Shown piece by piece: positions 1 through 64,000 of a DNA stretch of 64,000 nt. Source of the stretch: Chaetoderma sp. LZ-2023a (lineage: Eukaryota > Mollusca > Caudofoveata > Chaetodermatida > Chaetodermatidae); assembly GCA_034401795.1 (NCBI GenBank), contig CM067365.1:16855166-16919165 (forward strand), in the 5' to 3' direction. Position numbers and translations under genes: made by a program. Each line of letters begins with the position of its first letter. Position 1 is the first letter of the stretch. The notes beneath the pieces were generated by a model. The model was given only the letters and a program-made list of their open reading frames with translations. It was not told where the DNA came from and did not search any database.

Positions 1-221
1 GCATAGCTAGAAATGGGTGGGGCAGTTAGAAATGGGTGGGGCATAGCTAGAAATAGGTGGGGCAAAGCTGGAAATGGGTGGGGCAGTTAGAAATAGGTGG
101 GGCAAAGCTGGAAATGGGTGGGGCAGTTAGAAATGGGTGGGGCAAAGCTGGAAATGGGTGGGGCAGTTAGAAATGGGTGGGGCAAAGCTGAAAATGGGTG
201 GGGCATAGCTGGAAATGGAGC
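1..221. repeat. Minisatellite, GGGTGGGGC-type 19-21 bp units
   Basis: About ten head-to-tail units of roughly 19-21 bp alternate between two forms: GAAATGGGTGGGGCAGTTA and a longer form ending in AAAGCTG or ATAGCTA. The unit resembles the GGGC(A)TAGCTA and TAGCTAAGCCCCGCCCAC strings found singly at about 10455, 11390, 11690 and 13905, so it may be an amplified piece of a dispersed MITE. The array runs off the left edge. Confidence 0.85.
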
Positions 222-285
222 CCACCATGTCTGCACCGATGTCCCAAAATAAGACATAGAAAACAGTAAAGCACATATAACATAC

Positions 286-381
286 TTTATTCTTCTGCAA
301 TGCATTGTGTACAAAGGTTGATTGGCTCTCTGTGGCAAGGAGATCCATTAATCGTTGACAGTTTAGAGGTTGAGACATAAC
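286..381 (-). CDS. Histidine acid phosphatase, internal exon (most 3' one in window)
   Basis: This 96-bp, 32-codon, phase-0 exon has an acceptor (CCTTTTTCAG) at its upstream end and a GTATGT donor downstream. It encodes VMSQPLNCQRLMDLL and about 17 more residues. In lysosomal/prostatic-type acid phosphatases the segment after the WQPIPVH motif has the same make-up: a short linker, then a C-P-R/C-Q-R-like cysteine and a leucine/glutamate-rich helix. It follows exon 2223-2372 in phase, about 1.8 kb downstream in gene direction. The family assignment of this exon rests mainly on phase, splice sites and position, because the sequence itself is weakly conserved. Later exons, with the catalytic His-Asp pair, would lie beyond base 1. 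Confidence 0.7.
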
Positions 382-529
382 CTGAAAAAGGATAGCGGTC
401 AATATACATTTCTACAGTTCAGAAATCACTAGAAACACGGTTTATAATTTTGCCTCATTGCTTGAATCTTTTTAACACTGATTTTAGAAAAGAGTTTCGT
501 TGCACAGCAAAATACAGTATAAGTTAGAA

Positions 530-655
530 AAAATTGAAGTTGGTTCCAAAACAAAATGAAATGTTCTGTTGAATAGTTTGGACTTAATTTGATTGGACAC
601 CATTGCTGCTTTCCAAGGCAGAAATGACATCCAATCAAATTAACTCAAAAAATAT
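530..655. repeat. Foldback MITE, family A (diverged copy)
   Basis: An imperfect palindrome: TGTTGAATAGTTTGGACTTAA on the left is mirrored by ATTAACTCAAAAAATATTCAA on the right, around a GTTGCTGC-like centre. The same family occurs at about 1815-1925, 11225-11320 and 15067-15232. Confidence 0.6.
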
Positions 656-1110
656 TCAATAGTACATAAATAAATTTCTTACATACCCCGTATTCATCCT
701 TTTACAGGCGCTTGCTTTAATAGAAGTCTACTCCCAAACTCAGCAATGCTAGATTTTCTTAGCACCTTCAAAACTGGAAAACTCGCTAAAATACACCTAC
801 CCTCACCCCACCCCCACAACACAGCATCTTGGTCTGATAACCGTCAATAAATTATCCATCGCTTATTACATCAGAATTCATCATATAAGTTGAAATCCAG
901 TCTTGAAAATGATAATGATAATGCTCTTCATACACTATTTTCTTTCTATGGTTATGATTAGATCAGATTGTTTATTGCTTTTATTCATACGTTTGGACAT
1001 GGCAAGATACAAACAATATATAATTATATATAAATGAAATATACATAATATAAAATGATGTATATGTGGACCAGATTAATTGAAAGTTGTTGTTGACAGA
1101 TGGGATGGTG

Positions 1111-1420
1111 TTAATTTACACAGCATATATGCATATTCTTCCTTATGTCAGTAATCAAGGTAACAAATTTCATAAAATCCTTTGCTATTTCAATATCACC
1201 TCCTGAGTTACAGAACATCAAGAATTTAAGCTTATCAGCATCATTTAGTGTATCAGACGCTGAATACTTCGAGAGTTCAACGAAGAAATGACCTCGCTCT
1301 TGTTGAGATACATCACATTCATTGACAAAGTGCGTTTCATCTTTTACATTATCAGACTTACACAATCTGCATATTCTGTATTCAACCGGAACCTTTGGAC
1401 AATGGTAGTGATCAGTTTCT
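1111..1420 (-). pseudogene. LINE reverse-transcriptase C-terminal fragment (cysteine-rich tail)
   Basis: Read on the minus strand, this open stretch contains PVEYRICRLCKSDNVKDETH followed by FVNEC. This is the C-x2-C ... H-x4-C tail that closes many non-LTR retrotransposon ORF2 proteins. About 45 residues follow, with no RT core upstream. The segment just upstream on the minus strand (about 1421-1479) is CA/GACA low-complexity sequence, so the apparent Met and cysteine/leucine-rich leader are not reliable. I read it as a 5'-truncated LINE. The stretch 940-1110 would be its 3' UTR and contains AATAAA-like signals on the minus strand. The clade is not determinable from this piece. Confidence 0.55.
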
Positions 1421-1814
1421 ATGCACAGAAGCCAGAGAGACAGACAGACACACAGACTGACAGACACACATTGACACACAATTGCAAATGCAAACTAATT
1501 TGCAAACTAATTGTACATAATTTAGCAATTCCAAGACACATTTTATGATGTTTCAAATCAGCATCAATTTCAAAATTGTTTTAACCATCTCATGGTCAAG
1601 TGACTAAAAATGGCATCTGCAGTGGTTTAAGAATGTCCATTACAATACCACTGAAATTTCAACACTCGAATGACCGTGCAAATAAAATTGGTATCCAAGA
1701 GCATCAGTACTATCTACAGTTTATGCAAGATGAGAATCACAGCTGGACATACAGTACAGCTCATAAGTTAACATGTTTCCAAAACAAAAACAGAAATAGG
1801 TTAATTTAAAAAAT

Positions 1815-1925
1815 GACTTTGGAAATGTTCTGTTGAATATTGTGAACATAATTGGATTGGAACACGTTGCTGCTTTAGGCAACAATTTCTTCCAATTCAA
1901 TTAAATTCACAAAAGTATGTTTTAT
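1815..1925. repeat. Foldback MITE, family A (diverged)
   Basis: TGTTGAATATTGTGAACATAA at the left is mirrored by TTAAATTCACAAAAGTATGTT at the right, around a GTTGCTGCTTTAGGCAAC centre. It belongs to the same family as 15067-15232. Confidence 0.6.
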
Positions 1926-2038
1926 TTTGTTTTGGAAACCTGTTAAGTTATTTCTGAGCTGTAATGTAGTTAAGATTTTCCATACATTTTTCAATCAGCA
2001 GAGTAAAAAACTAAATTTTCTATATTTTATACTTTTTT

Positions 2039-2168
2039 TGCCTGGGAAAATCGATATAGTTTGTCCAGATTTTCAAAATTATGCACCAACAATGAAAAAG
2101 GAACACTCCTTTTTCGTTGTTAGTGCATAATTTTGAAAATCTGGGCAAAGTAATTATTTTTTCCGGGC
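2039..2168. repeat. Near-perfect foldback (about 130 bp)
   Basis: The inner stem pairs 2065-2102 with 2107-2144 (CCAGATTTTCAAAATTATGC and its complement) with very few mismatches and a loop of about 4 nt. A less perfect extension pairs GCCTGGGAAAA with TTTTTTCCGGGC. It lies about 55 bp from the 3' side of acid phosphatase exon 2223-2372, inside the intron. A snapback MITE is the likely identity. Confidence 0.75.
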
Positions 2169-2222
2169 AAATAACTCTGAGTGGTGGTGGTGGTGATCTG
2201 TGAAGCCTCTGCTAATACTCAC

Positions 2223-2372
2223 GGGATTTAGAGCTGAATCCACGTGAACTGGAATTGGTTGCCATGGTATTGTTGTATTCCACACCTGGTTATTCTCGGG
2301 TGGATATAATCCAGCCAGGTTCATCTGAGCACTCATTAACGTACGATCAGTGTCTGTACTCAGAACATACAC
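2223..2372 (-). CDS. Histidine acid phosphatase exon carrying the DRTLMSA motif
   Basis: This exon is 150 bp, 50 codons, phase 0 at both ends, with a CTTTAAG acceptor and a GTGAGT donor. It encodes [15 protein letters not shown], then NLAGLYPP, then WQPIPVHV. These are hallmark strings of the animal lysosomal/prostatic acid phosphatase family (branch 2 of the histidine phosphatase superfamily). By family knowledge the Arg of DRT binds the substrate phosphate. In that family an exon junction falls just before this V-Y-(V/I)-x-S-T-D segment, and the preceding exon here (9559-9645) ends NE in phase 0, so the join is seamless. The product would be a secreted or lysosomal orthophosphoric-monoester hydrolase. 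Confidence 0.92.
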
Positions 2373-2798
2373 CTTAAAGAATAACACAACATCATAATCC
2401 TCACATGCAGTATACATAGCAAACACCATTAAAAAAAGCAATCCAAATGACGCTTTTGTATAATTCTTTCAAACCAATCCTTTGAACCCGGAATATATTT
2501 CTGTGGTGGCCATTCCCACTCTAATACTAAAAGCACTGACAGGATTTTAATTTTTAACATTATACTAAGCCCATATACACGAAAGGCCGTTATTATGGCC
2601 TCGGTGAGAGTGTATACAGAGACCCGAAATGCCGGAAACTAGCCTCCATGTATGTATGCGTAATTTTTATTATGACGTCAGCCTAAAACCCTAGGTATGT
2701 GGAGGGCCTGAAATCCGTCATTTTGTGTATATGGACTTTCTGACTGTGGCCTGAGTTACAGCCTTTCAGGTTCAAAGGGTTAAATAAAATTAATTTAC

Positions 2799-3104
2799 TT
2801 ACGAAAGGAAGGGGTGGATAAGAACATGGAAATAGGTGTCCTTGAGATCGATTGAAGCGGTCCACATGCCTGAGTCTAAGCGTGCAATAATCTGGGAAAT
2901 GCTCTCCCATTTTGAATTTAGGGGGTGAGAATAAGATTTAACTTCTTTATGTTGAAAATGGAACGACACCCACTCCCCACCCACTCCCCTAAGAATATCA
3001 CCAGAAGCAGCATCATGAGAGTGACTACCTTGAACAGCAGGAGAAAGAACATCCCAAGTAGGACCAAAAACTGATTGAGTGGAAGGCACCTTTAAAGAAT
3101 CATC
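2799..3104 (-). pseudogene. DIRS-type reverse transcriptase fragment
   Basis: The minus strand reads LNSKWESISQII, then SGMWTASIDLKDTYFHVLIH. This is the DIRS-family RT block 'F-x-M-E-S ... SIDLKDAYFHVPI' with A to T and P to L changes. Upstream in frame lies a GDILRGVGGEW/VSFHFQH stretch. The fragment stops right after this block, so the YxDD region, RNase H and recombinase are missing. It continues on the other side of the hAT insertion 3113-5455 (through SDAPVQVPK), so it was one reading unit before that insertion. At the break (about 2807) the minus strand reads C|GTAAGT, a donor-like string that is probably fortuitous. Confidence 0.75.
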
Positions 3105-3112
3105 CTTTGGAA

Positions 3113-5455
3113 TAAGCTTACACGATTTTTGCTTTGAAACATCGCGATCGATTTTCCTAAAAAAATCGTGATTTTCGATTAAATCGTAGGTCCAAATTTC
3201 CAAAAGTATAAACCAGGGTAACGTGACAATTCAGGAAAACTGGGACTTGGAATTTCTAGAAAAAGTTGAAATAAATGATACAAAAATAGCACAAAATTAG
3301 AACAATTCATGCAACAAATTCTTACCATACTACATCTATGTTTAATGTATACCTTATATCCATCATCGCGGGCATGAAATTATTAATTAGGACTGCCTAA
3401 ATAGTGTGTATAGTTTAATAAACATTATTTATTTCGTCAAAATTTGACATGTCGTCGAGAAAAAATATAAATTACGTGATGTATCAGCTTCAGCTAATAG
3501 CCTCCCTGTGTAGGACGAGTTTAGGTCATTACCAGAGTAACTCAGACGCTAAAATGCGCAATCCACATACATAGGATGGTAGCTTTGAGTAGCTACAAGA
3601 GCATAGTGCAGTTTCTAGTTGCTTTCAGAATGTACGATTTACATTTAAGAGTAATCAACAGAACCCACAGTTCAAAATACAACAATCTGGAATACTGTTG
3701 CTTTATTTTCTTTAATTATACATGACAACCGAATCAAAAAGGAACAAACGGCGCACAATACCCCGCCATGATGACAAACCAATGAATGAGAGCTATCAGT
3801 AAATATTTATTTCTTCCTCAGACCCAGACCAGTCATCCTTATGAAGTGTCAAAGCGATCCGTTAAATGGTCAAACTAATTTTCAAGATGGCCATCGCTGA
3901 CTGGCAGTCATATTGGATTTTGGATAATCGTAAATTTCGATAAGTTTCTTCACCAGACATATTCCAACGACCCTATGAAGTGATCCGATAAGTGGTAACG
4001 GAGATATCATCCAGAAACCAACTTTAAAGATGGCAGCCCATGGCTGGCGGCCATCTTGGAGTTCGGATCATAGTCAATTTTGATAGCTTTCTTCTCCAGA
4101 CCTAGTCCAACCACCCTATGAAGTTTCAAACCGATTTGATAAACGGTAATGGAGTTATCATCTGAAAACCAATTTTTAAGATGGCCCCTGGAGGCTGGCG
4201 ACCATCTTGGATTTTTTATCATTGTCACTTTCGATAGGTTTCTTCCCCAGAGGCAGTCGAACCATCCTATTGAAGTTTCATAGCGATCCGATAAACAATA
4301 ACAGAGTTATCATCTGGAAACCAATTTTCAAGATAGACACCGGTGGCTGGCGGCCATCTTGGATTTCAGATCATCGTCGATTTTCATAGGTTTCTTCCCC
4401 AGACCTAGTCCAACCATTCTATGAAGTTTCAACGCGATCCGATAAACGGTAATGGAGTTATCATCCGGAAACCAATTTTCAAGATGGATGCCGGTGGCTG
4501 GCGGCTATCTTGGATTTCGAATCATCATTGATTTCGATAGGCTTCTTACTCAGACCTAGTCCAACCACTCTATGAAGTTTCAAAGCGATCCGATAAACGG
4601 TAACTGAGTTATCATCCGGAAACCAATTTTCAAGTTCATTCACCAGTGGCTGGCGGTCATCTTGGATTTCGGATCATGGTCACTTTCGATAGGTTTCTTG
4701 CCAAGACCTAGTCTAACAACCCTATGACGTTTCAATGCGATCCGACAAACGGCAACAGAGTTATCATCTGGAAACCAATTTTCAAGATGGCCACCAGTGG
4801 CTGGCGACCAGCTTGGATTTCGGATCATTGTCGATTTCGATAGGTTTCTTCCCAAGACCTAGTCCAACCACCCTATGAAGTTTCAATGTGATCCAAAAAA
4901 CGGTAACGGAGTTATCATCTGGAAACTACTCTTCCGCCCGCCCGCCCAGATGGATGGCGCCATTACATAAAACCCCGCCAAATTTTTTTCCGGGGTATAA
5001 AAATTATTACACTGCCTGGAACTGCTAACTCTAGAATTAAAAAGCATTATGTTCACTGATTATTGCCTAACACTCTGCAACTAAGTATATACTTGGTATT
5101 TCACGACAGACTCAGAGTCTGCAGCGAAAGAAAGAAAATTATATGGTGATTCGACGTAGTAACCGACTGGTTTTCTCAATGACAAAAGTGTTAGCTTGTT
5201 TATCGTTGCGCTTTGTGTTGTGATTAGTAATTATTCGACACATGCATGGCATGGCGGGATATAAACACAATGAACACAGGCGTGAATCGATTACAATTGT
5301 ACTCATGTACTGATAAAATGCGATGGAAAAGTACACACTTCAGATTTTAAACAAACATGAAATTTTTGACGATTTTTCCTCAATTACATCGTAAAAATCA
5401 TGATTTTAAAAATAAATCGAACTACACGATTAAATCGAAATATTGCGCAAGCCTA
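3113..5455. mobile_element. Non-autonomous hAT-type element with 8-bp target duplication
   Basis: The ends are TAAGCTTACACGATTTTTGC and, reversed, TAGGCTTGCGCAATATTTCG, an imperfect terminal inverted repeat. Flanking octamers are CTTTGGAA (3105-3112) and CTTGGGAA (5456-5463), a 7/8 target duplication, which fits hAT. Removing the element rejoins the DIRS copy 2 reading frame. The interior near 3361-3425 is homologous, inverted, to the interior of the element at 36527-37575 (shared TTTAGGCNGTC, TAATTAATAATTTCA and CCCGCGATGATGG strings). There is no transposase. It carries the 150-bp tandem array 3830-4930. Confidence 0.75.
3750..5000 (+). repeat. 150-bp tandem array with terminal hairpin (Helentron/HINE-like)
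   Basis: The phrase CTATGAAGTTTCAA recurs at about 3839, 3973, 4118, 4268, 4421, 4571, 4721 and 4872, giving a period of 150 bp and eight degenerate units. Each unit contains an inverted pair (CAAGATGGCC ... GGCCATCTTG) and CCGATAAACGGTAA. The array is followed by CCGCCCGCCCGCCC and a short hairpin, CCCCG(4973-4977)/CGGGG(4991-4995), then TATAA. This layout matches the tandem-core, terminal-hairpin elements known from bivalves (pearl/HINE type). The family is inferred from architecture, not from a database match. Confidence 0.6.
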
Positions 5456-5837
5456 CTTGGGAACTTGGACAGGAGCATCAGATTTCGGAGCCAAGGAAAA
5501 CTCTTTAGAAGGGACATCGTTGACGTAAAAATCCAACATATCAATGACCAAATTATCAACAGGAAGAACTTGAGGAGGAGATGAAGCCAAGTCAGAAGAT
5601 GAGAGCCGAACCATAGAAGATCAGAATCGAACTCATCCCAAAGGGGAAGAGAAAGTTTCCACAATCCACTAATGTGACAGAGACCAGTCATCTGAGGAAG
5701 CCCGAACTGGGCAAAACCTCTTCAAATCCCTGGCTCTGACAGATCTAGGAATCGAAGAAGAATGAATAGGTGAGAAAGAAGAAGACTGTTGAAGATTCAG
5801 AAGAAGCGCTAGAATCAGGAACTCTAGCAGGGCCAGA

Positions 5838-5905
<68 letters not shown>

Positions 5906-7560
5906 ATAGAGAACATGAGGAGAAATAGAAGGAAAAGATTCAGAAACTGACGAAAAATGATCAGAATGAGCAGGATTCACACCAGCCTCCTGAACAGAGG
6001 ACGAAGAAGACTGATCTAAACCACTGGCAGAAAAATGAGACAGGATTGAAAAACGGGCCGAAACAAAAGAACGATGAAGAGAGGGTCTCTAACCACCGAG
6101 AATAATGAAAAATCTAAACCAGAGTCAACAATTTGAAATTCTAATTCAGGAGAAAGAACTACAGAAACAATAGGATCAGACGATTCAAAACAGAAGAGGA
6201 GTAAGAGGAAAATGAGAACCTGGATCTTCTGGACCTAAAACCTGGCAAACACCAGCAGGAAGGCGAGAAAAACCTAGAGGAGGACGTATAGAGGAAGAAG
6301 AAAAAAGAGAGGATACAGAAACATGCTGAGAAGAAAAATCTCTAGCAGATAAAGATGAAGAAGCAGAAGAGGAAGGAAAAGCTCTATCAAAATGAACCTG
6401 GGAAGGACCCAGAAACAGAGTAATGAGGAACACAAGAGGACGCTAAACCAGAAACAGCATCCCTAAAATTAGAAGGAACAGCAAAAGGGGAAGGGTGATC
6501 TGCCACTGACGAACCTCTAACATCCTGAACATGAGAGGGCCTGGAAGGATCCGAAAACGAATGATCAACAAAATTATGTGATTCAGAATTATCTCTAAAA
6601 GAAGAAACTGGATTTTGAATAGACGCAAAATTACTGTCACCGGAAGTGAAGGAACTACCGGATACTCGCAAACCAGAGGTCGAAAAAGAATCAATAGAGG
6701 AACCGAGCACACCAGGAAACTCATTAACACCGGAAAAACTCCTAGCATTAGAGGAGCACAGACTGGAAACCGGAAAAGTAGTTGAATGCTGAGCTGGAAT
6801 CTGACTAGGATCATGGCGACCCGGAAGTTCAGAAAAACTGGAAGTCAAGGAGGAACCAAAAACGGAAACCAGAAATTGACCAGGATCGTGAAGACCTGGA
6901 TGGTCAGAAAAACCAGTCACTGAGCCAGAAACAGAAGTACACGAACTGGAAGTGGAAACCGACTAGGATCGTGGAGACACGGATGCTCAGTAAAACCGGA
7001 TGTGGAACAGGAAATGGAAGAACGCAAACTGGAAATGGGAACCAGAAACTGACTAGGATCATGCAGACCTGGAAGTACATAAATACCGGAAGTAGAGGAG
7101 GAACCGGAAGTGCACAAACCGGAAGAGGATAACGGTTTACTAAAGTTGAATCAGAAATGCACAAACCAGAAGTGCCTGCTAAACCGCATTATTACCAAGA
7201 TTTGATTCAAGCGGCCTCTGCACATTACACATAACAGGAATCACGTAAAAATTTCACGTTGGCAATAGGTGAACCAGACACGTCCGGCACCACTACTTGG
7301 GGGTTAGCCTTGCTCCAAGAATCACGTGGGCTTTGAGAAACTGGTGACTTGCTTTTTGGCCTTAGGTGAGCACACCTCTTTCTCGTAGTGAGGGGTACAG
7401 GTTTACCCCCACTTACGAACATGACCGATTGGATCCTGGCTATCTGAGGATCCTTCAAAAACACTGTAAACCTTAGCTGCACGAATTGCTGATGATATAC
7501 GCTCATCCAGAGATTTCGTTAGGACTGACGCAAAGGACTCAAAACGAGCGAATAATGCCA
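5456..7560 (-). pseudogene. DIRS copy 2 gag-like ORF1, serine-rich with internal repeats
   Basis: Several short open stretches in shifting minus-strand frames form a serine/phenylalanine/proline-rich protein. A unit resembling GLHDPSQFLVP, followed by a serine-rich stretch, repeats at least four times (about 6800-7160). An SR-like basic segment (TTRKRCAHLRPKSKSP) lies near 7370. A (GA)n run at 5842-5900 encodes a Ser-Leu run. Frames break often, so the gene is dead. Placement between the cysteine-rich segment (7733-7880) and the RT (2799-3104) supports an ORF1/gag role, with nucleic-acid binding and particle formation by family analogy. I do not recognise the individual domains. Confidence 0.5.
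5842..5900. repeat. (GA)n microsatellite
   Basis: An uninterrupted GA run of about 58 bp within the DIRS copy 2 gag-like region. Confidence 0.95.
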
Positions 7561-7732
7561 TTATTGCATCACTATGGTTACTAGAGGAACCCCCCCCCCC
7601 TCCGTTGTTAGAGGTACAGACTTAGAAGGACTAGAAAATGATACTGATTTGACTTTTGAAACAATGGAAGGGGACCGATCAGAGGCCAGCGTTTTCGCTA
7701 CGAAATCCTTAAGATTGCTTCAAAGAAGCTGA

Positions 7733-7880
7733 AGGCCACCCCTTGCATACACCGCACATCGCTTGTGGAGTACATGTAGTACACTTTAGGCACACGTGCC
7801 CTGCGAAGTCAGAAGAGTGTAGCCGATCACATTTAGATGAAGAGCACTTCACCTTCTCTGCCGATTTTACGGATTCCTAC
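7733..7880 (-). pseudogene. DIRS copy 2 cysteine-rich zinc-binding segment
   Basis: The minus strand reads EKVKCSSSKCDRLHSSDF, then GHVCLKCTTCTPQAMCGVC. The spacing C-x10-H-V-C-x2-C-x2-C-x5-C-x2-C is identical to that in DIRS element 1 at about 28370-28466, although the rest of the sequence differs. This suggests a real zinc-binding module at the N-terminus of ORF1. Just upstream is TTTGTTTGTAG|GAATCC, a good acceptor-like site, so an intron before this segment is possible. A stop follows 17 codons after the last cysteine. Confidence 0.6.
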
Positions 7881-8629
7881 AAACAAAAAATATGTAAAGA
7901 AATGAAACATACCGCTTCTGTGGCTGAGAAACATTTTCTAAAATAAACCACACAAAAAGCAGAGTAAATGTATGGCTTAAAAAGGCTGGGAAAATGAAAT
8001 TCAAATAATTCACAGAGTACTGATAATAATAATAACTCTGAAGAACTTTTTAAGTACACATGGTAAACATAGGAAGAATACCTTGCAGTGGTAATGCTTC
8101 TACTTAGAAAGATAAGAACGAGGGTAGATGATGATGATGAAAGGGTAGGCATAGCTGATTACTACAAAAACCAGTAACGAAGTTACAACAGTACAAATAA
8201 ATCATCAGAATCAATAAATTCATCAAACGTAACTTGGTCAACAAAGACTTCATAATTGGCATGACACTTGATGTAGAATCCTTCAAAGATGAACTGAAGC
8301 ACAGTTGACAAGCACAAAAGACTTTGACTGGATTTTGCAAACCTTTCTGTTAGCAGAAAAATTTGAGTGATTCTAAGTTGCTTTTGGACTCCTCTGCACA
8401 TGCGCAGTGACCTAGATCATAGATGAGTATAGACTGGTACCAGTCTATCGCAGGCTGTATGGGGGGAGTGTACTCTACCAGAAGCCTGGTTGAGGGTACG
8501 ATGAGATGGTATAGGATTATGGGGCCATGAAAGCAAGCATAAAAATCTGTTTCTGGTGCTAAATGCAGTAGCAAGTAGTGATTGAACGGTATAGATGTTT
8601 GTGCTGTAATAACAACTGTCAAATTAACG

Positions 8630-9106
8630 TTTATAAGGGAGGATAACTTCATGTGAATTTGACGTAAATTGACGGAATTTACCGAAGCTGGTCTAAATCT
8701 GTGTCGGCAAACACATGTTATTGTCTGGAAATGAATAATTCTAATTTCATACATTCAAAGGCAAATAACTCTGGGTAAATTCGATGCAAACTGATGGAAT
8801 TCAAACTTCGTCTCTAGTAGTCATATACTAAGCGGTATGCCAAAGCGGGTTCAAATCAGTGCAGGCAAATACATGTTATTGTCTCAAAACAGAATATTTT
8901 TCAAATTTCATACATTCAAGGTCAAATAACTCCAGGTAAGTTTGATGTAAATTGACGTAATTCGAACTTGTATTCACATGACTAAGTGGTATGTCAAAGC
9001 TGGTTCAGGTCATTGCAGGCAAGTCATTGTTCGGAAACCAATCAGACACATTTATATGAACGGGTGCATTCCCCTATCCCCTCGAACTTTGTTTTAGAGG
9101 GTATAA
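8630..9106 (+). repeat. Second tandem array (~130-170 bp units) with terminal hairpin (HINE-like)
   Basis: Three degenerate units share CAAATAACTC..GGTAA, TTGACG(T/G)AATT, AAGCNGGTT and GGCAAA(T/C)ACATGTTATTGTC. Unit starts are near 8638, 8763 and 8932. The array ends in a hairpin CCCTC(9079-9083)/GAGGG(9097-9101) followed directly by TATAA. That ending parallels 4973-5000, although the repeat units are unrelated in sequence. Confidence 0.55.
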
Positions 9107-9120
9107 GTAGTAAATATCTA

Positions 9121-9240
9121 TTTACAGGCCAAGAGGTGGATTTTTGAAAATACAGAACTGGAATGACTGGCTCGAGAATCTTCAATTTTTTTGGAAATTT
9201 TCAAAAATAGCAATCTCTTGTCCTGCAAATGGATATATAT
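9121..9240. repeat. Foldback MITE, family B (diverged right arm)
   Basis: It begins TTTACAGGCCAAGAGGTGGA, passes the family core CTGGAATGACTGGCTCGA, and ends with the inverted TCTCTTGTCCTGCAAATGGA. The right half is partly rearranged. Confidence 0.65.
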
Positions 9241-9354
9241 TCAGTTATTCGCTAAACAAATATTTAGATTTTCATGATCTATCGTATCATAAAAGTAATA
9301 ACCTTTTAGTAGTAAAATTTTCTTAAGAAAATTTTAATATTTACTAATTGAATG

Positions 9355-9482
9355 TTCATTTACAGGCGAAGAGAATACAATTTTTGAAAATGTATCACTG
9401 GAATGACTGGCTTGGTTATCGAGCTAGTTATTCCAGTGTTAAATTTTCCAAAATTGTATTCTCTTGGACTGTAAATGGACAT
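9355..9482. repeat. Foldback MITE, family B (best copy)
   Basis: A palindrome of about 126 bp. The left arm has TTCATTTACAGGCGAAGAGA and CACTGGAATGACTGGCT. The right arm has AGCTAGTTATTCCAGTG and TCTCTTGGACTGTAAATGGA. Its right end lies about 80 bp from the downstream end of acid phosphatase exon 9559-9645. Related copies are at 9121, 11057, 14635, 23575 and 24185. Confidence 0.8.
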
Positions 9483-9558
9483 TCCACAAGATCATAGCAG
9501 AGGCCAGTTTTGGACGGTATGACCATTGAAGTATTAAAGACGACACAAATCTCTGTAC

Positions 9559-9645
9559 CTCATTTGCCAGATATGAACTATTCAGAAAGCCAGAATAATA
9601 ACGTCTGAAGTACTGACCGAGGGCGTAGTGCTGCTGCATCCCAAC
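9559..9645 (-). CDS. Histidine acid phosphatase exon (GMQQH...LNSSY)
   Basis: This exon is 87 bp, 29 codons, phase 0, with acceptor TATTTACAG and donor GTACAG. It encodes VGMQQHYALGQYFRRYY, then GFLNSSYLANE. Animal lysosomal/prostatic acid phosphatases have the same G-M-x-Q-H-x-x-L-G ... R-Y-x-x-F-L-N-x-S-Y string between the RHGDRSP segment and the STDxDRT segment. Both joins keep frame: T|V upstream (from 11476-11571) and E|V downstream (to 2223-2372). FLNSSY contains an N-x-S/T sequon. The intron to the next exon is about 7.2 kb and full of mobile elements. Confidence 0.9.
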
Positions 9646-9729
9646 CTGTAAATAACAGCGGTTATTAACACAATAACTGGGTTCAAAATTAGAACACACC
9701 ATTACAAGGTAAGAAAATACATACAATAT

Positions 9730-11050
9730 ACATCACGGTTCATACACATACTTCCCATACGTTTTCCAGATCTAAATTATAAATTTCATATACCAATTTT
9801 ATGATGGGCGACCTTTCAAAACTTCCACAGTTTTAGAGAAATCTGTCAGAATTAGTCGTCAATGTTGTCAATATATTGAATGGTATCTACTTTATTTTGC
9901 AAATGAGAACCAGATCTGAAAATATTTGACTTTTTGATACTTTTTCTAAACCTTTCGCAGAAAATGTTGAATTTTCCATACTTTTAAGGCCTCTTATTAT
10001 TTGCAAAGTAATCATTAATCACAGACATTTGTTCAAAGCTTCACCACCTATCTATATATTATTTGGCAATTAAATAATATTGAAATAGGCAGCTAAACTT
10101 CAAGTGCATGTGCATTGGGTCAATCGTATATAAAATAAATCATTGTCACAAGATTTTAGTAAATCAATCGGCTAATATTTTAAAATTCTAATTAGCGTGA
10201 CAAAATTTTAGATAAATATAAAAACTATTACATTCATGTTTAGAAAATTTGATGAGCTTTCCAATGATGTATGACTCCAGTAATATGACCTAAATGCCTT
10301 AAAGTGCATTGTATCTGAGATTAATAGTAAAATAATACCATTCTCGCTTTACCCAGCCAGTTTCCTAGCCAGTGTTGTCAGCAATGCATTGTGGGAATAT
10401 ATTTTCTCAAAATACATCAAGCTGTGAGAGATGAATTGCTGATAATCTAGAGGCATCCATTTCTAGCTAAGCCCCGCCCACTTTGTATGCATGTTTGAAC
10501 TGTTTTGAAACCAGAATTCTTAGAAGCTAAATTTCAAGGTAACTAAGCAGTTGATTATTTTGAAATAATATGAATAAGAGCTGTTTGTGCTTATGGCAGA
10601 TAAAGCTCTCAGTAAATTTAGTATCAAAATACTTTTAAAAATGCTTATTAATATTAAACTGCAACTTCACCAAAGATTATATATATACAATTCATACATT
10701 TTCGTGATGGACTTTTCAATGTTTGTGACAGAGCTAAAGCATATTGCTTGTAAGCATATTGCTTGTATGTCGGCTAACAGATGATGTATTTGATCATGAT
10801 ATCAGATATGTGAGTCGCAGATCATATCCCTCCATTATTGGCGACGCAATCACAATATGAAATGAAGGGATCTGATCTGTCACTCGAGTATATGATATCA
10901 CAATGTAGGCTGATGCCACAATCAAAATGTGTAATGAATGACGTATCTAGTTTCGTTCTGAACATTGAATAATCTGGCAAGTGTACAAATTGTATGTATT
11001 TACTAGTTAAACGTTTAACACGCATATCATCTAAAAATGGCTTCTGCAGT
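9730..11050. other. Intronic stretch, no gene recognised
   Basis: AT-rich sequence inside the acid phosphatase intron. Apart from a single CATTTCTAGCTAAGCCCCGC string near 10461, related to the window's other MITE ends, I see no coding sequence or clear repeat. Confidence 0.5.
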
Positions 11051-11054
11051 GGTC

Positions 11055-11175
11055 TTGATAAATGTCCATTTGCTGACCAAGTGGACTTTTTTGAAAATTT
11101 ACCGCTGGAATGACTGGCTCGATAAGCGGGCAAATTTTCAAAAATAGTCTCCTCTTGGTCTGCAAATGGACATCT
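11055..11175. repeat. Foldback MITE, family B
   Basis: GTCCATTTGCTGACCAAGTGG on the left is mirrored by CCTCTTGGTCTGCAAATGGAC on the right, around CGCTGGAATGACTGGCTCGA. A family A copy follows about 55 bp later. Confidence 0.75.
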
Positions 11176-11224
11176 TCTATAAGAAAATTGAAATTTCTTG
11201 AACAAATTTGAGGGTTAAAGCATT

Positions 11225-11325
11225 AATAAACAGTCTGTTGAATATTTTGAAACTAATTTGATAGGCAGCAACAGCGCACAGTGAAATTAGTTTCAAAATA
11301 TTAAACAGAGCTCTTACCTGTTACC
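11225..11325. repeat. Foldback MITE, family A
   Basis: CTGTTGAATATTTTGAAACTA on the left is mirrored by TAGTTTCAAAATATTAAACAG on the right, with a short GGCAGCAACAGCGCA centre. Confidence 0.75.
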
Positions 11326-11385
11326 TTGAAATCGTGATTCTGGGACTTCAGGGATTGATCGACCCTAACATGCGCAAAATGTGAA

Positions 11386-11698
11386 ATGGGCAGGGCATAG
11401 CTATAAATGGATCGTTCTATGAGATTTTGGTATCTTCTAGCTACATGTACCCGGGTTGGCAGTTTGTAACTTTACCGTTGACAGCTGCTGAAACCCCTGT
11501 GGCCAGGCAGACTCAGGAATCAAATCATTAGGATAGGTTGCAAAAGGACTTCGGTCGCCATGTCGATAAATCTAAAACAATTGGTAAAATAGATTTTAAA
11601 CACTGCAAGTGCAATATTGAAAAAACCCAAGAACATGCATATAGAGACTATTATGAGACTTACAATGGACCTTTCCAGTTTTAGCTATGCCCGTCCAT
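11386..11698. repeat. Inverted repeat pair bracketing an exon
   Basis: The arm at 11386-11410 (GGGCATAGCTATAAATGG) is inverted at 11675-11698 (CCAGTTTTAGCTATGCCC). About 19 of 24 positions pair, with an uninterrupted 11-bp core. Both arms resemble the termini of a dispersed MITE. Acid phosphatase exon 11476-11571 lies between them. Confidence 0.6.
11476..11571 (-). CDS. Histidine acid phosphatase exon with RHGDRSP active site
   Basis: This exon is 96 bp, 32 codons, phase 0, with acceptor GTTTTAG and donor GTAAAG. It encodes [16 protein letters not shown], then [13 protein letters not shown]. RHGxRxP is the signature of the histidine phosphatase superfamily. Its His is the nucleophile that is transiently phosphorylated, and its two Arg residues bind phosphate. 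WPQGF is typical of the animal lysosomal/prostatic branch. The exon starts inside the beta strand that normally precedes RHG, so at least one upstream exon (signal peptide plus a hydrophobic L-x-x-V strand) is needed. I could not find it between 11572 and 19000. The exon joins 9559-9645 in frame. Confidence 0.93.
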
Positions 11699-12119
11699 CC
11701 CTAGTTAAGCTCCACACACGCATCGCTCATGTTGGGACGAATGCTCTTACTATAAATTTCCAGAAAACTATACAGGTAAGATGAATGAATATTTTCAAAC
11801 TAATTTGACCGATTAGTTTCAAAATATTCAACAGCATGTTCATAATATACTTAAAGACATACATAACATACAATCTGACAGACTATTAAGCACTTAAGAC
11901 GGACTAAATCGAGTCATTCATACTCACGTAGTTGATTATGAAGTCAACTGATGGATGGATAAACTGTAAAGGTCAATTGGCTAGTTTACAAAAGTTGAAA
12001 TTGGTGAGTCCAAAAAGGTGAGACAAACTCAACAATGATTAGTCACTAACACAAATGACCAACAGGTCCCAAAATATAAAAAATAGCCCAAGGGTCATAG
12101 TGCTCACCTAGCTGATGAG

Positions 12120-12640
12120 GACCTGTAAACATATTTACATTAATTATTGCACAACACACATCATTGGTCCATCAGGCAACCATAACTGTTGCCATAGACA
12201 GATGGTCCTTATCATTATTGACCAATGCGGCAATCATCCCTACCACTAATACAAAAATATTGGTGTCTTTGACACCATTGCCCAATGTGTAAAGTAACAC
12301 TGACCAATAGGGAATCCATCCCTGACATTATTGACCCAGCAGATGATATTTACAGTGACAATGGCCACAATAACAAATTTGGGTGAGGAAATGCAAGAAT
12401 ATTGGTGTCATCAATTGACAGTATTCACCAATTAGAAAAGTACCATTGATTAATGGGGGAGCGATCACTGACACTATTGACCAATGGCTCAAGTGTCACA
12501 ACACTGACACATACCAGAGGCAATGGTGAGGCCACGGTATAAAACTTGGATACGGAAATGCAAGAATATTGGAATGATTGACCAACTGGAAAAGTACCAT
12601 TGATCAATGGGGCAGCCATCCATGACATTCATAGGGCAAA
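12120..12640. repeat. Degenerate tandem repeat, TTGACCAATG-rich
   Basis: Repeated phrases such as GAAATGCAAGAATATTGG, AAAAGTACCATTGAT(T/C)AATGG and TGACACTATTGACCAATG recur at roughly 180-bp spacing with much decay. The short open frame here (12425-12628) repeats itself for this reason and is not a gene. Confidence 0.55.
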
Positions 12641-13430
12641 TAGATATTGGCTAAAAGAACATATCTGCCAAATTTGGTTTTAAACCATCAGCAATTCACT
12701 AAACAAATGTACTTTAACTATATGGTTGAATAGTTTATCTTAAAGAACCATAGTTATGGCCCTTGTTTAAAGGTGCAGACCCTTTATATTTGCCATTCAA
12801 ATAGACGGCTAAATTTTATATCATGACGAATCACATGTATTTTTCCCATATGGTTCAATACTTAAAAATGACTTGTTTAAGGGTGTGGCCACTTCATAGT
12901 TATAGCTTGGATAGATTTTGCATAAAGAAACATATCTGCCACATTTAGTTTTAAACCATCGATGAATGACAAAACGTGCTACAAACATATTTTCCTCAAG
13001 GGCTTCAATACTTTGACAATATAGCAAGGATATATTCATAGGACAAATAGATATTGCCTGAAGGAACATACAATGTATCTGCTAAATTTGGTTTTAATCC
13101 ATCAACAATTGATGAAACACATGTACTTTAAACATAGGCTTGAATAGTTTGTCTTAATGAACCAGTTATGGCCCTTGTTTAAAGGTATGGACCCTTTATA
13201 TTCATAGTTCAAGTAGATATTTGACTAAAAAAACACATCTGCTAAATTTGGTTTTAATCCATCAACAATTGATGAAGCACATGTATTTTACCTATAAGGT
13301 TCAATACCTTAAAAAACCGACCTAATGAACCAGAGCTCTACGGCCCTTGTTTAAGGGCGTGGCCACTTTATATTCATAGCTCGAATAGGTGTTGCATAAA
13401 GAAACATATCTTCAAATTTAGTTTTAATTT
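12640..13430. repeat. Degenerate tandem repeat, ~140-170 bp units
   Basis: AAATTTGGTTTTAA(A/T)CCATC, ATGGCCCTTGTTTAAAGG and ACAAATAGATATTG phrases recur near 12670, 12945, 13085, 13245 and 13415. Units differ in length and have diverged. Confidence 0.6.
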
Positions 13431-13530
13431 GTTACAGTTACATATGTTGAGCAATGTAACTAGTTACATTTCAGTTACTTTGCATAATGTAACTAAAGTT
13501 ACATTTCAGTTACATTAGTTACTTTGTCTG
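13431..13530. repeat. AGTTACATT minisatellite
   Basis: Short copies of GTTACATTTCAGTTAC / TGTAACTAGTTACATT alternate in both orientations over about 100 bp. Confidence 0.7.
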
Positions 13531-13957
13531 ATAATTATTATGAAGAACTAGATAGAAACATGGCTGTCATCGTAAAAAGTGAAATGTAGTCAACTAATTT
13601 GAGATATATCTATACAAGAGACAAAATACCACTATAACTACTGATATAATTTACTGACAGAACTGAATCCATTTCAAATATAAAATATAAAACCTGCTGA
13701 AAATCTTTCAATCAATTTTACTGAAATTTGTTGCTGCCATATGCAATAACAAATTTCATTCAACTTGTTACCAAAATAATAAGATGTTTTAATTGTAAAG
13801 ATGTGCATAGATGTACATACATATTTCTTCATCTAAGACTTTTAACCCTGCAGGCCAGATAACAAACATTAATTTTATTGTAAGTAATAATGGACCTTTC
13901 CATTTTTAGTTATGCCCCGACCATCTCTAACTAAGCTCCACCCACACTTCGCCGTTG

Positions 13958-14072
13958 ATAGATGATAACAGCGTAGTCAGTTATATGAGCTACTCGTCGA
14001 AGGTTGTTAAGCCTGACGCTTAACAACCTTCGACGAGTAGCTCATATAACTGACTACGTTGTTATCATCTAT
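13958..14072. repeat. 55-bp near-perfect hairpin
   Basis: The arm 13958-14012 pairs with 14018-14072 about the centre 14015. I find one mismatch (13971 against 14059, G/T) and a 5-nt loop. The right-arm string from CGACGAGTAG to ATCATCTAT (14031-14071) reappears as a direct copy at 14530-14570. It sits beside a CCATTTTTAGTTATGCCCCG MITE-like end at 13899. Confidence 0.9.
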
Positions 14073-14528
14073 GATTTCACAATTGATTCATCCAGCAAAC
14101 TGTTGCCACAGGAAACGGAGATAATCACAATACCTCCGCTGTCCACACTGAGTCTAAACTCAGCAGGTTCGGACACGCAAGCCGCCAGGTCTACACAGAC
14201 CCGAATGCCACCAAAAACAACCGGTAACAATTACAACCGGTGAAGTTGACCACAACCGCCAAAAAAAGTTGCCCAACCGCCAAAAATGGCAGAACCGGCA
14301 ATAACCATCCAAAAGTATGTAGGGGAAAAGACGCCCCTCTAAATTCAGAATCCAATGACATCTCAGATTGATATCAAACCGCCATAGGTATTCTCATCAG
14401 ACCTGGATGATGAAAACTCCACGTCATGGAGAACACAGAAAGAATGTCTTTGGATACACCAGCTCCACCCAATGGAGCCTATAGGCACAAACCGAGCAGG
14501 ATAAGGGACGCCCTTTCCCTGGACCAAC

Positions 14529-14571
14529 ACGACGAGTAGCTCATATAACTGACTACGTTGTTATCATCTAT
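14529..14571 (+). repeat. Direct copy of the 13958-14072 hairpin arm
   Basis: CGACGAGTAGCTCATATAAC and the following 22 bases match the right arm of the hairpin exactly. The 456 bases between them contain several AACCGCCAAAA / ACCGG strings but no convincing gene. Confidence 0.85.
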
Positions 14572-14629
14572 TTTAACCATTTAACACTAAAGCTGGACAA
14601 TACAGTTTTTGCAGTGATGTTGCACCTAT

Positions 14630-14735
14630 TTTTTTAAATTTACGACTGGAATGACTGGCTCAATAACCAAGCCAGTCTTTCCAGTGGTAACCTTTCTAAA
14701 ATAATCTCACGATCTACAAATGGACATTTATGAGG
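14630..14735. repeat. Foldback MITE, family B (short form)
   Basis: The core GACTGGAATGACTGGCTCAA is followed by its inverted copy AGCCAGTCTTTCCAGTGG; the right end reads TCTACAAATGGACA. Confidence 0.65.
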
Positions 14736-15066
14736 AAAATAATGTTTTCACTAATAAATTTGAGCATTAAACGGTATTAATGATTTAATAAACAACTTGT
14801 TTCTAAGGGAGCTTAATGTAAAAGTTGTATAAGATCTTGATTAAAGGTTGTCGTTGCCTGATGTAGCAATAACATTCAGTCAGATTATTATTGCTAACAA
14901 GCATGTCATTGTGCGTTATGGTGGGGTCAGGGGTCGAAATAAGGCCCTTTTACATGCACAACGCGGGTCAAAAATGTCTGGTGCAGGTAAATCTGGAATA
15001 CTGGGTGCACAGGGTGCATGTACATTTCTGGCTGATAAGCTATAATGTTAACCCTCTCCGACAAAT

Positions 15067-15232
15067 CCCTGAAAAAAGAACATTCTTTACGATATAAAAC
15101 TTATTCTGTTGAATATTTTGAAATTAATTTGAATGGAAGCCGTTGCTGCCTAGCAACGTCTTCCAGAGACATTAATTTCAAAATATTCAACAGAATAAGT
15201 TTTATATCGTAAAGAATTTTCATTTTTCAGGG
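15067..15232. repeat. Foldback MITE, family A (166 bp, best copy)
   Basis: CCCTGAAAAA at the left mirrors TTTTTCAGGG at the right. Inside, CTTTACGATATAAAACTTAT and CTGTTGAATATTTTGAAATT are exactly inverted on the other arm. The centre is GTTGCTGCCTAGCAAC. A partial second unit (TTCAAAATATTCAACAG...) follows at 15238. Confidence 0.85.
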
Positions 15233-15239
15233 ACAATTT

Positions 15240-16055
15240 CAAAATATTCAACAGTTTTCTTGTATGGCTGTGTTGAAACTGAGAATAGAGAATTCATAGG
15301 TGTCAGGTGAAAGGATTAATTTATGTGCATGTAGATGTTTGCTGTGCGGCAAAATCCAAATGTTAGATGCACTTTGTGCATATAGAACAAAATTCTTATT
15401 TCTACCCCTGTGTGGGGGAAAGTTTTATTCAACACAAATAACTATGTACATGTAACAAGGAATATTTTGACTAGTTCGACTGATAGTATTGATAATATCT
15501 GAAAAGGCCCTACTAACTACTTCGAATGAGAATTGCCAACATAATGCTAAAAGAACAAAAATTGGTATCGCTCACCACTAAAACCGCCTCCAGTCTAATT
15601 GCCAGATAGCAATAGGCATTCAAAAATGCTATTATAAACAATTAGAGTACTAATTCTGAACACAAGATCGATACAATCTGGCAAGACCCAGACAGCCCAA
15701 TGTAAGCAACCAACATAAAATGAACCAAAGTGGAATCAAACATGCGAGAAAATTTGCTTGAGCACCTGGGAATTAAAATGCGGGACATCATTTCTTATGT
15801 TGGCAACAAAATAACTCTTTTGTGATTGGAGGCGCATAACATGTTCTCTCTAGACAGGGAGAGAAGCTTGATCGCATTGATCATAACCCTTCCTGTTATC
15901 AAATAGGTACCCATTTTACAACATTATTCAAATAAAATTTAAAGTACAATACATGATTACCATCATGCAATGATAATATATACATGTACACATATAGCAA
16001 TATCCGAGTCCAAGATATTTATATCCGAGTAGTCGCTCTAATAGTTGTTGATAGT
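15240..16055. other. No gene recognised
   Basis: AT-rich sequence. The flank 15240-15320 resembles 24285-24355 (TTCATNGGTG...GTGAAAGG), which suggests a longer composite MITE. A small palindrome, TTGATCGCATTGATCA, lies near 15870. Otherwise I see nothing. Confidence 0.5.
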
Positions 16056-16129
16056 TCTTAATTTGATTTAACCTGAGCGGATTGCTAATATTATGTGATT
16101 TATATTTTTACACGATGACATTTAATATC

Positions 16130-16726
16130 AAATTTTGGATTAACTTTGATGTAATAAATGGCCTTTATTAAAAGATGCACAATATTTAGGCAGACCCATT
16201 TAATAATTTCACTTCCGCTATGATGTTTTTGAGGTATATATTAAACATAGTTGTAAGGCAGGAAGAATTTGTACCAGAAAATTGTTAAATTTTCGTGTTA
16301 GTATCTATCAGTTTTAAACAATTTAGAGAATTGATTTCAAATTTTTCTTGAAATATACCTAAAATAATCCCACCCCGTTTCTCAGAGATAATTGTTTGGA
16401 AATTTAACACCTCTTGTCCTAATAGAACTATTACAGGCTGCTAATAGGCGATATACGTTACTTTACATTTTGAAAAAGAACTATCATGGAGATTATTCAG
16501 TTTTGTAATCGTCCACGATCATATTTGAAAGAATGTATGTATGGTTACTGTATTCTGCGGCTGTATTAGTAGAAACATGCTACAGCCGCAAACAGTCCTT
16601 CTTCGTTTTTGCCCACTGTGTCTTGTCCTCATCCAAAGTCCTTAGCTTCCTCAGGCCCATTCTTGACTTGAGTGTACCGAAACTTGAATGAATAATCATG
16701 ATTAATCGAATAATTATGCAAGCCTA
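16130..16726 (+). mobile_element. Non-autonomous hAT-type fragment (relative of 36527-37575)
   Basis: TATTTAGGCAGACCC, TAATAATTTCACTTCCGC and AGGTATATATTAAAC follow the same order as in the element at 36527-37575. The right end reads CGAATAATTATGCAAGCCTA, matching the right terminal repeat of 3113-5455. The left end was not found, so it is probably truncated. Confidence 0.55.
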
Positions 16727-16729
16727 AAC

Positions 16730-18030
16730 TACACCAAGTGCTATGCAGCAACTGATAAATGCAGCCCAGCTGAATGCATTAAATGAGCGTTATCTCTCTT
16801 CAGTAGCACCAAAATTACTACAATGGCAGTCAAAGCCCCATCACCTGCTAACTCAGACCTTAATGGCAAGTTACTGGACAGCGCTAAGCCAGAAGTACAG
16901 TTAGATGTTACAAGAAATTCAGCCTGTAGAAATCAACAGACAATAGAGAAGAGGAAAAATGCTGCAAGACAAGCTGCCTACTCATTAATGGGTGCTGGAC
17001 TCCATGGGCTGAACCCGATTACACCCAAGCACATCTGGGCCACTTCTCCTGCATGTGCTAGAGGGTTTGATCCTTAAACTGGCAGAAGCAAATAAGCTTG
17101 AAGTATTCTACAGATCGCGCTTCAAGTAGATACAGCGCCTATCAACTGTGTGCACAAATGAGGCAGCTTACTTGTTACTTTTAGGGGCAGTGGTTTTCCG
17201 CAATAATGTAAAACAGACAGAATTAGTAATTTGAAATGGAAAAAGGATTTTGAAACAAAGATAAATGGCAAGTGGCATTTTTTCTGCAAAATCTTTGAAA
17301 ATTGAAACGTAAAGATGATATTCAAACGGAAATTAATGGAAAAAGCCATTTGCTCAAGAAAGTCAGCCATTATCATCTAAAGTTGCAAATCATTAGCTAC
17401 CGATAGCTTCATTTTGATGTCATATTTTTGGGACACACTAATAACACAATACACAACACAAATTTGACAGTTTTATTGAGTTTATTAAAAGTACATGCTG
17501 CTTAGATGATATACTTCTTCGAGAAGCTTGATTGCGCTTGTTTGTCCCGATGCGAACTTGTGTGCAAGTTTGAGTCTGGATGCCAAAACACAGTTTGGGC
17601 CTTCATTTTATACTTTGACAGGTGTAGCTGGATTACTTTGCAGTGTAGCCAGTACACCTATGCTAAGTGTAGCCGGAATTGTGTAGCTGTTTATAAAGTT
17701 GTTTTGGTGTTTTTTAAAGTTTTTTTGCTAATGGTGGCGGCTGACAGGTGGCCGGTATATCTATCACGGCAGCTTTAAAGTTTAAGTGTTAATTTATAAA
17801 AGATCTCACGGTCAGTGAAAAGGTATATTAGGAATTAGATTGGCAATTGAATACTTGTTTAAGTATGTGTTCCAGTGAAATCCTGACTAATGGCGTTTCG
17901 CACCAAGTTTGGTTTGGTGAGGAAAAATGATATTTAAGTGGTATATCTTGACATCCAAGTTTTGGATGGTTAATTTAATTTAGTCATTAAAACAGTAAGA
18001 AATAAGTGTTTTATACTTACCTTTAATCCA
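16730..18030. other. No gene recognised
   Basis: There are two short plus-strand open stretches (16823-17077 and 17506-17778). The first encodes a hydrophilic peptide starting MAVKAPSPANSD, but I see no domain or splice context that would support a gene. Confidence 0.4.
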
Positions 18031-18039
18031 TTTGGTTAC

Positions 18040-18360
18040 GGATTAACAGTAAACTGTCGGCGGACAGCGTGTCCTCGTCTCTTCTGGATTCTTCTCTGGG
18101 GATAAGGAAGTCTTCTTCTTCACTGTGGTGAGAGTCGGAGGAAGGGATCCTCAAATGATTGGTCCTCTAAATCTGCCTTGAAGTCGTCCTCAGGGATCGG
18201 TCCAGAGACTCCACTGTCTGGACTGTTGTATTCAGGGTCAATGATTTCAGGAGGCGTGGTTCCACTAATCAAGTCCGAATTTGGTGACTCCCTGCAGCTG
18301 GACAGATGTGTGGAGAAATTTGGGGGATTTTCCAGTTCTTGGATGATATGTGGTAACTAG
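18040..18360 (-). pseudogene. Acidic Ser/Asp/Glu-rich coding fragment, unidentified
   Basis: One minus-strand frame reads TPPEIIDPEYNSPDSG, then GPIPEDDFKADLEDQSF. After a one-base slip near 18140, a second frame reads HHSEEEDFLIPREESRRDE and ends QMD-stop. Composition (many D, E, S, P) is coding-like and unlike the AT-rich surroundings. The slip implies a pseudogene or a short missed intron. A GTAAGT follows the stop. I do not recognise the family; it could equally be part of a transposon protein. Confidence 0.35.
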
Positions 18361-18659
18361 GATCAGTTTGAATTGGCATTATGGGTAAAGAAAAATTAAT
18401 CTAGATCTGAAAACTTTGAAAACTACATTTAAGCACCGCGTGCCAGTTTGACGCTTCGGGAGAAATAAATTATTGCTATGGCAACATATCTAATTTTCAA
18501 TATTATTTTTTGTTTTCCTGTAGTAAAAATAATTATCTAAATTTTCAAAAACACAATTACAAATTCAGAGAAACTGAAAAATTTGCAGCTACCCGGTTAT
18601 CTCGAAAAACAGAATTTGACCTGAACTGGATTTACAACTATAAATTAAGTTCTGTGTTT

Positions 18660-19230
18660 GTATCAGACCAGTTTACAGGGTATTTAGTCAATCCGTACCC
18701 TAGTAAATCTGTACCCTATTTTTGGACATTCCGTATCTTGAGATTGGTTAATCCGTACCTAACCCATAAGATATTCTGTACCCAGCTATTGGCTATTCCG
18801 TACCCGGAACGAAATATCCAATGGGTGCATACGGAATATCCTATGGATATGTTAGAGGTGAATCATTACCGATATAAAGGTATATGGTACCGGTACGGAA
18901 TATCCAACACTATCAAGCTAGTGATTGATTTTGAGCAATCTAACAATAACTCGACCTACAATACATATCAGAAATACGTGGATTGGAAGACTTTCAATTA
19001 TGTTCAGAACACGTCCGCCATGCTTAGTATAAATGTTTCGTACAGCTGTAGGCATAATTGATTGTTCAATGCATACCATACAACTTCATGGTACGGATTA
19101 ACCATTACGATGATAAGGAATATCCAGTTAGTTAGGTACGGAATATCTCGATTTAGGGTACAGATTTTCTAATAGGCTAGGTACGGATTGACCGGTACGG
19201 TTTGGTTTGGGTACAGAATGACTGGTATTC
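18660..19230. repeat. Long foldback element (GGTACGGAATATCC family)
   Basis: The left half repeats the phrases TCAATCCGTACC, AAATCTGTACCCTA, ATTCCGTA and GGTTAATCCGTACC. The right half carries the complements in reverse order: GGTACGGATTAACC, GGTACGGAATATC, TAGGGTACAGATTTTC, GGTACGGATTGACC. The 183-codon open frame over it is a by-product. Confidence 0.75.
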
Positions 19231-19237
19231 CTTTCAT

Positions 19238-19393
19238 CATCATCATCATTTTACGAGGCATAAGCCCGTGGCTTGTTATTGCCTCCGGAAACTGTGTTGG
19301 TATTATATTACTTTATTTAGTTACAATTGTTTATTTGTTTGGTTGGCATTATTCAAGACCCTGGTTGACTTAGGGAGGTGCTGTGGTGCAGAT
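19238..19393 (-). mobile_element. CR1-like LINE 3' end (distal piece, beyond the DIRS insertion)
   Basis: An (ATC)4-type tail (19238-19250) followed by TTTTACGAGGCATAAGCC is the minus-strand 3' end also seen at 57317 and 61063. The piece ends at GCTGTGGTGCAGAT. The continuation expected from 61286-61300 (CAGATGGGTGTTTCC) is found at 28905, on the other side of the DIRS element. Confidence 0.8.
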
Positions 19394-19429
19394 TGAAGGA
19401 AATTTCAATTTCCCTTTCTCCGAGATCTA

Positions 19430-19588
19430 ACAATACTCACCATTCTATTACTTCTGATACAAGCTATCCTGAATAGCTGGCCCTAGGACTATAGATTTAG
19501 TAAGCTTTACCGACTCCTGAAACCGGGTACTCGGCTCACAACTGCCGAGTACCCATTTGCTATGAAGCTCATATTGTTTGCATAGCCA
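19430..19588. repeat. DIRS 1 left inverted terminal repeat
   Basis: This matches the reverse complement of 28735-28890 with few differences. It includes AATACTCACCATTCTATTAC and an internal hairpin GGGTACTCGG/CCGAGTACCC. Confidence 0.92.
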
Positions 19589-19640
19589 CCAAACAAGAGA
19601 TACCGATGGCTTGCCTCCGTGGGGCTGGGAGGCTCGGTCC

Positions 19641-19738
19641 GTAATAGAATGGTGAGTATTGTTAGATCTCGGAGAAATGGAAATTTAAATTTCCTTCATT
19701 CTCCTTCGATCAATACTCACCATTCTATTACTTCTGAT
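19641..19738. repeat. DIRS 1 internal complementary region
   Basis: The left half (GTAATAGAATGGTGAGTATT ... AAATTTCCTTCA) is the reverse complement of the element's left terminus. The right half (TTCTCCTTCGATCAATACTC...) is the reverse complement of its right terminus. In the DIRS replication model this region templates circle closure. Confidence 0.9.
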
Positions 19739-20239
19739 ATACACCAGATTTAGACAGTAACCTGGTGGGAAGGGGCAAGCCATAAATGCTAATTTTGCCC
19801 CTTGGAGAAAGAGCTAGACTTAAACCTGATTAATGGAGACCTAAAAGGACCATCAAGTTAACGGAACCGAATCACATTCGCATCACTGCCCACCCACCCT
19901 TTTTCTACTAAGAAAAGGGAGAGAACTCACGAACATGCATCTTGCGTGAAACATAAATATGCCAAGAGGGTTAACTGCTCTTTGCATATATTAGCCTGGG
20001 AATGAGCATGAATATATAAGATGAATGAACATGATATTTAAACATAATACAGAAAACTCTCAATCTTGAATTACCTCATGATATTTGGATTTCAGATGTG
20101 GAGCCTCCAACCATTCACTCGTCCAGCCATCAGTGACACAACCTGGTTGACATCCTCTCGCTCGACCATGTCTGCTTCTAAATTCTTTTTTACAAATGCC
20201 AAAAAAGGGAGAAGAGCAGTGTGGTCGCATAACTATCAT

Positions 20240-21290
20240 TTCAAAACAGCTAAAGCGAGTGGATTGGCGGAGTCTGACACATCCCTCATATAGTAATCCG
20301 TGAAAGAGGACTCACAGCAAAATTGTGTAAAGGGCAGTCGAGGAGGCTATTCCTCTAACATCGTGTGCCCTTGTGCATTGCACCTGGTGCCCAGTCGCAA
20401 TCACATGGGTAGTCTGAATGCATTCGACTAGCCAACGAGAGATAGAATCCATGGATGCGGCGCCATATGGCTTCTTATGGCAGATCCACAGATGTCTATC
20501 ATTTGACCGTAACGAGTCTGTCCGTCTTTTGTACTTAGTCAAAGCACTGACTGGGCACCAGACACTGGCATCACGATCAAACCTAGTTAGTTCCGGTATA
20601 ATGATCGGTTTACCGGGATATCTCAAAGATTGATTCTTTGACATAAACTCTGCTCTTGGCAGTAGACGCAGACCCTCTCCGGAGACAATAAATCGGTCCC
20701 TCGCTGCTGAAAGTGCATGGATCTCACTGCGCCTTCTAGCTGAGGAAGCCCCCAATATAGAAAAAATGCCTTTAGAGTCAAATGCTTTAGACTAGCCGAA
20801 CGCAACGGTTCGAAAGGGTGCTTGGCCAGTACATTAAGCACTAAAGATAGACTCCAGGCTGGAATGACTACCGGTTGTATCGGTCGGAGATTTCTCATTC
20901 CCTTCACCATCACATTCAACTGGGCCACCTCTGGACTATCCCTGTTGGCTAGACAAGGGATAACTGATGCCAAAGCTGACTTGTATCCAGCAATTGTGAG
21001 AGGGGCTAGTCCTGAAATGAACAGCTCACAGACAAAGTCTGCTATTTGCTGAATAGTGGATTGAAAGGTATCAATACCCTTTCCTTCACACCAGTCTGCA
21101 AATCTGTTAACCTTGTTGTTATATGACTTGAAGGTTAACCTCCTCGCAGCTGCAATGAAATTTGCAGCTTGTCGAGAAAAGCCTTCCGATGTGGAACGTT
21201 GTTTGATAACATCCACGCAGTCAATTTGAACATTTCGGGACGCTTGTGTAGGAAGCGTCCCTTGGCCTAGGAGATTCTGTTCGGAATCTC
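20240..21290 (-). pseudogene. DIRS 1 tyrosine recombinase
   Basis: The N-terminal core-binding part (about 20760-21290) reads AARRLTFKSYNNKVNRFADW, then SGLAPLTIAGYKSAL. The catalytic part continues after a frame slip near 20755. ARRRSEIHAL holds the first catalytic Arg, RAHDVRGIASS is the H-x-x-R box, and FTDYYMRDV holds the tyrosine nucleophile in a third frame (about 20280-20300). All expected catalytic residues of the family are visible, but two frame slips and a short loss between ALYTILL and SSFTDYY inactivate it. In intact relatives this enzyme inserts the closed-circle DNA intermediate. Confidence 0.88.
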
Positions 21291-21720
21291 GGGTAACTGC
21301 ACTGGATTGTCCACCAGCAGATCTAGATGATCCATGAACCACGCCCTGCTGGGCCAAAATGGTGCTATTAGCAGGAACAGGCACGGTTCCTCCCTGATCT
21401 TCACTAATATCTTCGGTAGAAGAATGGTGGGTGGGTACACGTAAGCGTGCATCCCTCTCCAGCTTATCTCCAGAGCATCTGTATCGATGGCATTTGGATC
21501 TGGAATCGGCGCGACATAAGTCATGATTTGAGCATTTTCCTTTGTGGCGAACAAGTCCATGTTGGGGTTTCCCCAATGCTCGAAGATCCTGTGAAGAACT
21601 GGAGGGTTGAGAGACCATTCTGTTCGCAGAATTCTCTGTCTCCGAGACAAAGCATCCGCCAGAATGTTCAATCGCCCAGGAATGTGAGCTGCTTTCAAAA
21701 CAACCGAGCAATTCCTGCAC
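21267..21720 (-). pseudogene. DIRS 1 RNase H end and connector
   Basis: Directly after the hAT insertion the minus strand resumes with IQWCRNCSVVLKAAHIPGRL and NILADALSR. This is the DIRS RNase H ending 'A-x-H-I-P-G-x-x-N-x-x-A-D-x-L-S-R'. It is followed by NPNMDLFATKEN, APFWPSRAWF and the LP-containing linker before the recombinase. The first residues are encoded on the far side of the hAT (LIQ at about 25668-25675), so excising the hAT with one target copy restores a continuous frame. Confidence 0.88.
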
Positions 21721-21721
21721 C

Positions 21722-21729
21722 ATTGAATC
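21722..21729. repeat. hAT target-site duplication, left copy
   Basis: ATTGAATC, identical to 25660-25667. Confidence 0.95.
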
Positions 21730-22010
21730 CAGGGTTGGGTTTTGAACAGTCCAAAACTAACTTTGAGCAGACATTGTCCAAAACCTGTCTAAAACATGTC
21801 TTAAATGGTTTAAACCAGTCCAAAACTCCAAAACTATGTTGGACATATCACCATACTCTTATGCATCATAATCCTATTAAAAAATAACAAGAAATCAGAG
21901 ATTGCATCAAAAGCACTATATTAAACAAATCCATTTATTATATGAGTTATTATTACATTTTTATCAAATACATACAATTAAAACTTAAAAGGCTTAATTA
22001 GGTTTAATTA

Positions 22011-23475
22011 GTAGTCCAAATCAGACAGCCCTCTCAACATCCTGTAGCAAAACATTAGCTTTGACGCTTTCTCTACTCCAAGCCTATTACGGATTTTAGT
22101 GTGGATATAGCTAAAATTGCTAAAAATTCTCTCAATCGATGCTGATGATGCTGGTGCTTCAAGCAGCTGAATAGCCATATCAATAAAATCACCTGGCACA
22201 CCTAGTGTTTTCAAGGCCTTCCACCATGTCACTGAAGGCACTTGAACTGCAGCATCACAGAAATATGATGCAGGAAATGGGCTGCTTTTAGCCTGGTATG
22301 CAATAAATATTGCTATAAAGCTAGGGTTCTTAGCTATTATCCAATTGTTCACTTCTTCAAACTGTTTTGCTACCAGCATCTCACCCTGAAACTTTGGATG
22401 TGATGTGTATGCGACAAGATGCTCTGGCAGGATTGCCTTGCTGAAACGTGCTAACAGAGTTTTCTTTTGTGGTTCTAGCAGAGTGTTGTTTAGTAATTCA
22501 AGCCAAACATGGCATGCATCGGCTAGTGTTGATGTGTCACTCTGACATGTGTCAATTGCTATTGAAATTGGCCGAAGTTGTTCGGCTAAGTCTCTTGCAT
22601 TTCTAAACAGGTTAAAGTCCATTATCTTCTTGACAATAGAATTATCTATTTCTCCTTCATGGTCTTGTACAATTTTCATGAAATGTGGACGGTTGTAAAT
22701 GAAGGAGTCAATACACATGAGTTGACTCTTCCATCTAGTGTCACAAGGAAGCTGTGGCTTAACACTACCAGTACATTCCGAGAGCCAGGATAGTGGCTTG
22801 TGGTGATTCCTGAAATATTTTTGAATCTCAACTACATGCTTAATTAGCGTATCCGGTGTTATGTCTTGCCCTAGTAAGTTTAGCCAGTGTGCAGAACAGC
22901 CATAGACAATAAGATCATTGTCATCAGCCTGCAAACCATCACGCATTTTTTCCATGTTCTTTGCATTATCTGTGACAATGCTCTTAACTGTTTTGTCTCT
23001 TGACACTTCACCGTACAGTTTTCAGCACTTTTAGTCATAGAACCAGTGTCAAAGCTGTTTAGGAAGAAGCTCTTTCCTTCTACTTGCAAGCAGGATGCTA
23101 TGATAGGTTCATTGTGAATGTTACTCCACCCATCCTCCACTAATGTTGCTGTCTTGCCATCAAGAATCACCTTCATATCCTCTGTCACCTGATCAGTTTA
23201 CGTGAAGGGGGTTTATATCCTGGGCGTAGCATACTAACAACTTTTATGAACTGCGGATGTTCAGCCATTGAAAATGGAAGGTTACAAGCATAAAACAACC
23301 TCGCGACTTCTATATCTATTGCTGACTTCATCGCTGAGGTGGTAGTGATACAATGTCGGCTCAGATCGGGTTGAATTGAGAATTGAACTGGACAGGTTGG
23401 TGAGGGTGGTGCTGATTGTGATGGCAATTCTTCTCTTAGTCGCTTTGTGCATGGTGCAGCTGATGGTTTGTCCAG
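22011..23475 (-). pseudogene. hAT transposase, main exon
   Basis: It begins after acceptor TTTGTTTCAG at 23476-23477 with LDKPSAAPCTKRLREELP. A DUF659-like core follows: ATLVEDGWSNIHNEPI, then IVTDNAKNMEKMR and GCSAHWLNLLGQDI, where D in the TDNA block belongs to the catalytic triad by family analogy. The C-terminal dimerisation domain reads LEAPASSASIERIFSNFS, then KIRNRLGVEKASKL. The stop is near 22008. Frame slips near 23190 and 23003 break it into three parts. BED finger exon 24580-24791 is its upstream partner. The element probably no longer makes transposase. Confidence 0.88.
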
Positions 23476-24579
23476 CTGAAACAAAGAAAAGGGATATTAC
23501 ATGTGCTATATAAGCCAAATGTAGATATACACCCTACCTGGTCCAAGCCATTTGGGGACAAGATATGATAATCTTTTTAAAAATTTACATTGAAATGACT
23601 GGCATTGCAACAAAATCAGTCATTCCTATGTTGAATTTCCAAAAGTAATTAATTTTATGTCATAATTCAATACATTTAAAATTTGGAATGGATAGAGTTA
23701 AAGATAGACCACCCTTCTGTCAAATAAATGCATGTTTTTATTTATTTTCAAAACTTTGGGACTTGCTGAATATTAGTTTGACTGTTTGCATCAGTCTATC
23801 TGAAGGGTGTTAGTGTGCTATGCCAAATTGTTTTCATAATATTACTGTAGTAAAGGTATTCAGGCAAGAGTATTTCTGAAAACCCTGGGTTGCAGAAAGT
23901 ATAGGGTTAAGCAGATCACTGTGTGTTATTTCTAATCTTAAGCCAGCGCCCTCACAGGCCAATTATCACACCTATACCATTGAATTGTAAAGAGGCTCAG
24001 CATGTGATTGTGGTTATCAGAGATTATCAGACCTGGCTCTATTACTAGCATGGCAAAGAGAATAATTAACTCAGGTATCTGAACTAAAGCTGAGACATCC
24101 TGTTGATAACCCCTATGCTGCCAAGACAATTACAGTGAATAGTAACCGTACCTACATTGTACATTATGACTTTTAAACACAACTTAGCACAAATTTTTGA
24201 AAATTTTTCACTGAAATGACTGGCTTAGTAAAAGCGGCAGTCATCTCACGAGTAAATTTGTTTTCCAGTCAAATTAGTTTCAAAATATTCTGCAGTTTTC
24301 CCGCATAGTGTCCTTGAAAATGATAGCTGAGGAATTCATCGGTGAAAGGGTTAAGGCATGTATTAGATATATTGGACTCCTAGCACTCCAATGTCAACAA
24401 AAAACATTTTTCAAATAAAATTAAAAGATAAACTGTTTTTTTATTTTCAACAAATTTGTCATCGCCCAACAAAATTGTTGAAAAATGAAAATCAGTTTCC
24501 TTGGTATAGTCACAATAAAATATAGAATTTTTAATTATTGACATTAGAGGGCAAGGGGGTAAGCATTAATTTTATTTAC

Positions 24580-24791
24580 CTTCAAAATCTTGATGTCTTT
24601 GCTGATATGTGTGTCTGCACTGTCTGTATCAGCCTGTTCAACAGGACTTTCAGTAGACTTCTCATAGTGTATTTTCCTCCTTGCTACCTTGTTGACAACT
24701 GTGTACTCACACTCTCTACACATAGCCATTTGTTTGCCATTAATCTTAACTTCCAAAAAGTGCTTCCAAATTGGATCCTTAGGCCTACCAC
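24580..24791 (-). CDS. hAT transposase, BED-type zinc finger exon
   Basis: The acceptor TTTCAAAG is at 24792-24793 and the donor GTAAAT at 24574-24579. It encodes GRPKDPIWKHFLEV, then CRECEYTVVNKVARRKIH, which is the BED finger pattern (W-x-x-F, C-x2-C, H) used for DNA binding. The phase-1 start implies another upstream exon that supplies the methionine. It is about 1.1 kb from the main exon at 22011-23475. A second copy at 41628-41839 is nearly identical. Confidence 0.8.
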
Positions 24792-25659
24792 CTTTGAAAT
24801 ACATATTAACTATTTCAAATACCATCAACACATAAATATTCAGGACAACAGAAGAATTCAAAGATTAATGTAGCACAAGGATATCTTTTTACTAATTGTC
24901 TAATTGATATCTAGCATTAACTGAGGATAGATGAAAACATGAAGAATATAATTTATATTCTATCAGCTTAATGCCTTAATCCCAAATTTGCATAAGATCT
25001 TATGTAAACATAGCTAATGTGTGTACTGAGTAGTGCATTCCAAAAATAGCCTTAGAGAGCAAGGGTCATCAGTTAATTGTTGAAACAACATCTTAGCAGA
25101 CTATATTTTCTCTATGAGTTTAAGATTCTTCCATAGGCCATGAACATTTTGCAAGTATTAGATTTAGACACAGAGACAGTTCTCAATAATATAAACATCT
25201 AGCTGTACATAGGTAGTCTAATATGTTTACATTATTGATTAAATAGGGTTTCTGTGGGTTTAACACAACTGGTCGAAATATACAGAGTTAAAACATTTAA
25301 GACAAACAAAAGTTGAAAAAAATTAACCCATGGATTATAGAAAGAAGCAAATAAGACTCCTAATTTATTGAAATCATATGTGTCCTTTTAGATTATTATT
25401 ATTATTATATAGCAATAAAGTATCCAAAAATACATGTAGATAACCATCCATCAAAATGTACATGTACCTGTATGTGTCTAAATGCTATACAGTTGTTTTA
25501 AGAAAATTACATTTCCGAAAAATATTTTTTATACCAATATTTTAGGTTTTGGACAGTTTTGGACAATTTAAGGTGTCCAAAACCTATTTTGGGCGGACGG
25601 TTTAAACCATGGTTTAAACCGCGGTTTAAACCACTAGTGTCCAAAACTTGCCAACCCTG

Positions 25660-25667
25660 ATTGAATC
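25660..25667. repeat. hAT target-site duplication, right copy
   Basis: ATTGAATC, identical to 21722-21729. Confidence 0.95.
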
Positions 25668-26330
25668 AAGTGCCACACTTTGATACATAGTGTGGGTGAC
25701 TTGGTCCCGCCTTGGCGATTTATGTATGATACCACACTTGATTCTGAAACGCAAATCTCAGAAACCTGTGACAACTCCTGTTCATTGGAATGTGGAAATA
25801 TGCATCTTTCAGATCGATCGATACACACCACATTCCCTTCCTCAATCCTGCCATTACCGACCACGGAGTTTCCATCTGAAACCGAGGCGTATGGATAAAC
25901 CAATTTAATGGCCTGAGATTGAGTATGGGTCTTCATCCCCCTGTGCTCTTGGGGACAAGGAATATGTTTGAATAGAAGCCTGGAGTGTTCCGGTTTGCTG
26001 GTTTTATTGCTCCCGTCAGAAGCAAACCAGACACTTCGTTTTGAATGGCTTCCAACATGTCTGGTTCCATTGGTACGGGTGTCCAGACAGGTGCCAAAGA
26101 CTGATTCTGTGGTGGAAAATCCCACCACTCCGGCATGTACCCCTGGGATAACCATCCCAGGACCAGACTGTCTGACGTCACACCTCGCCACGCCTGGACG
26201 AAATGCATGAGCCTTCCACCCACTATAGACGCATCGACGCCTAATGCGGGTGTCTGGCTCACGATCCGCTCCCCCCCTCTCTTGACGAGAGAGAGAGTGA
26301 GAACCATTTTGGTCTTGGCTTGGCCGGTCT
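25668..26330 (-). pseudogene. DIRS 1 reverse transcriptase with internal deletion
   Basis: Minus-strand motifs in order are RLMHFVQAWRGVTSD, EVSGLLLTGAIKPANRN and GFYSNIFLVPKSTGG. A TGA replaces the expected Trp, then come RPILNLRPLNWFIHTPRFQM and SIDLKDAYFHIPM in a neighbouring frame, and RFLRFAFQ. The sequence then jumps to SYINRQGGTKSPTLCIKVWH, which belongs to RNase H. The RT palm with the YxDD box and most of RNase H are therefore deleted (roughly 200 or more residues). The same defect is present in copy 2 (42716-43386), so it predates the duplication. Confidence 0.88.
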
Positions 26331-26396
26331 AACTGGCACCGCTGTTCCTGTCGCACAGGTGCGGTCCAGGCAGATACGAAGGGAGCCCTCGTACCC

Positions 26397-28547
26397 TCAG
26401 GTACGATCCGCTCCCTTCTTTCTGCCCTTAGAGGACTTACCCTTCCTCTTGCCCTTCCCGCCTCTCGGGCGATCAGGAGCAACATTGGGGAGGGTAGGGG
26501 CATCCACAACCTTCTCGGCCGTCTTCGCCGGAGGCGGCTGAAAAGACCCAATAGAAGCAGAAGCAGCACTAGGCGTAAGTTTTGCCTTGCTTTTGTGCTT
26601 CTTCTGCTTCTTAGAAGGTTGTCCGGTTAGCGGCTTGGCTACAGCTCCTAGTGTGTGCGACTGACGCGCTAGCTCCAGCTGTAGATTAACCGCCAACCAA
26701 TTCTGCGCGATGTTGGCCGTGTCTTCTAAGATGGCCCACATTTGGCCACCAAAGATGCTAGGGCCGGTAAGGGGCATCCCAAGAAGACGGCAGTAGCTGG
26801 ACGCATATGGTCAAGGACCATCTGCCTCCTAGACTTCGTCACACATGCTTGCACCCTTGCCAATGCGTCCATAGACAAGGCCGTCATTAACACATGAAAG
26901 CGCCACATGTGGCACAGGGTGGCCTGCCCCCGCTTCAGCCCACACTGACTGAAGAAGGCGATAGGAATGGTTGACAGCACTCATTGCTGCCCTCACCCCT
27001 TCATCGCATAGGGACAGGACTTCGTCATGGTGTACCTGAGACTTGTCCACCAGCGCCGAGGCGGGGCCACCCGCTCCAGCACTCTAGACACCCAGCGGTC
27101 AGCCTTGGTGACCATTGGGACAACACCATACCTGTCATATTCACCCCGTGGAATCCGACACCTCACCTGCACCTCCCTGGAGGCTGCAGGAAGCTGACCC
27201 TTGGTCAGGAGTTGTTTGCTATAAATAGCATCCAATAACTCCATAAACCTTGGATCCAGTCCAATGGACTGGATCTGGGTGGCGGGCAAGATACCCATCC
27301 TAATCGATGCCACCGATGGACGGGGTGCATCCTCCTCGGCCGTGGTCGAAACCACAGACGAGTCTACCCTGGCTAGCCAAGCCAGAGCCTGTGACCAGTC
27401 TGTCTCTGAGGAGGACACTCCCGTGAACACGTCACCCGTTCACAGCTCTACCAGCAACGGCCTCCCAGCTAGGAGCCATTGCTGATATGCCAGGAACTCC
27501 AGTACCGTACGGTTCTGCTGCCATCCCATGAAAAACACCAGTCCATGGAGTAGGCCTGCACGGAAAAAACGTGCAGACCCGTAACGGTTGGAGAACCGTG
27601 GCCAAACACGGGCGCCAACGGCATCCCATGCCTGACCGCCGGACCAGGCGAGATAGGTGAGTACCACGCCTGGCCAGCCACACCCGTCACTGAGTCGGTT
27701 GGTGGCAAACCAACCATCACGGGACCGGTGCCCGGTACCGGAGTGGTCTCAACCACGGCCGGAGCTGCTGCTCTGGCTTGTGCCAAGCCAGACAGATGGA
27801 GGATGGTTCCGTCCAGGATGGAATCGACCTCCATGCTCTCCACCCGCAGCATCTCAGGCCACAGCAATCTCTCCTCCTCATCTTCAGACCCCGAAGAGTC
27901 GTCACTAGATGACGAAACCGTGGAGCTGTCCTGGCGGATGGCTCCCATGCCTGACGGACAGACCACTGCTACCGGACCACCCAGAGGTGGTCGCAGAGAG
28001 ACAGAGCCCATCAGGCCGGAGCCTGACGGGACTGCCATGGAGCCATACGAGACGGCTCCCTCGGTGGCCAGTCCAGAATCCTGTCCAAGGACAGGGTCTG
28101 AATCAAACACGGAAAGAGACTGCCCTACAACTTTTGGCAGCAGGGACAACACCAGCATGGGCAGAACGCTATGCAAGAAGCCTTGCATAGCAGGACCAAA
28201 CCACGCCGGCGGTGCCATCTCCACCACCTCCAGTTGCAGACGTGGAACACCCCCAAGGGCCGAAACAGACGCTCCACGATTTGCTTTCGGACCGCCTGAC
28301 CCCGCGTCAGACCCTGCCAAGTCCTTCTGGCAAGGAACTTAACCATCATGTCGGACGACCACACTGCACAAACGTTACACCTACTGTCAAGATTACATTT
28401 GGTACAACAGAAACAGACATGGTCCTTGAATAGAACCCTCACGAATTTATGGCACCCGTCACATGCCAGGGGATCAATCTGGCATATTTCGTTGTTAACA
28501 CACGTCCCAGATTCGGGGTCAGAAATTGGAACATGCGACACACACAA
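26397..28547 (-). pseudogene. DIRS 1 ORF1 (gag-like)
   Basis: In minus-strand order the first part is a cysteine-rich segment (about 28370-28466) with CDGCHKF...DHVCFCCTKC...CNVC spacing, apparently a zinc-binding domain. Next comes an acidic/serine stretch (DSSTVSSSSDDSSGSEDEEE, about 27880). A helical segment (ALAWLARVDSS, MELLDAIYSKQLLTKGQLP) lies at 26993-27430, and a lysine-rich tail (KKQKKHKSKAK, GKGKRKGKSSKGRKKG) at 26397-26777 is suited to nucleic-acid binding. Several frame changes separate the parts. The first codon is not fixed; the open stretch starts near 28547. It precedes RT, as gag-like ORFs do in DIRS. Confidence 0.7.
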
Positions 28548-28734
28548 AATTTTGAAGACCTAAGTCTTTTAACTATGGAATAACATGGAATTATACAACC
28601 TGGTTATGATCGGCTCCATCCATGGTAATCCAATATAATCCTTAGAGAGCGCACAAAGCTATCACAAATACACAGAAAAAGACTTAGATTTTAACTTAAG
28701 ACTCCAACTGCACAAAAAAGTATGTAGCTCTTGT

Positions 28735-28890
28735 TGCTATGCAAACAAGAATGTGCTTCATGGCAAACGGGTACTCGGCAGTTGGGAGCCGAGTACCCGG
28801 TTCCAGGAGTCGGTAAAGCTTACTAAGTCTATAGTCCTAGGGCCAGCTATTCAGGATAGCTTGTATCAGAAGTAATAGAATGGTGAGTAT
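28735..28890. repeat. DIRS 1 right inverted terminal repeat
   Basis: This is the reverse complement of 19430-19588. It includes the hairpin GGGTACTCGG...CCGAGTACCC at 28770-28799 and CAGAAGTAATAGAATGGTGA near the end. Confidence 0.92.
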
Positions 28891-28904
28891 TGATTGAAGG
28901 AGAA

Positions 28905-29930
28905 GGGTGTTCCCTGCGTCAGCTGCGGTGTGCCGCCTACGCTCATGGTTACACCCTTCTGCGCCTAGCATTTGGGTATATTTCTAGATTGTCTTATTAT
29001 TATATATCTATTAGTTGGTTATGTTATGATCATATATTATGTCACTTAGGTGCATATCTAGTTTTCATTTAAACACGCCAAGCATGGGTGCCTCAACCTC
29101 AACAGAAGGGAGTCAGTTCCATGTGTTAATAATTTGTTTTGGGAAAAAATGTCTATGAATTTCTTTTCTGCTGCGTTTAGTGTTGAGCTTGAATGTGTGA
29201 CCTCTAGTATGTGTGTTATTTGATCTGTCAAAGAATGTTTTTTTGTCAATGTTGTAATCATCATGGATAAGTTTGTATGTTTCGATTAAGTCTCCTCTAA
29301 GCCTTCTGTATTTTAGTGACATGAGATTCAAAGTCTTTAACCTGTCTGTGTAGCAGTAGTCTTTCAAATGGGTAACAAGTTTAGTGGCTCTGCGCTGGAC
29401 CCTTTTGATTATACAAGATTGTCTTTTAAAACGAGGGGACCATATGTAGTTACACTATTCCAAAATTGGTCGGACTAGTGATGTGAATAACAGGGTGTTT
29501 TCATCTATGTAATTGAAGGTCCTGTTAATTAGACAAACTATGCTGTTAGCCTTTGATACAGTTGCATTAATATGGGTATCAAAGGAGATGTTTTCATCTA
29601 TGTGTACGCCAAGATCTTTTTCACTTGTGGACGGTATGATTTCAATGCTTTGTGACGGGCATGTAGTGTCTGTCATATAATACCAGGTCCTAGGATTGTT
29701 TGAACCAAAGTGTATCACATGTGTTTTGTCTGTATTAAAGTGTAATTGCCAAATCTGAGACCAATTACATACATTATCTATATTGTCTTGAAGGTTCATG
29801 GTGTTAGGGTTACCAAACAGTTTTGTATCGTTCGCAAAGATCTTCCAAGGGCAGGTTATGGAATCGGGTAGATCGTTTATGTACCCACACCAGTCACCCA
29901 CCCAATAGCCTACAAAATCTGGCGCTATCC
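28905..29930 (-). pseudogene. CR1-like LINE A, RT C-terminal half and 3' UTR
   Basis: The minus strand reads YINDLPDSI, IFANDTKLFG (the catalytic F-A-D-D box reads F-A-N-D), HFNTDKTHVIHFG, SEKDLGVHIDENISFDTHIN, SLVRPILE. After a frame break it reads [20 protein letters not shown] and the C-terminal F-F-x-x-x-I-I-N-T-W-N. This is the RT tail shared by CR1/L2-like LINEs. The endonuclease and RT N-terminus are absent (5' truncation near 29930). The 3' UTR begins at about 29057 and is cut at 28905 by the DIRS element, resuming at 19393. A near-identical copy is at 45952-46977. Confidence 0.85.
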
Positions 29931-30205
29931 ACTCTTTATACTTATCATTACATTGCCATATAGAAGAATTTTTGCACTTTCCCATGATCGCGACGTTTGT
30001 TTAACTCAATCTACCATACAAACATTATATAATTATAATTGCGCGGACGTTACTTTCTTGATGGCTATCTAAACACAACTGATTCAATGTTTACAAATTC
30101 GTAAAACAATGGCTTCTTAAAATTGACAAGTTCAGACACGTATTACTTAAGCCGAAGTGTGTTCCCGGTATGGTTAGCGCAGTGTTGCCCACAACATCTG
30201 ATTTT

Positions 30206-30300
30206 TGGGCGTTCCAAGGACCCCACACTCAAATTTGGGGGTCCCACTGTAAAATCTGGGGGTTCCATGGGATCCTCATCTGAAATATGGGCGTCCCATG
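30206..30300. repeat. Short G-rich minisatellite
   Basis: About four degenerate 25-bp units of the type AAATTTGGGGGTCCCACTGT / AAAATCTGGGGGTTCCATGG. Confidence 0.6.
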
Positions 30301-31590
30301 TTTTTTTCTTAAAATAAACACAACACATTGATCTAATTATAAAGCACTTTCTTAAACATGTTGAAAGCACTAGTTATGACATTGTGTAAATAATTTTAAT
30401 GTGTATATAGAGAATATTACCTATGCATAGTTTATTAACCTTAAATTGATCTATTGAAATGGCCCTTGTATATTTAACTAATAACATTTGAACTGCATGT
30501 CAATAAACAATAACTTAAAGCACTGTACTTGTTTGTTGTCTGATAAACCAACCAACCTACATTGACAACCTTGTATGATTAACATTTCCAAAGGCCACTA
30601 CATTAGTAATTAGCAAAGACCACTGCATTAGTTTTTCTATAAAACCATAACTTGATTTTAGACAAATTGAAAAATTACGAGTATCTGGGGTGAGTTTGCT
30701 CAAGGACGACTTGACCTACTTCGATATAATGCGCGCGTATTTTTTATAATGTAACTGGAATGACTAAATATAGTGGAATACATAGGCTAAGATCAGACAA
30801 AACAATAATTTATCAAAAATAATCTGTATAAATCAGATTAAACTGCGTAATTAGTGAAAATATATCAGCCAATAACCGGATATGTCTAATTCATAGGGAG
30901 TAACTATGTAACGTGATTGCTGATTGGTTGAAGCATAGATAATGCATTAGCGTGTATCCAATAAGGACGCTTGTATCGGGGAGCTTTGAGCTTTACACTG
31001 TTCGGGAAAAATCAATATTTTAACGTATGCCTACCTGTAGATCGACGATATCATTGAACATCGCTGCTGGGATGAGCTTTTTAGTTGAGAAATTGGGAAC
31101 ACCTAACGATCGAGTATTGCTAAACATTATAAACACTAATCCATCAGTCAATCAATCAGCCGCTATTGCTAAATAAAAGACGGCTTATAGCGCGTATTGA
31201 TACCGTTATTCAAACAGCAATACACCGCCACTAATCTGTCAAATGACCATTCAAATGTAAAAGATACCACAATATCTTCCGTATATTCCTTCATCCATTT
31301 AGATATTTTGATAAGTAAATAGAAAAAAATATTTTGCCTGTAAGTCGTTGCTGCTTTAGGCAAGTAGGCATGCGCAAATTAATTTCAAAATATTCAGCAG
31401 ATTAGTGATAACAACGTTGTGATCTGTCCAATGTTCTGAGCAGTGAAAGGGTTAAGACGCCCAAACACGTTTGTATACGCTTGATCAGTTGTACTGGATT
31501 TCTCAAGCATGAGTTCCTCTAGAGGAAGGTTCTGCTGTTATCCAATCAAATACTGACACGTCACGCTGATGTTTAGCACAACAGACAGAA
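30300..31590. other. No gene recognised
   Basis: AT-rich sequence. A partial family A MITE (TTCAAAATATTCAGCAG, ending GTGAAAGGGTTAAG) lies at about 31330-31455. Confidence 0.5.
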
Positions 31591-31592
31591 AC

Positions 31593-31806
31593 ATGGCGGG
31601 TATTTTTGCAATTTGTAGGCCAAACAAGGCCGCTAACATCGGGCTTGTAAACTCATTATTTATAAAAATTAGATCAAATGGAATACTAAGGATGATTTGT
31701 GGATTGTGTTTACAATTAAATGTGGTGGTTGAATCTGATTTATGGGCACTAACAACTTTGAGTTGTGCAAGAAAACATACAACAAATCATAGTCTTAAAC
31801 AACACA
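31593..31806 (+). CDS. Possible first exon of an unidentified host gene
   Basis: The ATG sits in a good context (AGAAACATGGCGGG). The frame stays open for 71 codons to a strong donor, ACA|GTAAGT (phase 1). The peptide starts MAGIFAICRPNKAANIGLVN and is rich in Arg/Lys and hydrophobic residues with few acids, which would fit a mitochondrial presequence; this is inference only. No following exon was recognised downstream and no family is recognised. The same exon is intact in the second block at 48640-48853. It could be a chance open frame. Confidence 0.35.
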
Positions 31807-32559
31807 GTAAGTTCATTTTTATTGAACACACAATACATTAGGTATATTTTTTAAAGTAAAAACATGCACAAATAACTATACACACACGATAATATAATCG
31901 ATAATTAAGCACACGCAACGTTACCAGTTTCCGTTACACTTTTCACTGCGTTCCTCGTGCGTCCTCGGGGACAGAGATGGTTAATTTCTATGCGTTCCTC
32001 TGCCATTTTTATGCGTATATACGCACAAAAGGATGCATAAGGGCAACTCTGGGTTAGCGTTAACAGCGCAGTTTAGCATACACCGGGAACCAATCTGATG
32101 TTGCCGACCCTAAACTCTCGCGCAATAATGGCAAGATGTTGCGAGAATTCGGGTTTGATGATGTTTTACACAAGCCGAAGTGTGTTCCCGGTATGGTTAA
32201 ACATGCAGTTTAGCTTATACCGGAAACTAAACGGCGAGATTTTGCAAGACTTTGTGCTTGATGACGAAAATGTCCTGCCGGGAGAATTGCAATTGCCGAT
32301 ATTTTAATTTTCCATACCTTTTCTATAGCGGAAACGCAAAATATTGATTTTCCATACTTTTTCAAGCCCTGGAAAAGGTTTTCTTAATTTTCCATACTTT
32401 TTCCTGTGTACGAACCCTGTAAGCCGTACATTCTCATTTTCTTTAGAACTCTTTTGTGTGGTCCTGTAGCGAAAGCATTGGAAAAATCTAAGTATAATGC
32501 ATCTATAGGTTTGTTTTCATCTACATTGGATGTTATAGTTTCCATGTACTCCAGTTTAC

Positions 32560-33045
32560 GGTATTATCATTGGTGACAGACTCTCCTTTGCTCAAATTAT
32601 AAACATTCACCATCTCACTTGTGTTGAAATTACAAGATTACGTCACCCTAGAAAACATATGACACTGTATTCAGATTACATCTGCAGGCTAGATAGTGGA
32701 TATTTTTAAGCAGTATCATCGGATAATGGGTTTTCGAGGGTGTAAGTACATTTTCGCCAATTTAATATAACAGTAGGAATTTTATCAACAAATTTTGCCA
32801 ATTTCGTAACTAGCAAACATTCACTGAAATAAAACATGCATAAAAAAAAACAAAAAACCTAATATAAACTTACTGCTTTTAAATATTCACTACCTGGTCT
32901 ACAGATGTAATCTCAATATTGCGTTATGTGTTTTCGAGGGTGATGTAATTGTGTAATTTCAACTCTAGTGAGGCGGTGTATTGATGTCATTTTTATGATT
33001 TGAGCAAGGGAGAGTCTGTTACCGACAATAATGCCATAGACGGGT
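32560..33045. repeat. Long foldback element (~485 bp, ~160-bp arms)
   Basis: Left arm phrases (GACAGACTCTCCTTTGCTCA, GTTGAAATTACAAGATTACG, AGATTACATCTGCAGGCTAG) return inverted in the right arm (TGAGCAAGGGAGAGTCTGTT, TAATTGTGTAATTTCAAC, CTGGTCTACAGATGTAATCT). The loop (about 32725-32840) is homologous to the reverse complement of 38905-39040. Confidence 0.8.
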
Positions 33046-34013
33046 CTGATACAAACACACAACTTAATTTATAGTTGTAAATCCAGATCAGGTTATATGC
33101 CGCTTTTCGTGATAACTGGGTAGCAGCAAATTTCAACCAAAGCATTAAAAAAGTTAAAATCTTTCAGTTTTTCGTTTGGAAATTGGTAAATGTGGTATTG
33201 AAAATGAACATAAGTGTTTAATCTAGCCATTGTCTCCTTTTTAGTTTGTGGCGTACAAGAAATATGCATAGATTGACATATTTGAACACACAAATATTTT
33301 CCAAAACAGCTGATCATGTCGCCATCTTGCCAGAAAAATTAATATTCATGAATTCCCAACCAATCAGACGCGTCAATCTTATAGCGCGTGATACGGTGAT
33401 GCCAATAACGGGTAATGAGCTTAGTACTCGTATATTAGATACAGGTACGATTCTACAAATTCCTCTCGTTCGCTCGCGATCTATCACAGTAAACGATTCC
33501 TATTGGAGACGGCGCTACGAAAAAATGTCTGATGCTATAGAATCTTAGTGTAAAACATTCGCGTTCACTTCTTAAATTGCTGATTGCAACCAGCAATGCT
33601 ACATAGCATAAAATTTGCCATTTATTCGTTGTCAACGCTGAGAAACCTGGTAAGTGTTCGGAAAATAAAAACAAATTATTGAAATTTATCCCCTGTTTAA
33701 GACTATATGCTCGGCCTCAACGTGGCGCAGGGGTGTAACCCACTGGGTGTCAATCCATACATTTGGAGGGGCTAACCAGAGCATTATGCACAACGCTAAT
33801 GAAACAACACTTGGAGATCGAATCAACCGAAATGGTGCTCGCCCTGTGAGGATCCGCCAGGCAGGTGCAGCGCCGGGCTCCACGCCTCGAAGGAGCCCAC
33901 CCTCAGCTACTGGAGGTTCCATCAACTCGTCTTGTGGAGCCAGGGGATGAGGATGGAGAGCTACTGGCCAACCGAAAGAGAAGACCAACCCCAAATAGAA
34001 CCCCAGTATCAAC

Positions 34014-34730
34014 ATCATGCACTGGAATGCAGAAGGGGTTACCAACAAGAAATCAGAGCTCGAACAGTTCCTGTACGAAAATAACATTGATATCTGCTGC
34101 ATCCAAGAGACACACCTGCAAGAAGGAAAACCATTTAAGATCAGAGGTTACCAGATTTTCCGGTGTGATCGAAGAGGAAGAAAGAAAGGTGGGGTGATCA
34201 CCTTGGTCCGAAACAGCGTGAACGCCAGCCAGATCAAAACCTTTATGGAAGAGGCAGAATATATCAAGATAACAACCAGCAACTCTGTGATTGACATTGT
34301 CAATTATTACTGCCCTAATGACAAGAATCTCTCACTTGACACAATCCAGGTCCCGGACTGCCACTTCCTCATTGCGGGAGACTTTAATAGCCAGTCCCAG
34401 AGCTGGGGATACAGAACACTTGATAAATGAGGAGAAGACATTGAAGCATGGCAAGATGAAAAGCACCTTTTACTTGTCAACGATCCCACAGATCAGCCTA
34501 CCTTCTACTCGCGCCGGTGGCACTCGACAACAATGCCGGACTTGGCATTTTGTACAGAAGACATTCACAGAAACCTCAGTAGAGTGGTCGGATCGCAGTT
34601 AGGAGGGAAGCGACCACCGCCCAGTCATCCTCTCTCTTTCTGGAAGTATTTCGACAAGTTCACCTCAACATCCAAGGTGGAACTACAAAAAGGCAAACTG
34701 GAGTCTGTTCGGCATTTGTTCCAATGAGCT
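34014..34730 (+). pseudogene. LINE B AP-like endonuclease
   Basis: Motifs in order are MHWNAEGVTNKKSEL, ICCIQETHLQ (catalytic Glu), FLIAGDFNSQSQSWG (D-x-N), PDLAFCT, and the expected S-D-H-R-P site near 34605. Here an extra G in GGAGGGAAGCGACC shifts the frame at S-D-H, while copy 2 (51061-51777) keeps GGSDHRPVI. An in-frame TGA after LDK (34428-34430) is shared by both copies. In intact elements this domain nicks the target for priming. Confidence 0.85.
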
Positions 34731-35137
34731 TACCTAAAATATAGCAGTAGAAGGGAGAAACATCAACAATGTGGTCAAGAAATTTAATTCAAGTATCCTC
34801 AAGGCTGCCAACGAAGCGATTCCTCGAGGGTTCAGGAAAACTACCGCCCCTACTGGACAACAGAACTGCAAGCAGCACATGATAAACTAGACAAGGCCAG
34901 AGAAGATGCAGAGGGTAATCCCTGTCATGAAAACCACTTCACGCTACAACAAACTAAAGCCAGGTATCTAAAGACCAAGCTGGAGGCCAAAGAAGAAGCT
35001 GGAGGGAAAAGACGGCAGGGTTTAATTTAGAGAGAGACACCACAAAGCTATAGAGACTGACTAAAGCACTGAATGATGAGGGTGTCGGGGGAGAGAAGAT
35101 TGCTCTTGAAGAAGATGGACAAACACTGACAGGAAAG

Positions 35138-36366
35138 ATGGCTGCAGATGCCTTTGCGAAGGCATATGCAAAAGAAAGCAACATTTCTATACCACGAATG
35201 CATCAAAAAGAGGTTAGAAAAGAGCAAAAGGAAAGAACAGACACCAACACTCATGATGCAATGAAAGTTGACATTAGTTTAGCAGAACTGAAGAAGGCTG
35301 TCCGCCAATTGAAGAAGAAGAAATCTCCCGGGCCAGATGGCATTACGAATGAAATGATCCAACAACTTGGTAATGCATCTCTCCGCAAATTGCTAGACAT
35401 CTTTAATCTCAGTTGGACCAATGGAGAGGTTCCTCCGTGCTGGAAAGAAGCCAGAATGACTCCTATTCTGAAAAAAGGGAAGAACAAGACGAAAGTGCTG
35501 AGCTACCGTCCTATCAGTCTTACAAGCTGCATATGCAGGACCATGGAGCGCATCATCAACCAGCGGTTGCAGTGGTACCTGGAGTCGGAGAACATCATAG
35601 TTTCAGAGCAGGCCGGCTTCAGAAGATACAGGAGCACAGAAGATCAAACAACACATCTTGCACAGGTCATAGAGGACACTTTTCAAGCCAAGAAGGTGAT
35701 GCTGGCTGCCTTTATCGATCTGCAGAAGGCATTTGACAAGGTGTGGAAGGATGGCCTCCTCATGAAGCTCCCGCGCACAGGCATCAGTGGCAACATGTTC
35801 TGATGGACCAAGTCATACCTACAGAATCGCAGAGCTAGGGTGCTGGTGGATGGACAATCTGGACAGAATGTATTGCTGAGACAAGGGGTACCACAAGGCG
35901 GAGTATTATCACCAACTCTGTAGGCTGCCCAATGGGATCCAAGCAGCCCTCTATGCAGATGACCTCGTACTCTGGTGCACCGAGGAGTACACAACGACTG
36001 CCAGGTACAGAATGCAGCTCGTCTTGGACAGAATCACAGCTTGGGCCAATCGCTGGTGTATTACCATCAACAAAGAAAAATCATCAGCCATGCTATTCTC
36101 ACTGTCCACCAAAAACAAGGTTGGCAATCTGACACTGGGCGGTACTCCACTCGGGTACGAGGACCAGCAGACATACCTGGGAGTCACCTATGACAAAAGA
36201 TTAACATGGAAGGAGCACATCCAGAACGCAGAGGCAAAGGCCAGAAGAAAGCTAAACATCATGAGGAAGCTGGCAGGAACAAAGTGGGGTGCCAATGAAA
36301 GGATCCCCAAGACCATCTACCCAGGTGCCGTACGACCACACCTTGAGTATGGATCCAGCTCATGGA
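35138..36366 (+). pseudogene. LINE B reverse transcriptase
   Basis: Motifs are LKKKKSPGPDGITNEMI, MTPILKKGK, SYRPISLTSC, EQAGFRRYRSTEDQ and AFIDLQKAFDKVW. A TGA stop after SGNMF (35801-35803) follows, then QGVPQGGVLSPTL. A short loss comes next, then ALYADDLVLWCTEEY (catalytic YADD), WCITINKEKSSAMLF, QTYLGVTYDKRLTWKEHI, and the post-RT stretch up to EYGSSSW, where the SINE is inserted. The frame resumes at 37665 with WMTAAKSHQQNLDRVQNQTL and stops at the microsatellite. Both stops are shared with copy 2. Confidence 0.88.
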
Positions 36367-36367
36367 T

Positions 36368-37664
36368 CTTCTTCTTCTTTTCGTTCGCTGATCATACCGC
36401 CAGTCCTGTAAGTGACTATCGACATGATCATAAGCGTTAAGTGCGTGGATCCATGGTTTATTAGAGTGCGCCGTGCGGCCTGGAACCTCCATCTTCAGCA
36501 CTCGAGGTTTCTGTCAGGGTTACCTCTAGGGCTGCGCGATATACCGATACCATATTTAAAACCGATATCCTACACTGACGGTGTCATAACCGATTATAAA
36601 AAATAAATATCGAAAAACCGAATATGAACATATTTTCGGTTTTTCGTATCAGGATTATTAAAAATAAAAGATACTAACAAGCATGAAAAGGCGTAATGAA
36701 TAATAATGGCCATACTTTCCATTAAGCTACGTTCAGGGCAACTAATAATTGAACGTGGCCCCAATTGCGCATATTGTGTAACTCAATGTAACTCGCTGTG
36801 CGCCGAGAGAAATCAAGCAGCGAATTAATTAAATAAATATCCACTCGTCTTTTCTCTGGTAGTCTCAGATAAATTTGCAATATAAAACACAATACTAAGA
36901 CGGGAATTTGTCATTGAAATTTGTATCGGGGAAAACATAAACAACGGCATCCATTTTATTTACGTCACCGGCTAATTAACATAATGCAAAGTCGTCCCAA
37001 CACTAAATCGCCCGATTGCATCAAAATCTCGCCAATAACTATAATGCTGATTAGGATATAATTTTAAATAAAATTATTACTCAAACCGTTTTTAAAACGT
37101 TATCTTCTATACACAATATCATATTAACTTATGAAATTCGCGATCGCAATATTACAGTTAATATTTTCTTCAAGGCATGATTTTGTCCTCGGGTCGAATT
37201 GGAAATGAAAGAAGAAAGGGAGATAATTACATCATAATTAATTACAATCGCGTGATTTACGTCTTTTCGCAACCTGTTTTGCTGATTTATGATTAATTTT
37301 GACAAAATAAACGATGTTTATTTAACTGTGCGTACTATTTAGGCGGTCTAATTAATAATTTCACTCCCGCGATGATGGATATTATAAGGTATATTAAGCT
37401 TTAAAGGCGTAAAACGTTACGAATGTATCAGGGCATGAAAATACGTTCTGTTTTCGTGCTAATTTTTATCATTTAAATTTTTTGTTTCATGTCCATAAAA
37501 CCGATATTCGGTTAAAACCGATATGAAAAGTCATATCGAAACCGATATGGCTGTAAGCCAAACCGCGCAGCCCTAGTTACCTCACCCGTACCTGCTTTAG
37601 TCGCCTCTTACAACACGCAGAGGATACGGAAGGTGTATTCTAAGCCCCACCTACAGGGCATCGT
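36368..37664 (-). mobile_element. SINE-like insertion with 9-bp target duplication (itself interrupted)
   Basis: It is flanked by CTCATGGAT at 36359-36367 and 37665-37673; removing it rejoins the LINE B frame. Without the hAT inside, it is about 240 bp. On the minus strand it ends in GAACGAAAAGAAGAAGAAG, a GAA-type tail. The 5' part (CCTCTGCGTGTTGTAAGAGG) resembles a short conserved string I remember as common in mollusc SINEs; that resemblance is unverified. No clear tRNA promoter is seen. Confidence 0.7.
36527..37575. mobile_element. Non-autonomous hAT-type element, 1049 bp
   Basis: The ends are TAGGGCTGCGCG and CGCGCAGCCCTA with an 8-bp target duplication GTTACCTC (36519-36526 and 37576-37583). 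The subterminal region is rich in ATACCGATA / AACCGATAT. There is no transposase. The interior is related to 3113-5455 and 16130-16726. Confidence 0.9.
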
Positions 37665-37784
37665 CTCATGGATGACAGCAGCTAAATCTCATCAACAGAA
37701 CCTCGACAGAGTACAAAACCAGACACTGCGCATCATCACTGGTGGAATGAGATCAACACCATAGAAAAAATGGAGCAGACAGCA

Positions 37785-37819
37785 ATTATTATTATTATAT
37801 TATTTTATTTATAATCACA

Positions 37820-37866
<47 letters not shown>

Positions 37867-38212
37867 TCTTCTTCTTATTATTATTATTATTTTTTTTAAA
37901 CTTTTTTAACATCAAATTATTCTTATTTGTTGTTGTTGTTCTTCTTCTTCTTAATAGTAAAAAATTATTATGAATTCTTCTTCTTATTATTATTATTATT
38001 ACTATTTATTTTTATATTTTTTAACATCAGATTATTCTTATTTATTATACTTCTTCTTCTTCTTATTATTATATATTTTTTTAAATCAAATTATTCTTAT
38101 TTCTTCTTCATCTTCTTATTATTATTTTGTATTCGTATTATTCTTTTTAAAACGAAATCTTTTGATAATTTATTTGTATTCTTATTATTATTCTTATTTT
38201 ATTATCTAATGC
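37785..38212. repeat. (TTA)n/(TTC)n microsatellite tract at the LINE B 3' end
   Basis: About 430 bp of mixed ATT and CTT triplets start exactly where LINE B stops. This fits growth from the LINE's simple-repeat tail. Polyphenylalanine/leucine open frames over it are artefacts. Confidence 0.9.
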
Positions 38213-38904
38213 AACGCAATACGGGATCTGTGTTTTAGCGCGGACTCGGTGGTGACGTGAGTCGTCAACCGAAGCGAGAAGATACGAAAAAACTAAATGT
38301 ACGTGCAGACAAACGTGCTTGTTGTTTACTTTGAATAAAATGAAGACTGAATGGTTTAAAGAGAATAATTCACTAAACTATTTATGTCAATCTGATGTTG
38401 CCGATATATTTTTATTGACTGCATAGTTCGTTTCGCACATATATCCAGTTTTCGTGTAAAAAACGCGTGTTAAATATGGACCGTTTCGGCGGAAAATCCA
38501 GACAGGAATCGATAGGCAGATGTTAGAGACGCAGTAGTAGACTGCGGCTCTTCATAGAGACTAAGTAACTGGCAGATGTCGCTAGACGCAAAAACTGGAT
38601 TGATTTGTATAATTTTCTTACGAGTTATCAGAATTTTTATCATGGGTCAAAAAAGTATTAGTGAAATTACATGTTTTTCACTACACTGACATCAAAATGT
38701 ATAAACTAATAACTTGTACTACGCGCATCTTTTAAAATTTACACTTGTGGTGTAAAAATACTGTATCTATTTAATGACACATGATTTGTTGACATCGCCT
38801 AAGCGACGAGCGCATGAGATGTCAAAAGTATGTACCCCCGAAATCACATGACCCTCGAAAACACCTTACCGGACGATACATTTATTTGATGGTTTATTTT
38901 AATT

Positions 38905-39040
38905 TAATGCACGTTTTATTTCAGGGAATGTTTGCAAGTTACAAAATTGACAGCATTGTTTGATCAAATTCCTACTCTTATATTAAATATGCGAAAATGT
39001 GCTTACAGCCGCGAAAACCCATTATCCAATATATATGTGG
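38905..39040. repeat. Inverted relative of the 32725-32840 loop
   Basis: Its reverse complement shares GGATAATGGGTTTTCG, TTTAATATAA(C/G)AGTAGGAATTT and CCTGAAATAAAAC(G/A)TGCAT with the loop of the foldback at 32560-33045. Confidence 0.75.
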
Positions 39041-39861
39041 ATACTTAATTAATCGAAAACTGGTAACGAGTAGAAATTAAACGTGTTGATGTTTAAACTA
39101 ATTTAAATTTGTACCATATGAAGCAATCTGAGTTTTAATTCAATTGTACAAGAAATGTGAAGAAATAGTAGCTGTAGATAAAAGGCTTGAAGTAGAATAT
39201 TTAATCGATCCGAAAGCGAAAATAAATTCATTTTTGTTCTTGTCTTCTATAGTAGTTCCCGTCCATGCGACCTCATCATCATCATCATCATCTGGTACGA
39301 TGTTGGAGGCCTGTTAGACATATTGCCAATCTATAACGATCAATAACCTCAAAGTGATTTACACTATGGGGTTGCGCGTGATATACTGCTGGACTGTCGT
39401 ATGCTTAATGCTTGAGAGATATCCGTATCAGGTTGTTGTTTTATTGCTCTTTTTGCCTTTTTTTAAAATTTTCTTCTTATTTTTTAAGGAAATTCCCAGG
39501 TGATGACAATTAGTATGCAACGTCTTGCATTTTGGCTAATATGTACAAATGTACATTTATTTACAAGAGATGATAGATTGGTAAGGCAACCCACCGAGCC
39601 CAGGACAATTTCTGGTGGTGTAACCAACGACTGAATCCAAGTGGAAAACATGTGCAGTTTTGCTCATCAGTTCTGCTGCTTATATGTATGTACATTTTTA
39701 TAGCGGTTTGATTTAGTTGTGCCAAGATCCACCGAGGGTCAGGGGGAATGCTGTTAGGTTACTGCGGTTATCCATCGAATTTGCAGCACCCACACACCCA
39801 CAGTTAGTCCTTGCTTTCGGCACAAAAAAATGTCACCTGCATGTTATTGAGCAGGCTTTTG

Positions 39862-39957
39862 TTGGACTGGTAGCTCAGTGGCATACCTAGCCCGTTTCTC
39901 ACTCCAAAAGTGTGCTGTAACTAGGATTGTAGGGTAGAACCCACCTCATGTAACCAC
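39862..39957 (+). repeat. tRNA-derived SINE head (degenerate)
   Basis: GGACTGGTAGCTCAGTGGC is a textbook RNA polymerase III A box (TRGYNNAGTGG). About 55 bases downstream, GGGTAGAACCC is a decayed B box. The arms do not fold into a full tRNA, so I call it a SINE head and not a tRNA gene. Confidence 0.6.
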
Positions 39958-40032
39958 ATGTGATAATTTGGCGAACGAATTGTCCTATGTGTCCAGATCA
40001 TCGCCTTCACAATTCTAACATCGTCGTGTCGT

Positions 40033-40532
40033 NNNNNNNNNNNNNNNNNNNNNNNNNNNNNNNNNNNNNNNNNNNNNNNNNNNNNNNNNNNNNNNNNNNN
40101 NNNNNNNNNNNNNNNNNNNNNNNNNNNNNNNNNNNNNNNNNNNNNNNNNNNNNNNNNNNNNNNNNNNNNNNNNNNNNNNNNNNNNNNNNNNNNNNNNNNN
40201 NNNNNNNNNNNNNNNNNNNNNNNNNNNNNNNNNNNNNNNNNNNNNNNNNNNNNNNNNNNNNNNNNNNNNNNNNNNNNNNNNNNNNNNNNNNNNNNNNNNN
40301 NNNNNNNNNNNNNNNNNNNNNNNNNNNNNNNNNNNNNNNNNNNNNNNNNNNNNNNNNNNNNNNNNNNNNNNNNNNNNNNNNNNNNNNNNNNNNNNNNNNN
40401 NNNNNNNNNNNNNNNNNNNNNNNNNNNNNNNNNNNNNNNNNNNNNNNNNNNNNNNNNNNNNNNNNNNNNNNNNNNNNNNNNNNNNNNNNNNNNNNNNNNN
40501 NNNNNNNNNNNNNNNNNNNNNNNNNNNNNNNN
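40033..40532. other. Assembly gap, exactly 500 N
   Basis: A round-number run of N between the two copies of the duplicated block. Its size is probably a placeholder. Confidence 0.98.
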
Positions 40533-42705
40533 GAAAAGGGATATTACATGTGCTATATAAGCCAAATGTAGATATACACCCTACCTGGTCCAAGCCATTT
40601 GGGGACAAGATATGATAATCTTTTTAAAAATTTACATTGAAATGACTGGCATTGCAACAAAATCAGTCATTCCTATGTTGAATTTCCAAAAGTAATTAAT
40701 TTTATGTCATAATTCAATACATTTAAAATTTGGAATGGATAGAGTTAAAGATAGACCACCCTTCTGTCAAATAAATGCATGTTTTTATTTATTTTCAAAA
40801 CTTTGGGACTTGCTGAATATTAGTTTGACTGTTTGCATCAGTCTATCTGAAGGGTGTTAGTGTGCTATGCCAAATTGTTTTCATAATATTACTGTAGTAA
40901 AAGGTATTCAGGCAAGAGTATTTCTGAAAACCCTGGGTTGCAGAAAGTATAAGGTTAAGCAGATCACTGTGTGTTATTTCTAATCTTAAGCCAGCGCCCT
41001 CACAGGCCAATTATCACACCTATACCATTGAATTGTAAAGAGGCTCAGCATGTGATTGTGGTTATCAGAGATTATCAGACCTGGCTCTATTACTAGTATG
41101 GCAAAGAGAATAATTAACTCAGGTATCTGAACTAAAGGTGAGACATCCTGTTGATAACCCCTATGCGGCCAAGACAATTACAGTGAATAGTAACCGTACC
41201 TACATTGTACATTATGACTTTTAAACACAACTTAGCACAAATTTTTGAAAATTTTTCACTGAAATGACTGGCTTAGTAAAAGCGGCAGTCATCTCACGAG
41301 TAAATTTGTTTTCCAGTCAAATTAGTTTCAAAATATTCTGCAGTTTTCCCGCATAGTGTCCTTGAAAATGATAGCTGAGGAATTCATCGGTGAAAGGGTT
41401 AAGGCATGTATTAGATATATTGGACTCCTAGCACTCCAATGTCAACAAAAAACATTTTTCAAATAAAATTAAAAGATAAACTGTTTTTTTATTTTCAACA
41501 AATTTGTCATCGCCCAACAAAATTGTTGAAAAATGAAAATCAGTTTCCTTGGTATAGTCACAATAAAATATAGAATTTTTAATTATTGACATTAGAGGGC
41601 AAGGGGTTAAGCATTAATTTTATTTACCTTCAAAATCTTGATGTCTTTGCTGATATGTGTGTCTGCACTGTCTGTATCAGCCTGTTCAACAGGACTTTCA
41701 GTAGACTTCTCATAGTGTATTTTCCTCCTTGCTACCTTGTTGACAACTGTGTACTCACACTCTCTACACATAGCCATTTGTTTGCCATTAATCTTAACTT
41801 CCAAAAAGTGCTTCCAAATTGGATCCTTAGGCCTACCACCTTTGAAATACATATTAACTATTTCAAATACCATCAACACATAAATATTCAGGACAACAGA
41901 AGAATTCAAAGATTAATGTAGCACAAGGATATCTTTTTACTAATTGTCTAATTGATATCTAGCATTAACTGAGGATAGATGAAAACATGAAGAATATAAT
42001 TTATATTCTATCAGCTTAATGCCTTAATCCCAAATTTGCATAAGATCTTATGTAAACATAGCTAATGTGTGTACTGAGTAGTGCATTCCAAAAATAGCCT
42101 TAGAGAGCAAGGGTCATCAGTTAATTGTTGAAACAACATCTTAGCAGACTATATTTTCTCTATGAGTTTAAGATTCTTCCATAGGCCATGAACATTTTGC
42201 AAGTATTAGATTTAGACACAGAGACAGTTCTCAATAATATAAACATCTAGCTGTACATAGGTAGTCTAATATGTTTACATTATTGATTAAATAGGGTTTC
42301 TGTGGGTTTAACACAACTGGTCGAAATATACAGAGTTAAAACATTTAAGACAAACAAAAGTTGAAAAAAATTAACCCATGGATTATAGAAAGAAGCAAAT
42401 AAGACTCCTAATTTATTGAAATCATATGTCCTTTTAGATTATTATTATTATTATATAGCAATAAAGTATCCAAAAATACATGTAGATAACCATCCATCAA
42501 AATGTACATGTACCTGTATGTGTCTAAATGCTATACAGTTGTTTTAAGAAAATTACATTTCCGAAAAATATTTTTTATACCAATATTTTAGGTTTTGGAC
42601 AGTTTTGGACAATTTAAGGTGTCCAAAACCTATTTTGGGCGGACGGTTTAAACCATGGTTTAAACCGCGGTTTAAACCTCTAGTGTCCAAAACTTGCCAA
42701 CCCTG
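40533..42705 (-). mobile_element. hAT transposon, copy 2, cut by the gap
   Basis: Only the BED exon side is present. The right terminus CCAACCCTG and target copy ATTGAATC (42706-42713) are retained. Confidence 0.92.
41628..41839 (-). CDS. hAT BED-finger exon, copy 2
   Basis: Same exon, splice sites and residues as 24580-24791; I see no coding change. The main transposase exon is missing beyond the gap. Confidence 0.78.
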
Positions 42706-42715
42706 ATTGAATCAA

Positions 42716-43386
42716 GTGCCACACTTTGATACATAGTGTGGGTGACTTGGTCCCGCCTTGGCGATTTATGTATGATACCACACTTGATTCTGAAACGCAA
42801 ATCTCAGAAACCTGTGACAACTCCTGTTCATTGGAATGTGGAAATATGCATCTTTCAGATCGATCGATACACACCACATTCCCTTCCTCAATCCTGCCAT
42901 TACCGACCACGGAGTTTCCATCTGAAACCGAGGCGTATGGATAAACCAATTTAATGGCCTGAGATTGAGTATGGGTCTTCATCCCCCTGTGCTCTTGGGG
43001 ACAAGGAATATGTTTGAATAGAAGCCTGGAGTGTTCCGGTTTGCTGGTTTTATTGCTCCCGTCAGAAGCAAACCAGACACTTCGTTTTGAATGGCTTCCA
43101 ACTTGTCTGGTTCCATTGGTACGGGTGTCCAGACAGGTGCCAAAGACTGATTCTGTGGTGGAAAATCCCACCACTCCGGCATGTACCCCTGGGATAACCA
43201 TCCCAGGACCAGACTGTCTGACGTCACACCTCGCCACGCCTGGACGAAATGCATGAGCCTTCCACCCACTATAGACGCATCGACGCCTAATGCGGGTGTC
43301 TGGCTCACGATCCGCTCCCCCCCCTCTCTTGACGAGAGAGAGAGTGAGAACCATTTTGGTCTTGGCTTGGCCGGTCTAACTGGCAC
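42716..43386 (-). pseudogene. DIRS 1 RT, copy 2
   Basis: This carries the same internal deletion and the same TGA after PKSTGG as 25668-26330. One extra C in a C-run near 43317 changes the upstream reading to SREGGERIVSQTPALG. M to K in the PMEPDMLEA segment is the other visible difference. Confidence 0.88.
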
Positions 43387-43443
43387 CGCTGTTCCTGTCG
43401 CACAGGTGCGGTCCAGGCAGATACGAAGGGAGCCCTCGTACCC

Positions 43444-45594
43444 TCAGGTACGATCCGCTCCCTTCTTTCTGCCCTTAGAGGACTTACCCTTCCTCTTGCC
43501 CTTCCCGCCTCTCGGGCGATCAGGAGCAACATTGGGGAGGGTAGGGGCATCCACAACCTTCTCGGCCGTCTTCGCCGGAGGCGGCTGAAAAGACCCAATA
43601 GAAGCAGAAGCAGCACTAGGCGTAAGTTTTGCCTTGCTTTTGTGCTTCTTCTGCTTCTTAGAAGGTTGTCCGGTTAGCGGCTTGGCTACAGCTCCTAGTG
43701 TGTGCGACTGACGCGCTAGCTCCAGCTGTAGATTAACCGCCAACCAATTCTGCGCGATGTTGGCCGTGTCTTCTAAGATGGCCCACATTTGGCCACCAAA
43801 GATGCTAGGGCCGGTAAGGGGCATCCCAAGAAGACGGCAGTAGCTGGACGCATATGGTCAAGGACCATCTGCCTCCTAGACTTCGTCACACATGCTTGCA
43901 CCCTTGCCAATGCGTCCATAGACAAGGCCGTCATTAACACATGAAAGCGCCACATGTGGCACAGGGTGGCCTGCCCCCGCTTCAGCCCACACTGACTGAA
44001 GAAGGCGATAGGAATGGTTGACAGCACTCATTGCTGCCCTCACCCCTTCATCGCATAGGGACAGGACTTCGTCATGGTGTACCTGAGACTTGTCCACCAG
44101 CGCCGAGGCGGGGCCACCCGCTCCAGCACTCTAGACACCCAGCGGTCAGCCTTGGTGACCATTGGGACAACACCATACCTGTCATATTCACCCCGTGGAA
44201 TCCGACACCTCACCTGCACCTCCCTGGAGGCTGCAGGAAGCTGACCCTTGGTCAGGAGTTGTTTGCTATAAATAGCATCCAATAACTCCATAAACCTTGG
44301 ATCCAGTCCAATGGACTGGATCTGGGTGGCGGGCAAGATACCCATCCTAATCGATGCCACCGATGGACGGGGTGCATCCTCCTCGGCCGTGGTCGAAACC
44401 ACAGACGAGTCTACCCTGGCTAGCCAAGCCAGAGCCTGTGACCAGTCTGTCTCTGAGGAGGACACTCCCGTGAACACGTCACCCGTTCACAGCTCTACCA
44501 GCAACGGCCTCCCAGCTAGGAGCCATTGCTGATATGCCAGGAACTCCAGTACCGTACGGTTCTGCTGCCATCCCATGAAAAACACCAGTCCATGGAGTAG
44601 GCCTGCACGGAAAAAACGTGCAGACCCGTAACGGTTGGAGAACCGTGGCCAAACACGGGCGCCAACGGCATCCCATGCCTGACCGCCGGACCAGGCGAGA
44701 TAGGTGAGTACCACGCCTGGCCAGCCACACCCGTCACTGAGTCGGTTGGTGGCAAACCAACCATCACGGGACCGGTGCCCGGTACCGGAGTGGTCTCAAC
44801 CACGGCCAGAGCTGCTGCTCTGGCTTGTGCCAAGCCAGACAGATGGAGGATGGTTCCGTCCAGGACGGAATCGACCTCCATGCTCTCCACCCGCAGCATC
44901 TCAGGCCACAGCAATCTCTCCTCCTCATCTTCAGACCCCGAAGAGTCGTCACTAGATGACGAAACCGTGGAGCTGTCCTGGCGGATGGCTCCCATGCCTG
45001 ACGGACAGACCACTGCTACCGGACCACCCAGAGGTGGTCGCAGAGAGACAGAGCCCATCAGGCCGGAGCCTGACGGGACTGCCATGGAGCCATACGAGAC
45101 GGCTCCCTCGGTGGCCAGTCCAGAATCCTGTCCAAGGACAGGGTCTGAATCAAACACGGAAAGAGACTGCCCTACAACTTTTGGCAGCAGGGACAACACC
45201 AGCATGGGCAGAACGCTATGCAAGAAGCCTTGCATAGCAGGACCAAACCACGCCGGCGGTGCCATCTCCACCACCTCCAGTTGCAGACGTGGAACACCCC
45301 CAAGGGCCGAAACAGACGCTCCACGATTTGCTTTCGGACCGCCTGACCCCGCGTCAGACCCTGCCAAGTCCTTCTGGCAAGGAACTTAACCATCATGTCG
45401 GACGACCACACTGCACAAACGTTACACCTACTGTCAAGATTACATTTGGTACAACAGAAACAGACATGGTCCTTGAATAGAACCCTCACGAATTTATGGC
45501 ACCCGTCACATGCCAGGGGATCAATCTGGCATATTTCGTTGTTAACACACGTCCCAGATTCGGGGTCAGAAATTGGAACATGCGACACACACAA
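43444..45594 (-). pseudogene. DIRS 1 ORF1 (gag-like), copy 2
   Basis: The same cysteine-rich, acidic and lysine-rich parts as 26397-28547, with the same frame breaks. Two substitutions are visible in the acidic region (I to V and P to L on the minus strand). Confidence 0.7.
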
Positions 45595-45781
45595 AATTTT
45601 GAAGACCTAAGTCTTTTAACTATGGAATAACATGGAATTATACAACCTGGTTATGATCGGCTCCATCCATGGTAATCCAATATAATCCTTAGAGAGCGCA
45701 CAAAGCTATCACAAATACACAGAAAAAGACTTAGATTTTAACTTAAGACTCCAACTGCACAAAAAAGTATGTAGCTCTTGT

Positions 45782-45937
45782 TGCTATGCAAACAAGAATG
45801 TGCTTCATGGCAAACGGGTACTCGGCAGTTGGGAGCCAAGTACCCGGTTCCAGGAGTCGGTAAAGCTTACTAAGTCTATAGTCCTAGGGCCAGCTATTCA
45901 GGATAGCTTGTATCAGAAGTAATAGAATGGTGAGTAT
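45782..45937. repeat. DIRS 1 right inverted terminal repeat, copy 2
   Basis: As 28735-28890, but one base in the internal hairpin differs (CCAAGTACCC), which breaks one pair of the stem. Confidence 0.9.
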
Positions 45938-45951
45938 TGATTGAAGGAGAA

Positions 45952-46977
45952 GGGTGTTCCCTGCGTCAGCTGCGGTGTGCCGCCTACGCTCATGGTTATA
46001 CCCTTCTGCGCCTAGCATTTGGGTATATTTCTAGATTGTCTTATTATTATATATCTATTAGTTGGTTATGTTATGATCATATATTATGTCACTTAGGTGC
46101 ATATCTAGTTTTCATTTAAACACGCCAAGCATGGGTGCCTCAACCTCAACAGAAGGGAGTCAGTTCCATGTGTTAATAATTTGTTTTGGGAAAAAATGTC
46201 TATGAATTTCTTTTCTGCTGCGTTTAGTGTTGAGCTTGAATGTGTGACCTCTAGTATGTGTGTTATTTGATCTGTCAAAGAATGTTTTTTTGTCAATGTT
46301 GTAATCATCATGGATAAGTTTGTATGTTTCGATTAAGTCTCCTCTAAGCCTTCTGTATTTTAGTGACATGAGATTCAAAGTCTTTAACCTGTCTGTGTAG
46401 CAGTAGTCTTTCAAATGGGTAACAAGTTTAGTGGCTCTGCGCTGGACCCTTTTGATTATACAAGATTGTCTTTTAAAACGAGGGGACCATATGTAGTTAC
46501 ACTATTCCAAAATTGGTCGGACTAGTGATGTGAATAACAGGGTGTTTTCATCTATGTAATTGAAGGTCCTGTTAATTAGACAAACTATGCTGTTAGCCTT
46601 TGATACAGTTGCATTAATATGGGTATCAAAGGAGATGTTTTCATCTATGTGTACGCCAAGATCTTTTTCACTTGTGGACGGTATGATTTCAATGCTTTGT
46701 GACGGGCATGTAGTGTCTGTCATATAATACCAGGTCCTAGGATTGTTTGAACCAAAGTGTATCACATGTGTTTTGTCTGTATTAAAGTGTAATTGCCAAA
46801 TCTGAGACCAATTACATACATTATCTATATTGTCTTGAAGGTTCATGGTGTTAGGGTTACCAAACAGTTTTGTATCGTTCGCAAAGATCTTCCAAGGGCA
46901 GGTTATGGAATCGGGTAGATCGTTTATGTACCCACACCAGTCACCCACCCAATAGCCTACAAAATCTGGCGCTATCC
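45952..46977 (-). pseudogene. CR1-like LINE A, copy 2
   Basis: Same truncated RT tail as 28905-29930, including the F-A-N-D change. Only isolated substitutions separate the two. Confidence 0.85.
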
Positions 46978-48639
46978 ACTCTTTATACTTATCATTACAT
47001 TGCCATATAGAAGAATTTTTGCACTTTCCCATGATCGCGACGTTTGTTTAACTCAATCTACCATACAAACATTATATAATTATAATTGCGCGGACGTTAC
47101 TTTCTTGATGGCTATCTAAACACAACTGATTCAATGTTTACAAATTCGTAAAACAATGGCTTCTTAAAATTGACAAGTTCAGACACGTATTACTTAAGCC
47201 GAAGTGTGTTCCCGGTATGGTTAGCGCAGTGTTGCCCACAACATCTGATTTTTGGGCGTTCCAAGGACCCCACACTCAAATTTGGGGGTCCCACTGTAAA
47301 ATCTGGGGGTTCCATGGGATCCTCATCTGAAATATGGGCGTCCCATGTTTTTTTCTTAAAATAAACACAACACATTGATCTAATTATAAAGCACTTTCTT
47401 AAACATGTTGAAAGCACTAGTTATGACATTGTGTAAATAATTTTAATGTGTATATAGAGAATATTACCTATGCATAGTTTATTAACCTTAAATTGATCTA
47501 TTGAAATGGCCCTTGTATATTTAACTAATAACATTTGAACTGCATGTCAATAAACAATAACTTAAAGCACTGTACTTGTTTGTTGTCTGATAAACCAACC
47601 AACCTACATTGACAACCTTGTATGATTAACATTTCCAAAGGCCACTACATTAGTAATTAGCAAAGACCACTGCATTAGTTTTTCTATAAAACCATAACTT
47701 GATTTTAGACAAATTGAAAAATTACGAGTATCTGGGGTGAGTTTGCTCAAGGACGACTTGACCTACTTCGATATAATGCGCGTGTATTTTTTATAATGTA
47801 ACTGGAATGACTAAATATAGTGGAATACATAGGCTAAGATCAGACAAAACAATAATTTATCAAAAATAATCTGTATAAATCAGATTAAACTGCGTAATTA
47901 GTGAAAATATATCAGCCAATAACCGGATATGTCTAATTCATAGGGAGTAACTATGTAACGTGATTGCTGATTGGTTGAAGCATAGATAATGCATTAGCGT
48001 GTATCCAATAAGGACGCTTGTATCGGGGAGCTTTGAGCTTTACACTGTTCGGGAAAAATCAATATTTTAACGTATGCCTACCTGTAGATCGACGATATCA
48101 TTGAACATCGCTGCTGGGATGAGCTTTTTAGTTGAGAAATTGGGAACACCTAACGATCGAGTATTGCTAAACATTATAAACACTAATCCATCAGTCAATC
48201 AATCAGCCGCTATTGCTAAATAAAAGACGGCTTATAGCGCGTATTGATACCGTTATTCAAACAGCAATACACCGCCACTAATCTGTCAAATGACCATTCA
48301 AATGTAAAAGATACCACAATATCTTCCGTATATTCCTTCATCCATTTAGATATTTTGATAAGTAAATAGAAAAAAATATTTTGCCTGTAAGTCGTTGCTG
48401 CTTTAGGCAAGTAGGCATGCGCAAATTAATTTCAAAATATTCAGCAGATTAGTGATAACAACGTTGTGATCTGTCCAATGTTCTGAGCAGTGAAAGGGTT
48501 AAGACGCCCAAACACGTTTGTATACGCTTGATCAGTTGTACTGGATTTCTCAAGCATGAGTTCCTCTAGAGGAAGGTTCTGCTGTTATCCAATCAAATAC
48601 TGACACGTCACGCTGATGTTTAGCACAACAGACAGAAAC

Positions 48640-48853
48640 ATGGCGGGTATTTTTGCAATTTGTAGGCCAAACAAGGCCGCTAACATCGGGCTTGTAAACT
48701 CATTATTTATAAAAATTAGATCAAATGGAATACTAAGGATGATTTGTGGATTGTGTTTACAATTAAATGTGGTGGTTGAATCTGATTTATGGGCACTAAC
48801 AACTTTGAGTTGTGCAAGAAAACATACAACAAATCATAGTCTTAAACAACACA
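48640..48853 (+). CDS. Possible first exon, copy 2
   Basis: Identical in reading frame, start context and GTAAGT donor to 31593-31806. See that entry for the doubt about its reality. Confidence 0.35.
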
Positions 48854-49606
48854 GTAAGTTCATTTTTATTGAACACACAATACATTAGGTATATTTTTTA
48901 AAGTAAAAACATGCACAAATAACTATACACACACGATAATATAATCGATAATTAAGCACACGCAACGTTACCAGTCTCCGTTACACTTTTCACTGCGTTC
49001 CTCGTGCGTCCTCGGGGACAGAGATGGTTAATTTCTATGCGTTCCTCTGCCATTTTTATGCGTATATACGCACAAAAGGATGCATAAGGGCAACTCTGGG
49101 TTAGCGTTAACAGCGCAGTTTAGCATACACCGGGAACCAATCTGATGTTGCCGACCCTAAACTCTCGCGCAATAATGGCAAGATGTTGCGAGAATTCGGG
49201 TTTGATGATGTTTTACACAAGCCGAAGTGTGTTCCCGGTATGGTTAAACATGCAGTTTAGCTTATACCGGAAACTAAACGGCGAGATTTTGCAAGACTTT
49301 GTGCTTGATGACGAAAATGTCCTGCCGGGAGAATTGCAATTGCCGATATTTTAATTTTCCATACCTTTTCTATAGCGGAAACGCAAAATATTGATTTTCC
49401 ATACTTTTTCAAGCCCTGGAAAAGGTTTTCTTAATTTTCCATACTTTTTCCTGTGTACGAACCCTGTAAGCCGTACATTCTCATTTTCTTTAGAACTCTT
49501 TTGTGTGGTCCTGTAGCGAAAGCATTGGAAAAATCTAAGTATAATGCATCTATAGGTTTGTTTTCATCTACATTGGATGTTATAGTTTCCATGTACTCCA
49601 GTTTAC

Positions 49607-50092
49607 GGTATTATCATTGGTGACAGACTCTCCTTTGCTCAAATTATAAACATTCACCATCTCACTTGTGTTGAAATTACAAGATTACGTCACCCTAGAA
49701 AACATATGACACTGTATTCAGATTACATCTGCAGGCTAGATAGTGGATATTTTTAAGCAGTATCATCGGATAATGGGTTTTCGAGGGTGTAAGTACATTT
49801 TCGCCAATTTAATATAACAGTAGGAATTTTATCAACAAATTTTGCCAATTTCGTAACTAGCAAACATTCACTGAAATAAAACATGCATAAAAAAAAACAA
49901 AAAACCTAATATAAACTTACTGCTTTTAAATATTCACTACCTGGTCTACAGATGTAATCTCAATATTGCGTTATGTGTTTTCGAGGGTGATGTAATTGTG
50001 TAATTTCAACTCTAGTGAGGCGGTGTATTGATGTCATTTTTATGATTTGAGCAAGGGAGAGTCTGTTACCGACAATAATGCCATAGACGGGT
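49607..50092. repeat. Long foldback element, copy 2
   Basis: Counterpart of 32560-33045, with the same arm structure. Confidence 0.8.
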
Positions 50093-51060
50093 CTGATACA
50101 AACACACAACTTAATTTATAGTTGTAAATCCAGATCAGGTTATATGCCGCTTTTCGTGATAACTGGGAAGCAGCAAATTTCAACCAAAGCATTAAAAAAG
50201 TTAAAATCTTTCAGTTTTTCGTTTGGAAATTGGTAAATGTGGTATTGAAAATGAACATAAGTGTTTAATCTAGCCATTGTCTCCTTTTTAGTTTGTGGCG
50301 TACAAGAAATATGCATAGATTGACATATTTGAACACACAAATATTTTCCAAAACAGCTGATCATGTCGCCATCTTGCCAGAAAAATTAATATTCATGAAT
50401 TCCCAACCAATCAGACGCGTCAATCTTATAGCGCGTGATACGGTGATGCCAATAACGGGTAATGAGCTTAGTACTCGTATATTAGATACAGGTACGATTC
50501 TACAAATTCCTCTCGTTCGCTCGCGATCTATCACAGTAAACGATTCCTATTGGAGACGGCGCTACGAAAAAATGTCTGATGCTATAGAATCTTAGTGTAA
50601 AACATTCGCGTTCACTTCTTAAATTGCTGATTGCAACCAGCAATGCTACATAGCATAAAATTTGCCATTTATTCGTTGTCAACGCTGAGAAACCTGGTAA
50701 GTGTTCGGAAAATAAAAACAAATTATTGAAATTTATCCCCTGTTTAAGACTATATGCTCGGCCTCAACGTGGCGCAGGGGTGTAACCCACTGGGTGTCAA
50801 TCCATACATTTGGAGGGGCTAACCAGAGCATTATGCACAACGCTAATGAAACAACACTTGGAGATCGAATCAACCGAAATGGTGCTCGCCCTGTGAGGAT
50901 CCGCCAGGCAGGTGCAGCGCCGGGCTCCACGCCTCGAAGGAGCCCACCCTCAGCTACTGGAGGTTCCATCAACTCGTCTTGTGGAGCCAGGGGATGAGGA
51001 TGGAGAGCTACTGGCCAACCGAAAGAGAAGACCAACCCCAAATAGAACCCCAGTATCAAC

Positions 51061-51777
51061 ATCATGCACTGGAATGCAGAAGGGGTTACCAACAAGAAAT
51101 CAGAGCTCGAACAGTTCCTGTACGAAAATAACATTGATATCTGCTGCATCCAAGAGACACACCTGCAAGAAGGAAAACCATTTAAGATCAGAGGTTACCA
51201 GATTTTCCGGTGTGATCGAAGAGGAAGAAAGAAAGGTGGGGTGATCACCTTGGTCCGAAACAGCGTGAACGCCAGCCAGATCAAAACCTTTATGGAAGAG
51301 GCAGAATATATCAAGATAACAACCAGCAACTCTGTGATTGACATTGTCAATTATTACTGCCCTAATGACAAGAATCTCTCACTTGACACAATCCAGGTCC
51401 CGGACTGCCACTTCCTCATTGCGGGAGACTTTAATAGCCAGTCCCAGAGCTGGGGATACAGAACACTTGATAAATGAGGAGAAGACATTGAAGCATGGCA
51501 AGATGAAAAGCACCTTTTACTTGTCAACGATCCCACAGATCAGCCTACCTTCTACTCGCGCCGGTGGCACTCGACAACAATGCCGGACTTGGCATTTTGT
51601 ACAGAAGACATTCACAGAAACCTCAGTAGAGTGGTCGGATCGCAGTTAGGAGGAAGTGACCACCGCCCAGTCATCCTCTCTCTTTCTGGAAGTATTTCGA
51701 CAAGTTCACCTCAACATCCAAGGTGGAACTACAAAAAGGCAAACTGGAGTCTGTTCGGCATTTGTTCCAATGAGCTT
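51061..51777 (+). pseudogene. LINE B endonuclease, copy 2
   Basis: It shares the TGA after LDK (51475-51477) with copy 1, but here the catalytic GGSDHRPVILSLS stretch is in frame. The damage at that point in copy 1 is therefore younger than the split of the two copies, or is a sequencing error there. Confidence 0.85.
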
Positions 51778-52184
51778 ACCTAAAATATAGCAGTAGAAGG
51801 GAGAAACATCAACAATGTGGTCAAGAAATTTAATTCAAGTATCCTCAAGGCTGCCAACGAAGCGATTCCTCAAGGGTTCAGGAAAACTACCGCCCCTACT
51901 GGACAACAGAACTGCAAGCAGCACATGATAAACTAGACAAGGCCAGAGAAGATGCAGAGGGTAATCCCTGTCATGAAAACCACTTCACGCTACAACAAAC
52001 TAAAGCCAGGTATCTAAAGACCAAGCTGGAGGCCAAAAGAAGAAGCTGGAGGGAAAAGACGGCAGGGTTTAATTTAGAGAGAGACACCACAAAGCTATAG
52101 AGACTGACTAAAGCACTGAATGATGAGGGTGTCGGGGGAGAGAAGATTGCTCTTGAAGAAGATGGACAAACACTGACAGGAAAG

Positions 52185-53413
52185 ATGGCTGCAGATGCCT
52201 TTGCGAAGGCATATGCAAAAGAAAGCAACATTTCTATACCACGAATGCATCAAAAAGAGGTTAGAAAAGAGCAAAAGGAAAGAACAGACACCAACACTCA
52301 CGATGCAATGAAAGTTGACATTAGTTTAGCAGAACTGAAGAAGGCTGTCCGCCAATTGAAGAAGAAGAAATCTCCCGGGCCAGATGGCATTACGAATGAA
52401 ATGATCCAACAACTTGGTAATGCATCTCTCCGCAAATTGCTAGACATCTTTAATCTCGGTTGGACCAATGGAGAGGTTCCTCCGTGCTGGAAAGAAGCCA
52501 GAATGACTCCTATTCTGAAAAAAGGGAAGAACAAGACGAATGTGCTGAGCTACCATCCTATCAGTCTTACAAGCTGCATATGCAGGACCATGGAGCGCAT
52601 CATCAACCAGCGGTTGCAGTGGTACCTGGAGTTGGAGAACATCATAGTTTCAGAGCAGGCCGGCTTCAGAAGATACAGGAGCACAGAAGATCAAACAACA
52701 CATCTTGCACAGGTCATAGAGGACACTTTTCAAGCCAAGAAGGTGATGCTGGCTGCCTTTATCGATCTGCAGAAGGCATTTGACAAGGTGTGGAAGGATG
52801 GCCTCCTCATGAAGCTCCCGCGCACAGGCATCAGTGGCAACATGTTCTGATGGACCAAGTCATACCTACAGAATCGCAGAGCTAGGGTGCTGGTGGATGG
52901 ACAATCTGGACAGAATGTATTGCTGAGACAAGGGGTACCACAAGGCGGAGTATTATCACCAACTCTGTAGGCTGCCCAATGGGATCCAAGCAGCCCTTTA
53001 TGCAGATGACCTCGTACTCTGGTGCACCGAGGAGTACACAACGACTGCCAGGTACAGAATGCAGCTCGTCTTGGACAGAATCACAGCTTGGGCCAATCGC
53101 TGGTGTATTACCATCAACAAAGAAAAATCATCAGCCATGCTATTCTCACTGTCCACCAAAAACAAGGTTGGCAATCTGACACTGGGCGGTACTCCACTCG
53201 GGTACGAGGACCAGCAGACATACCTGGGAGTCACCTATGACAAAAGATTAACATGGAAGGAGCACATCCAGAACGCAGAGGCAAAGGCCAGAAGAAAGCT
53301 AAACATCATGAGGAAGCTGGCAGGAACAAAGTGGGGTGCCAATGAAAGGATCCCCAAGACCATCTACCCAGGTGCCGTACGACCACACCTTGAGTATGGA
53401 TCCAGCTCATGGA
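52185..53413 (+). pseudogene. LINE B reverse transcriptase, copy 2
   Basis: Same motifs and same TGA after SGNMF as 35138-36366. Visible amino-acid differences are S to G (FNLGWT), K to N and R to H (NVLSYHPIS), S to L (LELEN) and S to F in the segment before YADD, read in one of the frames. None touches the YADD box. Confidence 0.88.
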
Positions 53414-53414
53414 T

Positions 53415-54695
53415 CTTCTTCTTCTTTTCGTTCGCTGATCATACCGCCAGTCCTGTAAGTGACTATCGACATGATCATAAGCGTTAAGTGCGTGGATCCA
53501 TGGTTTATTAGAGTGCGCAGTGCGGCCTGGAACCTCCATCTTCAGCACTCGAGGTTTCTGTCAGGGTTACCTCTAGGGCTGCGCGATATACCGATACCAT
53601 ATTTAAAACCGATATCCTACACTGACGGTGTCATAACCGATTATAAAAAATAAATATCGAAAAACCGAATATGAACATATTTTCGGTTTTTCGTATCAGG
53701 ATTATTAAAAATAAAAGATACTAACAAGCATGAAAAGCGTAATGAATAATAATGGCCATACTTTCCATTAAGCTACGTTCAGGGCAACTAATAATTGAAC
53801 GTGGCCCCAATTGCGCATATTGTGTAACTCAATGTAACTCGCTGTGCGCCGAGAGAAATCAAGCAGCGAATTAATTAAATAAATATCCACTCATCTTTTC
53901 TCTAGTAGTCTCAGATAAATTTGCAATATAAAACACAATACTAAGACGGGAATTTGTCATTGAAATTTGTATCGGGGAAAACATTTCTAAACAACGGCAT
54001 CCATTTTATTTACGTCACCGGCTAATTAACATAATGCAAAGTCGTCCCAACACTAAATCGCCCGATTGCATCAAAATCTCGCCAATAACTATAATGCTGA
54101 TTAGGATATAATTTTAAATAAAATTATTACTCAAACCGTTATCTTCTATACACAATATCATATTAACTTATGAAATTCGCGATCGCAATATTACAGTTAA
54201 TATTTTCTTCAAGGCATGATTTTGTCCTCGGGTCGAATTGGAAATGAAAGAAGAAAGGGAGATAATTACATCATAATTAATTACAATCGCGTGATTTACG
54301 TCTTTTCGCAACCTGTTTTGCTGATTTATGATTAATTTTGACAAAATAAACGATGTTTATTTAACTGTGCGTACTATTTAGGCGGTCTAATTAATAATTT
54401 CACTCCCGCGATGATGGATATTATAAGGTATATTAAGCTTTAAAGGCGTAAAACGTTACGAATGTATCAGGGCATGAAAATACGTTCTGTTTTCGTGCTA
54501 ATTTTTATCATTTAAATTTTTTGTTTCATGTCCGATATTCGGTTAAAACCGATATGAAAAGTCATATCGAAACCGATATGGCTGTAAGCCAAACCGCGCA
54601 GCCCTAGTTACCTCACCCGTACCTGCTTTAGTCGCCTCTTACAACACGCAGAGGATACGGAAGGTGTATTCTAAGCCCCACCTACAGGGCATCGT
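53415..54695 (-). mobile_element. SINE-like insertion, copy 2
   Basis: Flanked by CTCATGGAT at 53406-53414 and 54696-54704, as in copy 1. Confidence 0.7.
53574..54606. mobile_element. Non-autonomous hAT-type element, copy 2
   Basis: Target duplication GTTACCTC at 53566-53573 and 54607-54614. It is about 16 bp shorter than copy 1 through small deletions, for example near 54140 and 54533. Confidence 0.9.
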
Positions 54696-54816
54696 CTCAT
54701 GGATGACAGCAGCTAAATCTCATCAACAGAACCTCGACAGAGTACAAAACCAGACACTGCGCATCATCACTGGTGGAATGAGATCAACACCAATAGAAAA
54801 AATGGAGCAGACAGCA

Positions 54817-55222
54817 ATTATTATTATTATATTATTTTATTTATAATCACATATTATTATTATTATTATTATTATATTCTTCTTCTTCTTCTTATTATTA
54901 TTATTATTATTTTTTTAAACTTAAATTATTCTTATTTGTTGTTGTTGTTCTTCTTCTTCTTAATAGTAAAAAATTATTATGAATTCTTCTTCTTATTATT
55001 ATTATTATTATTTATTTTTATATTTTTTTAACATCAGATTATTCTTATTTATTATACTTCTTCTTCTTCTTATTATTATATTTTTTTTTAAATCAAATTA
55101 TTCTTATTTCTTCTTCATCTTCTTATTATTATTTTGTATTCGTATTATTCTTTTTAAAACGAAATCTTTTGATAATTTATTTGTATTCTTATTATTATTC
55201 TTATTTTATTATCTAATGCAAC
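54817..55222. repeat. (TTA)n/(TTC)n tract, copy 2
   Basis: Counterpart of 37785-38212, with different run lengths, as expected for microsatellite alleles. Confidence 0.9.
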
Positions 55223-56870
55223 GCAATACGGGATCTGTGTTTTAGCGCGGACTCGGTGGTGACGTGAGTCGTCAACCGAAGCGAGAAGATACGAAAAAAC
55301 TAAATGTACGTGCAGACAAACGTGCTTGTTGTTTACTTTGAATAAAATGAAGACTGAATGGTTTAAAGAGAATAATTCACTAAACTATTTATGTCAATCT
55401 GATGTTGCCGATATATTTTTATTGACTGCATAGTTCGTTTCGCACATATATCCAGTTTTCGTGTAAAAAACGCGTGTTAAATATGGATGGTTTCGGCGGA
55501 AAATCCAGACAGGAATCGATAGGCAGATGTTAGAGACGCAGTAGTAGACTGCGGCTCTTCATAGAGACTAAGTAACTGGCAGATGTCGCTAGACGCAAAA
55601 ACTGGATTGATTTGTATAATTTTCTTACCAGAGTTATCAGAATTTTTATCATGGGTCAAAAAAGTATTAGTGAAATTACGTTTTTCACTACACTGACATC
55701 AAAATGTATAAACTAATAACTTGTACTACGCGCATCTTTTTAAAATTTACACTTGTGGTGTAAAAATACTGTATCTATTTAATGACACATGATTTGTTGA
55801 CATCGCCTAAGCGACGAGCGCATGAGAATGTCAAAAGTATGTACCCCCGAAATCACATGACCCTCGAAAACACCTTACCGGACGATACATTTATTTGATG
55901 GTTTATTTTAATTTTAATGCACGTTTTATTTCAGGGAATGTTTGCAAGTTACAAAATTGACAGCATTGTTTGATCAAATTCCTACTCTTATATTAAATAT
56001 GCGAAAATGTGCTTACAGCCGCGAAAACCCATTATCCAATATATATGTGGATACTTAATTAATCGAAAACTGGTAACGAGTAGAAATTAAACGTGTTGAT
56101 GTTTAAACTAATTTAAATTTGTACCATATGAAGCAATCTGAGTTTTGATTCAACTGTACAAGAAATGTGAAGAAATAGTAGCTGTAGATAAAAGGCTTGA
56201 AGTAGAATATTTAATCGATCCGAAAGCGAAAATAAATTCATTTTTGTTCTTGTCTTCTATAGTAGTTCCCGTCCATGCGACCTCATCATCATCATCATCT
56301 GGTACGATGTTGGAGGCCTGTTAGACATATTGCCAATCTATAACGATCAATAACCTCAAAGTGATTTACACTATGGGGTTGCGCGTGATATACTGCTGGA
56401 CTGTCGTATGCTTAATGCTTGAGAGATATCCGTATCAGGTTGTTGTTTTATTGCTCTTTTTGCCTTTTTTTTAAAATTTTCTTCTTATTTTTTAAGGAAA
56501 TTCCCAGGTGATGACAATTAGTATGCAACGTCTTGCATTTTGGCTAATATGTACAAATGTACATTTATTTACAAGAGATGATAGATTGGTAAGGCAACCC
56601 ACCGAGACCAGGACAATTTCTGGTGGTGTAACCAACGACTGAATCCAAGTGGAAAACATGTGCAGTTTTGCTCATCAGTTCTGCTGCTTATATGTATGTA
56701 CATTTTTTATAGCGGTTTGATTTAGTTGTGCCAAGATCCACCGAGGGTCAGGGGGAATGCTGTTAGGTTACTGCGGTTATCCATCGAATTTGCAGCACCC
56801 ACACACCCACTGTTAGTCCTTGCTTTCGGCACAAAAAAATGTCACCTGCATGTTATTGAGCGGGCTTTTG

Positions 56871-56966
56871 TTGGACTGGTAGCTCAGTGGCATACCTAGC
56901 CCGTTTCTCACTCCAAAAGTGTGCTGTAACTAGGATTGTAGGGTAGAACCCACCTCATGTAACCAC
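56871..56966 (+). repeat. tRNA-derived SINE head, copy 2
   Basis: Same A box and decayed B box as 39862-39957. Confidence 0.6.
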
Positions 56967-57271
56967 ATGTGATAATTTGGCGAACGAATTGTCCTATGTG
57001 TCCAGATCATCGCCTTCACAATTCTGTAACATAACTGATGCACTGTGTCTCGTCAACAATAAATATGTAGAGTGGCAACGCCAAGAATCTTTGAAAATCC
57101 TATGAAAAGCAGAAGCGCACATAATAATTCTTTGTAAGATTTTGTGCTTTAAATGGAAGAATAAGAGAAATGTATACCAAGCAAAATGTTCAAACCCCTC
57201 ACACAGCCAAAAAAAATAGAACACCACTCGACAAAGAAACAATTGATGCAATAAGAAAGAAACGGAGATGC

Positions 57272-57272
<1 letters not shown>

Positions 57273-57317
<45 letters not shown>

Positions 57318-57860
57318 TTTACGAGGCATAAGCCATTGACTTATTATTATTGCCTCAAAGTTTTTGTTGTAGTATGGCTTGTTCAGTCTAATTCAAAAGT
57401 TCCTTCCTTGAAGTCGATTTCTAGTTTGTTCTTGGATGATTTGACTAGTGTTACTTAATTAAGTTTTCTCGAAACCATTAGATTTTAGACTTTGATCCTT
57501 ACCACTCTGATGTCAATATTCTATCTTTTTGCTGTGTCAATAACAAAGAAACTGATGTACACTCCCAACAATTCTGTTGATGATGTTGTTGTCTATGCTC
57601 CACCAAATTTGGCGAAAAATGAACACAGTCCATCTCTTAATTTAACTTGAAGTTTAAAATTCGATGTCAGAGTGACAAGGGTTAACATTGACTTGTGGAA
57701 ATACTGCAGTGCAGATGGGCGTTCCCCGCATTAGCTGCAGTGTGCCACCTACACCCTACTGCATCTAACATTTGTTTGCATGCTGATTTGTGGAGGCCAT
57801 GGTTTGTCTTATTGCTGTTGTCTTCATTTTCTGTGTTCATCGCTATCTGAGTCTCCTCTA
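57273..57860 (-). mobile_element. CR1-like LINE 3' UTR fragment with (ATC)n tail
   Basis: The (ATC)n run (57273-57315) plus TTTTACGAGGCATAAGCCAT is the minus-strand 3' terminus of the LINE A family. The following 540 bp match 61060-61430 in the same order (CTCGAAACCAT, GCAGATGGGCGTT, TTGTGGAGGCC, CTTATTGCTGTTGTCTTCAT). No coding part is attached. Confidence 0.75.
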
Positions 57861-57884
57861 CGCTAGTGTTGCTTCATGCAACCA

Positions 57885-58854
57885 CAAAAGTGCGGATGTG
57901 GAAAGATGCTGACAAAGATATATAGTTACTAGTGGCGTTCCACATGGGAGTGTACTCGGTTCCTAATATACATAAGTGATTTGCCTGATTTAGTTGCATG
58001 CTATAGCTAAATCTTTGCAGATGATACAAGATAACATTAACAAAGTATGTAAATTGGCACACACATGGCAGCTAAACTTTAACCCCAGCTAAACCCACGT
58101 TTTACATTTTGGCAGAAACACCCCCATCACTCAGTACTATATGACAGATTCCACCGAAATACAGACAACCTCAATGTCTAAAAAAAATGAAAAGACCTGG
58201 GAGATGAAAGTTTAACATTTGTCATACACAGCAATATGATTGTGTCCAAGGCCAGTCAAATAGTAGGAATCATAAAGAGCACATTTCGCCACAAAAATCA
58301 TAACATCTTCATTTTACTTTATAAATCCTTGGTGAGACCAATACTAGAGTATTGTAATTGCATATGGTCACCCAGGTTAAAAAAACCAATCCCAACTAAT
58401 AGAACGGGTCCAGCGCAGAGCTACAAAAATTATACCAGAAATAAGAAATTACAGCTATCGAGAAAGACTTGTCATGTTAAACCTAATGTTATTAAAATAC
58501 AGGCGCATTCGTGTGGACCTAATTGAAACATATAAAATCATACACAACCAATACAACATATACAAAATTACCATCTTCACACCCTCCACCAATATTCAAA
58601 CAATGAGACACAGACTTAAGTTATACACACAGCGTAGCAATAAGGATATTCACAAATTTGTATTTTCCAACCAAGTAGTACCATACTGGAACTAACTGCC
58701 AGCCGAGGCTGTAGGGGCACCTACTCTTAAAGTGTTTAAAATAAAAGTATACTATCTCTATAGGGAAATAATCGATAACTATGACTAGAATGATGAATCT
58801 ACATAAATTCAGAACAATAACAAGCCATAGGCTTATGTTCTGTCGATATGATGC

Positions 58855-58885
<31 letters not shown>
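57885..58885 (+). pseudogene. CR1-like LINE C, RT C-terminal half with (GAT)n tail
   Basis: The plus strand reads SGVPHGSVLGS, then frames that give KVCKLAHTWQLNFNPS, VSKASQIVGIIKSTF, YKSLVRPILEYCNCIWSP, LKYRRIRVDLIETYKIIHNQ and VVPYWN, ending at about 58785. AATAACAAGCCATAGGCTTATG and (GATGAT)n (58850-58885) close it. It is the LINE A family with most of the 3' UTR missing and many stops and frame changes. Confidence 0.75.
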
Positions 58886-60763
58886 ATATCGAGATGAAAG
58901 ATCCAGAGACGTATAAAGACTACACGAGACAGAGAAAGAAAGTAAGAGCCTTAACAAGAAGACCACAAAAGGACCTTAAAAGATATATTGCGAAAGATGC
59001 AAAGACCAACCCAAAGTGGTTTTGGAAAAATGTTAAGAGTAAGTAGAAATCCAGAAAATCGGTGTCACATCTCGTTATACCAGGCTCGGGAGAATGAGAA
59101 ACACTAACATCAACTGATCACGAAAAGGCACAAGTGCTCTCTGATTTCTGCCCAAGTGTTTTCACAAGAGAGACAGGCACAGATATTGCCGACAGTACCG
59201 ATGAGGGAATGTGATAAAGCACTCGATGGCATTATGATCACAGAAGAAATTGTTAAGAAGAAGCTATTCAAGATCAAAATTGACAAATCACCAGAGCCAG
59301 AAGGGGTACATCTGTGACTACTCAAAGAGCTGCAGCGACAATTTTCAACACCTCCCTTGGCAGTTGCAAAGTACCAACAGCCTGGAAGATGGCCAATATC
59401 ACAGCTATACACAAAAAGGCAGCAGAAAGTCAGCAAGCAATTACAGACCAGTCAGCCTCACCTGGATATTATGCAAAATTCTTGAGACAATTATCAGAGA
59501 CTATGTTATAGACCATATGAAGAGGAACCCACTCTTCAGTGACAAGCAGTTCAGATTCATAGCAGGAAGATCAACCACATTGCAACTGCCAAAAAAGCTA
59601 GACTCCTGGACAGAGCAACTCAATAACGGAGGAAACATCGACATAATCTAACTCAACTTTATGAACGTGTTCGACACTGTTCGACATCAATGGCTTATGA
59701 CTAAACTAGGGGGCTACAGAATCATTGGCAATATGTACAGCTGGATAACATCCTTTTAATCCAACCTTAAACATAGAGCCAGAGTTAAGAGCTCAGCATC
59801 AGCGTGGGCCAGCATATTAAGTGGGATCCCACAGGGCAGCATTCTGGGACCTACGCTCTTCATACTATGTATAAATGATCTGCATGAATTACTTTCATCA
59901 GAAACATTTATGTACGTGTATGACACAAAAGTATCATGACAAATCGAGAGTGACGAAGACAAAGGAAACTACAATCAGATATGTACAAACTGCAAGACTC
60001 GACTGATACGTGGTTATTGCGCTCCCATCCCTACAAGTGCAGGCTCATGACAGTGGGAAAGAGGTTACATGAACAAGAATGAAGTTACCACATGAGAGGA
60101 GATCGAAGTGCCAACACACAACAGACGTTAGCTAACGTCGACAAGGAAAAGGATCTAGGGGTGACCATTGATGGAGAATTGTCCTTTGAAGAGAACATAG
60201 GCGAAAAAGTTAACACGGTAATGCAGGTAAGGGGACTGATTCGAAGATCATTTACATGTATGGTCGTAGATAGCTTCACATGCTAGTACAAGGCACTCAC
60301 TCGCTTTCACTTCGAGTACGCACATGCAGTGTGATACCCACTTAGGAAGAATGATTCGGTGATAGTAGAGAACTTCCAGAGAAGGGCTACACAACTCATC
60401 CCTGAGCTCTGAGACCTGAGCTATGAAGAGCGTCTGCAGAATCTGAAGCTACCCACGCTGACCTACAGAAGACTGCGTGGAGATACGATCGAGGCATTGA
60501 AGATGGTGAGAGGCATATATGACTGTGAGGTTTGTCCAACTATCCCATTCAGAGATTCCGCAACTGGAGGACACCATCTGAAAATTTACAAGATGAGGGC
60601 AAACAGTCAGCTAAGGCAACACAGCTTTTGTATCAGAATAGCCGACCCATGGAATAGTCTGCCAGAAGATGCTGTGAGCATGCCAACCGTAAAGGTCTTT
60701 GAAGCAAGACTCGACACACACTGGGCAGGACAGGATATGAAATATCGGGTTGATGAGCTCTAA
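58886..60763 (+). pseudogene. CR1/L2-like LINE D, 5'-truncated
   Basis: Plus-strand motifs in several frames are TRQRKKVRALTRRPQKDLKR, NPKWFWKNVKSK, DFCPSVFTRETG, SASNYRPVSLTWILCKILE, SDKQFRFIAGRSTTLQL, LSGIPQGSILGPTLFILCIN, EKDLGVTIDGELSFEENI and ADPWNSLPEDAVSMPTVKVF, ending DEL-stop at 60763. The D-D box region reads VYDTK instead of A-D-D-T-K, so the catalytic aspartates are damaged. There is no endonuclease. The element starts abruptly after the LINE C tail. Confidence 0.75.
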
Positions 60764-60832
60764 AGATCTCTGCTGCAAGACACAACACTTCAGTTAATGT
60801 AGTGAAAGATGAAGCGGAAGAAGTTAACCTTT

Positions 60833-60970
60833 CATTCAATATCAACATACGGTTACATACAGTATAGTTACTGAGTTTTGCATCAAACTTGTACACCATC
60901 TCTTGGTGCTTCCAGTGTCTGTCCAATCGCGCTTTGATGGCTTTTACTGTTGGAGCACTCATCAGCAGCA
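60833..60970 (-). pseudogene. LINE D-family C-terminal scrap, opposite strand
   Basis: The minus strand reads SAPTVKAIKARLDRHWKHQE, matching MPTVKVFEARLDTHWAGQD at the end of LINE D. Confidence 0.65.
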
Positions 60971-60974
60971 TGGT

Positions 60975-61045
60975 GATGATCCTCCTCCTCCTCCTCCTCC
61001 TCCTCCTCCTCCTCCTCATCATCATCATCATCATCATCATCATCG
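60975..61045. repeat. (CTC)n(ATC)n microsatellite
   Basis: About 70 bp of CCT triplets passing into ATC triplets, adjoining a LINE A-family 3' end. Confidence 0.92.
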
Positions 61046-61430
61046 TTATCATAAGCCTATTATTTTACGAGGCATAAGCCATTGGCTTGTTATTGTCTCA
61101 GTGTCTTTTGTTATAGTATGGCTAGCTTAGTTCAATTCAAAAGACCTTTCTCTGCAGTAGATATCTAGCTTGTTCTTGAATGATTAGATTGTTGTCGCTT
61201 AATTAAGTCTCCTCGAAACCATCAGTATAGCAGTGACATTAAATTTAATACGTTAGCTCTGTTTTGTGGAAATGCTGTGGTACAGATGGGTGTTTCCTGC
61301 CTCAGCCGCAGTGTGCTGCCTACATTCATGGTTACCCTTGCTGTGCCTTGTATTTATTTGCATGATGACTTGTGGAGGCCGTCATTGGTCTTATTGCTGT
61401 TGTTTTCATTTTCTCTATAAAACACAAGGC
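61046..61430 (-). mobile_element. CR1-like LINE 3' UTR fragment
   Basis: TTTTACGAGGCATAAGCCAT and the following 350 bp match 57317-57860 and the split 3' UTR at 19250-19393 plus 28905-29050. This uninterrupted copy shows the empty site of the DIRS insertion. Confidence 0.75.
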
Positions 61431-61898
61431 TAGTTTCAGTACTGAACATCACAAAATTGCATAAAATTGGCCATTAACAGTGTTCATTGTGCCAACCCTC
61501 TTATGTTGTGCCTTCCCAACAACGCTGTGAGCAAACACTTAACTTTTCCAGCCCTTTTCTATGTGCGTTTTATGCGACACCCATCAAGACTCTAACAAAA
61601 TCACAAACTGTATCCATAAAACTGCAAAGTCCATACCACCCTACGCATCACTCATTTGGACTTTGAGAATGTGTCCTTAGAAACAACCCTCATTAAATTA
61701 TTTATTTAGTTGTTTGAAGAGTGTACAAGTCACTTAGTCAATCTCAGACCAATTATTTTCTATCTCCTGTCTTATGACACCACGAATAACGCCCGCCAAG
61801 ACATAGAAAGTTGCATACACACCTGTTAGTATGCTCAATAAAAAGTACGCCTGCAAGCGCTAGAACTAAGCCTTGCAGGACATAGCCAAATTCGCTAC
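61430..61898. other. No gene recognised
   Basis: Unique-looking AT-rich sequence with no clear ORF or repeat. Confidence 0.5.
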
Positions 61899-62637
61899 TG
61901 TTCCGGTGTATTATGTCGACTCGCTGCGCTGCAAGTGCACGACGAGTGATGGCACTGGTTACTATGTGGTCTCGGGGTGACGGACCTTGTACGAGACTGC
62001 CCTGCGGTTAACAAAAACCGGCTCCTAAGGCCGGTGGAACTCAATTGTTCCGGTGGGGCCGTGCGACCATCGTCGCGAACATTAAACACAACTGTCTCAT
62101 CCCAAGAATTTGTGTCACCAATATGCCTGTCCATAGCAATTTCGTGATCTATGGACTTACATGATTTGATTTGGTGACCTAAAAATATAAGTCTATACAA
62201 TGAGTTTACCTAAACAATTATAATATGCTAGATAAAACTACTATAAGAGCATACGAAAATACGAGACATAGAGACAGGTAGATGAACTTTTAAACATGGG
62301 GCTCCCGGAGGTACCACACAGACTCGTAGGTCCACAGAGGTATCCCCGCAAGGGAGGCTCCCGTACACGAGACTTAACTACTTAACTTAATATAAGTTAT
62401 TATACCTCTAAGCTGAAAGGAAGAAGGTTATCTCGGACGAAAAGTTAGGTGCCTCACGTGGGCACTACTCATAGTGCTAGTTTGGGTGAGGGCTATTATC
62501 CTGGCGTGGACCGTCGTCGCTGAATTCTTGCGAGAGGCAAGTGCCTCGCGCGGGCCTCCGTCTCGGGAAGGTGTCGCCACCGCTCAAAGCGGGAGAAGAG
62601 TAGTAGGCAAAAATGGGCCCACTCTAATATTTCAACA
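61899..62637 (-). repeat. Candidate 3' LTR of the Ty3/gypsy relic
   Basis: Read on the minus strand it starts TGTTGAAATATTAG directly after a purine run GAAAAGGAG, a polypurine-tract position. It could end CCGGAACA at 61899, giving TGTT...AACA ends. No second LTR is in the window to confirm it, and the RNase H frame runs into it. Confidence 0.4.
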
Positions 62638-62639
62638 CT

Positions 62640-63233
62640 CCTTTTCGAACATAAATAGATGTTGAAATGTTGAAGTGAGACCACAAGAGCTAAACACTCC
62701 TTTTCGATTGTGGAGTATCTTAACTCCTGCTTATCAAACTTTCTCGAGAAATGGCACACAGGGTGATCATGTCCCTGACTATCTGCCTGCATTAGTACAG
62801 TGCCTAATCCCAGATCACTAGCATCAATTACCAACTTCACTGGTTTTGCAAAATCTGGTTCAGCCAGTACTGGACTTGAATACAAAATTGCCTTGATCTT
62901 ATCAAGAGCATCAGTGCATTCTAATAAAAAAAGAAAATTCTTTTTGAGCAAGTTCGTCATTGGAGCTGCAAGGGTTGAAAAATTCTTGCAGAATTTCCGG
63001 GAAAATTCAGCCATGCCCAGGAAACGCATGATTTCCTTACGATTTGTAGGGGCCAGGTAATTATGGATGGCCTCCACCTTGGCTGTTTTAGGACGAACTT
63101 TCCCTTGCCCAACTTCATGACCTAGATATGTCACAGTTGCTTTGGCAATCTGACTCTTTGGGAGGTTAACAACCAGATCTACTTCTTTCATTCGTTCAAA
63201 AATTGATGAATGGTTTCCACATGATCTTCCCAA
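62640..63233 (-). pseudogene. Ty3/gypsy RT thumb and RNase H
   Basis: The minus strand reads KSQIAKATVTYLGHEVGQGK, RFLGMAEFSRKFCKNFSTLA, SPVLAEPDFAKPVKLVIDAS, DLGLGTVLMQ, PVCHFSRKFDKQELRYST and IEKECLALVVSLQHFNIYL. These are the RT connection and RNase H D-A-S and E-K-E motifs of Ty3/gypsy Pol. It stops short of the last RNase H Asp. A frame slip separates it from the RT palm at 63240-63350. Confidence 0.88.
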
Positions 63234-63239
63234 ATACTC

Positions 63240-63656
63240 GAGTATATAATTACATCATCGATGTATGAATCACAATTTTTAATTGGTGCTACCAGTGTGT
63301 TCATAAACCTCTGAAACATTGAACCACTGTTTTTCATTCCAAAGGCCATTTTTAAAGTATTCGTAAAAACTAGAAGTTGTCACAAATGCTGATATTGACC
63401 TCGCTCGATCTGTTAAAGGTACTTGCCAGTAACCTTTTAGCAAATCAAACTTAGTCACATATTTCGCATTTCCGATTCTGTCAATACAATCGTCAATTCT
63501 CGGTATTGCGAAACTATCACCGGAAGTGACGTCATTAGCACCGCGGAAGTCAGTACAAAACCGGAAGCTGCCATCAGGTTTCGGTACCAAGACTTTGAAA
63601 AGACAAGGATACTGGTTACACAAAGATACTATGTCTTGTCTCTGATTATCCTTTAA
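63240..63656 (-). pseudogene. Ty3/gypsy reverse transcriptase, palm
   Basis: The minus strand reads VLVPKPDGSFRFCTDFRGAN, FAIPRIDDCIDRIGNAKYVT, KFDLLKGYWQVPL and ISAFVTT. After a frame slip it reads MAFGMKNSGSMFQRFMN and SYIDDVIIYS (the Y-I-D-D catalytic box, about 63255). Just before it, NQYPCLF joins directly to KVLVPKPDG, so about 60-70 residues of the RT N-terminus are deleted. Confidence 0.88.
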
Positions 63657-64000
63657 CTAGGACAATGCGTCGGACAATAACGATAAAGCATTTGTGTTGT
63701 TCATCTTTGGCTCGCATATTTTCTCAGTTGTTGATGTGAGATCAATGACGTCATCAAGGTGGAATAACTTTTTATCCACTTGTAAGATGACCACATCCTT
63801 GCAAGGAATAGTGACGTCACGATCAATATACTCGCATAAAAGATTGACATGGCAACATTGGAGGGCTTTACGTTTTCCTGGGGTTTTAATCCAGTAATTC
63901 AAATCACCATCACGACTTGTGATAACGTAAGGACCTTCATATTTCGCTTGTAAAGGATTACTTGTCACTGTAGTCAGCTTTAGGACTTTATCACCAACTA
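63657..64000 (-). pseudogene. Ty3/gypsy integrase C-terminal GPY/F module, upstream of RT
   Basis: The minus strand reads VGDKVLKLTTV, NPLQAKYEGPYVI, LNYWIKTPGKRKALQCCHVN and LLCEY. This is the G-D-K-V ... GPY/F ... H-V-N-x-L module that ends Ty3/gypsy integrases. After about 48 more codons a TAG (63654-63656) occurs, and the same frame goes on through LKDNQRQDIVSL into NQYPCLF and the RT. The integrase therefore precedes RT in one polyprotein frame. The integrase core lies beyond base 64000. Confidence 0.85.

Follow-up and report, generated by a model that had tools for sequence, protein, structure and literature searches.

A LINE, a DIRS1-like retrotransposon and a hAT transposon nested on one strand of a Chaetoderma contig

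Transposable elements are often nested, younger ones being inserted in older ones, and the order of insertion is then read from the nesting. Around copies of LINEs of the CR1 clade, target duplication is variable. Among DIRS1-like elements, the molluscan representatives include AcaDIRS1 and LgDIRS1 (Table 3, PMC3266345). In the model outlined there, such elements form a circle and integrate without duplicating the target (PMC3266345), the target being identical to the 3-base junction of the circle (PMC3266345).

Here we describe a nest of three elements in a 64,000-nucleotide stretch of the Chaetoderma sp. LZ-2023a genome (contig CM067365.1), hereafter the window. A LINE is split by a DIRS1-like element and the latter by a hAT transposon, as the original prediction from sequence had proposed; its four inner junctions were found where it had placed them, and all three layers mapped to the minus strand. 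Three successive and independent transpositions, first of the LINE, then of the DIRS1-like element and finally of the hAT, are the best explanation, to which we assign a probability of roughly 94%. This order, also proposed originally, is supported by structure, by relatives in the same genome and by the divergence of two of the three layers. The accompanying claim that every junction is resolvable holds for the four inner ones; the outer ends of the LINE carry no target duplication and its 5′ edge is approximate.

The left part of the LINE (19238–19393, minus strand) is its 3′ end, carrying a short tail that reads (CAT)n on the plus strand, and it aligns with two further LINE 3′ regions, at 57302 and 61059, which lie on the corresponding side of the site. 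The remainder (28905 to about 29885, minus strand), recognized by translation, encodes a C-terminal RT part with one in-frame stop, and its protein is 38% and 36% identical to two other LINE pieces within the window. Between the two parts lies the DIRS element, with its left edge at 19393/19394 and its right edge at 28904/28905. Once joined, the LINE flanks read GTGCAGAT-GGGTGTTCCC. Two LINE copies in the window run uninterrupted across this site, one at 57688–57752 (80% identity over 65 bases) and the other at 61273–61355 (83% over 84 bases); the latter, contiguous across the junction, contains the empty site foreseen at 61286–61300, and the former provides a second one. Across the site the joined flanks match both copies position by position, so the DIRS insertion made no target duplication. 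Identities of 80–83% indicate relatives of the window LINE and not members of the same subfamily, and were counted against the best explanation. No direct word of at least 7 bases was common to the outer LINE flanks (80 and 100 bases compared), a weak test because the 5′ edge is approximate. Pfam returned no family for one LINE fragment at E values up to 0.1, nor for two at E values up to 1, leaving the 'CR1-like' label of the original prediction unconfirmed.

The DIRS1-like retrotransposon (19394–28904, minus strand) has termini common to other copies in the genome, TGAAGGAAATTT at 19394 and GGAGAA at 28904, and measures 5573 bases once the hAT and one copy of the target are subtracted. Its left edge is fixed by 41 distinct left flanks. 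The inverted terminal repeats (19431–19589 and 28733–28892) pair with 94.4% identity over 160 columns. An internal complementary region (ICR) at 19641–19739 has arms that can base-pair with the two outer ends (62 nt, 95%; 41 nt, 98%), and its reverse complement reads GGAGAA-TGAAGG, that is, the two ends joined; the expectation that the element's own ICR would give its ends is thereby borne out. The ICR would thus keep a record of the circle junction. In the proposed mechanism, a 5′-truncated LINE copy would already have been present when the DIRS1-like element entered its 3′ region, at CAGAT^GGGTG and with no duplication of the target, a tyrosine recombinase joining a circular copy to the target if the published model applies (PMC3266345).

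A genome search with the DIRS left end, in which 40 of 4,122 candidates were scored, gave best other copies at 96–97% identity and one more at 91%; 20 relatives were fetched, 7.6 kb each. In the window, methyltransferase-like and recombinase coding remains (20312–21788, minus strand) gave Pfam matches below the cut-off: Dam at 0.003 (17.7 bits, cut-off 28.1) and Phage_int_SAM_1 at 0.023. The relative L039 is better preserved: its RT matches RVT_1 (5.2e-18) and carries YIDD, the recombinase N-domain Phage_int_SAM_1 is matched above cut-off (5.1e-5), and RT_RNaseH remains below it (0.0029). Matching ORFs of three other relatives gave Phage_int_SAM_1 below cut-off, and the recombinase catalytic domain found a Pfam match in none of the proteins tested.

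The hAT DNA transposon occupies 3930 bp (21730–25659, minus strand) and has short terminal inverted repeats, CAGGGTTGG and CCAACCCTG. As had been predicted, its ends are given by a perfect duplication: the 8-base target ATTGAATC stands at 21722–21729 and at 25660–25667, the right copy having a counterpart at 42706 in the second contig. A perfect 8-base duplication exactly at the ends, in addition to matching inverted ends, is not due to chance (4^-8 per site). The main coding part of the transposase (22008–23496, minus strand) matches Pfam Dimer_Tnp_hAT (1.4e-5, 25.2 bits, cut-off 21.4) and the Hermes transposase in PDB (2.9e-5). Two deletions, one of 28 bases at 22988 and one of 31 bases at 23191, disrupt its frame; both are private to the window copy, as all nine fetched copies hold the missing bases. 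A BED-like zinc-finger exon (24544–24864, minus strand) matches zf-BED below the cut-off (0.0042, 17.5 bits against 20.6), and splice-like bases suggest that an intron probably separates it from the rest.

Excision of the hAT was expected to restore LIQ-WCRNC of the DIRS RNase H, and it does. The joined flanks encode KVWHLIQ-WCRNCSVVLKAAHIPGRLN, and L039, uninterrupted at this place, reads KVWHLIQCCRNYSVVLKAAHIPGRLN, its counterpart being LIQCCRNY. The site was aligned through without a break in 16 of the 20 DIRS relatives; the other four (L024, L035, L036 and L037) have no match there. The last step would therefore be a later one, in which the hAT transposase pasted the 3.9 kb transposon into the RNase H region of the DIRS, duplicating ATTGAATC.

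In a genome search with the hAT, in which 40 of 1,055 candidates were scored, 39 copies besides that of the window were 97–99% identical to it over the left 866 bases. The left end falls at the same base in all nine fetched copies, two of which (L062 and L064) depart further in, into unrelated DNA. These copies also bear on whether there is a fourth level, in which palindromic fragments at 23558–23645 and 24179–24260 would be insertions into the window hAT itself. Both fragments are about 70–75% like the palindromic repeats at 9350–9484 and 14628–14702, as such insertions could be. Nevertheless, 23558–23645 lies within an uninterrupted alignment in seven of the nine copies, and L062 and L064 depart before reaching it; being common to those seven, it came with the hAT family. 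We therefore rejected a further level in the hAT intron for this fragment and regard it as highly unlikely overall, the fetched copies stopping short of 24179–24260.

Besides the nest, the window contains an assembly gap of 500 N (40033–40532), and 23486–40016 appears a second time at 40533–57025, 99.35% identical and including the right part of the nest. This repeated 16.5 kb and its gap, like the two deletions in the DIRS and the two short ones in the hAT transposase, had been overlooked by the original prediction. A true tandem duplication including part of the nest would fit the differences between the copies (0.1–0.3% of aligned bases, with 24 gap openings), which young duplicates could show: 6 mismatches in 2172 aligned bases of the hAT, 4 in 3245 of the DIRS, 1 in 981 of the LINE and 31 in 10053 of the flank. 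Both edges lie at the gap, however, the second copy beginning at the first base past the N run and the first copy stopping 16 bases before it, which is not expected of a real duplication. We consider a duplication very unlikely, and less likely than a contig overlap at the 500-N gap. The simplest and best reading is that overlapping contig ends, perhaps from two alleles, were placed in a row. Gene or repeat counts that accept the repeated contig end as it stands would be misleading.

If the contigs overlap, then two contigs each reconstruct the right ends of the hAT and the DIRS along with the inner LINE junction; the right part of the LINE recurs at 45948–47037. The left-hand junctions at 19393 and 21729 are in one contig only. 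That these two joins are covered by a single contig, in a window with an evident assembly fault, is what could be said for the nest being a misassembly that joined unrelated repeat copies by chance. Such an origin is extremely unlikely, since the joins occur at element ends common to other copies in the genome, the hAT is bordered by a perfect 8-base duplication, the empty sites match on both sides, and the overlapping contig again contains the right-hand pieces of the hAT and the DIRS and those of the LINE.

The prediction had also called for a comparison of the divergence of the layers; for the DIRS and the hAT, the two layers that it covers, it fits the order of the nest. In a FastTree tree of 14 sequences and about 2.3 kb, the terminal branch of the window DIRS was 0.0316 substitutions per site, other branches ranging from 0.0189 to 0.032 with one outlier at 0.146. 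This tree left out L021, L024, L025, L031, L035 and L038 (second left ends, gaps or incomplete sequences) as well as L026, identical to L027. The terminal branch of the window hAT was 0.0066 in a tree of 10 sequences (up to 2312 bases), with other branches between 0.0032 and 0.0083. Measured this way, the hAT is younger than the DIRS by a factor of about five, as the nesting requires, although both ages are shortened by the choice of relatives, which were those that best matched the window copy. The age of the LINE is something that we infer. These values imply a recent hAT burst, judged from the scored copies that are 97–99% alike, after an older DIRS wave with about 3% private divergence.

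The window DIRS has lost two internal segments. At the first scar (25731/25732), about 64 bases away from the hAT, the copy lacks the later RT half, including YIDD, and the greater part of the RNase H. Twenty relatives were tested: all 14 that align on both sides carry 507–1038 extra bases (L026 and L027, two of this group, having the same sequence), three more align on a single side and the remaining three do not align. The absent stretch corresponds to L039 3035–3831, which includes YIDD together with the later RVT_1 portion and most of the RNase H, while an earlier RT motif (L039 3886–3912) is retained in the window. At the second scar (28465/28468), all 10 of the 20 relatives that align on both sides are longer, by 566–862 bases. 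Neither scar shows an indel between the two contig copies. The timing of the deletions is again what we infer and not what we observe. With two segments missing from the DIRS and the frame of the hAT broken, movement of either element driven by its own proteins is unlikely.

The abundance of DIRS copies makes them well suited to studying the target choice of DIRS recombinases. The 39 fetched loci and the window gave 41 distinct left flanks, with inner elements counted and circle-junction matches inside elements excluded. GA occupies positions −3 and −2 in 28 of them and is missing from 13, against a background of 6.2% of window dinucleotides; A is at −2 in 39 of the 41, and the last base is T in 19, A in 14 and C in 8. 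This pattern resembles the right end of the element, GGAGAA. Ten right ends were found (nine of the 20 relatives plus the window), and the bases past them show no fixed motif in these 10 copies with both sides known.

A second left end lies inside a DIRS at three of the 20 loci, L021, L031 and L038. In L031 and L038 the inner left end falls at the same internal base, and the inner pair differ by 9.1% while the outer pair differ by 4.6%. Judging from these left ends, the evidence favours two independent insertions at a preferred site over a single copied composite. L021 does not conform to GA in its inner flank. We suggest, tentatively and with some doubt, that the DIRS recombinase may accept a degenerate (A)GA(T/A/C) and not a strict 3-base junction, and that members of the family repeatedly insert into one another, in two cases at one and the same internal base; in such a reading the repeated self-nesting would follow from the presence of (A)GA(T/A/C) sites in the DIRS copies themselves. 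The looser GA(T/A/C) left flank differs from the target in the model as published (PMC3266345).

A clean and checkable nest of this kind can serve to calibrate the order of transposon activity in this 2.4 Gb genome. As for its layers, the LINE resembles CR1-like or jockey-like LINEs, by eye, in its C-terminal RT motifs, its 5′ truncation and its short tandem 3′ tail; it differs in that no tool assigned a clade and no target duplication was found. The window DIRS shares with AcaDIRS1 and LgDIRS1, as these are presented in PMC3266345, inverted terminal repeats, an ICR joining both ends and insertion without target duplication. Its relatives also share RT-RNase H and recombinase coding parts and a putative methyltransferase-like part (PMC3266345), whereas the window copy departs from elements of that type by its deletions in RT and RNase H (PMC3266345). 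The hAT is like a Hermes-type element in its 8-base target duplication, its CAGGGTTGG inverted ends, its dimerization domain and its BED-like finger, and nothing essential sets it apart from hAT transposons except that its frame is broken. With younger elements within older ones, the nest resembles other nested transposable elements. Both the nesting and the proposed order are right, and the elements are local representatives of well-known kinds.

An assembly gap of 500 N interrupts the window at 40033-40532 and is flanked on either side by the same 16.5 kb, positions 23486-40016 and 40533-57025 being 99.35% identical. The repeated 16.5 kb are probably contig ends that overlap, or alleles, set in a row.

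Among the 20 DIRS loci fetched from the same genome, two located on sequence C11, L026 (C11:47411600-47419200) and L027 (C11:46459600-46467200), lie in opposite orientation with ∼0.95 Mb between them and show no difference across the 7.4 kb compared, flanks included. This identity reflects either an inverted duplication of very recent date or an assembly fault. Nesting of one DIRS in another is indicated at three of the 20 loci, where a second DIRS left end was detected: L031 (sequence C6), L038 (C14) and L021 (C13). In L031 and L038, the second left end is placed at the identical internal base, despite a divergence of 9.1% between the inner elements.

A family of palindromic short repeats (CACTGGAATGACTGGCT...), whose copies are ∼70-84% alike, occurs in the window at 9350-9484, 14628-14702, 23558-23645 and 24179-24260. 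Two fragments of this family are contained in the probable intron that separates the BED-like exon of the window hAT from the main transposase coding part. At or near the edge of this intron, two same-genome hAT copies, L062 and L064, switch from hAT to unrelated DNA; either these copies are truncated or a further insertion has disrupted them.

At 1-225 and 3872-4934, the window carries tandem arrays whose units measure ∼40 and ∼151 bases. Finally, open frames on the minus strand at 62496-63656 look, by eye, like putative RT and RNase H frames from a Ty3/gypsy-type element.
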